From Ziziphus jujuba (Eukaryota > Streptophyta > Magnoliopsida > Rosales > Rhamnaceae), in contig NC_083384.1 of NCBI RefSeq assembly GCF_031755915.1, positions 26,950,001 through 27,014,000 on the forward strand: a stretch of 64,000 nt of DNA, given 5' to 3'. Below are positions 1-64,000 of this stretch, one piece after another (position 1 is the first letter of the stretch; each line of letters begins with the position of its first letter). Below the pieces are notes generated by a model. It did not search any database. It was given only the letters and a program-made list of their open reading frames with translations, and was not told where the DNA came from. Both the position numbers and the translations under genes were made by a program.

Positions 1-434
1 GATTAAAAAAATAGAGAAAATAATAATAAAAATTGCAAAAAATAATATAAAATCATATGATTGTGTTTAATTGCAGAGAACAAACAATTAAGAAGATTCT
101 AATACCTTAATTATTAAAGGACTTTAATCAACTAAGAAGAAATAAATATGAATGCCAATAATGATAATAACAATAATACTAATAATAATATTTTTTTTTT
201 TGGTCCTCTTAAACCATATAAAAATAATTTAAAAATAAAGTTTAGACATAAAAGGTCATTAAAAAATCAAATTTTATGAAGCAAAATAATGTAATAAGAT
301 GTGTGTATATATATATATATATATATTTTACATTACAAATCAACGTTTGTTCTTCATTTTGTGTATATCATAAATATTATTTCATGTTCTCTCGCCTAAC
401 ACAAAGCAAAAACAACACACAACAAAGTCTTAAG
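1..434. other. AT-rich intergenic DNA downstream of the first TLP copy
   Basis: No gene is visible. There is an (AT)n microsatellite near 308-326. The block at about 380-434, containing ACAACACACAACAA, resembles the DNA just past the stop of the third TLP gene (about 34,345-34,365). It may therefore be old TLP 3'-flanking sequence, here cut by a MITE insertion at 435. Confidence 0.5.
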
Positions 435-1167
435 TAGGGGCGGGCAAAATGCAATTCAACCCTTTTAAACTGACCAACCCAATCAAAATATCATAAATTT
501 TATGGATTGGAATGATTATTAGATTAGAAATACAAATATAATCCAACCTAATCCAATCCAAATCATATATTATATGATTAAAAAATTATATATTTTTTTA
601 TTTTTAATATATATTTTTTAACATATTCCCAAAATCCCCAAATGAAATGAAACCCTAAACAATAGCCTGCCTTATCATTATGTTGCCTTGCTGCTGCCAC
701 CACCATCATAATCATTAACCAAGTTTCGACCATCACAGCCATCAAAACTCATAGCACAACAAGCTATCAGTTGCTGCTCATTCTTCATTTCTTTGCTTCA
801 ATACTCAAATATTAGCTGCTCATTCTTCATTCTCTACTTCAAGACTCACGAGAGCTTTAAGACTCAGGGCAGCTTCACAAGCAATACTCATTCTTTGCTT
901 CAATACTCGACATTAGCTTGCTGTTCTTTCTCAACTTCAAGACTCACGGCAGCTTCACAAGCAATACTTATTCTTTTCTTCAATATTCGGCATCAGCTTG
1001 TTGCTCCAAACAGATTAACCAATCCAAACCAAACCGATCATAAATGATTTGGATTGGTTTAAAGCTTCAATGGTTTGAATTGGATTCTTCTATTAGATAA
1101 ACCGAAAATATGGATTGGATTGTATTTTGGTTCAAAACCAAACCAACCCAATCCATACTAACCCCTA
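435..1167. mobile_element. hAT-type MITE, family A, copy 1
   Basis: The element begins TAGGGGCGGGCAAAAT and ends CTAACCCCTA, a short inverted terminal pair of the TAGGGG/CCCCTA kind seen in plant hAT MITEs. Subterminal DNA is full of CCAATCC/GGATTGG motifs on both sides. A second copy with the same ends and interior lies at 20,052-20,834. The flanking octamers (GTCTTAAG and GCCTTGTG) match at only five of eight places, so any target duplication is worn. The interior has no convincing coding sequence; an open stretch at 793-1047 comes from short internal direct repeats of ACTTCAAGACTCACG. Confidence 0.6.
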
Positions 1168-1875
1168 GCCTTGTGTGCAAAACGTTCCATGTTGCCTCCT
1201 AAACTATTGTGTTTTTATCACTGAAATCCTATTAAACATGTTCGATAAATGAATCTTACGAAATTAGCGATATACAAATAATGTCATTCAATTGAAAAAC
1301 TGTTTTATCATGCTTTAGTTCATTTTTAACTATTTTGTATGTCTAATTTTGTTAAATTCATTAGATAAATGAAATATTAAACTAAAATGATAACAAAATT
1401 CAGAGGACATTGTGATACTTTTTGCAATTTGGAGAGTACAATGCAAAACATATGGTAGTTAAAAGGGGATATACATACATATATATATATATATGTATGT
1501 ATTTAACCTTTTATTTTATTTCCGTATCCAATCATCACTGTGTAGTGAGGTAGCATATACCGTTTCCACAAATTGAATATGCTTTATCTTAATAATTATA
1601 AAATTATATGTAAAGTACATAAAAGAGCAACAAAAAAACCTTCCTAATTCCAACTATATATTTCCTATATTTTCGACTACATAGGAAGTGCATAATACAT
1701 ATATATATATATATATATTATCACATTCAAGCATTGTGATTTTTTTTTTTAAATTATCAAATATTGTGTTTAAAACTTGACAACGAACGAACAAATTTTA
1801 CGCGGATAATAAAACAGCTCAATCAATCGCTGATCTTAATTAGCAAATCAGGGACAAACTGCAGCGCATATGGTT
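1168..1875. other. Intergenic DNA with (AT)n tracts
   Basis: No gene is seen. There is a palindromic ACATAC(AT)nGTATGT run near 1470-1503 and another (AT)n near 1700-1720. This is the immediate 3' flank of the minus-strand TLP copy ending at 1876. Confidence 0.5.
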
Positions 1876-2520
1876 CTAGGGACAGAAAGTAATATCATAG
1901 TCATTCCCATTTGGGCAAGAAAATAAGCTTGTAGAATCATCATATTGATAGCTATAAGCGTCGGGGCAGAGATCCTTGAAGAACTTGGAGTAACTTGTTG
2001 GCTCACAGATTTCCTGCTTGCAACAAAATTGATCGTTCCTAAATACGGTGCAAGGGCTGTTACAGCCTCCTGGATCTCTCAGCTCCATGGGGCACGGCCC
2101 ATTGATATCGGCTGTGCATTGGATACTCCGGCAACCATCCGACGTGGGCCTAAATTCCATAGGAATGTTAAACCCATTCACCAGCCAGATAGAATATGAA
2201 TCCGTGCTGTTTCGTCGAAATGTATATTCGGCGAAGGTGTAGGGAGCTCGACCATCGGCTTGGCATTGGAGGAGGCCATCGCAATCGCCACTTTCGCAAG
2301 TTCCGTTCTGCCCGTTGCCATCAAATTTGCAGTCGGTTCGGCCCCAAATGCGACCTTTCTTTTGAGATATGACGTTGAGAGTCCATGTATCACCTTGGTT
2401 GAGCTGCCTTCCGCCTTCAGGATTTGCTGCAGCCCACACAGTGTAGGAGCAGTTGTTGTGGATATGTATTCGTGCTGCGCATCAATATCACAAAAGCGAA
2501 AGCAAATATTTTTTAAGAAG
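1876..2520 (-). pseudogene. Thaumatin-like protein (PR-5), decayed copy 1
   Basis: The mature domain is open from about 2478 down to the TAG at 1876 and keeps all 16 cysteines of the family, starting at the [14 protein letters not shown] block. Two things argue against function. First, reading upstream in the same frame gives a signal-peptide-like leucine-rich stretch (2491-2520) broken by TGA at 2488-2490 and TGA at 2482-2484, with no in-frame ATG. Second, of the five acidic-cleft residues (Arg, Glu, three Asp), two Asp are replaced: the usual DISLVDGFN reads SIWLVNGFN. The TLP signature near the third to fifth cysteines is also altered (CESGDCDG for CETGDCGG). An alternative is a separate upstream signal-peptide exon joined at the AG near 2476, but I found no suitable exon within 500 bases. 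TLPs are secreted defence or stress proteins; this copy is probably silent. Confidence 0.75.
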
Positions 2521-3348
2521 CTTTTTTTTTTCTTTTTCTTTTTTTCCTTGAATTAAGTAGCTCTTACGTAATTAATTAAATTAATTAAAGAGAGATGAGA
2601 TTTATGGGAAATAATTTAATGAATAATACTTGATGGAGTTATCAAACTTGTTTCTAAAACGAAGTAATGTGGCATTATCTTATTAATTAGGTTCACTTTC
2701 TGTTATTTTTAGTTATGGTAATTTGTCAACTTCTAATAATAAATTGTCATCTAGTTTCGTATCCAAAATTTGATAAAAAATTTGATGGCGCGGGCATTAC
2801 TCTTAATCATACAACGTTCATTAAGCACTTTTACAAGTTCATTATAATATATATCACTGCTTTTTGGGTGAAGAAAGGGGACCGAAGGTCCAAAACAACT
2901 ATAAAACTATATCACGAGATGACGTAGTACCGATGCTCTCAGCTTTTGAACAAACTACAAACACCTTTTAGAGCTTTCTCCAAATAATTAATAGAAACCT
3001 AAACTACATAAGTGATTGAAATTAGCAAGGAAATCAATCACCTTGTTACATTCTCTATATGTGTGCTTCACCGAAGTATTAGCATTGTAAGTTAAAATAT
3101 GATTGCAGCTAACAATGAGCCAAAAACAAGGGGTCTGAATCTTCCATCCCCATTTTTCTATCTTCAACCCTATTCACTATTGACATATTTTTCCATTTAA
3201 TTTAAAATTATTAATAAAGAAAGAAAATAAATTAAGTGAAAATAAAATATAGCTTTTTAAGATGATTTGAGATCTATCACTGGTCAAATAGTAATGATGA
3301 TAGAAAAATGGGGACAAAAGTGATAAAGCACATGGTAGATAAATATCC
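2521..3348. other. AT-rich intergenic DNA
   Basis: No gene or clear element is seen. Contains a T-rich run at 2521-2547 that is antisense to the 5' side of the decayed TLP. Confidence 0.4.
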
Positions 3349-4560
3349 TTGTTGAGTCAGTTTTTGAGTATTGGTAGTTTTTATAATTCAATAGATTGAG
3401 TTGTAAGTGTGTTAGTCTTAATCTGTATTGGAAAATAAAGAATAAATTTCAGTTAGGAATGATAAGTGATTCAAAGGCTAACCTTGATTATCAAGTGGTT
3501 AAGCAAATTCTATTCCACACAATATTTTTTTATTATAAATTCAAGTTGACTTTTACATGTTTTACTTTGATTTATGCTTTGGGTGTTTTGCCTTTGTTTA
3601 AAATGATTTTTACAAAGTTTTTGAAAGTTAAAATACTCCATTTTGACCAAAGTTTGACCATCATTCAAACAATGGTATACATTGTTCGAACAATAGACTG
3701 CCATGTATCATTTTGTGAGTGGTGAATTTACTATTGTTTGAAAGACACATATAGTTGTTTGAACAATGGCCTACTTATCTGTCAATTTGTAACTTGTGTA
3801 TCTAGCATTCTTCGAGTAATGCATTGTGTTGTTCGAGCAATACCTGGACATGTGTCATTCCTATGTCTGCTACTTATCATTGTTTGAACAAAAACCTTTG
3901 TTATTGAAATAATCCTCCTTGTTTTATAAGAAACCCTAGTTCCTTTTGGGTTTCGTAGGAGAAAGATAGGTCTTAAAATCAGGAGAAAGATAGGTCTTAA
4001 AATCTCCATTGATAAGAGCTTAGTTTTACTATTAATGAGGAGTGCTAAAGACCCAATGAATTAAATTTAAACACTTTCTAATGATTTTCTTGATGATAGA
4101 TTAAACGTTCCTCAGCTTTTTTATGTTCTATTTATGATTTGACTTTGAGATTCTCGTATTTTCATTTTATCACATAGTGAGAGAATTAGATTTTTCCCAC
4201 CATTCAATCACCATAAACACTTTTCCTTTACCACATCAATGTTGATACTCTTTAAGATTTGTTCTCACAAAGTTTTGAGGAGCAGTACTCATGTGAGGAA
4301 GACCGTTAGGATGATGGTGGAGTTGTTACTTTTCGATGGAAGTCTAGAAGATGGCTGTTGGAGAACATTGTGAGGAGTGTTCGTTGCAACGAACTGGGAA
4401 TACAATTGTACTAGGATTAGAGATTGAGTCACACACTATATTAGTGGCTACTAATTTTTGATATTATCCACTTAGATTGTGTTTGCTGTATAATTTTCAT
4501 TTTTTAATGGATTTTTATATCAGAAGTGGTGACTAGAACCCGTGATCTTTCCAATCTAGG
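3349..4560 (+). repeat. Possible retroelement LTR remnant with repeated palindromic motif
   Basis: The region starts TGTTGAGTCAG, as plant LTRs often do. Between about 3660 and 3900 it carries at least five variants of the near-palindrome TTGTTCGAACAAT. A sequence ATATCAGAAGTGGTGAC near 4525 is only loosely like a primer-binding site. No coding sequence is convincing. I cannot place both ends, so the LTR assignment is tentative. Confidence 0.3.
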
Positions 4561-6583
4561 GTTTTCAAGTAAAAGTCTGTGTTAGATTTTAATTTATCTA
4601 TCGTTTAGATTTTTAGATTTACTGCCTTTATTCATCCATTGTGGGAGGACTAAGTCCTCGATTTTTGTATTTGCTATTTTATATATTTGCTGTGGGAGGA
4701 TTGAATATGAAAAAATTAGGCCTAAACTCTTGTAGGTTCCTTTAATATTCAATTGTAAAAAGAAAAATAAAATTTTGAAAAACCTATTCAACTTCCTTTC
4801 TAGGCATTTTCTAGGTTTTCAATCCTAAATACGCGCTATCAAGACTGATTCAAGGAAAGTGTGATACTGATAAGAGTTTATGATCAATATAATATTTACA
4901 AAGCACAAGTCGGTAGCAGAGACATAACCAATAGCATAACTACCATAGAGCATCTTAATTGTAGCTAATATGGTCACTTCTTATTATTAATCTTGTGTAT
5001 CTCAAGTATAAAAAGCTGATATAAACATATGATGTACTTGTGATTACTATTATTCAGAATAAAAGTTTAAACACATTAATTATTTATCTGTGTATTTCAT
5101 TATGGTGTCTGAGCAGGAAAAAGTAACAAAGCTTAACTTAAATGTGGCTTCTACAATTGAACCAAAATTGACAATCCAACCCTAAAAAAGAGGTATTAAA
5201 AAAAAAAAATTATATAACTAACAAAGGAAGGAAATTATGCTAGAAAAGAAAAGAAAAAAAATAGCATGTACTATTTTTAATTTGAACAAAATAAGGGCAA
5301 GAAATAGTAGAATAAAGAGAGAATGGGAACCAAGGAAATAAAGGCAATGTTCGGCAGAATTCTTGAAAAGTCAAAAACAACTTTTAAGGCTCAAAACAAC
5401 TTTAAGGCTCAAAAGTTACTACTAAGAATGTTTGAATAATTTTCAAAAAAAAATGTTTATAACCTTTTAAAGCACTTCTACCAAAGCTAATAAAAAGTAA
5501 TTTTTTTAAAAAATATTTCTGAACAAGTAAAAATAAAAGTAAAAGTAGAAGCTATGCTAAATAGGACCAAAGCATTGTTTGTCAGTGGAATAAGTGCTTT
5601 TTACTTATAAATGCTATATTTTCATTATATTTTTTTTAAAAATTAATGGTTAATTCATTTAAGCACCCGTTAAGATACTCATTAATCCAAAAACTCAACA
5701 AACCCTGAAAAATGAAATAGTTAACTCCATTTAGCCTTCATTTGGTATAACTTTGTTTATGGCCCAAAAGCTTTATACGAAGGTTAAAAGTTTTTTTTTT
5801 TTTTTTTTAAAAACAAATATAGGTGTTTGACTACTTGATTAATAAATATTTATTGACCAAATAAAAGTTTTTTAAAATTGACTTAGAAAAGCCTAAATTT
5901 TAAACTTCTTCCGAAAAAGCTGAAAATAGTTTTTTAAGGAAAATAAAGTTTTGCTTTAATGAATATTCTTTTTTCCAATGTATTCTTGAATTCTTTTAAA
6001 AAAATTACAAAACAACCTAAAATGTAACATTTTTATTTTCACCTAAATACCTAATAATTTTGGATAAAAAACTTCTTCTTTTTTTTTTTTTTTTAATTAT
6101 ATCTACTCACAAAAGATCTACCAACAAAACCTCCTTCTACAAACGTTATGCCAAAGATATGACAAAAACTAGGGAAAAAATCAATATTGGATAGCTTATT
6201 TTCCCCGATTAATTAAAAAAAAATTTCAAGTACAGGGTTACACGCTCAATGAATTAATCAACAAGTTTGACTGAAAGACAATCAACGTCATTTGGAATAA
6301 AGAAAAGAATATTAAGAAAATTAGAAAATCAAGAAGAGAGACTAATGGTGGTGGACAATAGTAAGCATCCATCAAACTACTTTTCAATTCTTTGACTTGC
6401 CGACGGAGAAAAATTTTTAAAAGTTGGAATAAATTCCTTTTTTAATTATCTTACGATTTTCTTATTAGAAAAACAACCAAAAAAAAAAAAAAAAAACCAG
6501 CAAAACATGAAACCGAAGTTTTTATTTTGCCAGGACCTAAATCTATTTTATATGACTTCTAAAATACTGCTTAGCCTTTTAAA

Positions 6584-6615
<32 letters not shown>

Positions 6616-6785
6616 TCCAAAGAATTAATGTTTTTATTTTTGGTAGAAGAGATTTTCAACATCCATAAAACGCTAAAATCAAAGCTATTAAAATGTAGTT
6701 TTTTTTTAAAAAAAAAAATTCTCATAAATAAAATAAGAAATTATAAAAGAAAAATAATAATAATAGAAACTGACCTCAATCATGG
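4561..6785. other. Intergenic DNA with MITE-like remnants
   Basis: Two direct copies of a GGCAATGTTCGGCAG-like motif (about 5347 and 5571) border a 225-base AT-rich block typical of worn MITEs. There are long A/T runs near 5790, 6080 and 6480 and an (AT)n tract at 6585-6613. No gene seen. Confidence 0.4.
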
Positions 6786-7466
6786 TTATAAAGTAATAGT
6801 ACCTTGTAAAATGTCATTTGGGCAGAAGACAACTTTATAGTCGGTCCCACCGGGACACGTAAACGTGGAGGACCGATCGTCTAAACCGAAACTGTAAGCA
6901 TCTGGGCAGCGATCCTTGAAAAATCTGGTGTAATTTGCAGGTCTTCCACAGCCGCCCTGGACGCAAGGATTAATACACCCTCCGGGTACCTTCCACTCGG
7001 TTGGGCAGTCATCGTTGATATTTGCTGCGCATGTGAGGCTGCGGGTACACTGTGGTGAGGTGGGACTGAATTCCATAGGAACATTGAAGCCGTCGACCAG
7101 TGATATATCGTAGAAGGCCGGTCCGGATTTATTTGCTTCGCCTAATCGATATTCAGCAAGTGTGGCAGGCGATTTACCACCATTTTGGCAATGGAGGACA
7201 CCCCCACAGTCACCGGTTTCGCATTTGCCATGACCCGATTCGTTGAATACGCAGTTGGTTCGAGCCCAGATGCGACCGGGTTTGTCGCCATCGACTCGAA
7301 GCGGCCATGATTCGCCTGGGCTAAGCCGCATGCCACCGCCGGGATAGGCTGCTGCCCAGACAACGAAGGGACATCTGTTTATGATATCGATACTGCCTGC
7401 TTTGGTTGATGAGATCACAAAGAGGAAACAGAGAATTTTGACAAGGCTCGCCTTTGAGAGACGCAT
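6786..7466 (-). CDS. Thaumatin-like protein (PR-5), copy 2, lacking the domain-II Cys-Cys pair
   Basis: A 226-residue open frame from ATG at 7466 to TAA at 6786, intronless. Residues 1-23 are a signal peptide with likely cleavage after TKA. The mature protein begins [16 protein letters not shown] and carries the TLP signature at residues 78-93 ([12 protein letters not shown]). The acidic cleft looks complete: Arg69, Glu105, Asp120, Asp125 and the later DD at 196-197. It differs from the usual 16-cysteine pattern. Between Cys168 (INPC) and Cys173 the loop is shortened by several residues and the adjacent Cys-Cys pair is gone, leaving 14 mature cysteines. Cys168 and Cys173 could form one bond instead of two. 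There are N-glycosylation sequons at 75, 112 and 178, and a nine-residue tail follows the final FCP. It is probably an apoplastic defence or stress protein. Whether it folds like its paralogues is inference. Confidence 0.85.
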   Translation of the reverse strand: MRLSKASLVKILCFLFVISSTKAGSIDIINRCPFVVWAAAYPGGGMRLSPGESWPLRVDGDKPGRIWARTNCVFNESGHGKCETGDCGGVLHCQNGGKSPATLAEYRLGEANKSGPAFYDISLVDGFNVPMEFSPTSPQCTRSLTCAANINDDCPTEWKVPGGCINPCVQGGCGRPANYTRFFKDRCPDAYSFGLDDRSSTFTCPGGTDYKVVFCPNDILQGTITL

Positions 7467-7506
7467 TTTAGGAGGAAGAGATGTTAATTTTAACTCGCTC
7501 TCATCG

Positions 7507-7566
7507 TTATTTTATGAAAAGGAATCATTTTCAAAGCCACGCCTGTTGCTGACAGACAAGTCAAAG
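7507..7566 (-). promoter_or_regulatory. Upstream region of TLP copy 2 with TATA-like box and W-box
   Basis: On the gene strand a CATAAAATAA TATA-like motif lies about 45-55 bases before the ATG. A TTTGACTTGTC motif at 7555-7566 contains the TTGAC W-box core bound by WRKY factors. The same eleven bases occur upstream of TLP copy 3. Function is inferred from motif and position only. Confidence 0.4.
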
Positions 7567-8058
7567 AATTCTACTTTCGATCTTTACCTTCTTCTTAGTC
7601 AGAGGAAAAAAAAAAAAAAATTAAAATAAAATAAAAATAATTGTTACTCAACAACAGCAGTTACTATTTTCTCAAGACTAAGAGCATCTTGTATTTGCCT
7701 TCGTATTGCCAAATTTTAACACAAAAATGGTTTTAGATCTCTCCAATGGCAAATTGTAAAACTTGCAAGTTGCATTTTTGAACCTAAATTTGATAAATAA
7801 AATACCATTTGGCAAACTTTGGTTATGGACCCAACTATAATAAAGTTTGTGGGTTCTATACTATTTATTAGTGTATTTTTCCTTTTTATTTGTTAAGAAA
7901 CAAGATTAAGTAGGACTCATACATCCAAACCTCTCAAACATTTGATTAAATACTTTTTTTTTTCTTTGCCAATGCTATATTTTACCATATGCCTTTGGAG
8001 AGAAAATTTTAAAAGTTGATATTAGTGTTGATATTTACCATTGAAGAGGTCATGTCAA
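7567..8058. other. Intergenic DNA, probable older repeat
   Basis: No gene seen. The text around 7685-7810 (CTCCAATGGCAAATTG and similar) and around 9060-9125 (TGCCAATTAAATTTTTGG) looks like two sides of an older repeat into which the next two elements were inserted. The ends are not resolved. Confidence 0.35.
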
Positions 8059-8583
8059 TAGGAATGTTAATTTGCCCAAACTGCGGTGTACCATCTCTAA
8101 CGGACGATTTTTCCCAAAAAAATTGGGATTGCGAGGCAGGCTCACCATAAAACCTTAAAGTCTGAATCGGGGATGGATCGGGACTGGGGAATAAAGAACT
8201 CGTCCCAAATCCGTCCCGTATATATTTATTTATTTTTTTATTTTATATATTTTGACTGTTATATTTTTTAAGGATGTATTTCATTATAATTATAAAATTT
8301 GACCTTAATGTATTTTATTTTATTTTTATTATATTTTAGTTATTTTATTTACATTTTATTCATAAAAAAAATGTTATATAAATTTCTCAAAATAAATTAT
8401 ATCAATTATAAAAAATAAATAAACGGGAAAAATTGCCCTGCCTCGTCCCCACTTCGAAAACCTCGTATCTGCCCCGCTTCTAAAAAAAGGGAAAAAAACC
8501 ACAGGGACGAGATGAAAAATTCTCCACAGAGACGAGGATGGAATTTTAAAAACTAGCTCCATCTTGTCCCATTGACATTCCTA
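8059..8583. mobile_element. hAT-type MITE with perfect 8 bp target duplication
   Basis: 525 bases starting TAGGAATGTTAAT and ending ATTGACATTCCTA, an inverted pair with one mismatch over 13 bases. It is flanked on both sides by CATGTCAA (8051-8058 and 8584-8591), the 8 bp duplication expected of hAT transposases. The interior has G-rich GGACGAG/CTCGTCC motifs near both ends and an AT-rich middle, with no transposase. It is a clean non-autonomous insertion. Confidence 0.85.
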
Positions 8584-8706
8584 CATGTCAAAGCCAATGT
8601 TTAGAAATACCACGGCAAAACAGCATTCGTTGAAGACGCTTAGAGCATATGCTAAAATGTGGATGCAATAGTGTTGGGTCTAGTCCCACTCCCTTGAAAT
8701 TTTAAC

Positions 8707-8987
8707 TGTAACAGTCCAGACCACCTGCATGCGATATTATCCGCTTAGGGTCCAGCCTGTACAGTTTTGTCAAAACGCGTATCAACAATTAGGGGTCCCA
8801 CCCCTTCACCTGCCAGTCCCACTGGCCCGGACCTCCCAGGCCCAATCGAAATACTATCCGCTTTGGAAGCTAGGTGGTGAGCCCAAATCTTCCCCTCATA
8901 GTTTTAAACGCATCTCAAGAGAAAAGTATCCGCACCCTCTTATAAGGCATGCTTCGTTCTCTTTTTCAACCGATATAGAACTTCACA
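8707..8987 (+). mobile_element. Small solo LTR with perfect 5 bp target duplication
   Basis: 281 bases beginning TGTAACAGTCCAGACC and ending AACTTCACA, so TG...CA. It is flanked by TTAAC at 8702-8706 and again at 8988-8992. The interior contains GATATTATCCGCTTAGG, AAACGCGTATC, TTATAAGGCATGCTTCG and CAACCGATATAG blocks, which I recognise as a repeat widespread in dicots. The ATCCGCTT block is present twice (about 8736 and 8857), so this copy has an internal duplication. No coding capacity. Confidence 0.75.
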
Positions 8988-8992
8988 TTAAC

Positions 8993-9932
8993 AGTTAGAA
9001 AAATTTAAAATTAAAAATTACATTATTTAATTGTATGGATTCATAGATTTTATTACTTCTAAAAAATGCCAATTAAATTTTTGGTGCTAAGTGTTCCAAA
9101 AATGCAATTGGTATTTTTGGCAATGTGTCATCGAGAAGCAAAAAAAACTTATTTATTCTCTATTTTTGCATTGTAATGGCAAATTGCTATGCCACTGAAG
9201 ATGCGTTAAGTTTGAGACAAAATAAAGGCATATCCTATATCGTTTTGGAAAACGATTTTTCATTTCAGAAAGTCAAAAATGACAAAACAAATGTGTCCGG
9301 TTGCCTTATTTCAAATTTAGAATTTGAAAAAAGTTGAAAATATTCTCTAAAATATTAGTAAATTCTGAAAAGAAAACTGAAAACAAATATATAAAAAGAT
9401 ATGGATAATATTTATTATTTTAAATAATTTTTTTTATTTATATAGATATATACGATCTTTAATATATATATATATATATATCAAACACAAATATAGATAA
9501 TAATAACCATTTTTAAAAATAAATATTTTCTTTACAATATATATATATATATATATATGATACTTACCATTTATCAAATTTAATTTAATCATTTTCATTC
9601 TCACAAAATATTTTTGACTATACTACCCAACATGTTTTTAAATTTTAAAAATAATTTTACAAGATTGATTTATAAAAATTGTTTTGAAAAACGAACAAAC
9701 CCTAAAAGTCCTTATTATATAATTTAAGTGATTATCTTATACTTTATGAAATTCATGAATTTGTTTTTAGGAAATATAGTTTGGAGCCGGATCCTTTGTC
9801 CACTCTTGGTTGTCTCCAAACTAGTCCTACCAACCAATCAATGCCACATCATTTTAAATTTTTTCTCATCTTTTAATGTTAGTTTTTTTTTTTTTTGTCT
9901 ATCTTTTTTTTTTAATTTTCATTTTTTTGGAT
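8993..9932. other. AT-rich intergenic DNA
   Basis: No gene seen. (AT)n tracts lie at about 9464-9481 and 9538-9558. Around 9783-9845 is a GC-richer block that could be a MITE end but has no partner I could find. Confidence 0.4.
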
Positions 9933-10368
9933 AAATTACATAATTGGTCTCCTAATTATATTGCTACTTATAAGTCAGTCCCTAAATTTTTAGCATTTTG
10001 GTCCCTAAACTCGTTAAAACATTGTACCGTTAGTCCTTGATATCATTCCATCCAAAATCCACTGTTAAATGCATGTGCAAATCTTGTGTTAGGGACCAAT
10101 TTGTAGTTAACTCATTATTACATTTAATTCTCAAACGATGTTTCATTATTACATTTAATTCTCAAATTATGTTGGGCATTAGAAATTGGTCCCTAAACTA
10201 TATTTTTTTGTTACAAATTGGTCTCTAAAAGGATATGATTTTCGACAAAATAATGTTTAGGGACTAACGATGTAACTTTTAATCAGTTCAGGGACTAAAA
10301 TGCCAAAAAAATTCTTTAAGGTCCGATTTATAAATGGCAATAGAGCTTTGGGACCAATAATGTAATTT
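9933..10368. mobile_element. Mutator-like MITE with long inverted repeats
   Basis: The left end AAATTACATAATTGGTCTCC and the right end GGGACCAATAATGTAATTT are inverted copies. Inversion continues inward through TTATAAGTCAGTCCCTAAA / AAGGTCCGATTTATAAAT and the GGTCCCTAAAC / GTTCAGGGACTAAAA blocks. About 436 bases, no coding sequence. The right end runs into an (ATT)n tract, so the target duplication cannot be read. Confidence 0.6.
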
Positions 10369-11413
10369 ATTATTATTATTATTATTATTGGGTATGGAAG
10401 GTCCTTTTAATCTTCCATCTTCTCCTATCTTGTTTTATGCTTGAATGTTCCTTAATTCCTCCTATCTACAATAGCTAGAAGAGAAAATATTTGAAAGTGG
10501 AATTTATTTGCTCGGTAACCCATGTTTTGGATTTTCTTCAGGTTTAGCATTTTTGGTTTTTTGGTGTTTTTAAGACTCGGGCATGGTATGATTCAGAGTG
10601 AAAAACTATGTAAAACTACAGGTATTACAGTGCAACTTTCAATTTAAATGGATATTTGTTACTCAAAGACATCTACTAGTGCAAATAAATATAGTGACCG
10701 ATCATTCAATATATATATATACATAGAGATATATTATATTCGTATATTGTAGGTGAAAGTAGTAGTGTTTCTCTATTCAATAGAATATGCAGGATGAATA
10801 AGGAACACCACCAAGTTTTTATTTTTTTGTAGATATGAATGCTCAAGAGATTTGATTAATTCAAGCCATGAATAGAAAATGATAATTAGATTTTACTCAA
10901 GAAAGCTAGTATACATCGTCTAATGATTTTAAGAGCAAATTATGAAAAAGAGAAAACAGTATGGAAAATTGATAATTGTTTTTCTTTATAAATTTTTAGT
11001 AACATGTCTCAGTTGTATGGGGCAGACAGGAATAGGAGCAGGATAATGGGATAGAAGATCTTGGTCCATATAGTTTAAACTCAAAGTACCAACTTTCAAG
11101 ATATATTGAAGTAGATCCCACATATGAGAAAAATTATGTTAGCATCCTTCTAGAATTATCTATCGGAAACCTCAGATGGCCTCGACTAGAGGAAGCCATA
11201 TTAGAAATTCTACAAAAAGTCTAGCGATATCTCCCTTATAAAATTGACTTCTCCAATTTTTTCCCTCCATAAAAAACTCACTCTAAAAATATACATATAG
11301 CATTATTTCTCATCTTTTTACTACAAATTTCACAAATTTACAGGACTTTGATAACAACAGTACAGAAATATAAATCTGAATAAAAAATAATAAATCGTAA
11401 GTACTTTCTTATA
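10369..11413. other. Intergenic DNA, worn repeat
   Basis: No gene seen. 11,050-11,290 reads like the edge of a gypsy-type LTR on the minus strand (compare the end of the LTR near 47,500) and is heavily diverged. Confidence 0.35.
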
Positions 11414-13152
11414 TGTTAGGACCCCTTCCAGAGTCTCCTACCTAAAACCTAAGATGACCCCGACTCTCCCTAAGTTTTTACTCAAAACAGAAAATACATA
11501 CTTATGTAAATTCATAGTCATCCACATCTCCCACTATCTACAATCTTGCAATTTTATAGTACTTCATGAATATACTAAACACATAAATGTAGATAGAAAA
11601 TAATAATAGGAATAATAATCAAGAGACAGAGACAACCTAGGCCCAGACCTTAAATCATACAGTCTATTTTTAACTTCTAGGGAATATACATTTGCAAATT
11701 TATATTATTGGGAACCAATAAATTGCAAGATATCTTCAAATAAAAGAAATTACGTTAACATATACACATAGAAATAATACGTTAAATTGAACAATTAAGG
11801 TTGTGGTATTAATTCCAATAACATAATCACTATTCAAAACCAATGTAAACATATATTTTCCTTATACATATATACATAAATATTAATATGTATACAATTT
11901 CTTAAAGGATTTGGTGACCTTTTTGTAGGCTAATACATCTGTTCTAAGGCTCATACACTTGCCGAAAGCTGAAACACCTACCTAAAGGCTTATATACTTG
12001 CTTGAAGGTTGAAATACCTGCTCGAAGACTGATACACCAGTCCAAAGGCTCATATACCTACTCGAAGTCTGATGCACCTAGCCAAAGACCGATACACCTG
12101 CCCAAAGGCTCATATACCTACCTAAAGGCTAATATGGATTCTTGTTACCAGTACTATACAAACCTTCCCCCTACTTCATAATGTTACATACATATTTCCA
12201 AATCCATAAAGTCATCAATTCGGATAAATATAATAATTATGTAGTTAACAATAATAATAGTAATAATAATCATAATTAGGTAAAATAGAACTAAAATGAT
12301 AGATAAATTACTTAAATCGCATACTTGTAGCAGAAATACATCTGATGTACCATATGATACATCAACACACGGTCCCATGATATTAGCTGTTCGTAGATAT
12401 ACTACTGCCAATATGGCTAAGGGTGGTTGCTTATAATGGCCATCCAACCTGCTAATCTTGTAATAAAAAATAAAAAAAGATGATACTAAATTGTTCATAG
12501 GCTGAAACCATCATTGCCAAACTTGATGCATGATATGATATATCAATGTTACTAAGTGATATTTGGCATCCCATACACCATTTAATAGAAGAGAACCTAA
12601 ATGCGGCACATTTAACATTCTAAAGATGTCAGTGCAAAATAACTTGCTATCCTGCGGCTAATATGGTGGCCAATGTCGTCACTATAAAAATGCATGCCTA
12701 TCCTTGCTCATCTTAGCGCCTACAGGTATGGCTAAACCTGCCATCATTTAGCTATGAAGAGGGTGGCTAATCCCATCACTATAAATTACCTGCCTACTCT
12801 CAGTCACCACAGCTCACAAAAGAATGACTAAATATAATCTTTGATCATGGCACGAAGGTGAAGTACACATAAACTTGAGTTCATTAAAATCAGAGTTGTG
12901 GCTGAAAAGTTATGGACGAAACAAGTTATGGACCAAACAGATCAAGTGATGCTGAGTTTCACTTTTTCCTTTTATGAGTTTTGTTTTTAACTTATATACT
13001 ATTATAGAGCACTCATTGATATGAGTTCACAGACTAGTGGCATACTTAATCTAGACTTATGGTTGAAAAGTTACACATCTATAAAGTTTAATTAATTTTT
13101 TTAGGATAAATTTTATCGGGTATATTTCGACACATGTTAAAAATGTGTAACA
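11414..13152 (-). repeat. Diverged long-LTR fragment (gypsy type)
   Basis: The text runs from TGTTAGGACCCCTTCC to AAATGTGTAACA. It contains blocks that match, in reverse orientation, the interior of the LTR at 43.6-47.6 kb, including the 20-base tandem array. No coding sequence. It is too diverged for target duplications to be recognised. Confidence 0.5.
11928..12126. repeat. 20-base tandem repeat, about ten units
   Basis: Consecutive units of 19-20 bases follow the pattern GGCTSATAYACCTRCYCRAA, e.g. GGCTCATATACCTACTCGAA at 12,047 and GACCGATACACCTGCCCAAA at 12,087. The phase holds through ten units. Related units in reverse orientation occur at about 47,090-47,190 in the other LTR. Confidence 0.8.
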
Positions 13153-13388
13153 AGCGCCACCGACATGTGCCACATGTTGCCATTTTACTCAAACCCATGG
13201 GTGCATAGTGGCACCACAATAGGCCTTTATTAGGCCATGTGGAGGAGAGGGAGGAGTGAGAAAGAGGAGAGAGAGAGAGAGAGTATAACTAGCCACCCAT
13301 TTTTCACCACCCTATAGCCATTGGCAGGTTGCATGCACTGATCCACAATGAAGACCACGTCGATATGGGCTAGCTATCTAAATCTTAG
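13153..13388. other. Spacer with GA-rich tract
   Basis: A GA-rich run at about 13,240-13,284 and unassigned sequence before the next LTR. Confidence 0.4.
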
Positions 13389-16300
13389 TGTCAAGACCCA
13401 TCAAAGATCCCTCACTGGAATCCTAGACAAGCCCTGACACTAGGAAAACCCTACCAGACCCTCTAATGGAAAATCCGGCAGCACCTCCTCTAAGGGATGG
13501 ACTTACCACAAAATTCCCTGTATAGAAAACACACTTCTAACAATATCTCCTTATTTCTCCCACCTTACCACAAATTATTCCACAAGTTTGCAGCATTTCA
13601 AATAAATAAACAGGGAACCAGTGCAATATTATAAATAAATATCCAATGTAGTATATAGAGCATTATAAGATACATCTAAATATAAAATTAATACAATAAA
13701 AACTGGAAGGAAATAATACAAGATGGAAGGAAAAGAAAGGAGAACTCCTTAGAATTTGGCAATGAACCAACACATCGAGCTCGTCCCGGATGGTCAACAT
13801 GTACTAACCTGGGACTAGGGGAACGAATTTCAAAACATGAGATGGTAATCATCTTAATGAGTGATCCAATCTTCTATATAATAATAATAGTAATAATAAT
13901 CATAATACACTTGATTAATTAATAATAAATAAATAATAATTAGTTGAAAATAATGTCTTCACTCAAAACCCTAACAATTCACTTCGTTGGAAAAGTTCCC
14001 CTTTAAAAACATTTTCACAAAATCCCATATTTGTATGCCCCAAAAATCAAGAAATTATTAATTAAATAAATTGCAAATAAAATACAATAAATTAAAGATT
14101 TAAAATTTATAATGAGAAATAAAATAATTTTAATAACAATTATTAAATTTTAAATTAAATATCATAAATAAAATAAAACAAAATCACAATAGAATTTAGA
14201 CTAGAAATAATCAAGGAAATATTAAAATTAATTGTATACCTCATTTTGAAATAGTTAATGAAATAGAATAAAATTCATGTTAAAATCTCAAGTTTAAATA
14301 ATTAATGCCAACATGGTAAAATGAAATTTCTAAAACACTAATTTAAAATAAATATTAAAATCATAATAAAATGCATTGTACACATCAATTTAAAATAAAT
14401 GATAAAATATAATTTAAAGCATCGATTAAAATAATGTTGAACACAATTAACCACATTTTTAAAGATAAATAAGATCTTAAAACATTAATTTGAAATGAAT
14501 GGTAAAAATACGAATAAAATCCATTTTAAATCATCAAATCAATTTAAATAATAAAATCATGGTAAATACATTTTTAAAACATTAATCCGAATAAACAATG
14601 AAAACATAATTAAATACATTTTAATTTTAAATACTCTTTAAAATATTATTATTTTGGAAATCGTATCAGGAAACCATTTGATACACCAAATTATCTACAA
14701 GTGGCATCCGACGGTACTCAGTGTCCCAAACACCACCTGATAGGGATATTAAAGAGAGAAATCGGCATACAGTCGCATGTCGTCCAACAGTGCCACTGTT
14801 AACAGTCATCCTGGCCATGTAGGGGGACGACTGATGCTCATTGTGCATTATACCCTGCCTACTCTTGGTCCGATGACAACCACAATACAACCCTATAAAT
14901 AAACCTATAAGCTAATCACATCCACCTGCGCGCTAATCACATCCACCTGCGCGCTAATCACATTCATTTGGCGCTAATCATATCCATATATATAGTACAG
15001 AACACCAATACTGTATAGTGCATCTAAAAACCAATAGAATTATAAATTTTCCAAATTTCAAAATCTCATAATACCATTGGACTTAAATACCTCTTTTCAA
15101 GTTTATATTTCTTTAAACCATTATCGTAAATACATCACGTTAGAATCCATTCTTACAATCTCATTGATGCAAATAAACCAAGTTTCCAACGGCATAAAAT
15201 CAATCCATAATATTTAAATGCATAAAAATATTTTTGAAGCATAATACTTTAAAATAAATATTTTTCTTCAAATCCTTAAAATTAAGCTGTACCAAAAATG
15301 ATATATAAAAAAAACTATATAAAATTCATATGCAATTAAATTCATATAAACACCATCATAAAACCAACACTAAATTTAACAGTAATTTAAATAAAACTTT
15401 AAACCATGAAATATATGGCAACAAAACATATATGAAAAATCATCATGAAGTGGCAATATAAATTTAGATGGAAATTCTCTTAAATATCAAATATATAAAA
15501 CATATTGTTCAAATATTTAATTACGCAATATTCCAACAATAAAATTCAATAATTATTAACAAAATCTCAAATCCATAAAATTCTTAAAATCATAATATTT
15601 CTTAATGCACAAATATTATTAATTCATTCAATTTTGGCATCAAAATTCCAAATATACATTTACTAAATATTCAATACATGAAATATAATTTCCAACTATA
15701 TAATCAACTCAAAACATATACAATTTATCAACCCAAAATAATTTTGAAAGTGGATCACTCACCTCGAGCACGCATATTAACCAAGATCCGCCACGAGTCA
15801 ATTTCACAACTCACATGTCCTCCTAAAACATCAAAGTTACACAAAACCAATTAAATTAATATTTTAATCGGATAATTTATACAATTATACCAAGGGATTT
15901 AACATAAACATTATCCAAAATTCATAAACAATATATCGAATCGAAGCTCACAATTCAAGGATTACGGATTGAGTCTTACCTCTCGGAGATCGAACCCGTG
16001 GTGGCCACAATCTCTCCGGAAAGGTCTCAGGTTTAATATACTTAAATCTCTTAATCCGTCAAGAATTGGGGGAAAAGGACTTTAGATTTGGATTCAGCGA
16101 GGTCAAATTAGTAGAAAAGAGTAGAAGATGTCATTGGAAACTCGTTGGAGATGGATTTTCCGGCTAGCCACTGTGGCCATCGGAATTCGCCATCTCCCGC
16201 GGAGCATCCGGTAGCCACTGGATGTGAAATTAGGTGGGGAGGTAGATCGAAGGATGAGTAATCCAATGGGATTGGTGGTGTCGAAAAAGGAGATATGGTT

Positions 16301-17064
16301 TGGAAGAAATCGACCGGAGAAGGAAACAGCACCTCCAATGGAAAAAGCCCTGATCTGAGCGCGTCATCGGCAATCTGACCACGGTTTTTGGCTGGCCGGC
16401 CGATTTTGAGGGGTGGGTCAAGATGGTGCCGGGCGTGTAGGCCATAGGTGGCCGGAAGGTGGTCAACAGCGTAAGGTTGGTCCTCCATCTCTTTCTCTTT
16501 TGTCTCTCCTCTTTCTCCTTCTCTCCCCTCTCTCTTCCTCCACCTCAGCCCCTCTTCACCCAATCAAAATGCCTCCCATGGGTGCCACTGTGCACTCATG
16601 GGTTGTTTGGATTTTTGACATATTGCATCACTGTTCACACACTCACAGATCGATGAATAGTAATTACTATCTCGGAAAGGATTCACAAGTCAGTAACTTT
16701 TCAAACAACATGTCCAAATTAAGCGTGCCGCTAGTCTATGAACTCGTATCACCAGGCACTTCACAACCATATATGAGTCAATCAAATCCAAATTTTGCAA
16801 GAATAAAAAGTCAACTTGGTACCCTCGGATAGTTCGGACCTCAACTTGTTTTACTCATAACTTTCAAACTGTAGCTCTGTTTTAAACGTACTACTAGTCT
16901 ATGGACTCAGGTTGATGCATATTTCGCAACGATGCCTCGGTCAACCTAGAATTCTATCTGAATCAAAAATTCAAAATTTAAGCCCTCCCGGTCAACGACG
17001 TGCAACCCGGTCAACTTCGATCAACTTGAGAAAATTTCAATGTATTTCGGGATGAAGTGTTACA
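13389..17064 (+). mobile_element. Long solo LTR, family T copy 1 (Ty3/gypsy type)
   Basis: Begins TGTCAAGACCCATC and ends GATGAAGTGTTACA, the TG...CA form. It is flanked by CTTAG (13,384-13,388) and CTTAA (17,065-17,069), a target duplication with one change. It shares start, end and many interior blocks with the copies at 37,971 and 61,539: CCCTAGACAAGCCCTGA near the start, a CACCTCGAGCACGC block at about 15,762, and the TCAACTT-rich 3' part. At 3.7 kb with no internal domain and no primer site at its end, it fits a solo LTR of a long-LTR gypsy lineage (Del/Tekay-like). The lineage is inferred from length and ends. Open frames inside it (about 16,108-16,832) are not genes. Confidence 0.65.
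14911..14990. repeat. 21-base tandem repeat inside the LTR
   Basis: GCTAATCACATCCACCTGCGC repeats here about four times with the last units degenerate. Copy 3 has about three units (62,580-62,640) and copy 2 one unit (about 38,998-39,012). Confidence 0.7.
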
Positions 17065-19585
17065 CTTAAGGCTAGATCATCGATGATGTATAGAGATCGG
17101 ATCATTTTTGCTGGCAGCCACTATTGCTTTGCCGGTTGATTTCTCTTTCTCAACCACCCCCTTGCCTCACTGCCATAACCATTGAGTTACGCACTTCATA
17201 GCCATTCTTTTCCTAAAATTTCACAACCAGTGGTTGATAGATGCATCGACGCCGGAGGACTTTGCTAAGGACTGTAATAGGTCGCCAATTCCATAGTTCA
17301 GACCAGTTTCCAACCTAATCACCACCTTTACCCACCAAATTTGACCCCCTTGAGTCCAAATCGAAGGTTCTATTTGTCCAATTCGAGCTAGCTTGTGAGA
17401 TCCAGGAGCATCAAGTTGCCCATATCTTCATTGCCAGATCTCGACCATCACCAACCAGATCTTAAACAGTTATATCCTGATTTGCGATCCTTACATTCCA
17501 AGCTTCATTTTGGTATATAGGTCATCAATTTTAGTTAAATTTTATGCTATCTCCCTGGGTAAATTATGTATAAAATACCTCGATTAAAATATTATTTTAA
17601 TGGATATTATGTTCTATTGATATTTTAGATACCCGTGTAAATCGAGGGACTGATCCTATGAAGGATCGAGAGTGATCCGCATTTTCAGGTGAGTGGTTCA
17701 TTTTCCAAATTTATTTTTGGATAATCAATTTTGTGTAAATTGTATTGTTTAAATTCCTACAAAATTATGTGATGCGTTTTAGATTAAAGAAAAATTATTA
17801 TTGATTTGCTTTATGCAAAATAATGTTGTTTTATATTTAATTTTTTTGTAAATTGAAATTTGGGTTTGAAAAATCAAATTATTCACATACAAATATGTGT
17901 GTGTGTGTGTGTGTGTGTTTATTGTGGAAAGGAATATTTTTATAAAATTTGGTGGATTTCAGATTTTGGTTTAAATCAAAATAAGGAATTTTATGTGGTT
18001 TGGAAAAAAATTTATTAAAATCCAATATTATTTATAAAAATTTGGTGTTATGTTGTATTGCCAAATTTTATGTTTTAGTTGCTCTATACAATACTGATAT
18101 TCTATACTATATATTATTACTTAGCACCAGGTATTTATTTAGCCATCATGTGGAAGATAAGGGTGAAAGAGTTGGCAAATATTTTGCACAGTAAGCATTA
18201 TCCACCCCCATGGCTGCAAGATGGAAGGTTATTAGAATCGGTGCCTTAGAATGCCAAGATGCTCGATTGTAAGTATCTCTTTTAGCTCCCTACCAAAGGG
18301 GTACTTGGAATGCCGAATACCTCCTGACACTACTGGTATATAGTATGGTGTGTCAGATTAGCATCTATTTCATATTTTTAACAGAAAGATGTTTTTAAAA
18401 TATATTTTATTTACTTAAATTATTTTTTTAAAAATTATTTAATTGCTATTTTATAAGTTACTAAAATTGTTGAATTTAACTTTATTATACTATACTATTT
18501 TATTTTATTTATCTTATATTATTTTATTTTCTTTTGTTTTAATTCATTTTATGGCTATTTTGGCTCTTTTAAATTTTAAATATATTTTGTTTCAAAATAA
18601 ATATTTGCTTTTAAAATTATTTCCAATGTTATTTTATTTTATTTTATTTTATTCATATTTTTATATATACTATTTTAATTTTTGGGGAATATAAAATAAC
18701 AGGTTTTGTGAAAAATGACTTTATAAAGGGAAACTTTTCAAACTGAATGAATTAATGAGGGTTTTGTGAGAAAATTTTATTTGTAAATAATTTATTAAAT
18801 TGGTTAATTTTAAACTTCTAATTTATTTACTTATTCATCCATCTATTAATTTATTTATTTATTTATTTTTCATTAACTATCCTTATTTTTAATTTGTAGT
18901 ACTAAGGTGGGTATGATTGGCATCTTATTATTTTTTTTGTTTTTAAATCCATTTCCCCTAAACAGGTGATTATTGAACGTTGATCATTCAGGGTGCGAGC
19001 TCGTTTCTTTCCTGCTATTGTCGTGTTTGGAGAAGAACATTCCTCCTTTTCATTTTGTAATATTACTGTTATTATTTCCTCTGTATTTATGATATTTTTT
19101 GTTCTTGAACTAAAATCTTAGCATGCTCTAGTACTAAATGTTGAGATATAGTAATTTTTTAAATTATTGTTGTTGTGCATTTATAAATTATTAATATGGT
19201 GACTATTCTCTAGTTATTTATTATTGAAGTGTTGTATATTACGGATAAATTTTGTAATAAGATGGAAGAAATAAGATAATATATTATTAGAATATCTTTT
19301 TGTGTAGTGATTTTTGGGACATATTCAAAAAGAGATGCTATTGTATTTTCTTAGGAAGATTCAAAGAGATTTCTTCTAGTTGGGGGAAGGATCCTGAGAT
19401 AATTACATTTGAAATAATTTCAAATCTTAACTAAAACCAACCGAATTAAACAAGACAGAGGAAAATGATGAGGAAATCAGGGAGAAAGAGGAAGGATCCA
19501 TCATACTATTCAATTCTTTTGACTGGTTTTGATAAAATTAATAATATAGTTGTTGAATATATATTTTCTCAAAAAACGCATCCGA
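17065..19585 (-). repeat. Inverted remnant of a family T LTR plus AT-rich DNA
   Basis: At 17,640-17,700 the text GAGTGATCCGC...GGTGAGTGG is the reverse of the CACTCACCTCGAGCACGC block of family T LTRs. 18,300-18,365 is the reverse of their GATGCACC...ACCAGTGGC block. So a worn LTR lies here in the opposite orientation. There is a (GT)n run at 17,898-17,919. 18,400-18,900 is extremely AT-rich. No gene seen. Confidence 0.5.
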
Positions 19586-19589
19586 AAAA

Positions 19590-19790
19590 ACATATATCCA
19601 GCTACCCCCTTCCACATATCCATTGCGCCACGTACGCATTTCTATGACTGCTTTAACAATTAACAATTAGATCATATCATTTGAATACAACTAGTCAATT
19701 TTGGAGTCTACCCGTTCAGATTTTTCTTTTCTCTAAAATGCAACTGTTTTGTCAGCTCGCAAATCTGCCAGGATGGTAAAAGAACCATCA
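19590..19790. repeat. Segment duplicated from the upstream flank of TLP copy 3
   Basis: ATTGCGCCACGTACGCATTTCTATG here matches AATGCGCCGTATGCAAGCATTTCTATTG near 35,535. CAGTCAATTTTGGA-like, CTCTAAAATG and CAGCTCGCAAATC blocks follow in the same order and spacing as near 35,660-35,770. No TLP coding remnant is left beside it. Confidence 0.5.
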
Positions 19791-19984
19791 ATATAAAATA
19801 TTAATCTAAAAATAAAAAATTAAAAAATTAAAAAAATATCTATGAAGAAGGCCAAACGGCAAATTAAAACTAACATATTAGCTGAAAGCGTATGGCATAT
19901 TTTGTAATTTTTCCTATAATATAAATACATATCGTATATATAGAAGTCTAGTAAACCAAGACTTGCTTATCCAGGCCCAACCTT

Positions 19985-20048
19985 CTAGTCCTAGTCCTGT
20001 GGTCAAGTGGATGAGTTGTGTCCATCATGTTACGGGTTCGAGAAGAGG
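19985..20048 (+). repeat. tRNA-derived SINE head, interrupted
   Basis: Contains a box-A-like TGGTCAAGTGGATGAG and, about 30 bases on, a box-B-like GGGTTCGAG, the internal Pol III promoter layout of plant SINEs. The family A MITE begins four to five bases after box B, so the SINE body is displaced. Confidence 0.5.
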
Positions 20049-20051
20049 CAG

Positions 20052-20834
20052 TAGGGGTGGGCAAAATTCAATCTAATTCATTCAATTTGTCCAATCCAAT
20101 TTATTTTTAACGGTTTAGATTGAATTTTTACATTAATTGGATTAAATTGGGTTCAAAATATTATAAATTGTATAGATTAGATTGGTTATGGATTGGAAAT
20201 ATAAATCCAATATAATCCAATCAAATCCAAATAATATATTATATAATTAAAAAATTATATTTTTTTATATTTTTTTTATTTTTATATATTAATTTTAATA
20301 TTTTTTATTCATTTTTATATATCAATTTTTAACTTTTTTTTCCATTTTTATATAATAATTTTTAATATATATTTTTTTTACATCCCAAATTCCAAATCGA
20401 ATTGTAAATTGTAATCTTAAGCTAAACATTTAACTCCGTTGCTGCCCACCACCAATCCATCACCATAACCATTAACCACACCAGGCTTTGATTCGACCAT
20501 CTGTTCCCTTGCTTCAAGACCCATGGCTTCAAGATTCACGGCAGCTTCAACATCTGTTTTTCTGCTTCAAGAATCACGGCAACTTCAGCATCTGTTCCTA
20601 AATTATATTTATATTTTATATTTGAAAATTATTTATTTGTATTATATATTTATAAATTAGTAAGTTTCAAACTGATTAACCAATCCAAACCAATCCTAAA
20701 TTATATTTATATTTTATATTTGGGTTTAATGCTTTAATGGTTTGGTTAGAATTCTATATTAGTGAAACCGATAAATATGAATTGTGTTATATTTTGGTCC
20801 AAAATCGAACCAACACAATCCATGTACACCCCTA
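20052..20834. mobile_element. hAT-type MITE, family A, copy 2
   Basis: Begins TAGGGGTGGGCAAAATTC and ends GTACACCCCTA, the same ends and CCAATCC-rich subterminal DNA as the copy at 435-1167. It also shares the internal CTTCAAGA...CACGGCAGCTTCA blocks. No clear 8 bp duplication. It sits inside a SINE-like sequence. Confidence 0.65.
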
Positions 20835-21379
20835 GACACAAGCACAAAACAAGCAACCATAAGACTTGCTTGTCCAAATCTCAACGCGTCACCTGTAGTT
20901 TCAAACATGTATACGTATATGCCGCGTGTGGAGAAGTTTATATTACAACCGCAGTTCACGTTAATAGCGTGATCCAAGATAGAATTCTGGAATTGTTGCC
21001 GTTATTTGTTCGGTTTGCAATAAAGAATTATTGATATACATTGTTAACTTGCTGAAGGACATATAATTATAGTATTTTATGTTATATTTTATAAGAGGCA
21101 AGTATATATCGTAACAAATCGATTTACCTTAATTTTTTCAATCCAGCCTGTACATTATAAATCAAATAAATTTACAAACTAATAATAAATGATAGATCCT
21201 AATTAAGCGATTGTTTAGACACCAAAAAAAAAAAAGTTTAATAGAGCTCAAGGTGTTAACTATACCATAGAAGATTAGGAATTTGTAGTTTATAAATATA
21301 TTGTTTTCTATCCAGATATATAAAGTTTACAATTTTTTTTTTTCGATGAGTTTTAGTGAAAAATTAAATACCTTAAGAT

Positions 21380-21424
<45 letters not shown>
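20835..21424. other. Intergenic DNA ending in a 38-base poly-A tract
   Basis: No gene seen. An uninterrupted A run at 21,383-21,420 directly precedes the left inverted repeat of the next element. Confidence 0.5.
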
Positions 21425-21425
<1 letters not shown>

Positions 21426-21798
21426 AATTAATTACACTGCACACCTTTAAAAAAAATTTTAATTACAACCAAATATCCTTCAATCCCTACCGTTACCACA
21501 TTAATGTTGAAGTTGACAAAAAAGGACATAATAATCTTAATGTTAAAGTTGACAAAAAAGGACATAATAATCATTTGATACAACTAAAATAAATAAATAA
21601 ATAATAGTGATAATAGAACTATATATATAACAAACATTAATAAAGGCAAACACATAATAAATATAGCCCTTCTATTACTGTTCGGAATAGAGTAAAGACT
21701 AATCATATTTACGCACAGTACTGCTCACTCTCTTTTTTGACTGTAAAATCTTTATAACATCCAAAAAAAAAAAAAAAAAAAAAAACTCAAATAAAGCT

Positions 21799-21916
21799 CA
21801 AGATTGGTTTGTTGTGTACACAACCAAAACCCACCGCCACAACCAAAATCCAGTTTTCAAGATTGGTTTGTTGTGTACACAAACAAAACCCACCGCCACA
21901 ATCAAAATCCAGTTTT
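21799..21916 (+). repeat. 59-base tandem duplication in the leader of the captured gene
   Basis: Two 59-base units (21,799-21,857 and 21,858-21,916), each starting CAAGATTGGTTTGTTGTG and ending CCAGTTTT, differ at only a few bases. They sit just before the likely ATG at 21,938. Confidence 0.9.
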
Positions 21917-21937
21917 TCTTTTTTCCCACAAAAATCC

Positions 21938-22537
21938 ATGGAAGAAAAAGAGAAGAAGAAGAAGATCAACAACCAAAACAAGAAGCAAAAACACCAGCAC
22001 CCAAATGACCAAACCACAAAAACTTCAGATTTCTCTTTCAAACCCAGCTCTGATGTAAAAGGTATTCGTTTCGGCGGGCAATTCATTGTTAAATCCTTCA
22101 CGATCCGTCGTGCTAGGCCATTAGAACTCCTTCAACTCCTTTCTTTCCCACCCACAACAAGTACCACCATACCCACACCCACACCCACACCCACCAACAA
22201 CACCAACACCAACACCATAACCAACAATTACAGTGGCAATAAATCAAACACCAAGAACGCAAACAACCACAAGCTTCTGTTCCCTTCAACCACAGCTTTC
22301 TTGCCCACAAACTTCACAATCTTGGCTCACCATGTTTGGCGCACACTCACTCTCAGGCTGGGAACCAAGAAATCCAAAGTCCTTCTCTTCATGTTCGAAA
22401 CCGAAAGCATGAAGGTCTCGGTGGATGGGGTTTGCCCATCGGAGATTCCGCTAGGCGAAGTGAACAAGAGGCCGGTCAGGGGCTTGACTGGGTGCGAGAT
22501 GGCTCGGTTCAAGTTTAGAAAAGGGTGTGTCAAATGA
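21938..22537 (+). CDS. Captured, C-terminally truncated gene of an unnamed plant family
   Basis: 199 residues from ATG at 21,938 to TGA at 22,537. Open sequence continues upstream, but the only ATG in this frame that follows the duplicated leader is here. Residues 1-40 are Lys/Asn/Gln-rich. A structured block VKGIRFGGQFIVKSFTIRRA follows, then a Thr/Pro/Asn low-complexity linker, and a second structured block ends in TGCEMARFKFRKGC. I recall similar sequences as an uncharacterised plant family in which the protein continues well past RKGC; this is memory, not a search. The last codons (Val, Lys, stop) lie in the right inverted repeat of the surrounding element, so the frame is cut by the element edge. 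Function unknown; it may be expressed as a truncated protein or be inert. Confidence 0.55.
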   Translation: MEEKEKKKKINNQNKKQKHQHPNDQTTKTSDFSFKPSSDVKGIRFGGQFIVKSFTIRRARPLELLQLLSFPPTTSTTIPTPTPTPTNNTNTNTITNNYSGNKSNTKNANNHKLLFPSTTAFLPTNFTILAHHVWRTLTLRLGTKKSKVLLFMFETESMKVSVDGVCPSEIPLGEVNKRPVRGLTGCEMARFKFRKGCVK

Positions 22538-22665
22538 CTATTATGCCCCTCCTTCGTCAACTTTTAACATCAATTTGATAACGGTAGGGATTGATTTGTA
22601 ATTATTACATCATCAGGATTTCGGTTATAATTAAAAAAACATTGAGGGAGTTCAGTATAATTAAC

Positions 22666-23447
22666 CCAAAAGAAAATAATGAGTTCCAAATAATTTTCTG
22701 TTAATTTTTTTATTTTTTTTTGTGATAAGATACATCCAAATGCAGATTTATCAAGAATAATTTAGAAAATCCAATAAATTTCAAAATTATTTTTTGTATC
22801 ACTAAAATGTTAATAATGAACGATGAAAATAATATCTATCATATGTATACTTTGTTCAAACAATCAATCTAGCTTCCATTGTATGATTCATGTTGGAAAA
22901 AAAAAAAAATTGATCTAAAACCATGTTAAATGACCATTTTGAGGCTTCATTCTCAATGGGTCCCACTTGGTATTATGGAAGATCGAAATGGCTCGGGTTC
23001 TCCTCCATGAGATCTGTGAAACGGGATATAAATATAATATGCTCAAAAATGAAAAATTATATTTTCTGTTTTTTATTTTCAAAATATTATTTTTAAAATA
23101 GAGAATAAAAATTTATTTTTATTTGTATTATGAAAACAAAGGGTATTTAACCAATAATATTTGAAAACAGTTTTTAAAATAAAAAAAACATGTTTGGCTA
23201 AATGATTTTTAAAATTTTTTTAGACAATTTTTATTTTTATTTTTTGCACATACAAGTTTTTTTTTTTTCATACAAAAAACCTTGTACATAATATATAGCT
23301 ATAAAATATTTAAATATATATATATATATATAAAATATTAATTCATTCACATATTATTGAATTACATATATAATATATGATATATATTAAAATATAATAC
23401 AAATTTCTTTTTTAGTTGAACTTTTTTTTTTCAATTATTATTGATTC
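22666..23447. other. AT-rich intergenic DNA
   Basis: No gene seen. (AT)n at about 23,317-23,333. Confidence 0.4.
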
Positions 23448-24963
23448 CAAGATTCAAAAAATCGATATCGTGAAAATATCGAAAGTTTAAAATACGAAAA
23501 TTTTTATAGAAATATTGAAAAATATCGAATATCGATAAAAAATTATAAACAATGATGGAAATTTGTTTTAAAAAATATAAATTTTTATTGAAACCTTAGA
23601 ATTAGCTTATTTAATATATCAATTATCAAATTAAATATAAAACTTGCTAAAATATTGAATAAATGTTATATTCTTCTTAGTGAATTGATTTATAATAAGC
23701 ATTAATGACCATAAATGAATTGTTATTAATAAAAATATATTAAAAAATACATATATGATAAAATTATTTATTAACTAAAATATATAAAACAATTATTACA
23801 ATTACATTGTAGCTCATAAATGTCATTTTAATACCACATAGAACTTTTGAGTGATTGAAAATTATCGGTTTTTTCCTCATTTTGATTTTGAGATGTGAAA
23901 TGTGAGTAGTGTTGAAAAGATGTATCTCCCTGATAATTTTGCATAGAATTATTAATATGGCAATCATATGGATCTTGCATTATTGGTTGACTATGTGCAT
24001 AACTATTACTTTCTAATGGTTGAGTTTGATATGGTACCCATGAGTTGCTACTTGATGACATTCCATAAATATCCATTAAACAAAAGCTATGAAAATGACT
24101 TCCAACCCTCGTAGATCCAAAATTCATAGAAATCGAATATTTTTCTTCTTGTGACACCTCCATTATAGATTTCTCTTTACATTTATAATCTTTTCCAACA
24201 GTACCGAATTCTTGATTTGCATATCTACTCTCATGATCTCCATCTGGTGTTGCATGTGTGTAATATTGTTCACCAGTAAATGGACTTAATCCAACTTCTC
24301 GACTTGATGATTTCCTTTGGCCACTACCTCTTCTAACTTCTTCAAAAATTAAAAAAAAAAAAGACTCGTGAATTGTCAGGAATTTTTTTATTTTTCAGAC
24401 AAACATTATTATTTCATCATTTATTTATCCACATTTATAAAACAGATATTCTCGATAACAAAATTTGACAGGTTAAAAAATATAATCTACAATCTTTGTA
24501 TTTTTGCTTTATCGATATTCAATAAGTAGAACTTATTAATGTTATTCAATTCAATTCATTCTATTTTGCTTATATCACTAAATATCTAAATAGCAATTAA
24601 AGGATAAAAAAATTATCAATGAAATTAATTTGATAAAAAGTTTTACTAAATATTAATAATATTTATGAATTTTTTAAAAAAAATTAAAAAATTCTCTTGA
24701 TATTTTCGAAATTTCAATGGAAATTTCATGGAAGTTTCAAAAATTTCTATGAAAATTATAGATTTTTTAACCAAATCATTAAGGATTTGATGTGGATATT
24801 TTACGGAAAGTTTCATGGAAATTTTAGCGAAATTTCAAAAATTTCAATGGATATTATAGAAATTGTATCCATTTTCATTTCGAACCTAAATTTTATTTCG
24901 ACCCTCTCAAACAGTGGAAATATCAACAAAATTTCGAAGAAATATCGGATATTTTAAACCTTG
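23448..24963 (-). mobile_element. hAT-like element, family B, copy 1
   Basis: The ends are inverted: CAAGATTCAAAAAATCGATA on the left and TATTTTAAACCTTG on the right. Subterminal DNA holds many ATATCGAT and AAATTTC(C)ATGGAAATTTC motifs. It carries one coding exon on the minus strand (23,828-24,338). A homologous copy lies at 52,545-53,924 in the same orientation. hAT membership is inferred from what I recall of similar plant transposase tails; no clean 8 bp duplication is visible. Confidence 0.55.
23828..24338 (-). pseudogene. C-terminal exon of a transposase-like protein
   Basis: Open from an AG acceptor near 24,339 (EVRRGSGQRKSSSREVGLSP) through TGEQYYTHATPDGDHE and KEKSIMEVSQEEK to the stop at 23,828, about 170 residues. 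It is rich in Ser, Gln, Asn and Tyr. No DNA-binding or catalytic domain is included. It looks like the last exon of a hAT-type transposase, the rest of which is absent from this copy. The second copy at 52.8-53.4 kb is the same exon with stops. Confidence 0.5.
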
Positions 24964-25417
24964 ATTAGTATTGGACTAGGAAAACATTATTGTGTATAAT
25001 TTTTTGGAATTTTGATTTGAATTAATTTTTTTGGTAATAATTTTGAATTAATTTAAATTTTACTAAATTAGTTAATTAATATAGGATCATTGATGAATAT
25101 ATATTTTGCATGTTGTCGCACGAACACACATTAGGGGACTTGTGGGAGTCAAAAAATTTGTCAACTGTAATTACCGAAGGTCCTTTGGTAATTACCGATG
25201 AAACCGTCGACATCGATAATTACTGATGCACCATCCGTATTCATTTTTTTAAAACGTTTTCACTTCTTAAGGTCTGTTTCTCTCTTATTTGGTTTCGAAT
25301 AAACGCTATTTAAATGTTTTCACTTCTTAATGTCTTTTTTTTCTCTTATTTTGTCAACGGTTATCATTAATAAAGTTAGATTTAGTACGTTCTTGGTGGA
25401 AACACACACTATTGAAG
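24964..25417. other. Spacer before the Ulp1 fragment
   Basis: No gene seen. Two related blocks of TTTTCACTTCTTAA(G/T)GTCT lie near 25,257 and 25,317. Confidence 0.35.
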
Positions 25418-25802
25418 CTGTCGGATGGAATTGTGATGTCTGGGGAGTATTACGATAAGAATCCGGACATGCTTTCCAATTTAGATCTATTCAGGATGAC
25501 TATGATCAAAGATGCATTCTGCCAAAATAATGAGTATGAATGTGTTGTCATTTGAAATTAACTTTTATTGATGCTTTGTTATTGTGCTTACATGTGAAAA
25601 TACACATGGTTGGTTTTCGTTATCAACATATTTGATGCCATTTCATTAAATGCAATTCTGCAGGGGTGATTGTGATGTCTTTGCTTTGAAGTTCATCGAG
25701 TACAGAAACAGTAAAGATGATGTTTTATTTGGCCCGGATTACATAAGTTGGTTTAGGAAGAAATACGTTGTTGATGTGTATTTTAATAAATTTTCAATGT
25801 AG
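25418..25802 (+). pseudogene. Ulp1-type cysteine protease C-terminal fragment
   Basis: Two exon-like blocks join in frame. Block one, 25,418-25,533, encodes SGEYYDKNPDMLSNLDLF and related text. Block two runs from 25,664, after a TTCTGCAG acceptor, to TAG at 25,800. The second block has GDCDVFALKFIEY, which aligns with the catalytic-cysteine motif DCGVF..KFIEY of Ulp1/SENP (C48) proteases, followed by a WFRKKYVVDVYF tail. The His and Asp of the triad and the whole N-terminal part are missing. Such C48 domains are common in plant Mutator elements, so this may be a transposon remnant rather than a host SUMO protease. An ALKF in place of the usual spacing and a Gly-to-Asp change after the Cys suggest decay. 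Confidence 0.6.
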
Positions 25803-26415
25803 ATCGTATGTTTGTGACTTCGACATCCAACTAACGTTATGTTGCACATCTCTAACCTAAAATATAATTGCGGTATCCTGAGTATTCATTATGTTGGCTG
25901 AACTTCCATTTCACAACTCATAACTCTACATACATTCCAAGACTACAAACATTTTGAAGCAATCAGTCAAAAGATAAAAAAACACAATAATAAAAACAGC
26001 ATAAATCCATTGCAAGGTGCTGCGAAGGCATAACAAGCAATAGGAGAAGAAAAAAAATTAAAGGTTCGAAATTATAAAAACAAAATTATGCCACTTGCAA
26101 GTCACCATTCGAGAACGTATGAAAAAATAAATAGATAGCTCCATAAACATCAGTAAATTATAGGAAATTGTCACATACAAAGGCATAGATGAACTCTCAT
26201 TAATCACCCAATGGCCTAGAAAAGGGCCACTTCTAAATAGAACTGAATACAAATGCTAAAAAGTATTTACTTTACAGGACCATATCTCAGCATCAAACCT
26301 TGAGCAGGTTTATCCTTAGATGGCTGATCCTTGCTTGGTGTAGACTTGGATGGATAAGCTTGAGCTAGTTTTATGCCATTTTTCTTCTTTTTGTTCCTAT
26401 TCAATCACTTTCCTA
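25803..26415. other. Intergenic DNA
   Basis: No supported gene. Possibly the 3' flank of the minus-strand exon blocks that follow. Confidence 0.3.
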
Positions 26416-28371
26416 CGTTCTCCTCAATCTTCTGGCTGGTTTCACAATCTTATTTAAAGCACCTACAACCCAAGAAGCTCCAGAAAATAAAACATTCTTC
26501 ATTAAGGCAAAACCTGCACTAGTAACTTTTATGCTCTGCAGTTGCAAAGGCTGTTCAATTTTTTTTTCTTCTCTGAACACCTGAAATTTCTGATCCACTT
26601 CAATCACCATCACTTATTTTGTCGGTGAACTTTTTTTTTTTTTTTTCTATTTTAATCAAAAGAAGGCAACATGTTGAAGACAATAGGTGTCTGTCTTCAA
26701 AGTTGTTTGCTTTGTTGATTGCAATTTTGCCTAAGACAAAACCCTTTTCTAGCATGTTGCTAAGAGCTAACCACATCCTCTGCCTTTCAAAATGTAAAGC
26801 AATCAACTCTAGGAGACACAGCTTTATTATCAATTTCCTACATATACTAGTGAGGTTAACAGGTTGGCAACATTACCATGTTAAGTGTGAAAGATTGAAA
26901 ATTTTTATTAGAGAACCTTACATGAAGTTATTGTGAGAGACATATAGTTCAAAGTGAAACTTGTCTGCATAAACCAACTAATAAAAGCATGCAAATAAAT
27001 ACATTGTTAAAGATACCACTTAATAGGATGGGCCGCTCACTATAATATAAAAAATCCTGATGTTGCCAACATATACTCCATAAGATGCCATTAGAATTGG
27101 TTATTTGAGCTTAACTGGAATAAATATTTCAGATTACACTTTGAACAACACAAACACCAAAACTGGCAAGATAGAAGGAAGGAATTGTTGAGGATATCAA
27201 CAACAGGTTTGGGATTCTAGAAGGATGTAGGTAATCCTCCAAAACTAGAATAGTAAGAAATATCTGCAAAGGAAATCTGGAAGTTTCTCCTTAAAAAAAT
27301 TCATACAAGTAGCAAAATAGACACAAAAATTAGCTTCATAATATAAGAACTTAAATAAATTTAAAGAAAAGAATTTAGGCCTTACCATGTCAGGGTCCAA
27401 TGTATCAATTGCATGAAGTCCATATCTGTCTTCAGGTACAAGAATAGTTGTTTTTGGATCTAAAGACTTAGTTTTACCTGTTTCATGTATGAAGTATTCA
27501 ATTGAAAATCATAAATTTCATTAAAAAAAAAAAAAAAGCTTTAAATTAAAATATAAAATATTCAAGTGGTCTGACAATTCAGAGCATTATTAGAATATCA
27601 AAATGACACAATAAAAAAGAGACAATGTTACAAAAAATTATGTCAATTTTCATATCCTAGCAAATATTTAAGCAATTTCTTCATGCCATTGAGGTGAGGG
27701 TATTCTACACGCATCAATTGAAAATAGAAAGCTGTCCAACCATTTAGATTATCCTCATAAGCAAGTGAGTTTCGAGCGGTACATTTGCAGCTTGTCAAGT
27801 GCATTGGACTATTAACCATACAGCATGAATCAAGAAGCTATTTGCATGTCATTTAAAATTTAAGTAATAGCAAGTATATAATTTCAAAGAAAACAGATGC
27901 TCTTCGTGGAAACAAAAGCTCACATAAAGGCTGCATATCACAATAAACTTTTTTCCTAAAACTTATCCAACAAATTCAAGTCCAAAAATGCTATGCCAAT
28001 ACATGAATATATTTCAATTGTACACACATTATATATACTTTCAACCTTCACTCTCACACACTCACAAAGTAGCAAAAGTTTGTTACATACAATTTATGCA
28101 TGTAGGGAACCTTTAAAAATACTTCAAAATTTATTTCTTTCTCTTTCATTTCTATAAGGACCCTTTTGTGTTAATAAGAATTGGAAAGGAAATATGGCAC
28201 TGGATGGATAGTTACCTCTCTACATGGATCATAATCTGGAATCGTTTCTACAGCACGTAATTTATGAGGACATAAAACTGTAGAATCTATATAATGGAAG
28301 GCATTCAAGTGTGCTTCTTTTTTTCGCAAAGGTGGCAAAGGAAAGCAATGATAATTTGGAAATTTCTCCAT
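26416..28371 (-). pseudogene. Exon-like blocks of an unrecognised multi-exon gene
   Basis: Four minus-strand blocks read like conserved coding exons. Block A runs 28,371-28,216, starts at an ATG (MEKFPNYHCFPLPPL), contains HLNAFHYIDSTVLCPHKL and ends at a GTAACT donor. Block B, about 27,825-27,655, contains EDNLNGWTAFYFQLMRVEYP and ends at a TGA. Block C, 27,477-27,386, lies between an AAACAG acceptor and a GTAAGG donor and contains ILVPEDRYGLHAIDTLDPDM. Block D, about 26,613-26,416, starts VIEVDQKFQVFREEKKIEQP and ends GALNKIVKPARRLRRT before a stop. I do not recognise the family. The blocks could be one gene or a decayed mosaic; introns of 300-700 bases are plausible. No signal peptide; one hydrophobic patch (LFSGASWVVGAL). 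Confidence 0.4.
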
Positions 28372-29009
28372 GAAGTTTCAGCTTATATACATATAAGATT
28401 CAAATTTTGATCTTGTCTTCTTAGTCTGACATTGATAATTACATGTGGAAATAAACTGTCTTGAGGAAGTTGTTGTTTGTTAGGAGCATTATTAACCATC
28501 ACATTAATATTGAATAATGAAACAATTTCCCCAACTTATTGCCATGCTTGGAGTTTGAATTTTATTAAAAAAAAGGATAAAGAAAGAGAAAACAATTCCT
28601 AACACGTTTTCATGAAGTTAAAATTTCTATTATGTTTACATTTCAATCTCATTTTAGAATATGAACTTCTTAGTAATATTAGCTTGAGCCTCTTGACCAA
28701 ATGATGGAAAGAAAAATATCTTATATTCTCCACATATAGAAAAATATTTTATTCTCCACATATACCTTTAGAAATCCATTAAAGCAGGGGTCTTATGGAA
28801 TAAATTAGCTTTTACAGGATACTCAAATGGACTAATTGACATATGGATATTAAAAATGACAAAAGAAAAAAGAAAATTAAATAATTGTAATATAAATCCC
28901 ATAAAAGATTCTTATCTTTTGACCACTTTCAAACCAAATAACGTCCAAACAATTTGATGAGTTTATGAACAATAAATTCATATATAATCAATGACCAAAC
29001 CATCATTTT

Positions 29010-30672
29010 GCAGATTAATCATGTGTAGGTAACCAGCTGCATCAGTAATTGTGGAATTATACATACATATGCTAAACTTATGATGGTGGAAATTAGAAAA
29101 ACAAATAAATAAATAATTTATGTCAAAAAAATTACTACGAAATTGGGAAAAAATAAATCATTCAACAAAGTTTTCTTTTAGCAAGCTGTGCATGATAAGA
29201 TCCATAAAAATTTACTAGAATCCCAACACAGTGAAAAGCCATGCCTTATCTAAAGATGAAAAATGCAGAGTAAATTACTACAGGAGAAATATTAAAGGAG
29301 CCTACAGGAACACACCTACACCAAGAGTTCCAACCGGAATACCAACAATGTTCACATCCTTTGCCTTCTCTTGACCAGGTAACATCTGTACAAACATCAC
29401 CACTCTTTTAGTAAAAAAAATTGTACATTAATACAAGGAGGGGAGTGGATTTTTAGAAAGGAGAAAAGAGAGTACCATTATTTGAGACCATACCTATGCT
29501 TAAGAATTCTTCTTTGTTGAGATAAGTCTGTCACCATGCAATTTGACTTTGCATCATATCTGATTAAAACCACTAATACCATGATTAAAGAAAGATTTAT
29601 TAATTTAGAGAAAGAGAGAGAGAACTAGCACAAGGACTTGCATATACTAGAAGAATTTGGCAAAAGGAAAAGTAAACTTAATAACACAATAAATATCTCA
29701 AGCAATATTACATGCAGACACAATAAATTTCATACAAAACCAGGTAACTTATATGTATACCTATTTCACAACCATTTAACGTCAGTACAACACTTGCAAA
29801 TGCAGCATTTTCACAACCAATCCAAAAAAACAAGTAGTCCTCTATTTTGTGTTCCTCATGTAATTCCCAGACCAAGCCTTCGATGGTATATCTATTACCA
29901 ACTACTGTCCTGATACATTTATCATCAGAGAAGACACTAGCTGCTTCCAAGCTCCCATTGGAGATCTTACGAGATTCTGATGGATTCATGTCCGAAGACA
30001 TAGTTTCAGCAAATTGGATTTCTAATCTAGAGCTACTCATACATGCTTCTACCACTTCATCTCTTATATGCTGTATCAAATGTGCATATTCTAGCCCAAA
30101 GCGGACCTCCATTTAGATTGAACGAACTATGTTGAGATTGGATAGCTGAGATAATTTGTTTTGGCTACATGTGAAACGACATGATCTCAGTAACAAATCC
30201 TCCTAAAGGTGAAAAAAAAAATTTTAAAAAAAAAGCATGCTTATTGCAAATTTAGTATAGCATAGAAGTTCATAATAATAATTCTCTACTAAACCACTTT
30301 ACCAGGACAGGTTTGCCGTTTCTCACAGCATGATCTGATAAATTTTTTACACAATTGGACACACCAGTTGAAGCTTTTCCAAAAACAAAGAATGCTGGAA
30401 GAGTTGTAGTCCTACCAATAATGAAAAATAAGAGGCTTTTGAAACTATGAAACCAAAATTAATTGTCATAATATACAGAAACAAAATAACCACTTTTTAA
30501 GTTCAAAAGGTGAAAAGAGAAGAAGAAGCTTCATTGGCTTCAAAACCTAATCTTGATGCCAAAAAAGAACGCAAACAGATTGAGACACAACAATTTACCG
30601 CTAAGACAAAATTTCTCAGAATAATGTCTTATGAGTTTGGTACAAAAACTTTTTTTTCTTTTTTCTTTTTTC

Positions 30673-30703
<31 letters not shown>

Positions 30704-30729
30704 TTAAAACAAACAATCCTATAATATAG

Positions 30730-30761
<32 letters not shown>

Positions 30762-31272
30762 GGCTTCAGTAAAGGTATTATTAACAAGAACTCACGGGCT
30801 GAAGCACGCGTGGCCGTAGTGCACGACATAATCAGCATTGATGTGCGATGCTCCGACCTCATCCACGCAACAGCTACTGTACGCTGTGTCGGCTATCTAA
30901 ACAAAGATAGATCTTTTACATTGCCATTCCAGTCGCTATCGGATTGAAATTCTCGTAGACACCACAGCTTGTCCAGCAAAACACTCCCAACTATCACCGA
31001 CTCATTTAGGAGCTAATCTGGGAAATGAAATTTACAAACTTGGTTAGTTTAGTTTTATTCACAAACCAAAACACAATCGCCCTAAAAACTTAGTAAAAAG
31101 GCGGCGCAAAATAATCTATTTCTGCTACTTCATATGTTTTAGTTTTTCCAAAGAAAAAAAAAAGACACGAGAATCAAAGAGGAGTAATCACCTGTAAAGC
31201 GACTCTGGTGAAGCCGCCACTACTAATGAACTCAGCGGTCCGAGTGATTTCATAATTCAATTCCAAGTCTAT
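29010..31272 (-). pseudogene. DPH2: DPH2 (diphthamide biosynthesis subunit 2) pseudogene
   Basis: Exons that can be placed: 31,192-31,272 (LELNYEITRTAEFI...VALQ), about 30,796-31,016 (ending [17 protein letters not shown] and HYGHACFSP), 30,303-30,411 (TTTLPAFFVFGKASTGV), 29,761-30,106 (FGLEYAHLIQHIRDEV...LTLNGCEI), 29,494 to about 29,591 (RYDAKSNCMVTDLSQQRRIL), 29,316-29,385 (EKAKDVNIVGIPVGTLGV) and the start of another at 29,036. Order, introns and phases match a plant DPH2, which acts with DPH1 on the eEF2 histidine in the first diphthamide step. Lesions: the expected ATG is ATA (31,270-31,272) with an upstream in-frame TGA. Exon 2 lacks the expected FPDEL start, is out of frame and has stops. 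Exon 6 has a two-base insertion (GTCAAGAGAAGG), and homology ends near 29,010, so the C-terminal half is gone. The 30.4-30.8 kb intron holds long poly-T and poly-A runs. Confidence 0.8.
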
Positions 31273-32394
31273 GGTCGAAGAAAGAAATCAGCAAACTAAT
31301 CACACAAAAGCTCCCTGCAACTCTCTCTCTCTCCACTGCTTTAGAATCAATGTCGTGTGTCTTATGGTCCACCATTTGGACGCCTGAAATTGAGCATAAA
31401 ACCTCCTTCCACAGCTTCAAGATCGTCCTTCGAATCCAACATCAGAAAGCACTATGAGAAGAAAGAAAGAAAGAGGAAAATTGGATATGAAATGCGGTAG
31501 GTGGGACATTCATAAGAGTGAGAAAGAAATTGTATGTGGCTTATAGACTAAGGGTAAGGTTGGAATAATGAAAAGAGGATGGGTAGATAAAAAAGATTTA
31601 AAAGAGGGAGGGTATTTCTCATTAAGGTGTTTAAAATAAGGGTATCGGACTAATTTTCCCAATAATGGGTCGAATCAAGCTTGGGTTTTAGTCCAACATA
31701 TTTAGTTCAAAACGCCGAATGTATTGATTTAAATGAAGCCCAAACCTCATCTAATGTGGCCCAAACCCAGCAGCCCATATTGCTTAGGTTTTCCTCTTCA
31801 CCTTATCTGTCTTCTTCATTAGGTTTAGCCGCAGCACAATCAGTTGTGCACGTATCATTGCCGACATGTCGATGACAATATCCGAACATTTCGCCAAATC
31901 TCACATATTTTCGGCTCTATTCTTGCCAACATAAAAATGTCGTCATACTTATGAGTTTCATCGACAAAATCGATGACACATGGAATGAATTTCATTACCC
32001 TTTACTATCGATGTCGGTTATGCTATTTTTCCAACGATACTTCAACAAAATCAATGACATTTTCTTCCATAGGGTGACCATAATCAGCAATGGGATACAC
32101 TTGCCAACATGATAATTTGGCTATTTAAGTTGGTCTACTGCCCCATATTAGGATTTTAGTTTTTAAAAATCTAAAAGGCATTAAATATATTCAATTAACA
32201 ATTATCATATTATTTATTCAAAAATAAAAAATATATATATAGTATATGCCTTCCAACGGTGATAAACAACAAAGCCCTTTATATTAAAATATTTGCTATA
32301 TTAAATTAATATATGCTTTTCTTTAAACAAACCACGTATGTCATCAAAACAAGACACATCATTCAATTATTTTTTTATTTTTTTTCAAGCAAAA
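31273..32394. other. 5' flank of the DPH2 pseudogene and unassigned DNA
   Basis: No gene supported. A short CT run lies near 31,321-31,333. 31,870-32,110 holds repeated ATCGATG/CATCGAT-like motifs without a clear element. Confidence 0.35.
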
Positions 32395-33040
32395 GCTAAA
32401 AACCAACAAAAATTAATATGGGACCCAATTATTATTAGTGGTTCATTCAATTTTTATAAAGTTGATTGACTTTTTTTTATGTGAAAACTAACATGATATG
32501 TGTCACACTCCATCTGTATGCTTGTCTCTAATTTAATTATTGCATTTGATATTAGATTTTTGGTTTAGAGCTTCTAAGAAGTTCATACATTTTTAATTAT
32601 GAAGTTATTTCTAACTTAAAACTGTTTTAAAAAAGCTTTAGCTTTATAAAAGTGATTATTATTATATTTGAACTATTTTTATTTTACACCAAAACAATAT
32701 AGAATTGCACACCAAATTATCTGCTAATGTCTTTTGAACCCTACCCACACTAGTCATCACAAAATGTCTTTTTCTCTATATCATTCAAATATTTTTTTAT
32801 ATTTTTCATTTCTAAAAAAATAAAATCTAAAAATGAAAGCAACAAACCAACAAAAATTTATATGGGACCCCTTAGAAATTATTGTTAGTGGTTCATTCAA
32901 TATTTTTAAAGTTGATTAATTTTTTTTATGTGACAATTAACATGATATGAGACCCCTTAGAAATTATTATTAATGGTTGATTCAATTTTTTTAAAGTTGA
33001 TTTTTTTTTTTTAATATGACAACTGACATGATATATCTTC
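32395..33040. repeat. Diverged direct repeats, three units
   Basis: The block ATATGGGACCC...TTATTAGTGGTTCATTCAAT...AAAGTTGATT...ATGTGA...CTAACATGATATG recurs at about 32,418-32,505, 32,860-32,950 and 32,945-33,033. The last two are head to tail. The sequence between units (32,510-32,765) resembles part of the LTR at 46,835-47,090. Confidence 0.55.
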
Positions 33041-33179
33041 TTCTCTATAATTTTTATCCTATCAAGAGTGACATAAAATATTTACAGTTAAATTAGCTTT
33101 TTTTTCTCTGGCAGCCCCTTCACATATAGACCCAACCAGCTATTGGGCTTATCTTTTGTCCTCACCTCTTTTGGATCGT

Positions 33180-33612
33180 TAGCGTTGAGTTTTTAACCTA
33201 AAATCTCGAATAGGAAGGCCCTATTTTATGTTTTTTAACCTCATATGTAGGTTCTATTTTTAAGTTTTTAACCTAAGACCTCTGATAGAAGGCTTGTTTT
33301 TTTTTTTTTTTTTTTTTTGGAACTTCTTATATATGTTGTTGAGTACTAAACTCGGAGGTTATGGGCGGTAGGCATTGAGCATTCATTTCTTTTATACTTT
33401 TTCCGAAACACTTTCTCTCACATGCGTGTGGCCTTATTTTTTAGTTTTTAATCTAAGACCTTCAATAGAAGGCTTGCTTTTATTGGATTTGTTTTTGGGT
33501 TCTTATATATGTTGTTGAGTTTTCAACCCAAAGATTATGGGAGGTGAGCGTTGGGCATTCATTGAGTTTTCAACCCAAAGATTATGGGAGGTGAGCGTTG
33601 GGCATTCATTTC

Positions 33613-33644
<32 letters not shown>

Positions 33645-34080
33645 TTCTCCCTATTTTTGAGTTTTTAACCTAAGATCTCTAATAGAAAGCTTGGTTATTT
33701 TGGACTTCTTTTTGGGTGGTTATATTTATTATTGAGTTGTGAACCCAGAGATTATGGGAGGTCTGCTAGAAGGTTTGCTTTTTTTGGACTTCTTTTTGGG
33801 TGTTTATATTTGTTATTGAGTTGTGAACCCAGAGATTATGGGAGGTCTGCTAGAAGGGTTGCTGTTTTTGGGTTTCTTTTTAGGCATTTATATGTGTTCT
33901 TGAGTTTTGGACCCAGAGATTATGGGAGGTGGGCATTGGACATTCATTTCTTTTATATTTTTTTACCTTTTAGATTAGAGGCTCTGATAGAAGGCTTTTT
34001 TTTTCTTTTCTTTTTTTTTTTTTTTAACTTCTTTTTAGATTTTTATATGTGTTGTTGAGTTTTGAATCCATAATCTCTTG
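33180..34080. repeat. Degenerate minisatellite-like array
   Basis: The motif GAACCCAGAGATTATGGGAG and variants recurs with period about 85-190 bases at roughly 33,345, 33,530, 33,575, 33,740, 33,825 and 33,910. Within it 33,517-33,563 and 33,564-33,610 are identical 47-base tandem units. An open frame over 33,732-34,058 translates the repeat itself (CEPRDYGRSARR twice) and is not a gene. Confidence 0.75.
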
Positions 34081-34441
34081 GATCACTGGCTTTTAACTTC
34101 TCCCATTACCACTTTCTTTTATATTTTTCCTCTAACATATAACATACACATATATATAGATATATAAATATATATAATTTATCTAGCTTAGTTTGCATAA
34201 GAAATTGCAATATTATGATATCAATTAGTTTATAGTAATAATTAAAAGCTAAGAATCAGAAATTAACATGCACTGTTTATTCTTCGTTTTGTACAATATT
34301 ATTATAGTGTTACATGTTTTCGAGTAACATAACGCAAGAACAACACACAACAAGGCCTCAAGCCATGGTTTTATTACAACAGAGACAGCTACGTACCTCT
34401 AAAATTAGCAGCAGATCACGAGCGATGGGCCACATACTACT

Positions 34442-35119
34442 TCAAGGACAGAAGATAACCTTGTAGTTAGTTCCTCCAGGACAAGTAAAAGTGCTCGTTG
34501 CATCATCTTTAGGATAGCTATAAGCGTCAGGGCAACGATCCTTGAAAAACTTCGAGTATCTCGTAGGCCCACAGCTCCCGGAGTTGCAGCAGTACTGATC
34601 AGTCTTGAACACCGTACATGGGTTGTTGCAGCCGCCCGGTGCCCTCAACTCATTTGGGCACTGTCCATTGATATCGGCCGTGCATCTAATCACCTTGCTG
34701 CATCCACCTGACGTAGGGCTGAACTCCATCGGAACGTTGAACCCGTCGACGAGCGAGATATCAATGAAATCCAAGTTGTTGAACTGGTTGAGTGCGTATT
34801 CTGCCAGAGTGTTCGGAGGCTGGCCATAGGCTTGGCATTGTAGGATTCCCCCACAGTCACCGGTCTCGCATTTTCCCCGTCCGGCTCCGTCGAAGTTGCA
34901 TTTGGTTCGAGCCCAAATGCGAGCCTGTGTTGTGCCGGCTTTCACATTGATGGACCAAGTTTGGCCTCTGTCGAGCTTCCGGCCACCTCCAGGGATGGCG
35001 GCAGCCCAAACCGTGAAGGGACAGTTGTTTCGGATGTCGAAAACGGCTGCATCTGCCGAGGGAAAGGCGAGAGTGAAGAGAAGGAAGAAGAAAATGGAGA
35101 GGTTTTGAAAGAAGCTCAT
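34442..35119 (-). CDS. Thaumatin-like protein (PR-5), copy 3, intact
   Basis: A 225-residue intronless frame from ATG at 35,119 to the stop at 34,442. Signal peptide 1-24 (hydrophobic [10 protein letters not shown], cleavage after ADA). The mature protein is about 201 residues, the usual size for PR-5. All 16 cysteines are present: 33, 74, 84, 89, 95, 140, 146, 154, 164, 168, 177, 178, 183, 196, 213 and 224. The TLP signature is at 80-95 ([12 protein letters not shown]). The acidic cleft is complete (Arg71, Glu107, Asp120, Asp125 and Asp205/206). The protein ends at FCP with no C-terminal propeptide, which points to secretion to the apoplast rather than the vacuole. Related proteins bind fungal wall glucans or permeabilise hyphae and respond to pathogens and osmotic stress; that role is family knowledge. 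It is closest within the window to copy 4. Confidence 0.95.
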
Positions 35120-35211
35120 TTTGATTGGTAAATGGTTTGGATTATTTATTTTATTTTATTTTATTTTTTTTGGGTAGTAAAATGGTTTGGATAAATTGGT
35201 AATGGCTACGA

Positions 35212-35223
35212 CTATATATATAG
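35212..35223 (-). promoter_or_regulatory. TATA box of TLP copy 3
   Basis: CTATATATATAG lies about 93-104 bases before the ATG. This would place transcription start near 35,180 and give a leader of about 60 bases. Confidence 0.6.
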
Positions 35224-35341
35224 CAAGAGCTAGACAACTTTGCGTATATTAGATTTGAATTTGATTTCGTGTATTTGTTTTCATTTGTGGAAATTTCCTA
35301 TAGATGATGTAATGGTTTGGACTATCTTGAATCTTGATGAA

Positions 35342-35352
35342 GACAAGTCAAA
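35342..35352 (-). promoter_or_regulatory. W-box upstream of TLP copy 3
   Basis: On the gene strand TTTGACTTGTC contains the TTGAC core bound by WRKY factors. It is identical over eleven bases to the motif upstream of TLP copy 2, though farther from the ATG (about 225 bases). Confidence 0.4.
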
Positions 35353-37539
35353 TATGTAACACCATCTTTGCCTTTATCTTAGAGTCCTCAAATCCAACGA
35401 TATTGAATTTTGTTTTATAAATCTCGTTCATACTTTGAATATATGCATTTTATATTATTGTTTCAAGACTCTCTCTAACGATATATATCCAGAAGCTTTG
35501 CAAGTATGTATATCTATCTGTTCCATTTCTATCCAATGCGCCGTATGCAAGCATTTCTATTGCATATCTTTTAACTAATATATATGTATGACTTTTTAGT
35601 GGTTAATTCTTTAGACAATTTTGACAATCAAAACGGATTATCGATCTCATTTGGTTTTCAGTCAATTTTGGAAATACGTGCAAAGTTTTCTCTCTCTTCT
35701 CTCTCTCTCTCTCTCTCTCTCTATAAAATGAAAGTGCTATAAGGACAGCTGGCCGGCCCGCAAATCGTGGCCGTATGAAATTTTCTAACACAAACTCGTC
35801 GATTTATATTTATCAAAACCAAAAAACTCATCAGTCTATGTTATTGTTATATTATTTTTTTGGACTGAATATTCAATATTGTCTAAGATATAATTGCCTT
35901 ATCTTCTAATCTACTGAATTTTATTCCAACGAGTTGAACTATAAACTTTTTTTACGTGCTTGTGCGTGTATGGATCAGCTTGGACCATGTGACCATGATG
36001 AGTTGGAAAAATAGTAGCTTACTCTAGGCCTACGAAGCTAGCGTCCGCGACTAATTTTCCATCCAATTTGTACACCATTATTTAATACTTAGCCAGAAAA
36101 GCCGTGTATAAACTCTTAAAAGTCTAATGGCATAAAGGAGAGGAGCGGGGTGTAAGTGTTAATAATATTTAAACACTATAAACCCATAATAGATCAAAAA
36201 CACATTAAATTAGCTTAATTGAAATTATTAACTATCAAAAGCATTTATTAAAGTCTTGATATATAATTTTACAAAACAGAAAATATGTTATAGGAGTACC
36301 TAAATGGATACACTTTTCTTTAATCTTATCTCGTAGGTAGGATTTGGTACACAGGATAGGTTCAGATCAAACTAGATCAGACAGGACAAGTTCAGATAAG
36401 ATAGGATAGAATAATGCAGTACTGAATAGTGGACTAATTGTCACATGTTTGGGACAGAATAGGACAGAATTGGACTATTTTTTTATTTTTTTATTTTTTT
36501 ATTTTTTAAAATAAAAAATTTAAAAATTATATTTATAATTACAATAAAAAAATGTTATATTTAATTAAGGTTGTAAATTTATATATTTATATTTACATAC
36601 AAAATTTTAATATTTTTTAACACCCACAAATTAAATTAATATATAATTTTAAAAATAAATTAAAATTAAATTATAACATAATATTTCATTAATAATAAGT
36701 AACTAAAAATTTAAAAAAAAATGATATTTATAACTCGAATTATAAATATTACATAGCAATACTCTTTTTTTTTTTTTTGGTAAAACAGCAAAACACATTA
36801 AACAAATTATATAACACATCAACCATTTGAAACTTCAAAACAATAGTCATACCCTACTTTCCAGTGAGTTCAATTTGGTTTGTAACATGTTAATTTACAT
36901 TGAAAACATAAAAAAAAAAACTAGTAAATTTATATATTTTATCCCTCTCTATTTCATCCCTCTCTACTTCATTTGACATGTTCACGTAACTTTGGTGAGA
37001 AAAGGCAGTTGGATCAGCTTGCTGACAAGCTGAACTTGTTGACAGATTCCCCTCAAGTAGCTTCATATTTAACATGCACTGCTGTTGTTTCGTGTTTCCA
37101 TTGCTCTTAGAACCAGGAAGATCATCTTAAGTTATATGACAATAGGTATGAAGTGATGTTGTGACATTACCTACATTACTTTCATTTATAGTATATCCAT
37201 GTTTTTTAGCGTCAATTGTATCAATAATGTTAGTGTTTCCCTTGAGAGGAGGAAAATCAAAGGGCAGGAAAGTTTGCATCTTCCTTTATCACTGCCAACT
37301 TTTTATCACTTTCAGTCATATCTGAAAAAGACAAGACACTTACAAGAATATCCCAATGTTGCAAAATTGCCTGACACGCCTCCAAGTATAAATATGCATG
37401 TTGTAAAGAGGAAAAAAGCACTTGCAGGACTTTTAGCATGTCATTCTGTTTGTAATATATAAGACATGGATCTGCAATGGTAGAATCCTTAAGCGTACAA
37501 TAATAATATTAAAAGATTACATACATGCATATGAACTGC
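35353..37539. other. Intergenic DNA upstream of TLP copy 3
   Basis: No supported gene. 35,500-35,780 is the segment related to 19.6-19.8 kb. A (CT)n microsatellite lies at about 35,690-35,722. 36,340-36,470 has GGACAGGATAGG-like repeats typical of a MITE end. Minus-strand open stretches at 36,890-37,462 have no recognisable product. Confidence 0.4.
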
Positions 37540-37960
37540 TTAGTTGGATCCCAAAAAGTTAGGAGACAACTTTGCTTTGTCCGAATATGGCAAAACCAAC
37601 GAAAGCATGTTCAACAGGTTCAGTTTCCTTGTCTCATCTTCGTCCAAATCCAAATCCTTGTCATGTTTCATTGAAAATTTAAAAGCCTTCTTGGCCATTT
37701 CCTCATCAACCATGAATCCTCTCTCAAGAGAACTGACACCAAGCTTAGGATCCCAATCCACCAATCCAAGCACCTCCTCCCATCACCATCAACCACAATC
37801 TGAAACCAAGTTGGGTATTTTGCAACTTGGTCCCTGAAATCATCGGGAATTCCAAACAACAACCGGCAATGATAAATCTTGCTCAACTGAATCTACTTCT
37901 TAGAAGACACCATTAGCAATTTGCAAGAAAATGTGAATGATTTATCCTGGGAAAATTTAA
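37540..37960 (-). pseudogene. PORR-domain (plant organelle RNA recognition) protein pseudogene
   Basis: Minus-strand text reads KLLMVSSKK, stop, IQLSKIYHCRLLFGIPDDF, VAKYPTWFQIVVDGDGRR, then after a one-base deletion LGLVDWDPKLGVSSLERGF, AKKAFKFSMKHDKDLDLDED, TRKLNLLNMLSLVLPYSD. This is the middle of a PORR domain, the module of WTF1-type proteins that bind organelle introns. Lesions: TAG at 37,893-37,895, a frameshift near 37,773, premature end at 37,540, and no N-terminal targeting part. The LTR insertion at 37,971 begins just beyond the last recognisable codon. Family assignment is from recalled consensus blocks and is strong. Confidence 0.75.
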
Positions 37961-37970
37961 AATAGACCAA

Positions 37971-40838
37971 TGTCAGGACCCGTCCAAAATTTTTCCCCGA
38001 AACCCTAGACAAGCCCTGATCCCAGGGAAATACCACCGAACCTTCCAACGGAAAATCCGGCAGCAACTCCCCTAAGGGTAAGACTTACCAAAAATTTCCT
38101 GCACTGAAAATACACTTCTAAAAACATCCCCTTATTCCTCCCACGTTACTACAAATTGATTTTCACAAATTTTCAGCACTTCAAAGAATAACAGCAACTC
38201 AGTGCATAAAAAAAAAAAAAAAAAAACTACATGTCCAATACAGTATACAGAGCATTATACAAATGAATATGGAATTTATACAATGACAGATAAAGAAGTA
38301 ATACAAGATGGAGAGGAAAAAAGGAAGAAATACTTCTTGGACTTTCGGCAACGAACTGAGACGTTGGGCTCGTCCCAGACAATCAACGTCTCCCAACCTG
38401 GACCTAGGGGAACGGAATTTAAAAACGTGAGATGCTAATTATCTCAGTGAGTGACCCTATCTACTGAACACTTTTAATATTTATAATATATCAATGAAAG
38501 GAATTTAATTAATATCAACAATTAAATAAATAATAATAACACTTGAAGTAATATTATCTCTCAAAACCCTCACTATTCACTCCGTTGGAAATGTTCCCCT
38601 TTTAAAACATTTTCACAAAACCCGATATTCGTACTTCCCGAAAATCAAGGGACCAAACAATTTAATAAACAACAAATAAATAATAAATACCCCAAATATA
38701 ATTAAAATGTAATAAATTATAATAAATAATTTTTGAACACTTTGGGGTTTGAAATTTCCATCCAAAAACTTATACTTGACGCACCACACCATATACCAGT
38801 GATGCCCTCCGATACCCAGCGTCCCGAGCACCGACTGGCGGGGAGATTAAAGAGAGAAACTTGCAAACGGTACTTCGGCGTCCCGACAGTACAGCTGCTG
38901 AAACTGTCATCCCGGCCAAGGAGGGGGGCAGCTGATGCGCAATATATAAGACTTGCCTGCCCTCGGTCCAATGGCAACTCACGGGAGACATAATACTTGC
39001 GCGCTAACCATATATACAACCAGAACACCAATACTGTATGAGTGCGTCTAAAACAATATTAAATTAATTATAACCGTACCGTTCTTTCCAAAATTACCGT
39101 GGAAAATATACCAATTTTCACATTTACCATCCCACATATTTTCATATAACAACCCGGTACGAAAACATCGATAACAGTAAAACAATAATTTTTCTGGTAA
39201 TACGAGGTTCGACAAATAAAATACCATGGGCATAATTATAAAAATTAAACCACCACTTTAAACAAATATTTTCATAAAATATTTAAACCAATTATGCCCA
39301 AAAATAATATGAAACCCAGACACAATTAATTACTGAAAATACTTGCTCATGTGTAATAAATAGCATTTAATCACAATAAAACAATAATTGGGAATTTCTT
39401 AATGACCCCAGATTCCCGTTTAGCACCAATGGGTAAATATATATAAAATAATATTTTTTTTCCGATTATATTTAAAATACACCACATGAGCATAAATTCC
39501 AGATATCAAATTAACACGACATAAATATAATTAATTACCCCAAAAATATTTTTAAAGGTGGATCACTTACCTCGAGCACGCAATTAAACCACGATCCACC
39601 ATAGGATCGATTCCACGACTCACCCGTGCTCCTAGAACACAATTCACACACAGTCAAATAAATTAATATTTTATTCGGATAAATAATACCCGGTACCCGG
39701 GGGGTCAAACACAAACGTTATCCAAAATTGACAAATTATATGTCTATGGAAAGCTTGTGAGATGAGGATCACATTACCGACCTCCATTGGGCCCAATTCG
39801 ACCTGCGGTGGCTGGAATTTGGCCGGAAAGTTTCGGCCAAATTTAAACTTGAGGGATCTCTCAAACGGTGGGGATTTTGGGCAATCTAACCTCAGAAATG
39901 GACTCAGAGGGATCGAAAATGGTGGAATAGAGGTATGGGTTGAGCTGGGTTGGTCGGAAAATACAAGAAAAGAGGAGAGAGAAAATTTCCGACCGGCGAC
40001 TTCTCCGGCCCGATCTGGGCGCGTCCGGCAGCCGGTGACCGTGAAATTTTGCGGCCGAGCTTGCCTCCTCCCTCTACTCATCACTGGCTGGCGCGTGTAG
40101 CAAGGTGGTGGCCGGAAACAAAGAAACGGCGACAACCCGAGAGGAAGGAGAGGAAAGGAAGAAGAAGGAGGAGAAAGAAATTCCCCCCCCCCCCCCTCTC
40201 TTTTTTTCCCCACGTGGGGAGAAGAAAAGGAAAAGAAAAAGAAAAAGAAAAAGGAGAATAAAATAAAATAAAAATAATTAAATAATATTAAAAATAATAT
40301 TATTATATAAAATAACAATAAAATAATATGATATTAAACATGGTTGACATGTGGCATCTCAACATGGTGACACATGGTCACATTTATCAAGTCACACGTG
40401 GTACATCGTTACACGTTTTAAAATAATATTAAAATAATACAATATTTGAAAAACTCTACAGGTCCATAACTTTCAAACCACATGTCCAAATCGGACGTGC
40501 CGCTAGTCTACGGACTCGTATCGACTAGTACTTCACAACCATGCATGAGTCAAAGCTCAACTTTGCATGAATAAAAAGTCAACTCTGGCACCCCTTGGAC
40601 AGTTTGGACCTCAACTTGTTTTGCTCATAACTTTCAAACCCTAGCTCCGTTTTCATTGTGCTACTAGTTTACGAACTCATGCCAATGTGTACTTCGTAAC
40701 AGTACCTCAGTCAACCTATAATTCCAACCGGAACAAAAAGTTAACTTTTGACCCCTTCGGTCAACGGTCAAAGTCAAAGTCAACGGTCAACGATAAAAGT
40801 TGAAAAACTTCCGCTGTACTTTGGGACGGGGTGTTACA
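37971..40838 (+). mobile_element. Long solo LTR, family T copy 2
   Basis: Begins TGTCAGGACCCGTCC and ends GGGACGGGGTGTTACA. CCAA stands on both sides (ACCAA before, CCAAA after), a 4-5 bp target duplication. 2,868 bases with no internal domain. It is very close to copy 3 over long stretches, e.g. the CTCGAGCACGCAATTAAACC block at 39,572 versus 63,237. Open frames such as 39,671-40,318 come from purine-rich and GC-rich LTR sequence. It contains a 14-base C run (40,183-40,196). Confidence 0.7.
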
Positions 40839-42779
40839 CCAAACTATTTGCATAAACTTAAAACCCATTGCAATTCCAAGTAACTCAACATAAAAGGCAT
40901 CGTAAATATTCAAATTCTACATATTAAAAAAAAGAAAAGAAAGGGAAAATGGATTACCTTTACAATTCTACAAATTGAGGACTTTCAAGGACCTAAACCC
41001 ATCGGCAATAACAGAGAGATCAGAATTCGTGACGCCTGGATAGAAAGACCTAGAAACCGACTAGGAGAGATCCAATTCCTGAATGCGAGAGAACCTAGGG
41101 GCCATTCTGCGAAGCATGTGATGCCCCGGGGGCTCTTCCTCTCGGTGCTCTGCAAATAGAAGGAGAAGAAAGGTCATGAAATGGAAGGAAGAAGAATAAT
41201 AATGTCGATAAAAGGCTAGAACAAATAAAGAGATGCAAAGATGGAGGGTAGAGTAAGAACCATACTCACCTGTCATGTTTATTTCTCGGAGAGATGCAGA
41301 CGTCCGACGAGAGAGACGATTGTTCACCTTATCCAGAGAGCTCCTTTGATTTTCCACCACAATCCAAGGATTTTCTTCGGCAAGAGAACACCAACAAGAG
41401 AGAGTAGGGCTTCATTTGAGTTTGGGACAAAAATGACTGAGGGGAGAGACATGTCAAAGGAGTCACAATCGATTGGGATTAAAACATTGTTTAGGACAAC
41501 TTGTCTCGATCTCAAATTGTAAAACCAAACATTAGACAGGGACATAGTCCCATCCAATCCTGGCAATTCCCGCCTACCAAACACACCCTTATAGGTCTAT
41601 GTGAATTCATAAACCCTAAGAAAATACATTGTATGTGTGTTTTTCTAATTTGCTCTATCAATAAAGCCTTGGCCTTTTAAATATTGAAGTCATGTGCAAG
41701 TAACATCGCATATCCATTAATTTTAACAGACAAACATAAAATAATAATAATAATAAAATATGGATAAGCCAAATGAGCTTCTAAAGAGAGCGAATTTTCT
41801 AATCCAATGGGTTAACTGGAGTATTATGGAGAGTGTATGTTTAAGGACCCTACTGCATAAGTCAATTAATAAATCAATCCTATTAATAGTACAAATAAGC
41901 CATGTAATTTAGTTATAGATAATTGCTAATCCATATAATATATATATATATATATATCTAATGTAGGAGACACCCCCTATGAGCTTTTATAGAAGCAAGC
42001 AGACCTATGATAGGAGTCCTTATTTATTGACATTGAAGTTTTGGCATAAAATTAAGCATGCTTGTCTGAAACCAAAAGGAAGCTAATCGCTAGAATGCGA
42101 GCTATCATCACTGGCAAGTTTCAAACATATGTAGTATTCAATGGTGAAAGTAATTATTAAGTCTTCTGGTAATATCCAGTCGTATAAATATATGGCTAGA
42201 AAGATATATAGTAATCCAGCTAAACTTAATTTTACAATTTTTAACACGATGACAAAATGAGCAATGTATATCAGCAAAGCTAAAATTAGATCCTCAATAT
42301 TAAAACTAACGTCAAACTTCCTTTTCAGCATTTGGTTCATATTAAATGTTAAGATTTAAAATTATATTTATTAATCACTTAATCAAAAGAAAGTTCAATT
42401 TTTCAAAATAGATTTTAGTATATCACCAACCTCATTTTTAACCATTTTTTAATTTTAAATCCCAGCATTTAATATGATCTATGGGCTAGAAAAGGAATAC
42501 TAGGGAAACATTTGTTAATAGAATGTTTATTCCGCATAAAATAGGAATATACTTATTCATAGGAATTAAAAAAGGAAAAAGAGAAAAGTTGTTAAATAAA
42601 ACGTACACCAAATAGTCCAATTATACTGCAAATCCTTAGGATTTAATATCCAAAATAGAGGTTTTTCATCTTAAGGCTAATTTTATGAAACTGAACCTTT
42701 AAAAGATCTTAATAACATCTAGAAGACATCCTCAACACAATTTGGTTATAGATTCTCTGAAAACAACAAAATTTTATCT
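40839..42779. other. Intergenic DNA
   Basis: No supported gene. Minus-strand open stretches at 41,061-41,584 have no recognisable family; they could be 5' exons or UTR of the PORR remnant separated by the LTR, but this is a guess. An (AT)n tract lies at about 41,937-41,957. Confidence 0.35.
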
Positions 42780-43553
42780 AATACTTAACTATTTGACCCG
42801 TAAATGGAAATATATTCAAACGTTTTCCAAAATTAGCAAATAATATAAGAATGGAAAACTTATGAGAATCACATTGGTCCAAAAATAATGCCGATGATTG
42901 GAAAGCTCATCAAAAACTTTGATCAAACTTGAAGTGATCTCTTAAACTATGAGAAATCTTGATCTATAGAGGCCGAAATTGATTTTAAAGGGTCCAAAAA
43001 AAGGAAGAAGAAGGTATGGGTTTGGTTTATCAATGACCCAAATAGAAAATCATTACTGGCATGATTCAGGCTCATTTGCCAGTGGATTGGCTTAAGATTC
43101 AAAAGTTTTGATCATTGAAGGATAGGCTTGAAGGGGGTCCGAGCATGTGGTGTGATTAGAGACTAGAAACTAATTTGATCAACAATGATAATGGTTTTAG
43201 GTTGACCTGATTGAAGCTGTGTTCATAGAAATTCTACGGTTTTCAGGGACATAATGGAATTTTGTGATAACTTTCCTGATAGAATTGCTCCTTAATGTAT
43301 ATATAGGTCCTTGAGTTACTAACAGATAAATATTGAGGGTGGTTAAAATATAGATACTTAAAAGTTCACAGATTCATAACTTTTTTAACCATAACTTAAA
43401 ATTTAGTATGCTAACAGTCTACAAATTCATGTTGACAAGCTCTATACAATCAACTTTATCATATAAAAAGTAAAACTTAAGACCCATACATGATCCACTT
43501 AATCAAACTTGGTCAAACTTGTACAGCATGGTTATTTTGGAACAGTTTGTTAC
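42780..43553 (+). repeat. 3' part of a diverged family T LTR
   Basis: Matches copies 2 and 3 from the CAAACGTTTTCCAAAATT block (compare 39,711) to a terminal GGAACAGTTTGTTACA (compare GGGACGGGGTGTTACA). Diverged and 5'-truncated. Confidence 0.5.
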
Positions 43554-44880
43554 ATAGCCCGTCTAAAAGTAAGTTATGTTGGTGGACTACAAGTCATTGC
43601 CCATAAAAGCATAATATTCAAGAGGGCGATGTAACATTCCATGCCAAAAAAAGTGTTAAAGTTTAAATTTTTGACCCGATTTGACCAAAGTTTACTAGAA
43701 TTGACCAAGTAGAGTATAATATTGACTTTTTATATGGTCAAGGTTTGATGTTGATTAGCATACCATTATATAATGCTCGTCAACACAAGTGTATAGACTG
43801 ATGATATGTCTAATTCTGAGCTACAGTTAGAAAGATATGCTTGAAATAATAAAAAAGGCAGTTTGGTTATTTGCCAATTTGACCCCACATATTTAAGTAT
43901 TGTACTATTATTCTAATTAAAACCCAGAAATGGGTTCTATATCTCCATTCATTCTCTCTCTTCTTTCTTTCTTTCTTTTTTTTTTCTTTCTTTCTTTCTT
44001 TTTCTCCTTCCTTATCCTCAATGAATAAACCCTTTCCAAGTTAAAAAAAAAAAAAAAAATTTGCAACGCACCAGCATATCTTCCACTCACTAATTTTTCC
44101 ATTTTCTAATCACTTCATGTCATGCCACCACCATTTGAAAGCTCATGCACCATAGAACTAATCCCTGCTATTATGTCACCATGAAACCACTTGAAACCAC
44201 CAGAATTGAGACAAAACGGTGTCCCATGACGAGCTCTAGTCACCAGATTTTGGTGAGTTTCAGACTATAAGTTAGCTTCTTTCCCACTTATATTAACCTT
44301 TTGAGTTCGATTTCAAGCTCTATTTTTCTCAATTCACACTCCTTTGTCAGGCAGGAAAAGACCCACTTTGGGCTATGATTTTCTAATCAAATTCTAGCCA
44401 CCACTAACGATTTGTGATTTATGGAGTTAAGGTTTGTCATTATGTTAAATTTGGACAAAAATCGGACAAGTCTTCAATTTTTGTTACAATTAGGTTCCTA
44501 GTGATTATTAGGAGCTAATGGAATTTTCAATTTCAATTAATAATCAAAATATTGAAAAAACCAAACGAGTTCACTGTTTAATCTATCCAATTTGGTATTC
44601 AATTTTGATAATTCTTGAATCATAGCATAAAATTGAGCCCTTGAGATTTTTTTATGGAAACTAAAATAATATTTTTCGTACTATTTTAGGCACTTAATAC
44701 TGAGTCAGGAGACAGCCTGTTGTAGAGCATGAATGAGTACCTAAAATATGGTAAATAAAATAAATTGTAGTTTGTGTTTTGGTTTTGCTGGCATATTAAT
44801 TTAATGCTTTAAACTTTATTGTGTGTGATTTTGGAATTTATGTGTATACATATGAACACATATGGGTATATATATATATA

Positions 44881-45073
44881 TAGGGGTCTTCTATGATGCG
44901 GATATCTCCATGTTTTTATTGTGAGAACCTCCTCAAAGATGATGGTTTATGAAGATACTATCGTTAATATTATACACAAAGACAATGATTTTTTTCAAAA
45001 ACTGTTGTCTTTGCAAACATCAACGCCTGCATAATAAAAAAGATACGGACGTCTGCACCATAGAATTCTTCTA
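44881..45073. mobile_element. Foldback MITE, family C, copy 1
   Basis: Inserted in (AT)n. Left TCTTCTATGATGCGGATATC and right ACGTCTGCACCATAGAATTC are inverted; the arms continue with GATGGTTTATGAAGATACTA... and its worn complement. Same family as 54,886-55,049. Confidence 0.55.
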
Positions 45074-46186
45074 TATATATATGGATAGTTATATTTACTT
45101 GATTAAGTGGTCTTAGCATATTACTTGAGATAGTAGTTTAGGGATTAGAACTATATTTTGATGTTAAGTTCAATTTTCGCTCTAAGAATTGATAACTTGG
45201 AGAAATTGTTGTGTTTTTTTTTTTAATTGAGTTTAATAATATATTATTTGATTTCTTCGATTCCAAATTATATTATGAGAATGATGTTGTTGGATTTGGA
45301 ATGTTGGCATCGGGTGGCAAGAAATTTCTAACGTAAGTAATCAAATTCTTATAAATGTTGTGGTTATCTTTGTTTTGGAAAGGGTTATAGTTGTATTTAT
45401 TTATTTGGGCTAGTTTTGGAAAATTAAGGAGTGCTATATATATGATTTTTATTTCAAAATGTTTGAGTGACTTTGATTCATTATCTTTCTATATTTATAT
45501 ATATATATATATATATGATATTTAAATGTGAGTGGTTTATTTTTCATATATCATATCTTAGGGTTATATATATATATAAAAATTGTCAGATTATATTTGT
45601 GATTTTTTAAGTTTTTTTATGTATGTTTAATTATATTTATTTATATACTAATTTATATTTTAAAGAAAATACTTTCTGGTGATGATTTCTTTTTATAAGA
45701 TATCCTGTTTGGTAATAATTTTTCATTTACAGTTTAAAAATTGTATTATAAAATATCGATGTTTTCATATTGGTATATTTATCCATGATTATTTAGTTTT
45801 TAAATGAATCATATAATACTAATGTTCTCGATATATGAGCTTGATTTCAACGCTTAGATTATATGTAGTCATCCTTCGTGTACTGTGGTGGGCGAGGGTA
45901 AGCAAATATTTTGTAATGATGGCATTAACCATCCTCTTCATAGCCAAAGGATGGCAAGGTATATTTAGCCCTCCTATGGGAGCAATGAGAAAAGGTAAAT
46001 AAGTATTTTTCAGTAATAGCATTAGTCATCCTCCCCTTAGTTTAGGACGATAACTTATTTAGCAACGAAACCTTTAGGATGCTAAAGGGGCCTCGTGCAC
46101 CTCCTCCCTTCTATCAAGTGGTATGTGGGACACCAAACATTACTTGACAGCACTCGTATATCTTATGGTGTATCAGGTATCTTTTG

Positions 46187-46217
<31 letters not shown>

Positions 46218-47593
46218 GTGTTAGGTGTATCATACAATCCTGTTGCAGTGACCCAGTTATGTCTACTGGTAGTTGGATATGGATTATGCCTACAGGTAGT
46301 TTATTAATATATTTATGCTATCAACGAGATCGGCAGATTAGATGGCCACTTTAAGCAGCTACCCTTGACTATATTGCTAGTAGTATGCCTACAAGCAGAT
46401 ACATATGTTGATTATGCCTGCTAAAGATATTATAAGGTTATGTACTAGTATATATTATGGTATGTTAGGTAACTTTTAGTTTTATTTAATAAACATTTTT
46501 ACATCGGTTTTATATGGTTTCGACGTTTTGTATTTATAGATTTATTTATGATTTTAATTAATGTTTTAAAATGATTTTAGATATCAAAGTTTGAATAATT
46601 TTTTCATTTATTACCATTATATTATATTGTTATTAAAGTTATTTTTACTCACTGGGAGGATTTTCATCTCGCTCTTTAATTGTCTTATTTTCGCTTCCCC
46701 AAAATTCACATGTTATATATATATATATATATATTCTGGTTATATGTATATTGTGTTAGGATAGTAAATTCACGGTATTGGGTGTGAATGTTTGATATAA
46801 ACGGGTTAGCTTACATGTAGGTTATTTATGTAACATCCTTATCTCCACTAACAGATCTGTCACTTTCTATCGATATATCTCAATTTAGCCACCGCATTTG
46901 GTATATGATTTTTTGTTTAGAGCTTTCCAGGATTACTCTCTCTTGTAAGAGTAACTATTATTACATTTGAATCATTCCTTAATCTACATCCGGGTGATAT
47001 GAAATTGAACATCAGATAGCCTATCAACACCCCGCATCTGCCATGTTAGTCGTCACAATTTAGCCTATAAGCAGGTTTACATCCTTAAGGTTATTCAGCC
47101 TTTAGGGAGATATTTTAGCCTTCAGAGGGGTATTTTAGCCTACAATCAAGTTCTTCATCCTTCGAACAGTTATCTCAGCCTTGGATTATATACATATTCA
47201 TACATGTATCAATGTATTCACGTGATTTTGAATAGTGATGATATTATTGGAATTATTGTTTGTTATTATTATTATTATGGCTGTATTCATTATTACTAAT
47301 AATATTATGGACCTTGGATGATACGAATTATATTTATGTTTATATTTATATTTATATTTACAAGCTGATAAATATTTATGGAGTGCTGTAAATTTGTGGA
47401 ATTATAGTAAGTGGGAGGTCTGGGAAAGCTATGAATATATAGAAGTGTGTTTTCTGTGTAGAGTTAAACTTGGATAAGTTTACTTTATAGAGGAGATATT
47501 GTCGAATTTTCTATAGAATTTTTTATGAGTTTTTCCCTAGTTGAGGCCATCCTAAAATTCGAATAGAGAACTGTAAGAGAGGTCTTAACGTTT

Positions 47594-47605
47594 TGGTATC
47601 AGAAC
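47594..47605 (+). other. Primer-binding-site-like sequence
   Basis: TGGTATCAGAAC differs at one base from the TGGTATCAGAGC complementary to plant initiator tRNA-Met. It lies just after the 5' LTR, where reverse transcription would be primed. Confidence 0.6.
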
Positions 47606-48223
47606 TCTAGATTCCGTTATACCTAAGAATTATGTGTACTGTGGTGCCCAAACATATTATCCATCATCATTTATTTACTTTTGAGCAATAATTTATGTGA
47701 AAAAGTGATATGTAATCACTTTAGTCTATCAAAGGATGATGCTACCAGATAGCCCGAGTAGTAAGTACAAGTCTTTTATAGTTGTGCTCCTAGTTGAGCA
47801 TACTAAATTTCGGCGATGAAATTTTTGCGAGGGTAAATTGTAATATCTTGTATCGTGAAAACTGTCAAAATTTAAAATTTTGACCAATCTTAACTGGAGT
47901 TAAATGGGATTGACCAAGTGGAGCTCAAGGTTGACTTTTTATATGGTTAAGGTTTAGTGTTGACTAGCATACATTATCTAATACTCATCAACATGAGTTT
48001 ATAGGCTATGCGCATGTCCAATCCTAAACTACAGTTAAAAAGATATAGTCAAAGTAGTGTTAAACACATTTTGATCATTTACCAATTTGACCCTATATAT
48101 TTACGTGTTGCATTATTTTACTACTAAACTATTATTATTTGAATTAACTAAAACCCATAAACGAATTCTATACATAAATATATATTTATATATATATGTA
48201 TAACAATTATTTCCCAAATCAAG

Positions 48224-48692
48224 TGCAATGGCTAAATTAAAAACAATATCGATAGAGAGTGACAAGTCTGCCAGTAGAAATGGGTGTTAGAAATGGTATC
48301 AGAGCCTATAACTAGTTGGAAGTCTTCCAGCAAAGAAGTTAAGCCCTAAAGAAGATAGATTGTGATGACCAATATGGGCAGATATGGAGTAATGTTAGAC
48401 TACCTGATGTCCACTCCAACATCGCTCGAGTATAGATCAGAGGATGATTTAAATGTAATGATAGTTACTCTGGTAACGCTGAGGCCCTTTAAGAGTACTT
48501 AACTTCAACATTCGAAAGAACTTCAAAGTTAAGCGTGCACAGGCAAAAATAATCCTAGAATGCAAGAGTAATTATAGGATGGGTGACCTTATAGAAAGCT
48601 CTGAAATAAAAATTCATACCGAATGCGGTGATTAAATTGAAAACAATATTGGTTGAGAGTGATATGTCTACCAATGAAGGCAAAATGTTACA
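48224..48692 (+). mobile_element. TRIM-like miniature LTR element
   Basis: Two about 69-base direct repeats (48,224-48,292 and 48,624-48,692) share AAATTRAAAACAATAT, GAGAGTGA and GTCTRCCA blocks, start TGC and end near TGTTA. Immediately after the left repeat stands a perfect TGGTATCAGAGCC primer site (48,294). The whole is 469 bases and non-coding, the layout of terminal-repeat retrotransposons in miniature. The polypurine tract is weak and no target duplication is clear. Confidence 0.5.
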
Positions 48693-49599
48693 ATATATGT
48701 GTGTATATATATATATGGATAATTATATTTACTTATTCAGTGTTTTTGACATATTATTTGAGATAGTAGTCTGGTGATACTATGTTTCGATGTTAAGTTC
48801 AATTTTGGCTCTAAGATATTATAATTGATAAATTCAAGAAATTGTTGTATTTTCTTTTTTTCAAATTTAGTTTGATAATATATTATTTTATTTCTTGGAT
48901 TTTTTTTTCCCCAAATTGTTTATGATAATGATTTTGTTGGATTTGGAATGTTGGGATTGGGTGGTAAGAAATTTCTAAGTTAAGTAATCAAAATTTCTAA
49001 GGTAAGTAATCAAATTCTTATAAATGTTGTGGCTGATTTTGTTTTAAAAAGGGATATAGTTTTATTTATTTACATAATTTTTATTTTAAAATATTTCGAT
49101 GACTGATTATCTTTTTTTATATATGTATGTACATGATATTTAAATGTGAGTAGTTTATTTTTCTTATACGGGATTATAAAATACTTTTATTATTAATCTT
49201 TGGACTTAATATGATATATATATTATATATAAATTGTCCGATTATATTTGTGCTTTTGTAAGGTTATATATATACATCTATATATATATATATATAGAGA
49301 GAGATAAATTGTCAGATCATATTTGTGATTTTGTAAGGTTATTTATTTATGTTTAATTATATTTTTTTTTTGTTTATTTATTTAAATGTTCATTTATATT
49401 TTGAGAAAAATGGTTTCTGGCGATAATTTTTTACAGAGATATATTTACCAATATATATATATATATATATATATATTTCAATCAGGTCAAGATTTGAATC
49501 ATGAATTTGAATCTATAAATACTTACCAATGTGTATTAATTTGCCTGATATTTAAGCAAACTAATCTCCTTTGTAAACCTTGTTTTTATGTTCCTATAG

Positions 49600-50630
49600 C
49601 CAGATTTAGCAGCCCGTGGAGTTCATATGCTAGCACTAGCAGCATGGCCTCCAATTACTCCGATGGTTTTAAGTATTAAAGGCTTGGAATATAATATAAT
49701 ATAATCTCAGGAACATCAATGGCTTGCCCCATGCCACCGCTGCGACTGCATATGTCAAATAATTCCACCTTACATGGTTTCCGGCTGCTATCATATACTC
49801 CCTTATGACAACGAGTAGGTTGAAACCTTTCGCCGATCTTTGATATATAAAATAGGGATTAAATTGGACCAGTCTATTTTAAGTCTAAATTAACAAATCA
49901 GTAATTTAAATTTCGTCCAATTTGAGTAGGATAGACTTGAAATAGTCCAAAATCCAATTCAATTGATTATTACATATTGAGTTAGCCCCTTGATATATAG
50001 TCGAAGTTGTTATCTGCCGCACACGGTGAAAATGAAAAAGCTATTTTTACATAAAAAAAATATACTATTACGTGATGGCTAACCAAATAATATTATTTCA
50101 CAAAATTTATACCTTTGGCAGCTAAACCCTTGAGTAATTCCCAGATTAACCATGCAGCCGAATTTGCACATGGTTCTAGCTTGACAATCCCTATTAAGGC
50201 TATTTATCCTGGCAGCTTGACTATTTAAAGTTTTTGTGCGGGGAAGGCTACTCTTATAACCATATATCGAAAATAACAGGGATTGATAAATTCAAGTGTT
50301 CCAAGGTGAATGGTGCACCAGCGACTGACCTAAATTACCCTTCCTTTGCTCTTTCAATCAAACCTTCAGAATTTATCACAAATGTTTTCCATAGGAAGTA
50401 GGAAATGCAGGGTCAGCGAATTCCACGTATAAGGCTAAATTAGTTGCCCCAAAAGGGCTTCATGTTATCGTTAGCCCTAGCGTTTTATCTTTGACATATA
50501 TTGGGCAATAGTTATCGTTTGCCGTCAAGGTTGAAGGGAAATTAGATTGATTAATTGCCTCTAATTCTTTGACGAGGATGATGGTACATTTCTTGTGCGC
50601 AGTCCCATCGTTGTCTATATTGCACCATGA
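49600..50630 (+). pseudogene. Cucumisin-like subtilase (subtilisin-type serine protease) pseudogene
   Basis: After an ATAG acceptor at 49,596-49,599 the text reads PDLAARGVHMLALAAWPPIT, VLSIKGLEYNI, then SMACPHATAATAYVK, stop, FHLTWFPAAI. The catalytic Ser motif GTSMACPHA of plant subtilases is recognisable, but a frameshift precedes it and a stop follows. A second block (about 50,140-50,630) carries VNGAPATDLNYPSFALSIKP, FITNVFHRKVGN and KLVAPKGLHVIVSPSVLSF in shifting frames (the fibronectin-III-like domain) and ends DDGTFLVRSPIVVYIAP before TGA at 50,628. The N-terminal half with Asp and His is absent. Clearly non-functional. Confidence 0.75.
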
Positions 50631-51513
50631 AAATGGTGATTCATTTATGAGAGAATGAGGTGAGCTAGCACTGAAGGAAACTCGAGCAAATAAAAAACAT
50701 TTGTATGCACAATTTCAGCTCTTGTTTTAGAATAAAATTAACTAAGTTATATGCTGGAGTATGATAAAATTAAGTATCTTCTATGGCCTTAGCATATTGG
50801 TAACTTTACCGTAGCAGATCCATATTTACATTTTTTCTTTTTTCTTTTTTTCTTTTTTTATTTTTTATTTTTTATTTATTTTTTATTTTTATTTTTTGCT
50901 GGAGAAATATAATCCCCACACGACATTAGCAGCCAAGTCTTATCAAATATATTTAGACAGAGAGACGTTGGGAAAGGAAATAATTAGGATTGTAAGCTAT
51001 AAGACTATGAACATATACATATAAATATATGTGTGTATATATATTTGATAAAAGACTATGAACATATATGGGATGCAATTACCACCACCAGTAGTGGTGT
51101 GCTTTGACTAAGAAAAATCAAGTCCTTTATAAGTGATTGTTTTATACTTCTGAAATTCATGTTTGTTCTTCTATCACCCACTAATTATAAGTTGTTTAAA
51201 TTGATAAGTTAGATCGTTTATTTTAATGGTAAGAGTGCACGAGTTGTAAAAATTATGTCACATTGTACACTATCTATAATATTTTTTCCTTTTCTCATAA
51301 TGTAAAATATATATATATATATATATATATAATATGTATACAATCATAATCCAATCAAGTTGGTCTGATAGTCTTACTATCAAGTTTTTTTTTTGTTTCA
51401 ATAATTGGATTGGTCCAAATGGTGAGATAAAAAAATGATCATTTAGGTTCTTAGAGGATTTTAATTTTACAATTAGTTTTATGTGTTCCTAAACTCAAAT
51501 TTGAACAATAGGG
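50631..51513. other. Intergenic DNA including a copy of the TLP copy 4 upstream flank
   Basis: 51,070-51,250 (ACCACCAGTAGTGGTGTGCTTTG, then GAAATTCATGTTTGTTC, ACTAATTA, TTTAATGGTAAGAG) aligns in order with 56,200-56,450 upstream of TLP copy 4. Otherwise T-rich runs (50,835-50,897) and (AT)n tracts; no gene. Confidence 0.4.
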
Positions 51514-51612
51514 TGGCAGTTGCAGCCGAGTTGGCCAACCCCATGCTTCTGTCCCTTCCCTGCCCCAGTTCGAGCGGCATTGCAGCAAATGCTGCAAAAA
51601 CTACCAAAAATA
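51514..51612 (+). repeat. tRNA-derived SINE-like sequence
   Basis: GCAGCCGAGTTGGCC (box A) followed by AGTTCGAGC (box B) about 35 bases later, then an A-rich end. This is the layout of a tRNA-derived SINE. Not a functional tRNA: the arms do not pair into a cloverleaf. Confidence 0.45.
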
Positions 51613-52544
51613 AAAAATAAAAACTCAAATTTGAACAATAATTGAATTTTAATATTATTTTTTTATGTAATTTAAGGCTAATAATGAAAAATACAATGTT
51701 AAAACACTCAAATCAATCTAATATAAAATTAATTATATATATATATAATTTTCATGCCAAGAGGGTGGAGCAAATGAAAAGAAACCATGGTCCCGTAACT
51801 TTGCGGGTCATAGTTGTACCCCATCCAACTATATCGTCTTGTCCATAGAGTTACGAGGAAAATTTTTAATAACAATGTGCAATCCAAATAAATATTAAAA
51901 TCCAAATAACTCCTAAACCGATAAATCAAACATATGTAATTTTCATTAATATATAATACAATTATAAATATTGGGATGGCGTGCATGATCATCTATAATT
52001 ATATACATTTTTTTGGGGTGTATCTCGATTATCTTAACAATAAAGTAAATGATGAAATCGATCTTGAAGAAAAACACAGTCATGGCTCGATATACAATAG
52101 ATCAAGGAAGGTCTCATCAAACTACTTTTAAATTCTTTGACTGGATTAATAGATTTTTTTCACGACCCAGCCCATCAAATAAGCAAATGGACTTTCGACC
52201 CAAATGTCAAAAGATTTGCCGGGTTGGAATGGGCGTCAAAGCACCAAGTTTACAAATCCAACTGGAGAACAATCTCCCAAAAAGTCCCGAGACACATTTT
52301 GAAATGCATCCAAACTGGAGGATCATAATATTACACATTATTTATGTAAAAAATCTTCGTAAGCTATATGACACTTATCCGTAACCTCTAATACTTAGAG
52401 AAAACCCCTTAAAATATTAAAAACACACAATGAAAAAGAATGCATTAAGGCAAAATTACCCTTATAAAAGCCTATAAAAATTAAAAAATTTAAAATTCAT
52501 TAAATGCCCATTGTAAGTAAACTCATTTAATTAGTATTTTTATT
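51613..52544. other. Intergenic DNA
   Basis: No gene supported. CATCAAACTACTTTTAAATTC at about 52,117 also occurs in related form near 6371 and 19,499, so it is part of a dispersed repeat. Confidence 0.35.
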
Positions 52545-53924
52545 CAATATTCAAAAAATCGATATCGATGAAAATATCGAAAGTTTAAAATATGAAAATT
52601 TTTATGGAAATATTAGAAAATATCGAATATCGATAAAAAATTATAAAAAATAATAAAAAATTTTATTAAAACTTTAAAATTAACTTATTTAATCCATCAA
52701 TTATCAAATTGATTATAAAACTTATTTAAATATTGAATGGATGTTATATTCTTCTTAGTGAATTGATTTATAATAAGCATCAATGACCATAGATGAATTA
52801 TTATTAATAACAATATGTCAAAAAACACATATATTATAAAATTATTTATTAACTAAAATATATAAAACAATTATTACAATTACATTGTAGCTTATAAATG
52901 TCATCTTAATACCACATAGAATTTCTGGGCGGTTGAAAATCATTGGTTTCTTTTTCATTTTGATTATGAGATGTGAAATGTAAGAAGTAGTTATGAAAAG
53001 ATATATCTCTCTGATAATTTTGCATATAATTATTAATATGCCAATCATATAAATCGTGGATTATTAGTTGATTATGTGTATAACTACTACTCTCTGATGG
53101 TTGGGTTTGAGATGATACTCATGAGTTGCTACTTAATGATATTCTATAAATAAACATTGAATAAGGATTATGAAAATGACTTCTAACTCTCATAGATCTA
53201 AAATTCATAAAAATCAAACATTCTTCTTGTTGTGATATCTCCATTATAGATTTTTCTTTATGTATATAGTCTTTTCCAACAGTACCAAATTCTTGACCTG
53301 CATCTCTATTCTTATGATCTTCATTTTGTATTGCATGTGTGTAATATTGTTCACCAGCAAATGGACTTAATCCAACTTCTCAACTGGGTGATTCATTTTG
53401 ACCACTAACTCTTCTAACTTCTAACAAAAAAAAAAAAAAAAACTTGTGAATTGTCAGGAATTTTTTTTATTTTTCAAACAAATATTATTATTTCACATGT
53501 ATATATTTTACTATCTATTTATCCACATTTGTAAAATAGATATTCCCAACAATAAAATTTTTCAGATTAAAAAGCAATTAAAGTGTGAAAAAATTATCAA
53601 TGAAGTTAATTTGATAAATTTTTTTACTAAATATCAATAATATTTATGAATTTTTTAAAAAAATTAAAAAATTCTCTGGATATTTTTGAAATTTCAGTAG
53701 AAAATTTCCATGGAAATTATAGATTTTTTAATAAAATCATTAAAGATTTGATGTGGATATTTTACGAAAATTTCCATGGAAATTTTGGCGAAATTTCAGA
53801 AATTTCAATGGATATTATGGAAGTTTTATCCATTTTCATTTCGAATCTAAATTTTATTTCAACATCTTTAAAAAATAGAAATATCGAAAAAATTTAGACA
53901 AAATATCAAATATTTTAAACATTG
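52545..53924 (-). mobile_element. hAT-like element, family B, copy 2
   Basis: Same ends (CAATATTCAAAAAATCGATA and TATTTTAAACATTG) and interior as 23,448-24,963. It carries the same exon in a more decayed form, with stops and frameshifts (e.g. CAACTGGGTGATTC at 53,380 where copy 1 has CGACTTGATGATTT). The remaining open stretch (52,842-53,048) is a piece in another frame. Confidence 0.6.
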
Positions 53925-54885
53925 GGTACAACATGTTATACATAATTCTAGATCAAGGTTTGAATAATTTTGGAATTGAAAGTATATTTTTAATAATTTT
54001 TCTCCTAGAACAAGCCTATGAAATATAAATGCATAATCATATATAGTTGAGAAATTTAGTTGTTATGTTAATAGTTTAAAAAAGTTATTTGTAAGTGTCA
54101 CATAGTTGAACAGGCTTTTTACGTGATTTAATCTTATTATTTTTTATATGGGGCCATTTTGGGGTTGCGGTTGGTGGAATTACTTTGCAGTCAGCTGACT
54201 TGAAAAGTCAAGAGTAAATTAACCAGCTGATTTTTCCTTTAGAATTTTCTTTAATTTTTTTTCCTGAAATAAAGTTGTTGATTTGTTGGTGCTACAGCAT
54301 TAATTGATGATACCTGATTTCTAATTTTCGGTAGGCTTCACAGTCCCAAATTCTCTAGTACTATTTTAAAATCCAATTCCTATTGATCGGATTAAAGAGG
54401 TTTTCTAATTAAAAAAAAAAAATTATTTTAATTTCCATCTTCTTTTAATTCTTAAAAATGACATATAGATGGCTTGGATAACATAGCCATCTATCTTTGG
54501 AGGATATTTAGAAAGAGACGGCAATAATGAGACAGGAAATAATTAAATAGAGACAAAAGATATTGTGAATCTATTTTGATAATAATCATGGCTTATTAAT
54601 TTAAAGGTCCTAAATAAATTCCTTTTTGTTTTTCTGATCAAATTAGAGTTTCTTCGTTTACATATGTGTGATATATGGATTATGTATCTATAAATGCGAT
54701 TTAAGTAATGTTAATTCAGTAATAAATTCGCATTTCAGCTAGTATAAGAAAAAAGCCTTAAAATATATTTTATATATTTGATGACGAATCCATCATTGAT
54801 GATTGATGGAGATCATACAGAGTACGTTGTACACATAATATAAAACGACCCACTAACTTAAAATTCATATATATATATATATATA
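53925..54885. other. Intergenic DNA downstream of TLP copy 4
   Basis: No gene seen. GGTTGGTGGAATTA...GACTTG.AAAGTCAAGAGTAAA at 54,170-54,216 recurs at about 56,972-57,022 on the other side of TLP copy 4, another duplicated flank. Confidence 0.4.
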
Positions 54886-55049
54886 CAGTCCGTCTATGGT
54901 GCGGACTATTCTCATGCGGACCACAGTATTGGTGACGGTTTTTCATAGTATTGGTGACAATTTTAGAAAAAACCGTCGTTAATACTATGAAAAACCGTCA
55001 CTAATACTGCGATCCTCATGCGGACCGTCCTCACCATAGAATTTCCGCA
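54886..55049. mobile_element. Foldback MITE, family C, copy 2
   Basis: 164 bases inserted in (AT)n and almost entirely self-complementary. The left TCTATGGTGCGGAC, CTCATGCGGACC and GGTGACGGTTTTTCATAGTA blocks find reversed partners in TACTATGAAAAACCGTCACT, CCTCATGCGGACCG and CACCATAGA. It ends 120 bases from the stop codon of TLP copy 4. Confidence 0.75.
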
Positions 55050-55168
55050 TATATATATATATATATATATAAAAATAGCTTAGGCGCATATCCAAACACA
55101 GCCCTATTAAAAGCTCTTATTCCATGCAAATATTAACTAACTTATAACACAAACAAACATTAACCATT

Positions 55169-55852
55169 TCAATTAGCGCAGAAGACAACCTTATAGTTTG
55201 TACCACCAGGGCATGTAAATGTACTGGTTTGATCATCCTTGGGATAACTATACGCACTCGGACACCTATCTTTGAAAAACCTCGAGTAATCGGTGGGACC
55301 ACAGCTTCCGGAATTACAACAATACTGATCGGTTTTGAACACGGTGCAAGGGTTGTTGCACCCTCCGGAGGCTCTCAACTGGTTGGGGCACTGCTCGTTG
55401 ATATGCGCCACGCATCTGATTCCGCGGCTGCACTGAGGCGACGTCGGACTGAACTCCATACGAACATTGAAGCCGTCAACGAGGGAGATATCGAAGAAAT
55501 CCAAGTTGTTATACTGGTTCAGTGCGTATTCGGCCAATGTGTTTGGTGGCTGACCATAACCTGTGCATTGGAGTACACCCCCACAGTCCCCCGTCTCACA
55601 TCGGCCACGGCCTGTCCCGTCGAATCTGCAATTGGTTCGAGCCCAAATGCGAGCTGCTGTCGTCCCCGGGCTGACATCTAGAGGCCATGATTCTCCTGGG
55701 TTAAGCCGCCTTCCGCCGCCGGGCACAGCTGCTGCCCAGACCACAAAAGGACATCTGTTTATGATATTGAACCTGGCTGCATATGTGGAGGCAAACGAGG
55801 AAGCCAGGACGAGGAAGGTGAGAATAGGGAGGTTATTTTTATGGAGGCTCAT
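55169..55852 (-). CDS. Thaumatin-like protein (PR-5), copy 4, intact
   Basis: A 227-residue intronless frame from ATG at 55,852 to the stop at 55,169. Signal peptide 1-25 (cleavage after TYA), mature start [16 protein letters not shown]. All 16 family cysteines are present, with the TLP signature at 81-96 ([12 protein letters not shown]) and a complete acidic cleft (Arg72, Glu108, Asp121, Asp126, Asp206/207). Unusual substitutions at normally constant places are VRMEF for VPMEF (Arg131), CVAHIN for CTADIN (His150) and CPSAYSY for CPDAYSY (Ser199). It ends FCAN, with no vacuolar propeptide. The N-terminal region ([11 protein letters not shown] and PGESWPL) is closer to copy 2, while residues 97-185 are closer to copy 3, so gene conversion is possible. 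Role as for copy 3: secreted defence or stress protein (family knowledge). Confidence 0.95.
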
Positions 55853-55912
55853 TGATAAACAGGGATGAGAGAGTGTGAAAATTTTTATGGTTATGGGGAA
55901 GATGAAGTAGGA

Positions 55913-55921
55913 CTTATATAG
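55913..55921 (-). promoter_or_regulatory. TATA box of TLP copy 4
   Basis: CTATATAAG on the gene strand, about 61-69 bases before the ATG. This implies a short leader of about 30-35 bases. Confidence 0.65.
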
Positions 55922-56154
55922 AGGTCAAGAATGGCAATAGGACTTTTCAAGGGATCGAGATATTTTGCTCTCTTATGTTCAATTAGTCATCAGTGATAAA
56001 AATTTCATCTCATTTTACACTTTTATTATTTTATTTCACTTATTTTTTATTTCTTTGTTAATGATTTAAAATAAAATGGCATTATATATCAAAGATGGAT
56101 GATACAAGTATAGAGATATATAAGAACAGATTCATTTTAAGGATAAGTTTATTA

Positions 56155-56265
56155 ATATGTGACATCATTCCCACTACTAATATGTGACACCATTACCACT
56201 ACCAGTAGTAGTGTGCTTTAGTCCTATTGCCACTGCCATTAGTGGTGTGCTTTGATTCCTGTTGT
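56155..56265. repeat. Short palindromic repeat units upstream of TLP copy 4
   Basis: Units of the type CCACTACCAGTAGTAGTGTG recur about three times in 110 bases (56,170, 56,202, 56,237). Each is a near-palindrome around AGTAGT/ACTACT. One more unit is at 51,082. Confidence 0.5.
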
Positions 56266-57026
56266 ACTGGGTTATGATAATAATAATATAATAATAATAA
56301 TAATGAAAAAAAGATACTTGTTATTAATGTTAAAATTAATAAAGTGACTGTTATATTAGTTTTGAAATTTATGAATTTTGGTTCTTCTTTTACTAATTAG
56401 AATGGTTTTGATTGACAAATTTGACCATTTAGTTAATAGCAGGACTGCAGTTTTAAATATAAAAACGCATTAAACAATATCAATAATATTTTTCCTTCAA
56501 TATATGATAGATAATTGATAATTACAAAGTAAATTATAAAATGCTTGAAGACGAGAGAAGTCATGAGATTGAGGAAGACCACCAAGAAGGGGCTAAATAA
56601 AAATAAATAATTAATAAAAGACCTTGATCGGAAAAAAAAAAATGTATATTTTTTCATCCTTTTACTGGATAATAATTGAGGTTAGCTTAATGGCTCACGT
56701 CTACACATACCGGAGTGACTGTACTTATGAATTTTTCCATGATCGGCCCATTTAAGGTGCAATTGAGCATTCGACCCTAATGCCACAAGATTTGGGGGGG
56801 CGAGCCAGTTTTTCCCGCATGATACCGCCCTTCCACGGCTGCTCCCAAGATAAGGAAGCTTCATGTTTTTCGGATATTGAATGTTGCCGTCATGAGTCAC
56901 CTTATTGAGACGACAAAGAGGAGAAACTTATGTGGAAAATATTAAGGCTACTCATTATAAGGGGGCATTAAGGGTTGGTGGAATTAATTTCAGTGAATTG
57001 ACTTGCGAAGTCAAGAGTAAACCAAC

Positions 57027-57064
<38 letters not shown>

Positions 57065-57836
57065 TTTGGGGGGGGATTTCCAACAGGCTTATCCTAATTT
57101 GGACTTTTCTCACTTTTGTAGGAAATAAAATATTCTCTGTTTGTTAGTGTTACACCTTACAATAAATTTATACTTCTCCCTCTTTTGTTTGGTATGATAT
57201 GAATGATGGAATAATAGAAGGGAAAAACTCATAATCTTCATCATTCATTTGGAATAAAAAGAGAAAACAAAAAAAAAATTAATTGTTAAATTTTATTATA
57301 TTAATCATTAATTTATAACATTATTATTTATTAAACTTTTCATTGCTTTTACCAAACATATTAAGTATCCGAGACTACCCAAATAACCCAATCAATGTCT
57401 TGGACCATTAGTAATTCGGCACTAATTACCAGTATTGGGCTCATTCGGGCCGTCCTAAGCATCAGGACAGTTATGGTAGTCCCAAGCCCATATTCCTTTC
57501 TAGCAGACCTAGGTTCTCAGTCGATTATAGTTGTCTAGTGCGGCTAGTCATTTATAGCTATTTCAGGCACCATATTCATTTGGGCGGACTTGGGCGTCAA
57601 GTCAATATAGTGATCCTTGGTGTGTAACCTGCGGTTTGGGTTATCCCATTTAGCTGGTCGCTAGTCCCAGGTCCAAGGTCTATTGACCTAGGGACTTCGA
57701 CCCATCCAAATGGTTCAAGTTTTGATCAAATGGTCCAATTGTCTTTGGACTCATTCTGGTGATCCAACAATATGGGACCCATTCGGGTGATCTTGGAACT
57801 TGGTATCGTTGGAGCAATCTCACATAACTTTTGATA
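56266..57836. other. Intergenic DNA
   Basis: No gene supported. A 34-base T run lies at 57,030-57,063. 57,370-57,790 is GC-richer, with repeated CATTCGGG and TCATTCTGGTGATCC-like phrases, and may be part of a retroelement. A minus-strand open stretch at 56,682-56,900 is unassigned. Confidence 0.35.
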
Positions 57837-59151
57837 CACGGATAAATATATTTTCGTATCTTTTATAATCATAAAAATTTCAATTTACCATTTAAAATCA
57901 ATTTTGAGATATCTATATTTCTATTTTTAAAATTATTTTAATATGATCTAATTGCATTAACTTAACGAATTCCGTTAAATTGGGATCATGTACGCCTCAC
58001 ATGATCCCCAAAAAATCATTTTAATCATTTTTTTATTTTTATTTTTAAATTTCATTTGTTTCTTTTGTAGGAGTAAAATAAAAAGACATTTTAGTACCCT
58101 TTAAAATCTTTCAATTTTGTTTTGGATCTTTAGAATCAATTTTCTCACATTGATAAAAAATACTAGATGTTTACCAAAATCTAAAAGTTCAAAAAAAACT
58201 TGATACTAAAAAAATTTTGAAAATACGATAAAAATACAAGATAGTAAAAAAAAAATTTAAAAGCCTAAAAAAAAATCAGAGGCTCAAAAAAAATCTGAGA
58301 GCCCAAAAAAATACTAGATGATAAAAATATTTTTGAAAGCATGATAAAGAAATATTAGATATTTACAAAAATTCCGAAAGCCTAATAAATGTATCAAATG
58401 TTCAAACATCAAATATTTTTTTACCATTAAATTGTTTTCAAACTGTTAGATTTTTTTTAACATCTAGTTTTGTTTGGGGAATTTTTTTTTTTTTTTGAAT
58501 ATCTGGTATTCTTTTCAAAGACTCAAATTTTTTTTAATGAGCTGGTAATTTTTTTTTGTTTTCAAAATTTTTCAAATATATAATACTTTTATTAGTCTCT
58601 CAAAATTTTTTTAATATCTGATATTTTTTATTATACTTTCAAATTGTTTTTTTTTTTTTTACTATTTTGTATTTTTTTGGGCTCTCAGAATTTTTTGAAC
58701 ATCCAATCTCAAAAGACTATTAAATTTTTTCTTACTGTCTAATATTTCTATCGTGTTCTCAAAATTTTTTTAGCATCTAATTTTTTTTTAAGTTTTTAAA
58801 TTCCGTTAAACATCTAGTATTTTTATTAATATGAGAAAATTAATTTTAGAGATCCAAAATGAAATTCAAAGATTTTAGAGGGTATTAAAATATTTTTTTT
58901 CTTTTACTCCTACAAAATAAACGAATGAAATTTTAAAAAAGAATAAAAAATGATTTTTTTTTTTTTTTTGAGGGGTGGGGGTCACATTAGGCGCATATAA
59001 TCCCAATTTGAAGGAATCCGTTAAAGTTAAAGCAATTAGACCACATTAACATAATTTTGAAAATTGGGAGGTAGGGATATGTCAAAATTGATTTTAAAAG
59101 GTCAAATTGAAACTTTTGTGATTATAAAGGATACTGAAATACATTTATCCA
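57837..59151. mobile_element. 1.3 kb foldback element
   Basis: The two halves are inverted copies along nearly their whole length: outer ends GGATAAATATATTTTCG / GGATAAATGTATTTCAG (as read inward), then AATTGCATTAACTTAACG / AATTGCTTTAACTTTAACGG, TTTGTAGGAGTAAAA on both, TTTTGGATCTTTAGAATC / TTTTGGATCTCTAAAATT, and AAAATACTAGATGTTTA on both. The axis is near 58,490. TTTGATA stands outside both ends (57,830-57,836 and 59,152-59,158), a possible target duplication. The inner part is built of degenerate units of about 70 bases. No coding sequence. Confidence 0.75.
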
Positions 59152-59350
59152 TTTGATATATTAAAATTATTTCCCAAATAATATAATGTATAAATATTTA
59201 TTTTGTTTTCAAAATTAAAGTATACAAAATAATTATAAAAAGAAAATGTATGAATATAGAAGTTGTGTTATTGGAAACATGTTCAAAACGTAGAATGAGA
59301 ATATATTAACATATCAAATACTAAATACGTCATGTCAATTAGTAATTTGA

Positions 59351-59463
59351 AACTAAAATATTAATTGGGCAAATAGTAATTGTAATTGCTTATCACATCA
59401 CTAGCTGCCTAACTAAAATATTAATTGGGCAAACAGCAATTCTTATTGCTTATCACATCAGCC
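59351..59463. repeat. 60-base tandem duplication
   Basis: Units from 59,351 and 59,411 each start AACTAAAATATTAATTGGGC and end TTGCTTATCACATCA, with few differences. Confidence 0.85.
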
Positions 59464-60590
59464 TATATAAGGTGAGAACTATATTCCCAAATAGATCAAA
59501 GTTGTGTATATATGAATATATATCTATGTATATACAAAAATAATATTGCAAGTGACTTATAAAAAAGGACTGTGAAGGACAACCCATAAGCATTAGATTT
59601 TCGTGATTTTGCCACTCTGGATGACTGCCCCCCACAATCATTTTCATAAGTCATTTCCTATATCAAACCATATATAAATATATCTATTGCAATACTATAA
59701 ATGGGAATAAAAAATTAGATAGCACTTCAATAATTTTTGAAATTTCTAATCCTCTGATAATTTTCTAATATTTTCTATTTTTGATGGTTAAAGAGTTAGA
59801 ATTCTAATGTCTTTTTTGTAATATTTTTTAAATGTTAGGAGCATTTTTTTGGGCAGCTTATAACTATAGCTTACTTAGGCTCCAATTAATTAATTATAAC
59901 TTTATATTTTTGTCCTTTATATATGCGGCCATAAGTGAGTATAACCTAGTTTTTTGGTCATTTTCTTCAATTTTCACTCATATATATATATATATATATA
60001 TGTTCTTCATTCATTATGTCTGGTATTTGATTTCCATTAAGTGATGATCTAGAACTAGTACTTAATCTAGAACTAGTAGAAGAATTAGATCTAAATAATC
60101 TATCCATTTTCTTAATTTAATTTCTAAAGCTTTAAACACTTAAATTTACTTTTACTGATATTTTTCAAGCCTATTCCTATACCTCTCAAACCGACATCCT
60201 CTCATGCCTCTCCTGGGACATATTGTTCAGACTCGGAACGATTACTGTTCAGTAAAGTTTAGAAAGGAACAATATAACAAAAGTAAATCGAAGGGAATAA
60301 AGATAAAGAAAGTAAACAAGAAACTGAATAAGATTAAGCAGATATATATATATATAGATGTATGTATATATATATATATATATATGTACACACATCTATA
60401 TGTGGATGGTTTGGGTTTTGCTTCATTCTAAGTGCCATCCTTGCCTCCTTGTCTAGAGAAGTCCATTGTCTTTTTCTTACAGTTGATATATATCGAGAGG
60501 CTTCGTAGAAATTGATTCTCACTTTTCTCAAACCTTATTGTCTTTGAATCATGAGACTTCATGAGTTGATCTTAAGGACCCCATCCGATC
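59464..60590. other. AT-rich intergenic DNA
   Basis: No gene seen. (AT)n tracts at about 59,980-60,001 and 60,341-60,385. Confidence 0.4.
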
Positions 60591-61486
60591 ATGGAATATC
60601 TTAACTATGCTAAAAGCACTGCAGATAACTTAGTGTTGGTTGATTCGATCGTTAGTAATGATAAGTTAACCATTTATATAATCAATGGTCTTTCCTCTAA
60701 CGGTGACAACATCTCTCTACCTTTCGTTCTTGAGACACTCCAATCTCTTTTGAAAAAAATTATGAAAAATGACTTGAATTTAAACTTGGACTATACTCAT
60801 TTCTATCTTCCTAAAACCCTCCCATGTAAGGATACTTCCTTCTCATCATCAAAATCAACTACCTCATCTCCTTCTCGGTCATGCCTTCACATCTCATGTC
60901 CATCCCAAAATTCCACTTCCTCTTCTAAACCGTCTTAACGTTCCACCACATCTGCACCGGCCCCTTCATGTTATATTCATACAAGGAACCCATGGGACTA
61001 CTCTTCACCTGTACGTGATCTCTCCCAACCTGCACCCAATCCTCTATTTTCTACATCTATCTCATCTCAACCTAGACACATTCATGCCATGCGATACCTT
61101 GCTCTCAATAACATTTTCAAACCAAAACTACTTTCTTACTTTTATCCAGCAATGGCCACTTCTCCATCTGATGAACCTCAAAATTTACAACAAGCTCTCA
61201 ATTCACCTGCATGGCGTGATGCCATGACCATAGAATACAATGCACTTAATGATTGTCACACTTGGGATTTCATTCGTGGTGGGTTGTAAATGGTTTTCAC
61301 CAAAGGTCAGGCATTGATTATTCGGACATATTCAGTCCTGTTGTAAAACCGACCACTATTCGAACTGTATTATGCATTGCTTTAGTAAGCAACTAGCCAC
61401 TTCACCAAATGGATGTAAACAATGCATTCCTACATGGAACACTCATAGAAAAAGTCTCTATGACTCAACCTTCTAGGTTGTTAATT
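60591..61486 (+). pseudogene. Ty1/copia polyprotein remnant
   Basis: Two parts. 60,591-60,938 is gag-like (YAKSTADNLVLVDSIVSNDK, IYIINGLSS...ISLPFVLETLQSLLKK). 61,089 to about 61,486 is the start of reverse transcriptase: NIFKPKLLSYFYPAMA, ALNSPAWRDAMTIEYNALND, then after frameshifts GIDYSDIFSPVVKPTTIRTV and LHQMDVNNAFLHGTLIEKVS. Gag zinc knuckle, protease and integrase are missing, with stops and frameshifts between parts. The remnant is cut at 61,487 by an unrelated LTR start. Confidence 0.75.
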
Positions 61487-61538
61487 GTAACATCCCGTCC
61501 CAATCACATCAAAAATTTTCATGTTAACCGAGTTTGAC
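61487..61538 (+). repeat. 5' tip of another gypsy-type LTR
   Basis: TGTAACATCCCGTCCC is a common start of plant gypsy LTRs. Only about 52 bases precede the next LTR, so this one was itself interrupted. Confidence 0.5.
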
Positions 61539-64000
61539 TGTCAGGACCCGTCCAAAATTCCTCATCGGAACCCTAGACAAGTCCTGATCCCAGGGAAATA
61601 CTACCGAACCTTCCAACGGAAAATCCGACAGCACCTCCCCTAAGGGTAGGGCTAACCAAAAATTTCCTACACTGAAAACACACTTCTATATTCATCCCCT
61701 TATTCCTCCCACAATACTACAAATTGATTCCACAAATTTACAGCACTTCAAAGAATAACAACAACTCAGAGCATATATAATACATAAATGTCCGAGACAG
61801 TATACAGAGTTTCATGAAGTACTACTAAGTATAAAATACAACATGGATGAAAGAAATATTACAATTTCAATAAATGAAGAACAGGATAGTTCTCGAACTA
61901 AGACAGCGATGAAGATCAAGTCCGCTCCGGATGAATACCGACAAACCTGGTACCTAGAGGAACGAAATTTAAAAATATGAGATGCTAATCATCTCAGTGA
62001 GTGACCTTATCAACTATACAATTATAATACCACGATAATTAGGTAGATACATAATAATTAATTGAAAATAATAATTTCTCTCAAAACCCTTACAATTCTC
62101 TCGGTTGGCAAAGTTGCCCTTTTAAAACCTTTTCACAAAACCCTTTATTCGTAATCCCCGAAAACCAAGACATCAATTCATTCAAATGAATATCAAATAA
62201 AATATAATAAGTTAAGCATCCAAAATTTATAATTAAAAGAAATTAATTTATTGAATAATTAAGTAAAGGGAAAATTAAACCAATTTAAAATTCCCAATCA
62301 AATAAATACCAGAAACAGTATTAATTATATTCTTAATTCCAATACAATTTCAAAATATTTATTTTAAAATCCCAGTTCTGAAAATCACTTGATGCACCCA
62401 CTATATACCAGTGGCGCCAACAGTACCCAGCGTCCCAAGGTACCTCCAGACAGGAGATTATAGAGAGAAACCGGCATACGGTCGCGTGGTGTCCCACCGC
62501 GCCGCTGCAAACAGGTGTCCCGGCCATGGAGGGGCGGCCTACCCTCATCCGATGGAAACCACAGGACAACCCCGTTAAATCACCTGCGCGCTACTCACAC
62601 TCACCTGCGCGCTAATCACATCCGTGTGCACACTAACCATATCACATATAAACAGAACATCAGTACGTGTATGGTGCATCTAAAAATCATAAATCAACAC
62701 ATCTCAAAATTTCAAAATTTTCATAAATATACCGGGTTTATCCCATCCAATTAAACCTGTAATTTTTCCCCAATTCCTTATAATCATCATCACAAATTCC
62801 ATGATTTTCAAATCCACCAACTCCCATATCCACCAACTTAAATATTCAGATTTTTCCAAAAGCATAAATATTTTTGAAATATAATAAATTAAATCACATA
62901 ACATTCCATGGGCATACTTATAAAAATTGAAGTCACCAACAGAAACAAATATTTTCCTTGAAATATTTGAAAATCAAATCATGCCCAAAATAATGTTAAA
63001 ACCACAAGAATTTCATCTATAATTGAATTCCACAATTTTCAATACCATAAAATAATTTTCACATGGCATAAATTTATATAATGCATATTTTCTTTAATCA
63101 AAATAAATCCACCAATAATTTCCACCATAAATCAATTAAATATTTTGACGCATAGAATATAAATTTCAATTATTCAAATCACACATAATATTCACCAATT
63201 TAATTCCCGAAATTAATTTGAAGGTGGATCACTCACCTCGAGCACGCAATTAAACCACGATCCACCATAGGATCGATTCCACAATTCACCCGTGCTCCTA
63301 GAACACAATTCACACACAGTCAAATAAATTAATATTTTATTCGGATAAATAATACCCGATACCCGAGGGGTTAAACACAAACGTTAACCAAAATTGTTGA
63401 ATAATATACCAAATCGAAGCTTGTGGAACGAGGATCGCATTACCGGTCTCCATTGACCCCAATTCTGCCGATGGTGGCCGGAATTTGATCGGAAAGCTTT
63501 GGCTGGTTTTGATCTCCTCGTATCTCGCAAACCGCTTCAAATTTTGGAAATTGGAGGCCATATTTGAACTCAGAAGACCCAAAATAGGGGGAGAGGGGTG
63601 GCAATTTGGACTGGACTGGCCGGAAAACACAAGAAAAGAGGAGAGAGAAAATTTCCGACCGGCGGCTTCTCCGGCCCGTGAAATTTTACGGCAGAGTTCG
63701 CCTCCTCCCTCCGCTCATCACTGGCCGGTGCGTGTAGAACGGTGGTGGCCGGAAACGAAAAAACGGCGACGGCCCGAGAGGAAGAAGGAAAGGAAAGGAA
63801 GAAGAAGAAGAAGAACGGGCCCGTGGCCCTTTTTTCCCACGTGGAGGAAAAGAAAAAAAAAAAAAAAAAGAAAAAGGAAGAGAAAGAAAATAAAAAGAAA
63901 ATTAAATTAAATAATTAAATAATATTAATAATATTATTATTATTTAAAATAATAATAAAATAATATGATATTAAACATGGTTGACATGTGGCATCTCAAC
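61539..64000 (+). mobile_element. Long LTR, family T copy 3, cut by the window end
   Basis: Starts TGTCAGGACCCGTCC like copy 2 and runs in parallel with it to the last bases of the window, which match copy 2 near 40,340-40,365. About 500 more bases would be needed to complete it. Contains the CTCGAGCACGC block at 63,237 and a short 21-base tandem array (62,580-62,640). Whether it is solo or belongs to a full element cannot be told here. Confidence 0.7.

Follow-up and report, generated by a model that had tools for sequence, protein, structure and literature searches.

The window, a 64,000-nucleotide stretch of Ziziphus jujuba DNA on contig C6 (26950001–27014000), very probably contains a non-autonomous Mutator-like element (Pack-MULE) whose captured segment of a host DUF7851 gene is most likely a neutral passenger. 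The element occupies positions 21423–22667 (1,245 bp) and is sequentially composed of a left terminal inverted repeat, 0.94 kb of host-derived DNA, and a right terminal inverted repeat. The two arms have the following features.

21423–21587, + strand: left terminal inverted repeat, aligned to the right arm; outer end GGAAATTAATTACACTG, inner end at about 21585
21501–21572, + strand: tandem duplication of 36 bp within the left arm, its two units being 97% alike
22526–22667, + strand: right terminal inverted repeat, outer end GTATAATTAACCC; gives the last two codons and the stop of the open frame

The left and right arms are 165 and 142 bp in length, respectively, and represent the long terminal inverted repeats that characterize Pack-MULEs. 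They are imperfect and gapped, with 98 identities over 121 paired positions in a global alignment of 21423–21587 with the reverse complement of 22526–22667. Their best local score is 59; with one arm shuffled in three-base blocks, 500 controls reach 32 at most. The first-pass annotation had described two imperfect inverted arms around a host-like fragment, and this description agrees with the alignment. It had placed the element at 21425–22665; the element is confirmed, and both ends lie two bases further out. Further copies of the arms are absent from the window at E ≤ 1e-3. The 36-base duplication, also proposed earlier, is real. The window left arm matches that of a related copy on contig C9, where the 36-bp unit is single. 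Another related copy, on contig C1, has a right-arm duplication of its own, of roughly 75–90 bp, and a shortened left arm.

The DNA between the arms is a fragment of a host gene together with its leader.

21587–22528, + strand: host DNA taken up by the element, with some 300 bases that precede the ATG in the parent and then the first 196 parental codons
21620–21630, + strand: TATA-like stretch TATATATATAA, a candidate core promoter identified by eye; the parent contains a similar stretch
21798–21915, + strand: 59-bp tandem duplication in the leader, 97%; absent from the parent and the C9 and C1 copies
21938–22537, + strand: open frame encoding a truncated DUF7851 protein of 199 residues; stop codon TGA at 22535–22537
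22526–22528, + strand: right junction, TGT (the Cys codon of RKGC), a 3-bp overlap common to gene and arm

The 199-residue product matches the Pfam family DUF7851 (PF25236) with an E-value of 5.5e-67, and the best-matching stretch ends at profile position 139 of 189. The element was previously thought to lack a transposase. In keeping with this, a tblastn search with the transposase of a family relative, L044, yields no match in the window at E ≤ 1e-3, leaving an internal host gene fragment and no transposase between the arms, as in other Pack-MULEs. The 59-base leader duplication noted before is genuine. About 15 bp that are common to the parent and the C9 and C1 copies are missing from the window copy just before it. 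The duplication thus postdates capture and is private to the window copy.

A protein search of the genome (394-Mb assembly) with the 199-residue product identifies four places. The 943-bp insert, used as a DNA query, recovers the same four long matches and 26 short ones of 30–56 bp, all of which fall within query positions 158–229, in or around a poly(A) stretch. A parental locus had been expected in the same genome and is found on contig C8, where 887 bp match the window insert (C8:11950396–11951282). The match ends at the end of the query (22527), and its extension to 22528 rests on alignment. The parent is an arm-free, single-frame DUF7851 gene of 256 residues that continues for 60 residues past RKGC and shares its upstream DNA and leader with the window copy. 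No arm is found in its 3.6-kb locus, in which the best arm match spans 21 bp (E = 0.005). The element that carries the highest-scoring non-Pack arm (83%; L008/L010, C8:11739928–11740564) is located about 210 kb from the parent on the same contig, a nearness that may be coincidental.

Two truncated sister copies, on C9 (196 residues) and C1 (188 residues), possess both the arms and the same right junction. The window insert is 88–90% identical to the C9 copy, the C1 copy, and the parent. The flanks of the three Pack copies are unrelated, the only cross-locus match at E ≤ 1e-3 being 52 bp at 75% identity (E = 2.6e-4). The shared right junction and the unrelated flanks together argue for one capture followed by transposition, which has carried the captured gene to three or more sites in the chromosomes. 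The products of the C9 and C1 copies are letter-identical to the Z. jujuba database proteins LOC125424240 and LOC107434317, respectively; the list of protein database matches names no source for the window-copy product.

The right junction lies within the coding sequence. In the window copy, RKGC ends with the codon TGT at 22526–22528, which is followed by GTC AAA TGA. After TGT, the window and C9 copies continue with the arm sequence GTCAAATGACTATTATG and the C1 copy with GTCGAATGACTATTATG, while the parent has ATAACTTTC. For the 37 non-Pack arm matches in the genome, the first aligned query base is 6 or 8 in 35 cases (window position 22526 or 22528), 9 in one, and 12 in one. These start positions place the inner end of the arm at 22526–22528, a TGT overlap, and therefore identify V, K, and the stop as arm sequence. 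The last two codons and the stop are arm-derived in all three Pack copies. The earlier proposal that the frame runs through a conserved block to RKGC and takes its last codons and stop from the arm is thus correct. Alignment had been expected to locate the exact breakpoints and does so on the right side. The left junction is located, but not to the base, because it falls inside a AAATAAATAAAT run common to the parent. With its left junction in this repeat and its right junction in the TGT overlap, the frame enters the right terminal repeat and stops (V-K-stop).

Homologous proteins do not end at this position. The comparison comprised 117 homologues, namely the best 120 of 413 protein matches minus the products of the three copies themselves. 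The motif [RK]KGC is present in 112 of them and absent from five. All 112 motif-bearing homologues extend 25–67 residues beyond it (median 60), and none ends there, ruling out an ordinary orthologue that terminates at RKGC. The first-pass annotation had read the junction as capture and had named arm-free orthologues ending at RKGC as evidence to the contrary. None is seen among the 112, and the capture reading is sustained by the arm-free parent, which runs 60 residues past RKGC, and by the two sisters with the same right junction.

A lack of further arm copies in the genome had also been named as contrary evidence, but the arms are not unique and belong to a dispersed set of repeats. The right arm has at least 41 matches in the genome, itself included; this is a lower bound (54 candidates, 40 scored) in which the two arms of one element are counted apart. 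Three of the 41 are the Pack copies, one is a further fragment within the C1 copy's arm, and 37 are others. The 30 arm loci designated L005–L034 comprise the three Pack copies and 27 others, which include 11 distinct elements with both arms inverted. This two-arm count refers to second arms within reach of 1.5-kb flanks, and the second arm of L033 is partial.

Three arms, L043, L044, and L045, were followed inward by up to 10 kb. L044 is an 8.2-kb element (1646–9842) whose arms lie 8,197 bp apart. Between the arms, one frame contains PF10551 (E = 5.6e-16) and PF00872, and a second frame contains PF03108 at 25.4 bits (cut-off 25). The right arm of L044 is 81% identical to that of the window element, and its left arm is seen only as a 69-base match at 76%. 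L043 contains the right arm and a 400-residue match that is 73.5% identical to the L044 transposase; a second arm was not seen, and the two scanned frames contain no Pfam family. On its far side, L045 carries 50 bases that match the arm in inverted orientation; by eye, none of its ORFs of at least 110 residues resembles a transposase frame of this kind. A MURA-type MULE transposase is thus associated with the arm family in one two-armed element, L044, and in L043, in which one arm is seen. Since L044 shares the arms and combines PF10551 with a perfect 10-bp target duplication, the family is, on this evidence, Mutator-like, and the window element is a Pack-MULE.

Several other features surround the element in the window. 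Four thaumatin-family frames (PF00314), all on the − strand, lie at 1876–2481, 6786–7511, 34442–35155, and 55169–55924, and the Pack-MULE sits between the second and the third. Repeat blocks at 23430–24963 and 52526–53924 are about 83% identical, and the first starts less than 1 kb from the Pack-MULE; they represent either another dispersed repeat or a segmental duplication. Three related multi-kilobase blocks, at 13389–17065, 37971–40839, and 61539–64000, share pieces of 67–78% identity in the same order. Frames like theirs occur, by eye, in L044 and L045, and the blocks are therefore probably a dispersed repeat family. In addition, positions 33515–33930 contain tandem arrays of 47-bp and 84-bp units, the latter spanned by an open frame.

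The ends of the window element are flanked by a candidate target duplication.

21414–21422, + strand: left flank AAAAAAAGA, the last bases of a 39-A run; one candidate half, matching at 7 of 9 positions
22668–22676, + strand: right flank AAAAGAAAA, candidate other half

For five elements, target duplications were scored, with 20,000 offsets drawn at random from the flanks of the element concerned as the control. The window copy has 7/9 (0.010) or 9/11 (0.0023) matching positions in poly(A). Either count is within the tolerance of two mismatches quoted in the available text of a study of MULEs (PMC4858842), and the duplication is uninformative because it lies at the end of the 39-A run. The C9 copy has 9/9 (no random offset as good) and the C1 copy 9/10 (0.001); both lie in TAA/TTA microsatellites, in which slippage, like chance, favors such matches. 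Outside the Pack copies, L044 has a 10/10 duplication, TATATGAATA, equaled by no random offset, and L019 one of 10/10 (0.00015). Of seven two-arm loci compared by eye (L008, L012, L015, L023, L024, L025, and L028), only L023 looks duplicated, and its insertion site seems to be that of L019; L021, L029, and L033, with at least one terminus not in view, were left out. All three Pack copies reside in simple AT repeats (TAA, TTA, and poly-A; window 21382–21420, L002 on C9, and L004 on C1), which reflects either target preference or repeat growth after insertion.

Several observations count against the explanation favored here: a clean target duplication is lacking at the window copy, those of the C9 and C1 copies fall in microsatellites, and only one of the seven loci compared by eye looks duplicated; a second arm is seen in L044 as no more than 69 bases and in L043 not at all; L044 has an arm only 81% like that of the window element, with its transposase in two separate frames; and all three copies keep an open frame of 188–199 residues. 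The last point bears on what the captured gene does, if anything. One alternative is that the insert is a regulatory passenger, whose copies give rise to transcripts and small RNAs acting on the C8 parent gene. The identity of 88–90% to the parent and the other two copies speaks for such a role, and fold-back of similar MULE arms has been proposed as a small-RNA source, according to the accessible part of that study (PMC4858842). The arms of the window copy are, however, imperfect and gapped, and we regard this alternative as unlikely.

A second alternative, which we consider quite unlikely, is that the truncated gene is functional, that is, a new chimera that has an upstream region of its own, encodes a DUF7851 protein shortened at the C-terminus, and is kept by selection. 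Besides the three open frames and the presence of the C9 and C1 products in the database, it is favored by Ka/Ks values of 0.25–0.31 between the copies and the parent. In addition, the stem from the parent to the copies carries 9 nonsynonymous (N) and 12 synonymous (S) changes, fewer replacements than neutral (p = 0.007). However, the parent's own constraint enters every copy–parent comparison, including this branch. Ks is 0.12–0.16 between copies and parent and 0.027–0.088 between copies; neither Ks nor the N:S counts include alignment columns with gaps or the block that the C1 copy reads out of frame. Among the copies, there are 17 N and 10 S changes against a neutral expectation of 71% N (p = 0.39), a comparison of low power owing to the few changes. 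Drift would leave the copies free of stops with a probability of 0.49 (0.28 if the stem is counted as well).

The replaced residues also argue against function. Several lie at positions that are 97–100% conserved in the 117 homologues, for example A132V, H134R, and I179V in all three copies, G139R in the window copy, and F190L in the C1 copy. In the C1 copy, deletions of 1 and 14 nucleotides jointly restore the frame, which could speak for function, but 13 out-of-frame residues replace 18 of a conserved block. The restored frame was weighed as a sign of selection; by our estimate, a random pair of deletions would keep the frame about one-third of the time. The changes among the copies fit a neutral passenger, with low power, and weak selection is compatible with so few of them. 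The window copy shares three sites with the C1 copy and one with the C9 copy, weak evidence that the C9 copy may have branched first.

A third alternative is that the element acts as a mobile expression cassette, composed of an upstream region, a leader, and most of a frame stopped by the transposon end, and that truncated DUF7851 proteins made at the three loci regulate the full-length parent or interfere with it; we consider this very unlikely. Finally, that a segmental or retro-duplicated gene fragment lies between two independent MITE insertions is exceedingly improbable. In its favor, the arms are only 81% alike (98/121) and the parent coding frame is uninterrupted, so that absent introns do not exclude a retrocopy; against it, the arms and right junction are common to three copies whose flanks are not, about 300 bp of upstream DNA are included while the 3′ end of the gene is missing, the sister-copy target duplications lie outside the arms, and the junction shared at three unrelated sites in effect refutes two independent MITEs.

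For a Pack-MULE with a neutral passenger, the following course can be proposed. Roughly 0.9 kb, copied as DNA from the host DUF7851 gene, would have filled the space between two MULE ends. This stretch takes in some 300 bp ahead of the ATG, including the leader, and then the coding sequence as far as codon 196 of 256. Microhomology-guided gap filling may have been the route. Animal Pack-TIR breakpoints carry microhomology with a median of 2 bp, read as template switching during gap filling in the part of the report consulted (PMC8277862), and we infer that, by analogy, this model may extend to the jujube element. Capture would have occurred once, before the three insertions, with transposase presumably supplied in trans by relatives such as L044. 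The truncated gene could still be transcribed from the captured upstream region.

The case is unusually complete in that a single genome contains the source gene, its three truncated products, the junctions, and a relative that encodes a transposase. Public databases list two of the copies among ordinary jujube proteins, which illustrates how gene-family counts can be inflated by Pack elements. Should any copy be expressed, the set would allow one to test directly whether a new protein can arise from a stop codon supplied by a repeat.

A literature search by name found no work on DUF7851. A search for Pack-MULE and jujube returned general papers only, and the matches listed for Ziziphus jujuba and Mutator do not name jujube. 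In the available text on Pack-MULEs of rice and other plants (PMC13317346, PMC8903248), these elements likewise combine MULE terminal repeats, a captured host fragment, and several copies with the lack of a transposase. The present element differs from them in its jujube host and in keeping the upstream region, the leader, and 77% of a single-frame gene contiguous. Its one contiguous open frame ends in the repeat. The tomato element PM-ZIBP, as far as its description was accessible (PMC3310237), is likewise a multi-copy dicot Pack-MULE with a gene fragment and terminal-repeat duplications. PM-ZIBP has tandem terminal repeats, whereas the duplications in jujube are partial and copy-specific (36 bp in the window left arm and about 75–90 bp in the C1 right arm). 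The MULE-derived putative genes of Oryza, in the portion of the study available (PMC4858842), are also non-autonomous MULEs with an ORF of at least 50 residues that has a start and a stop. Unlike them, the jujube copies are known from sequence alone, and selection on them is not supported. The mechanism is already known, and the jujube element is a clear new example of a well-known process.
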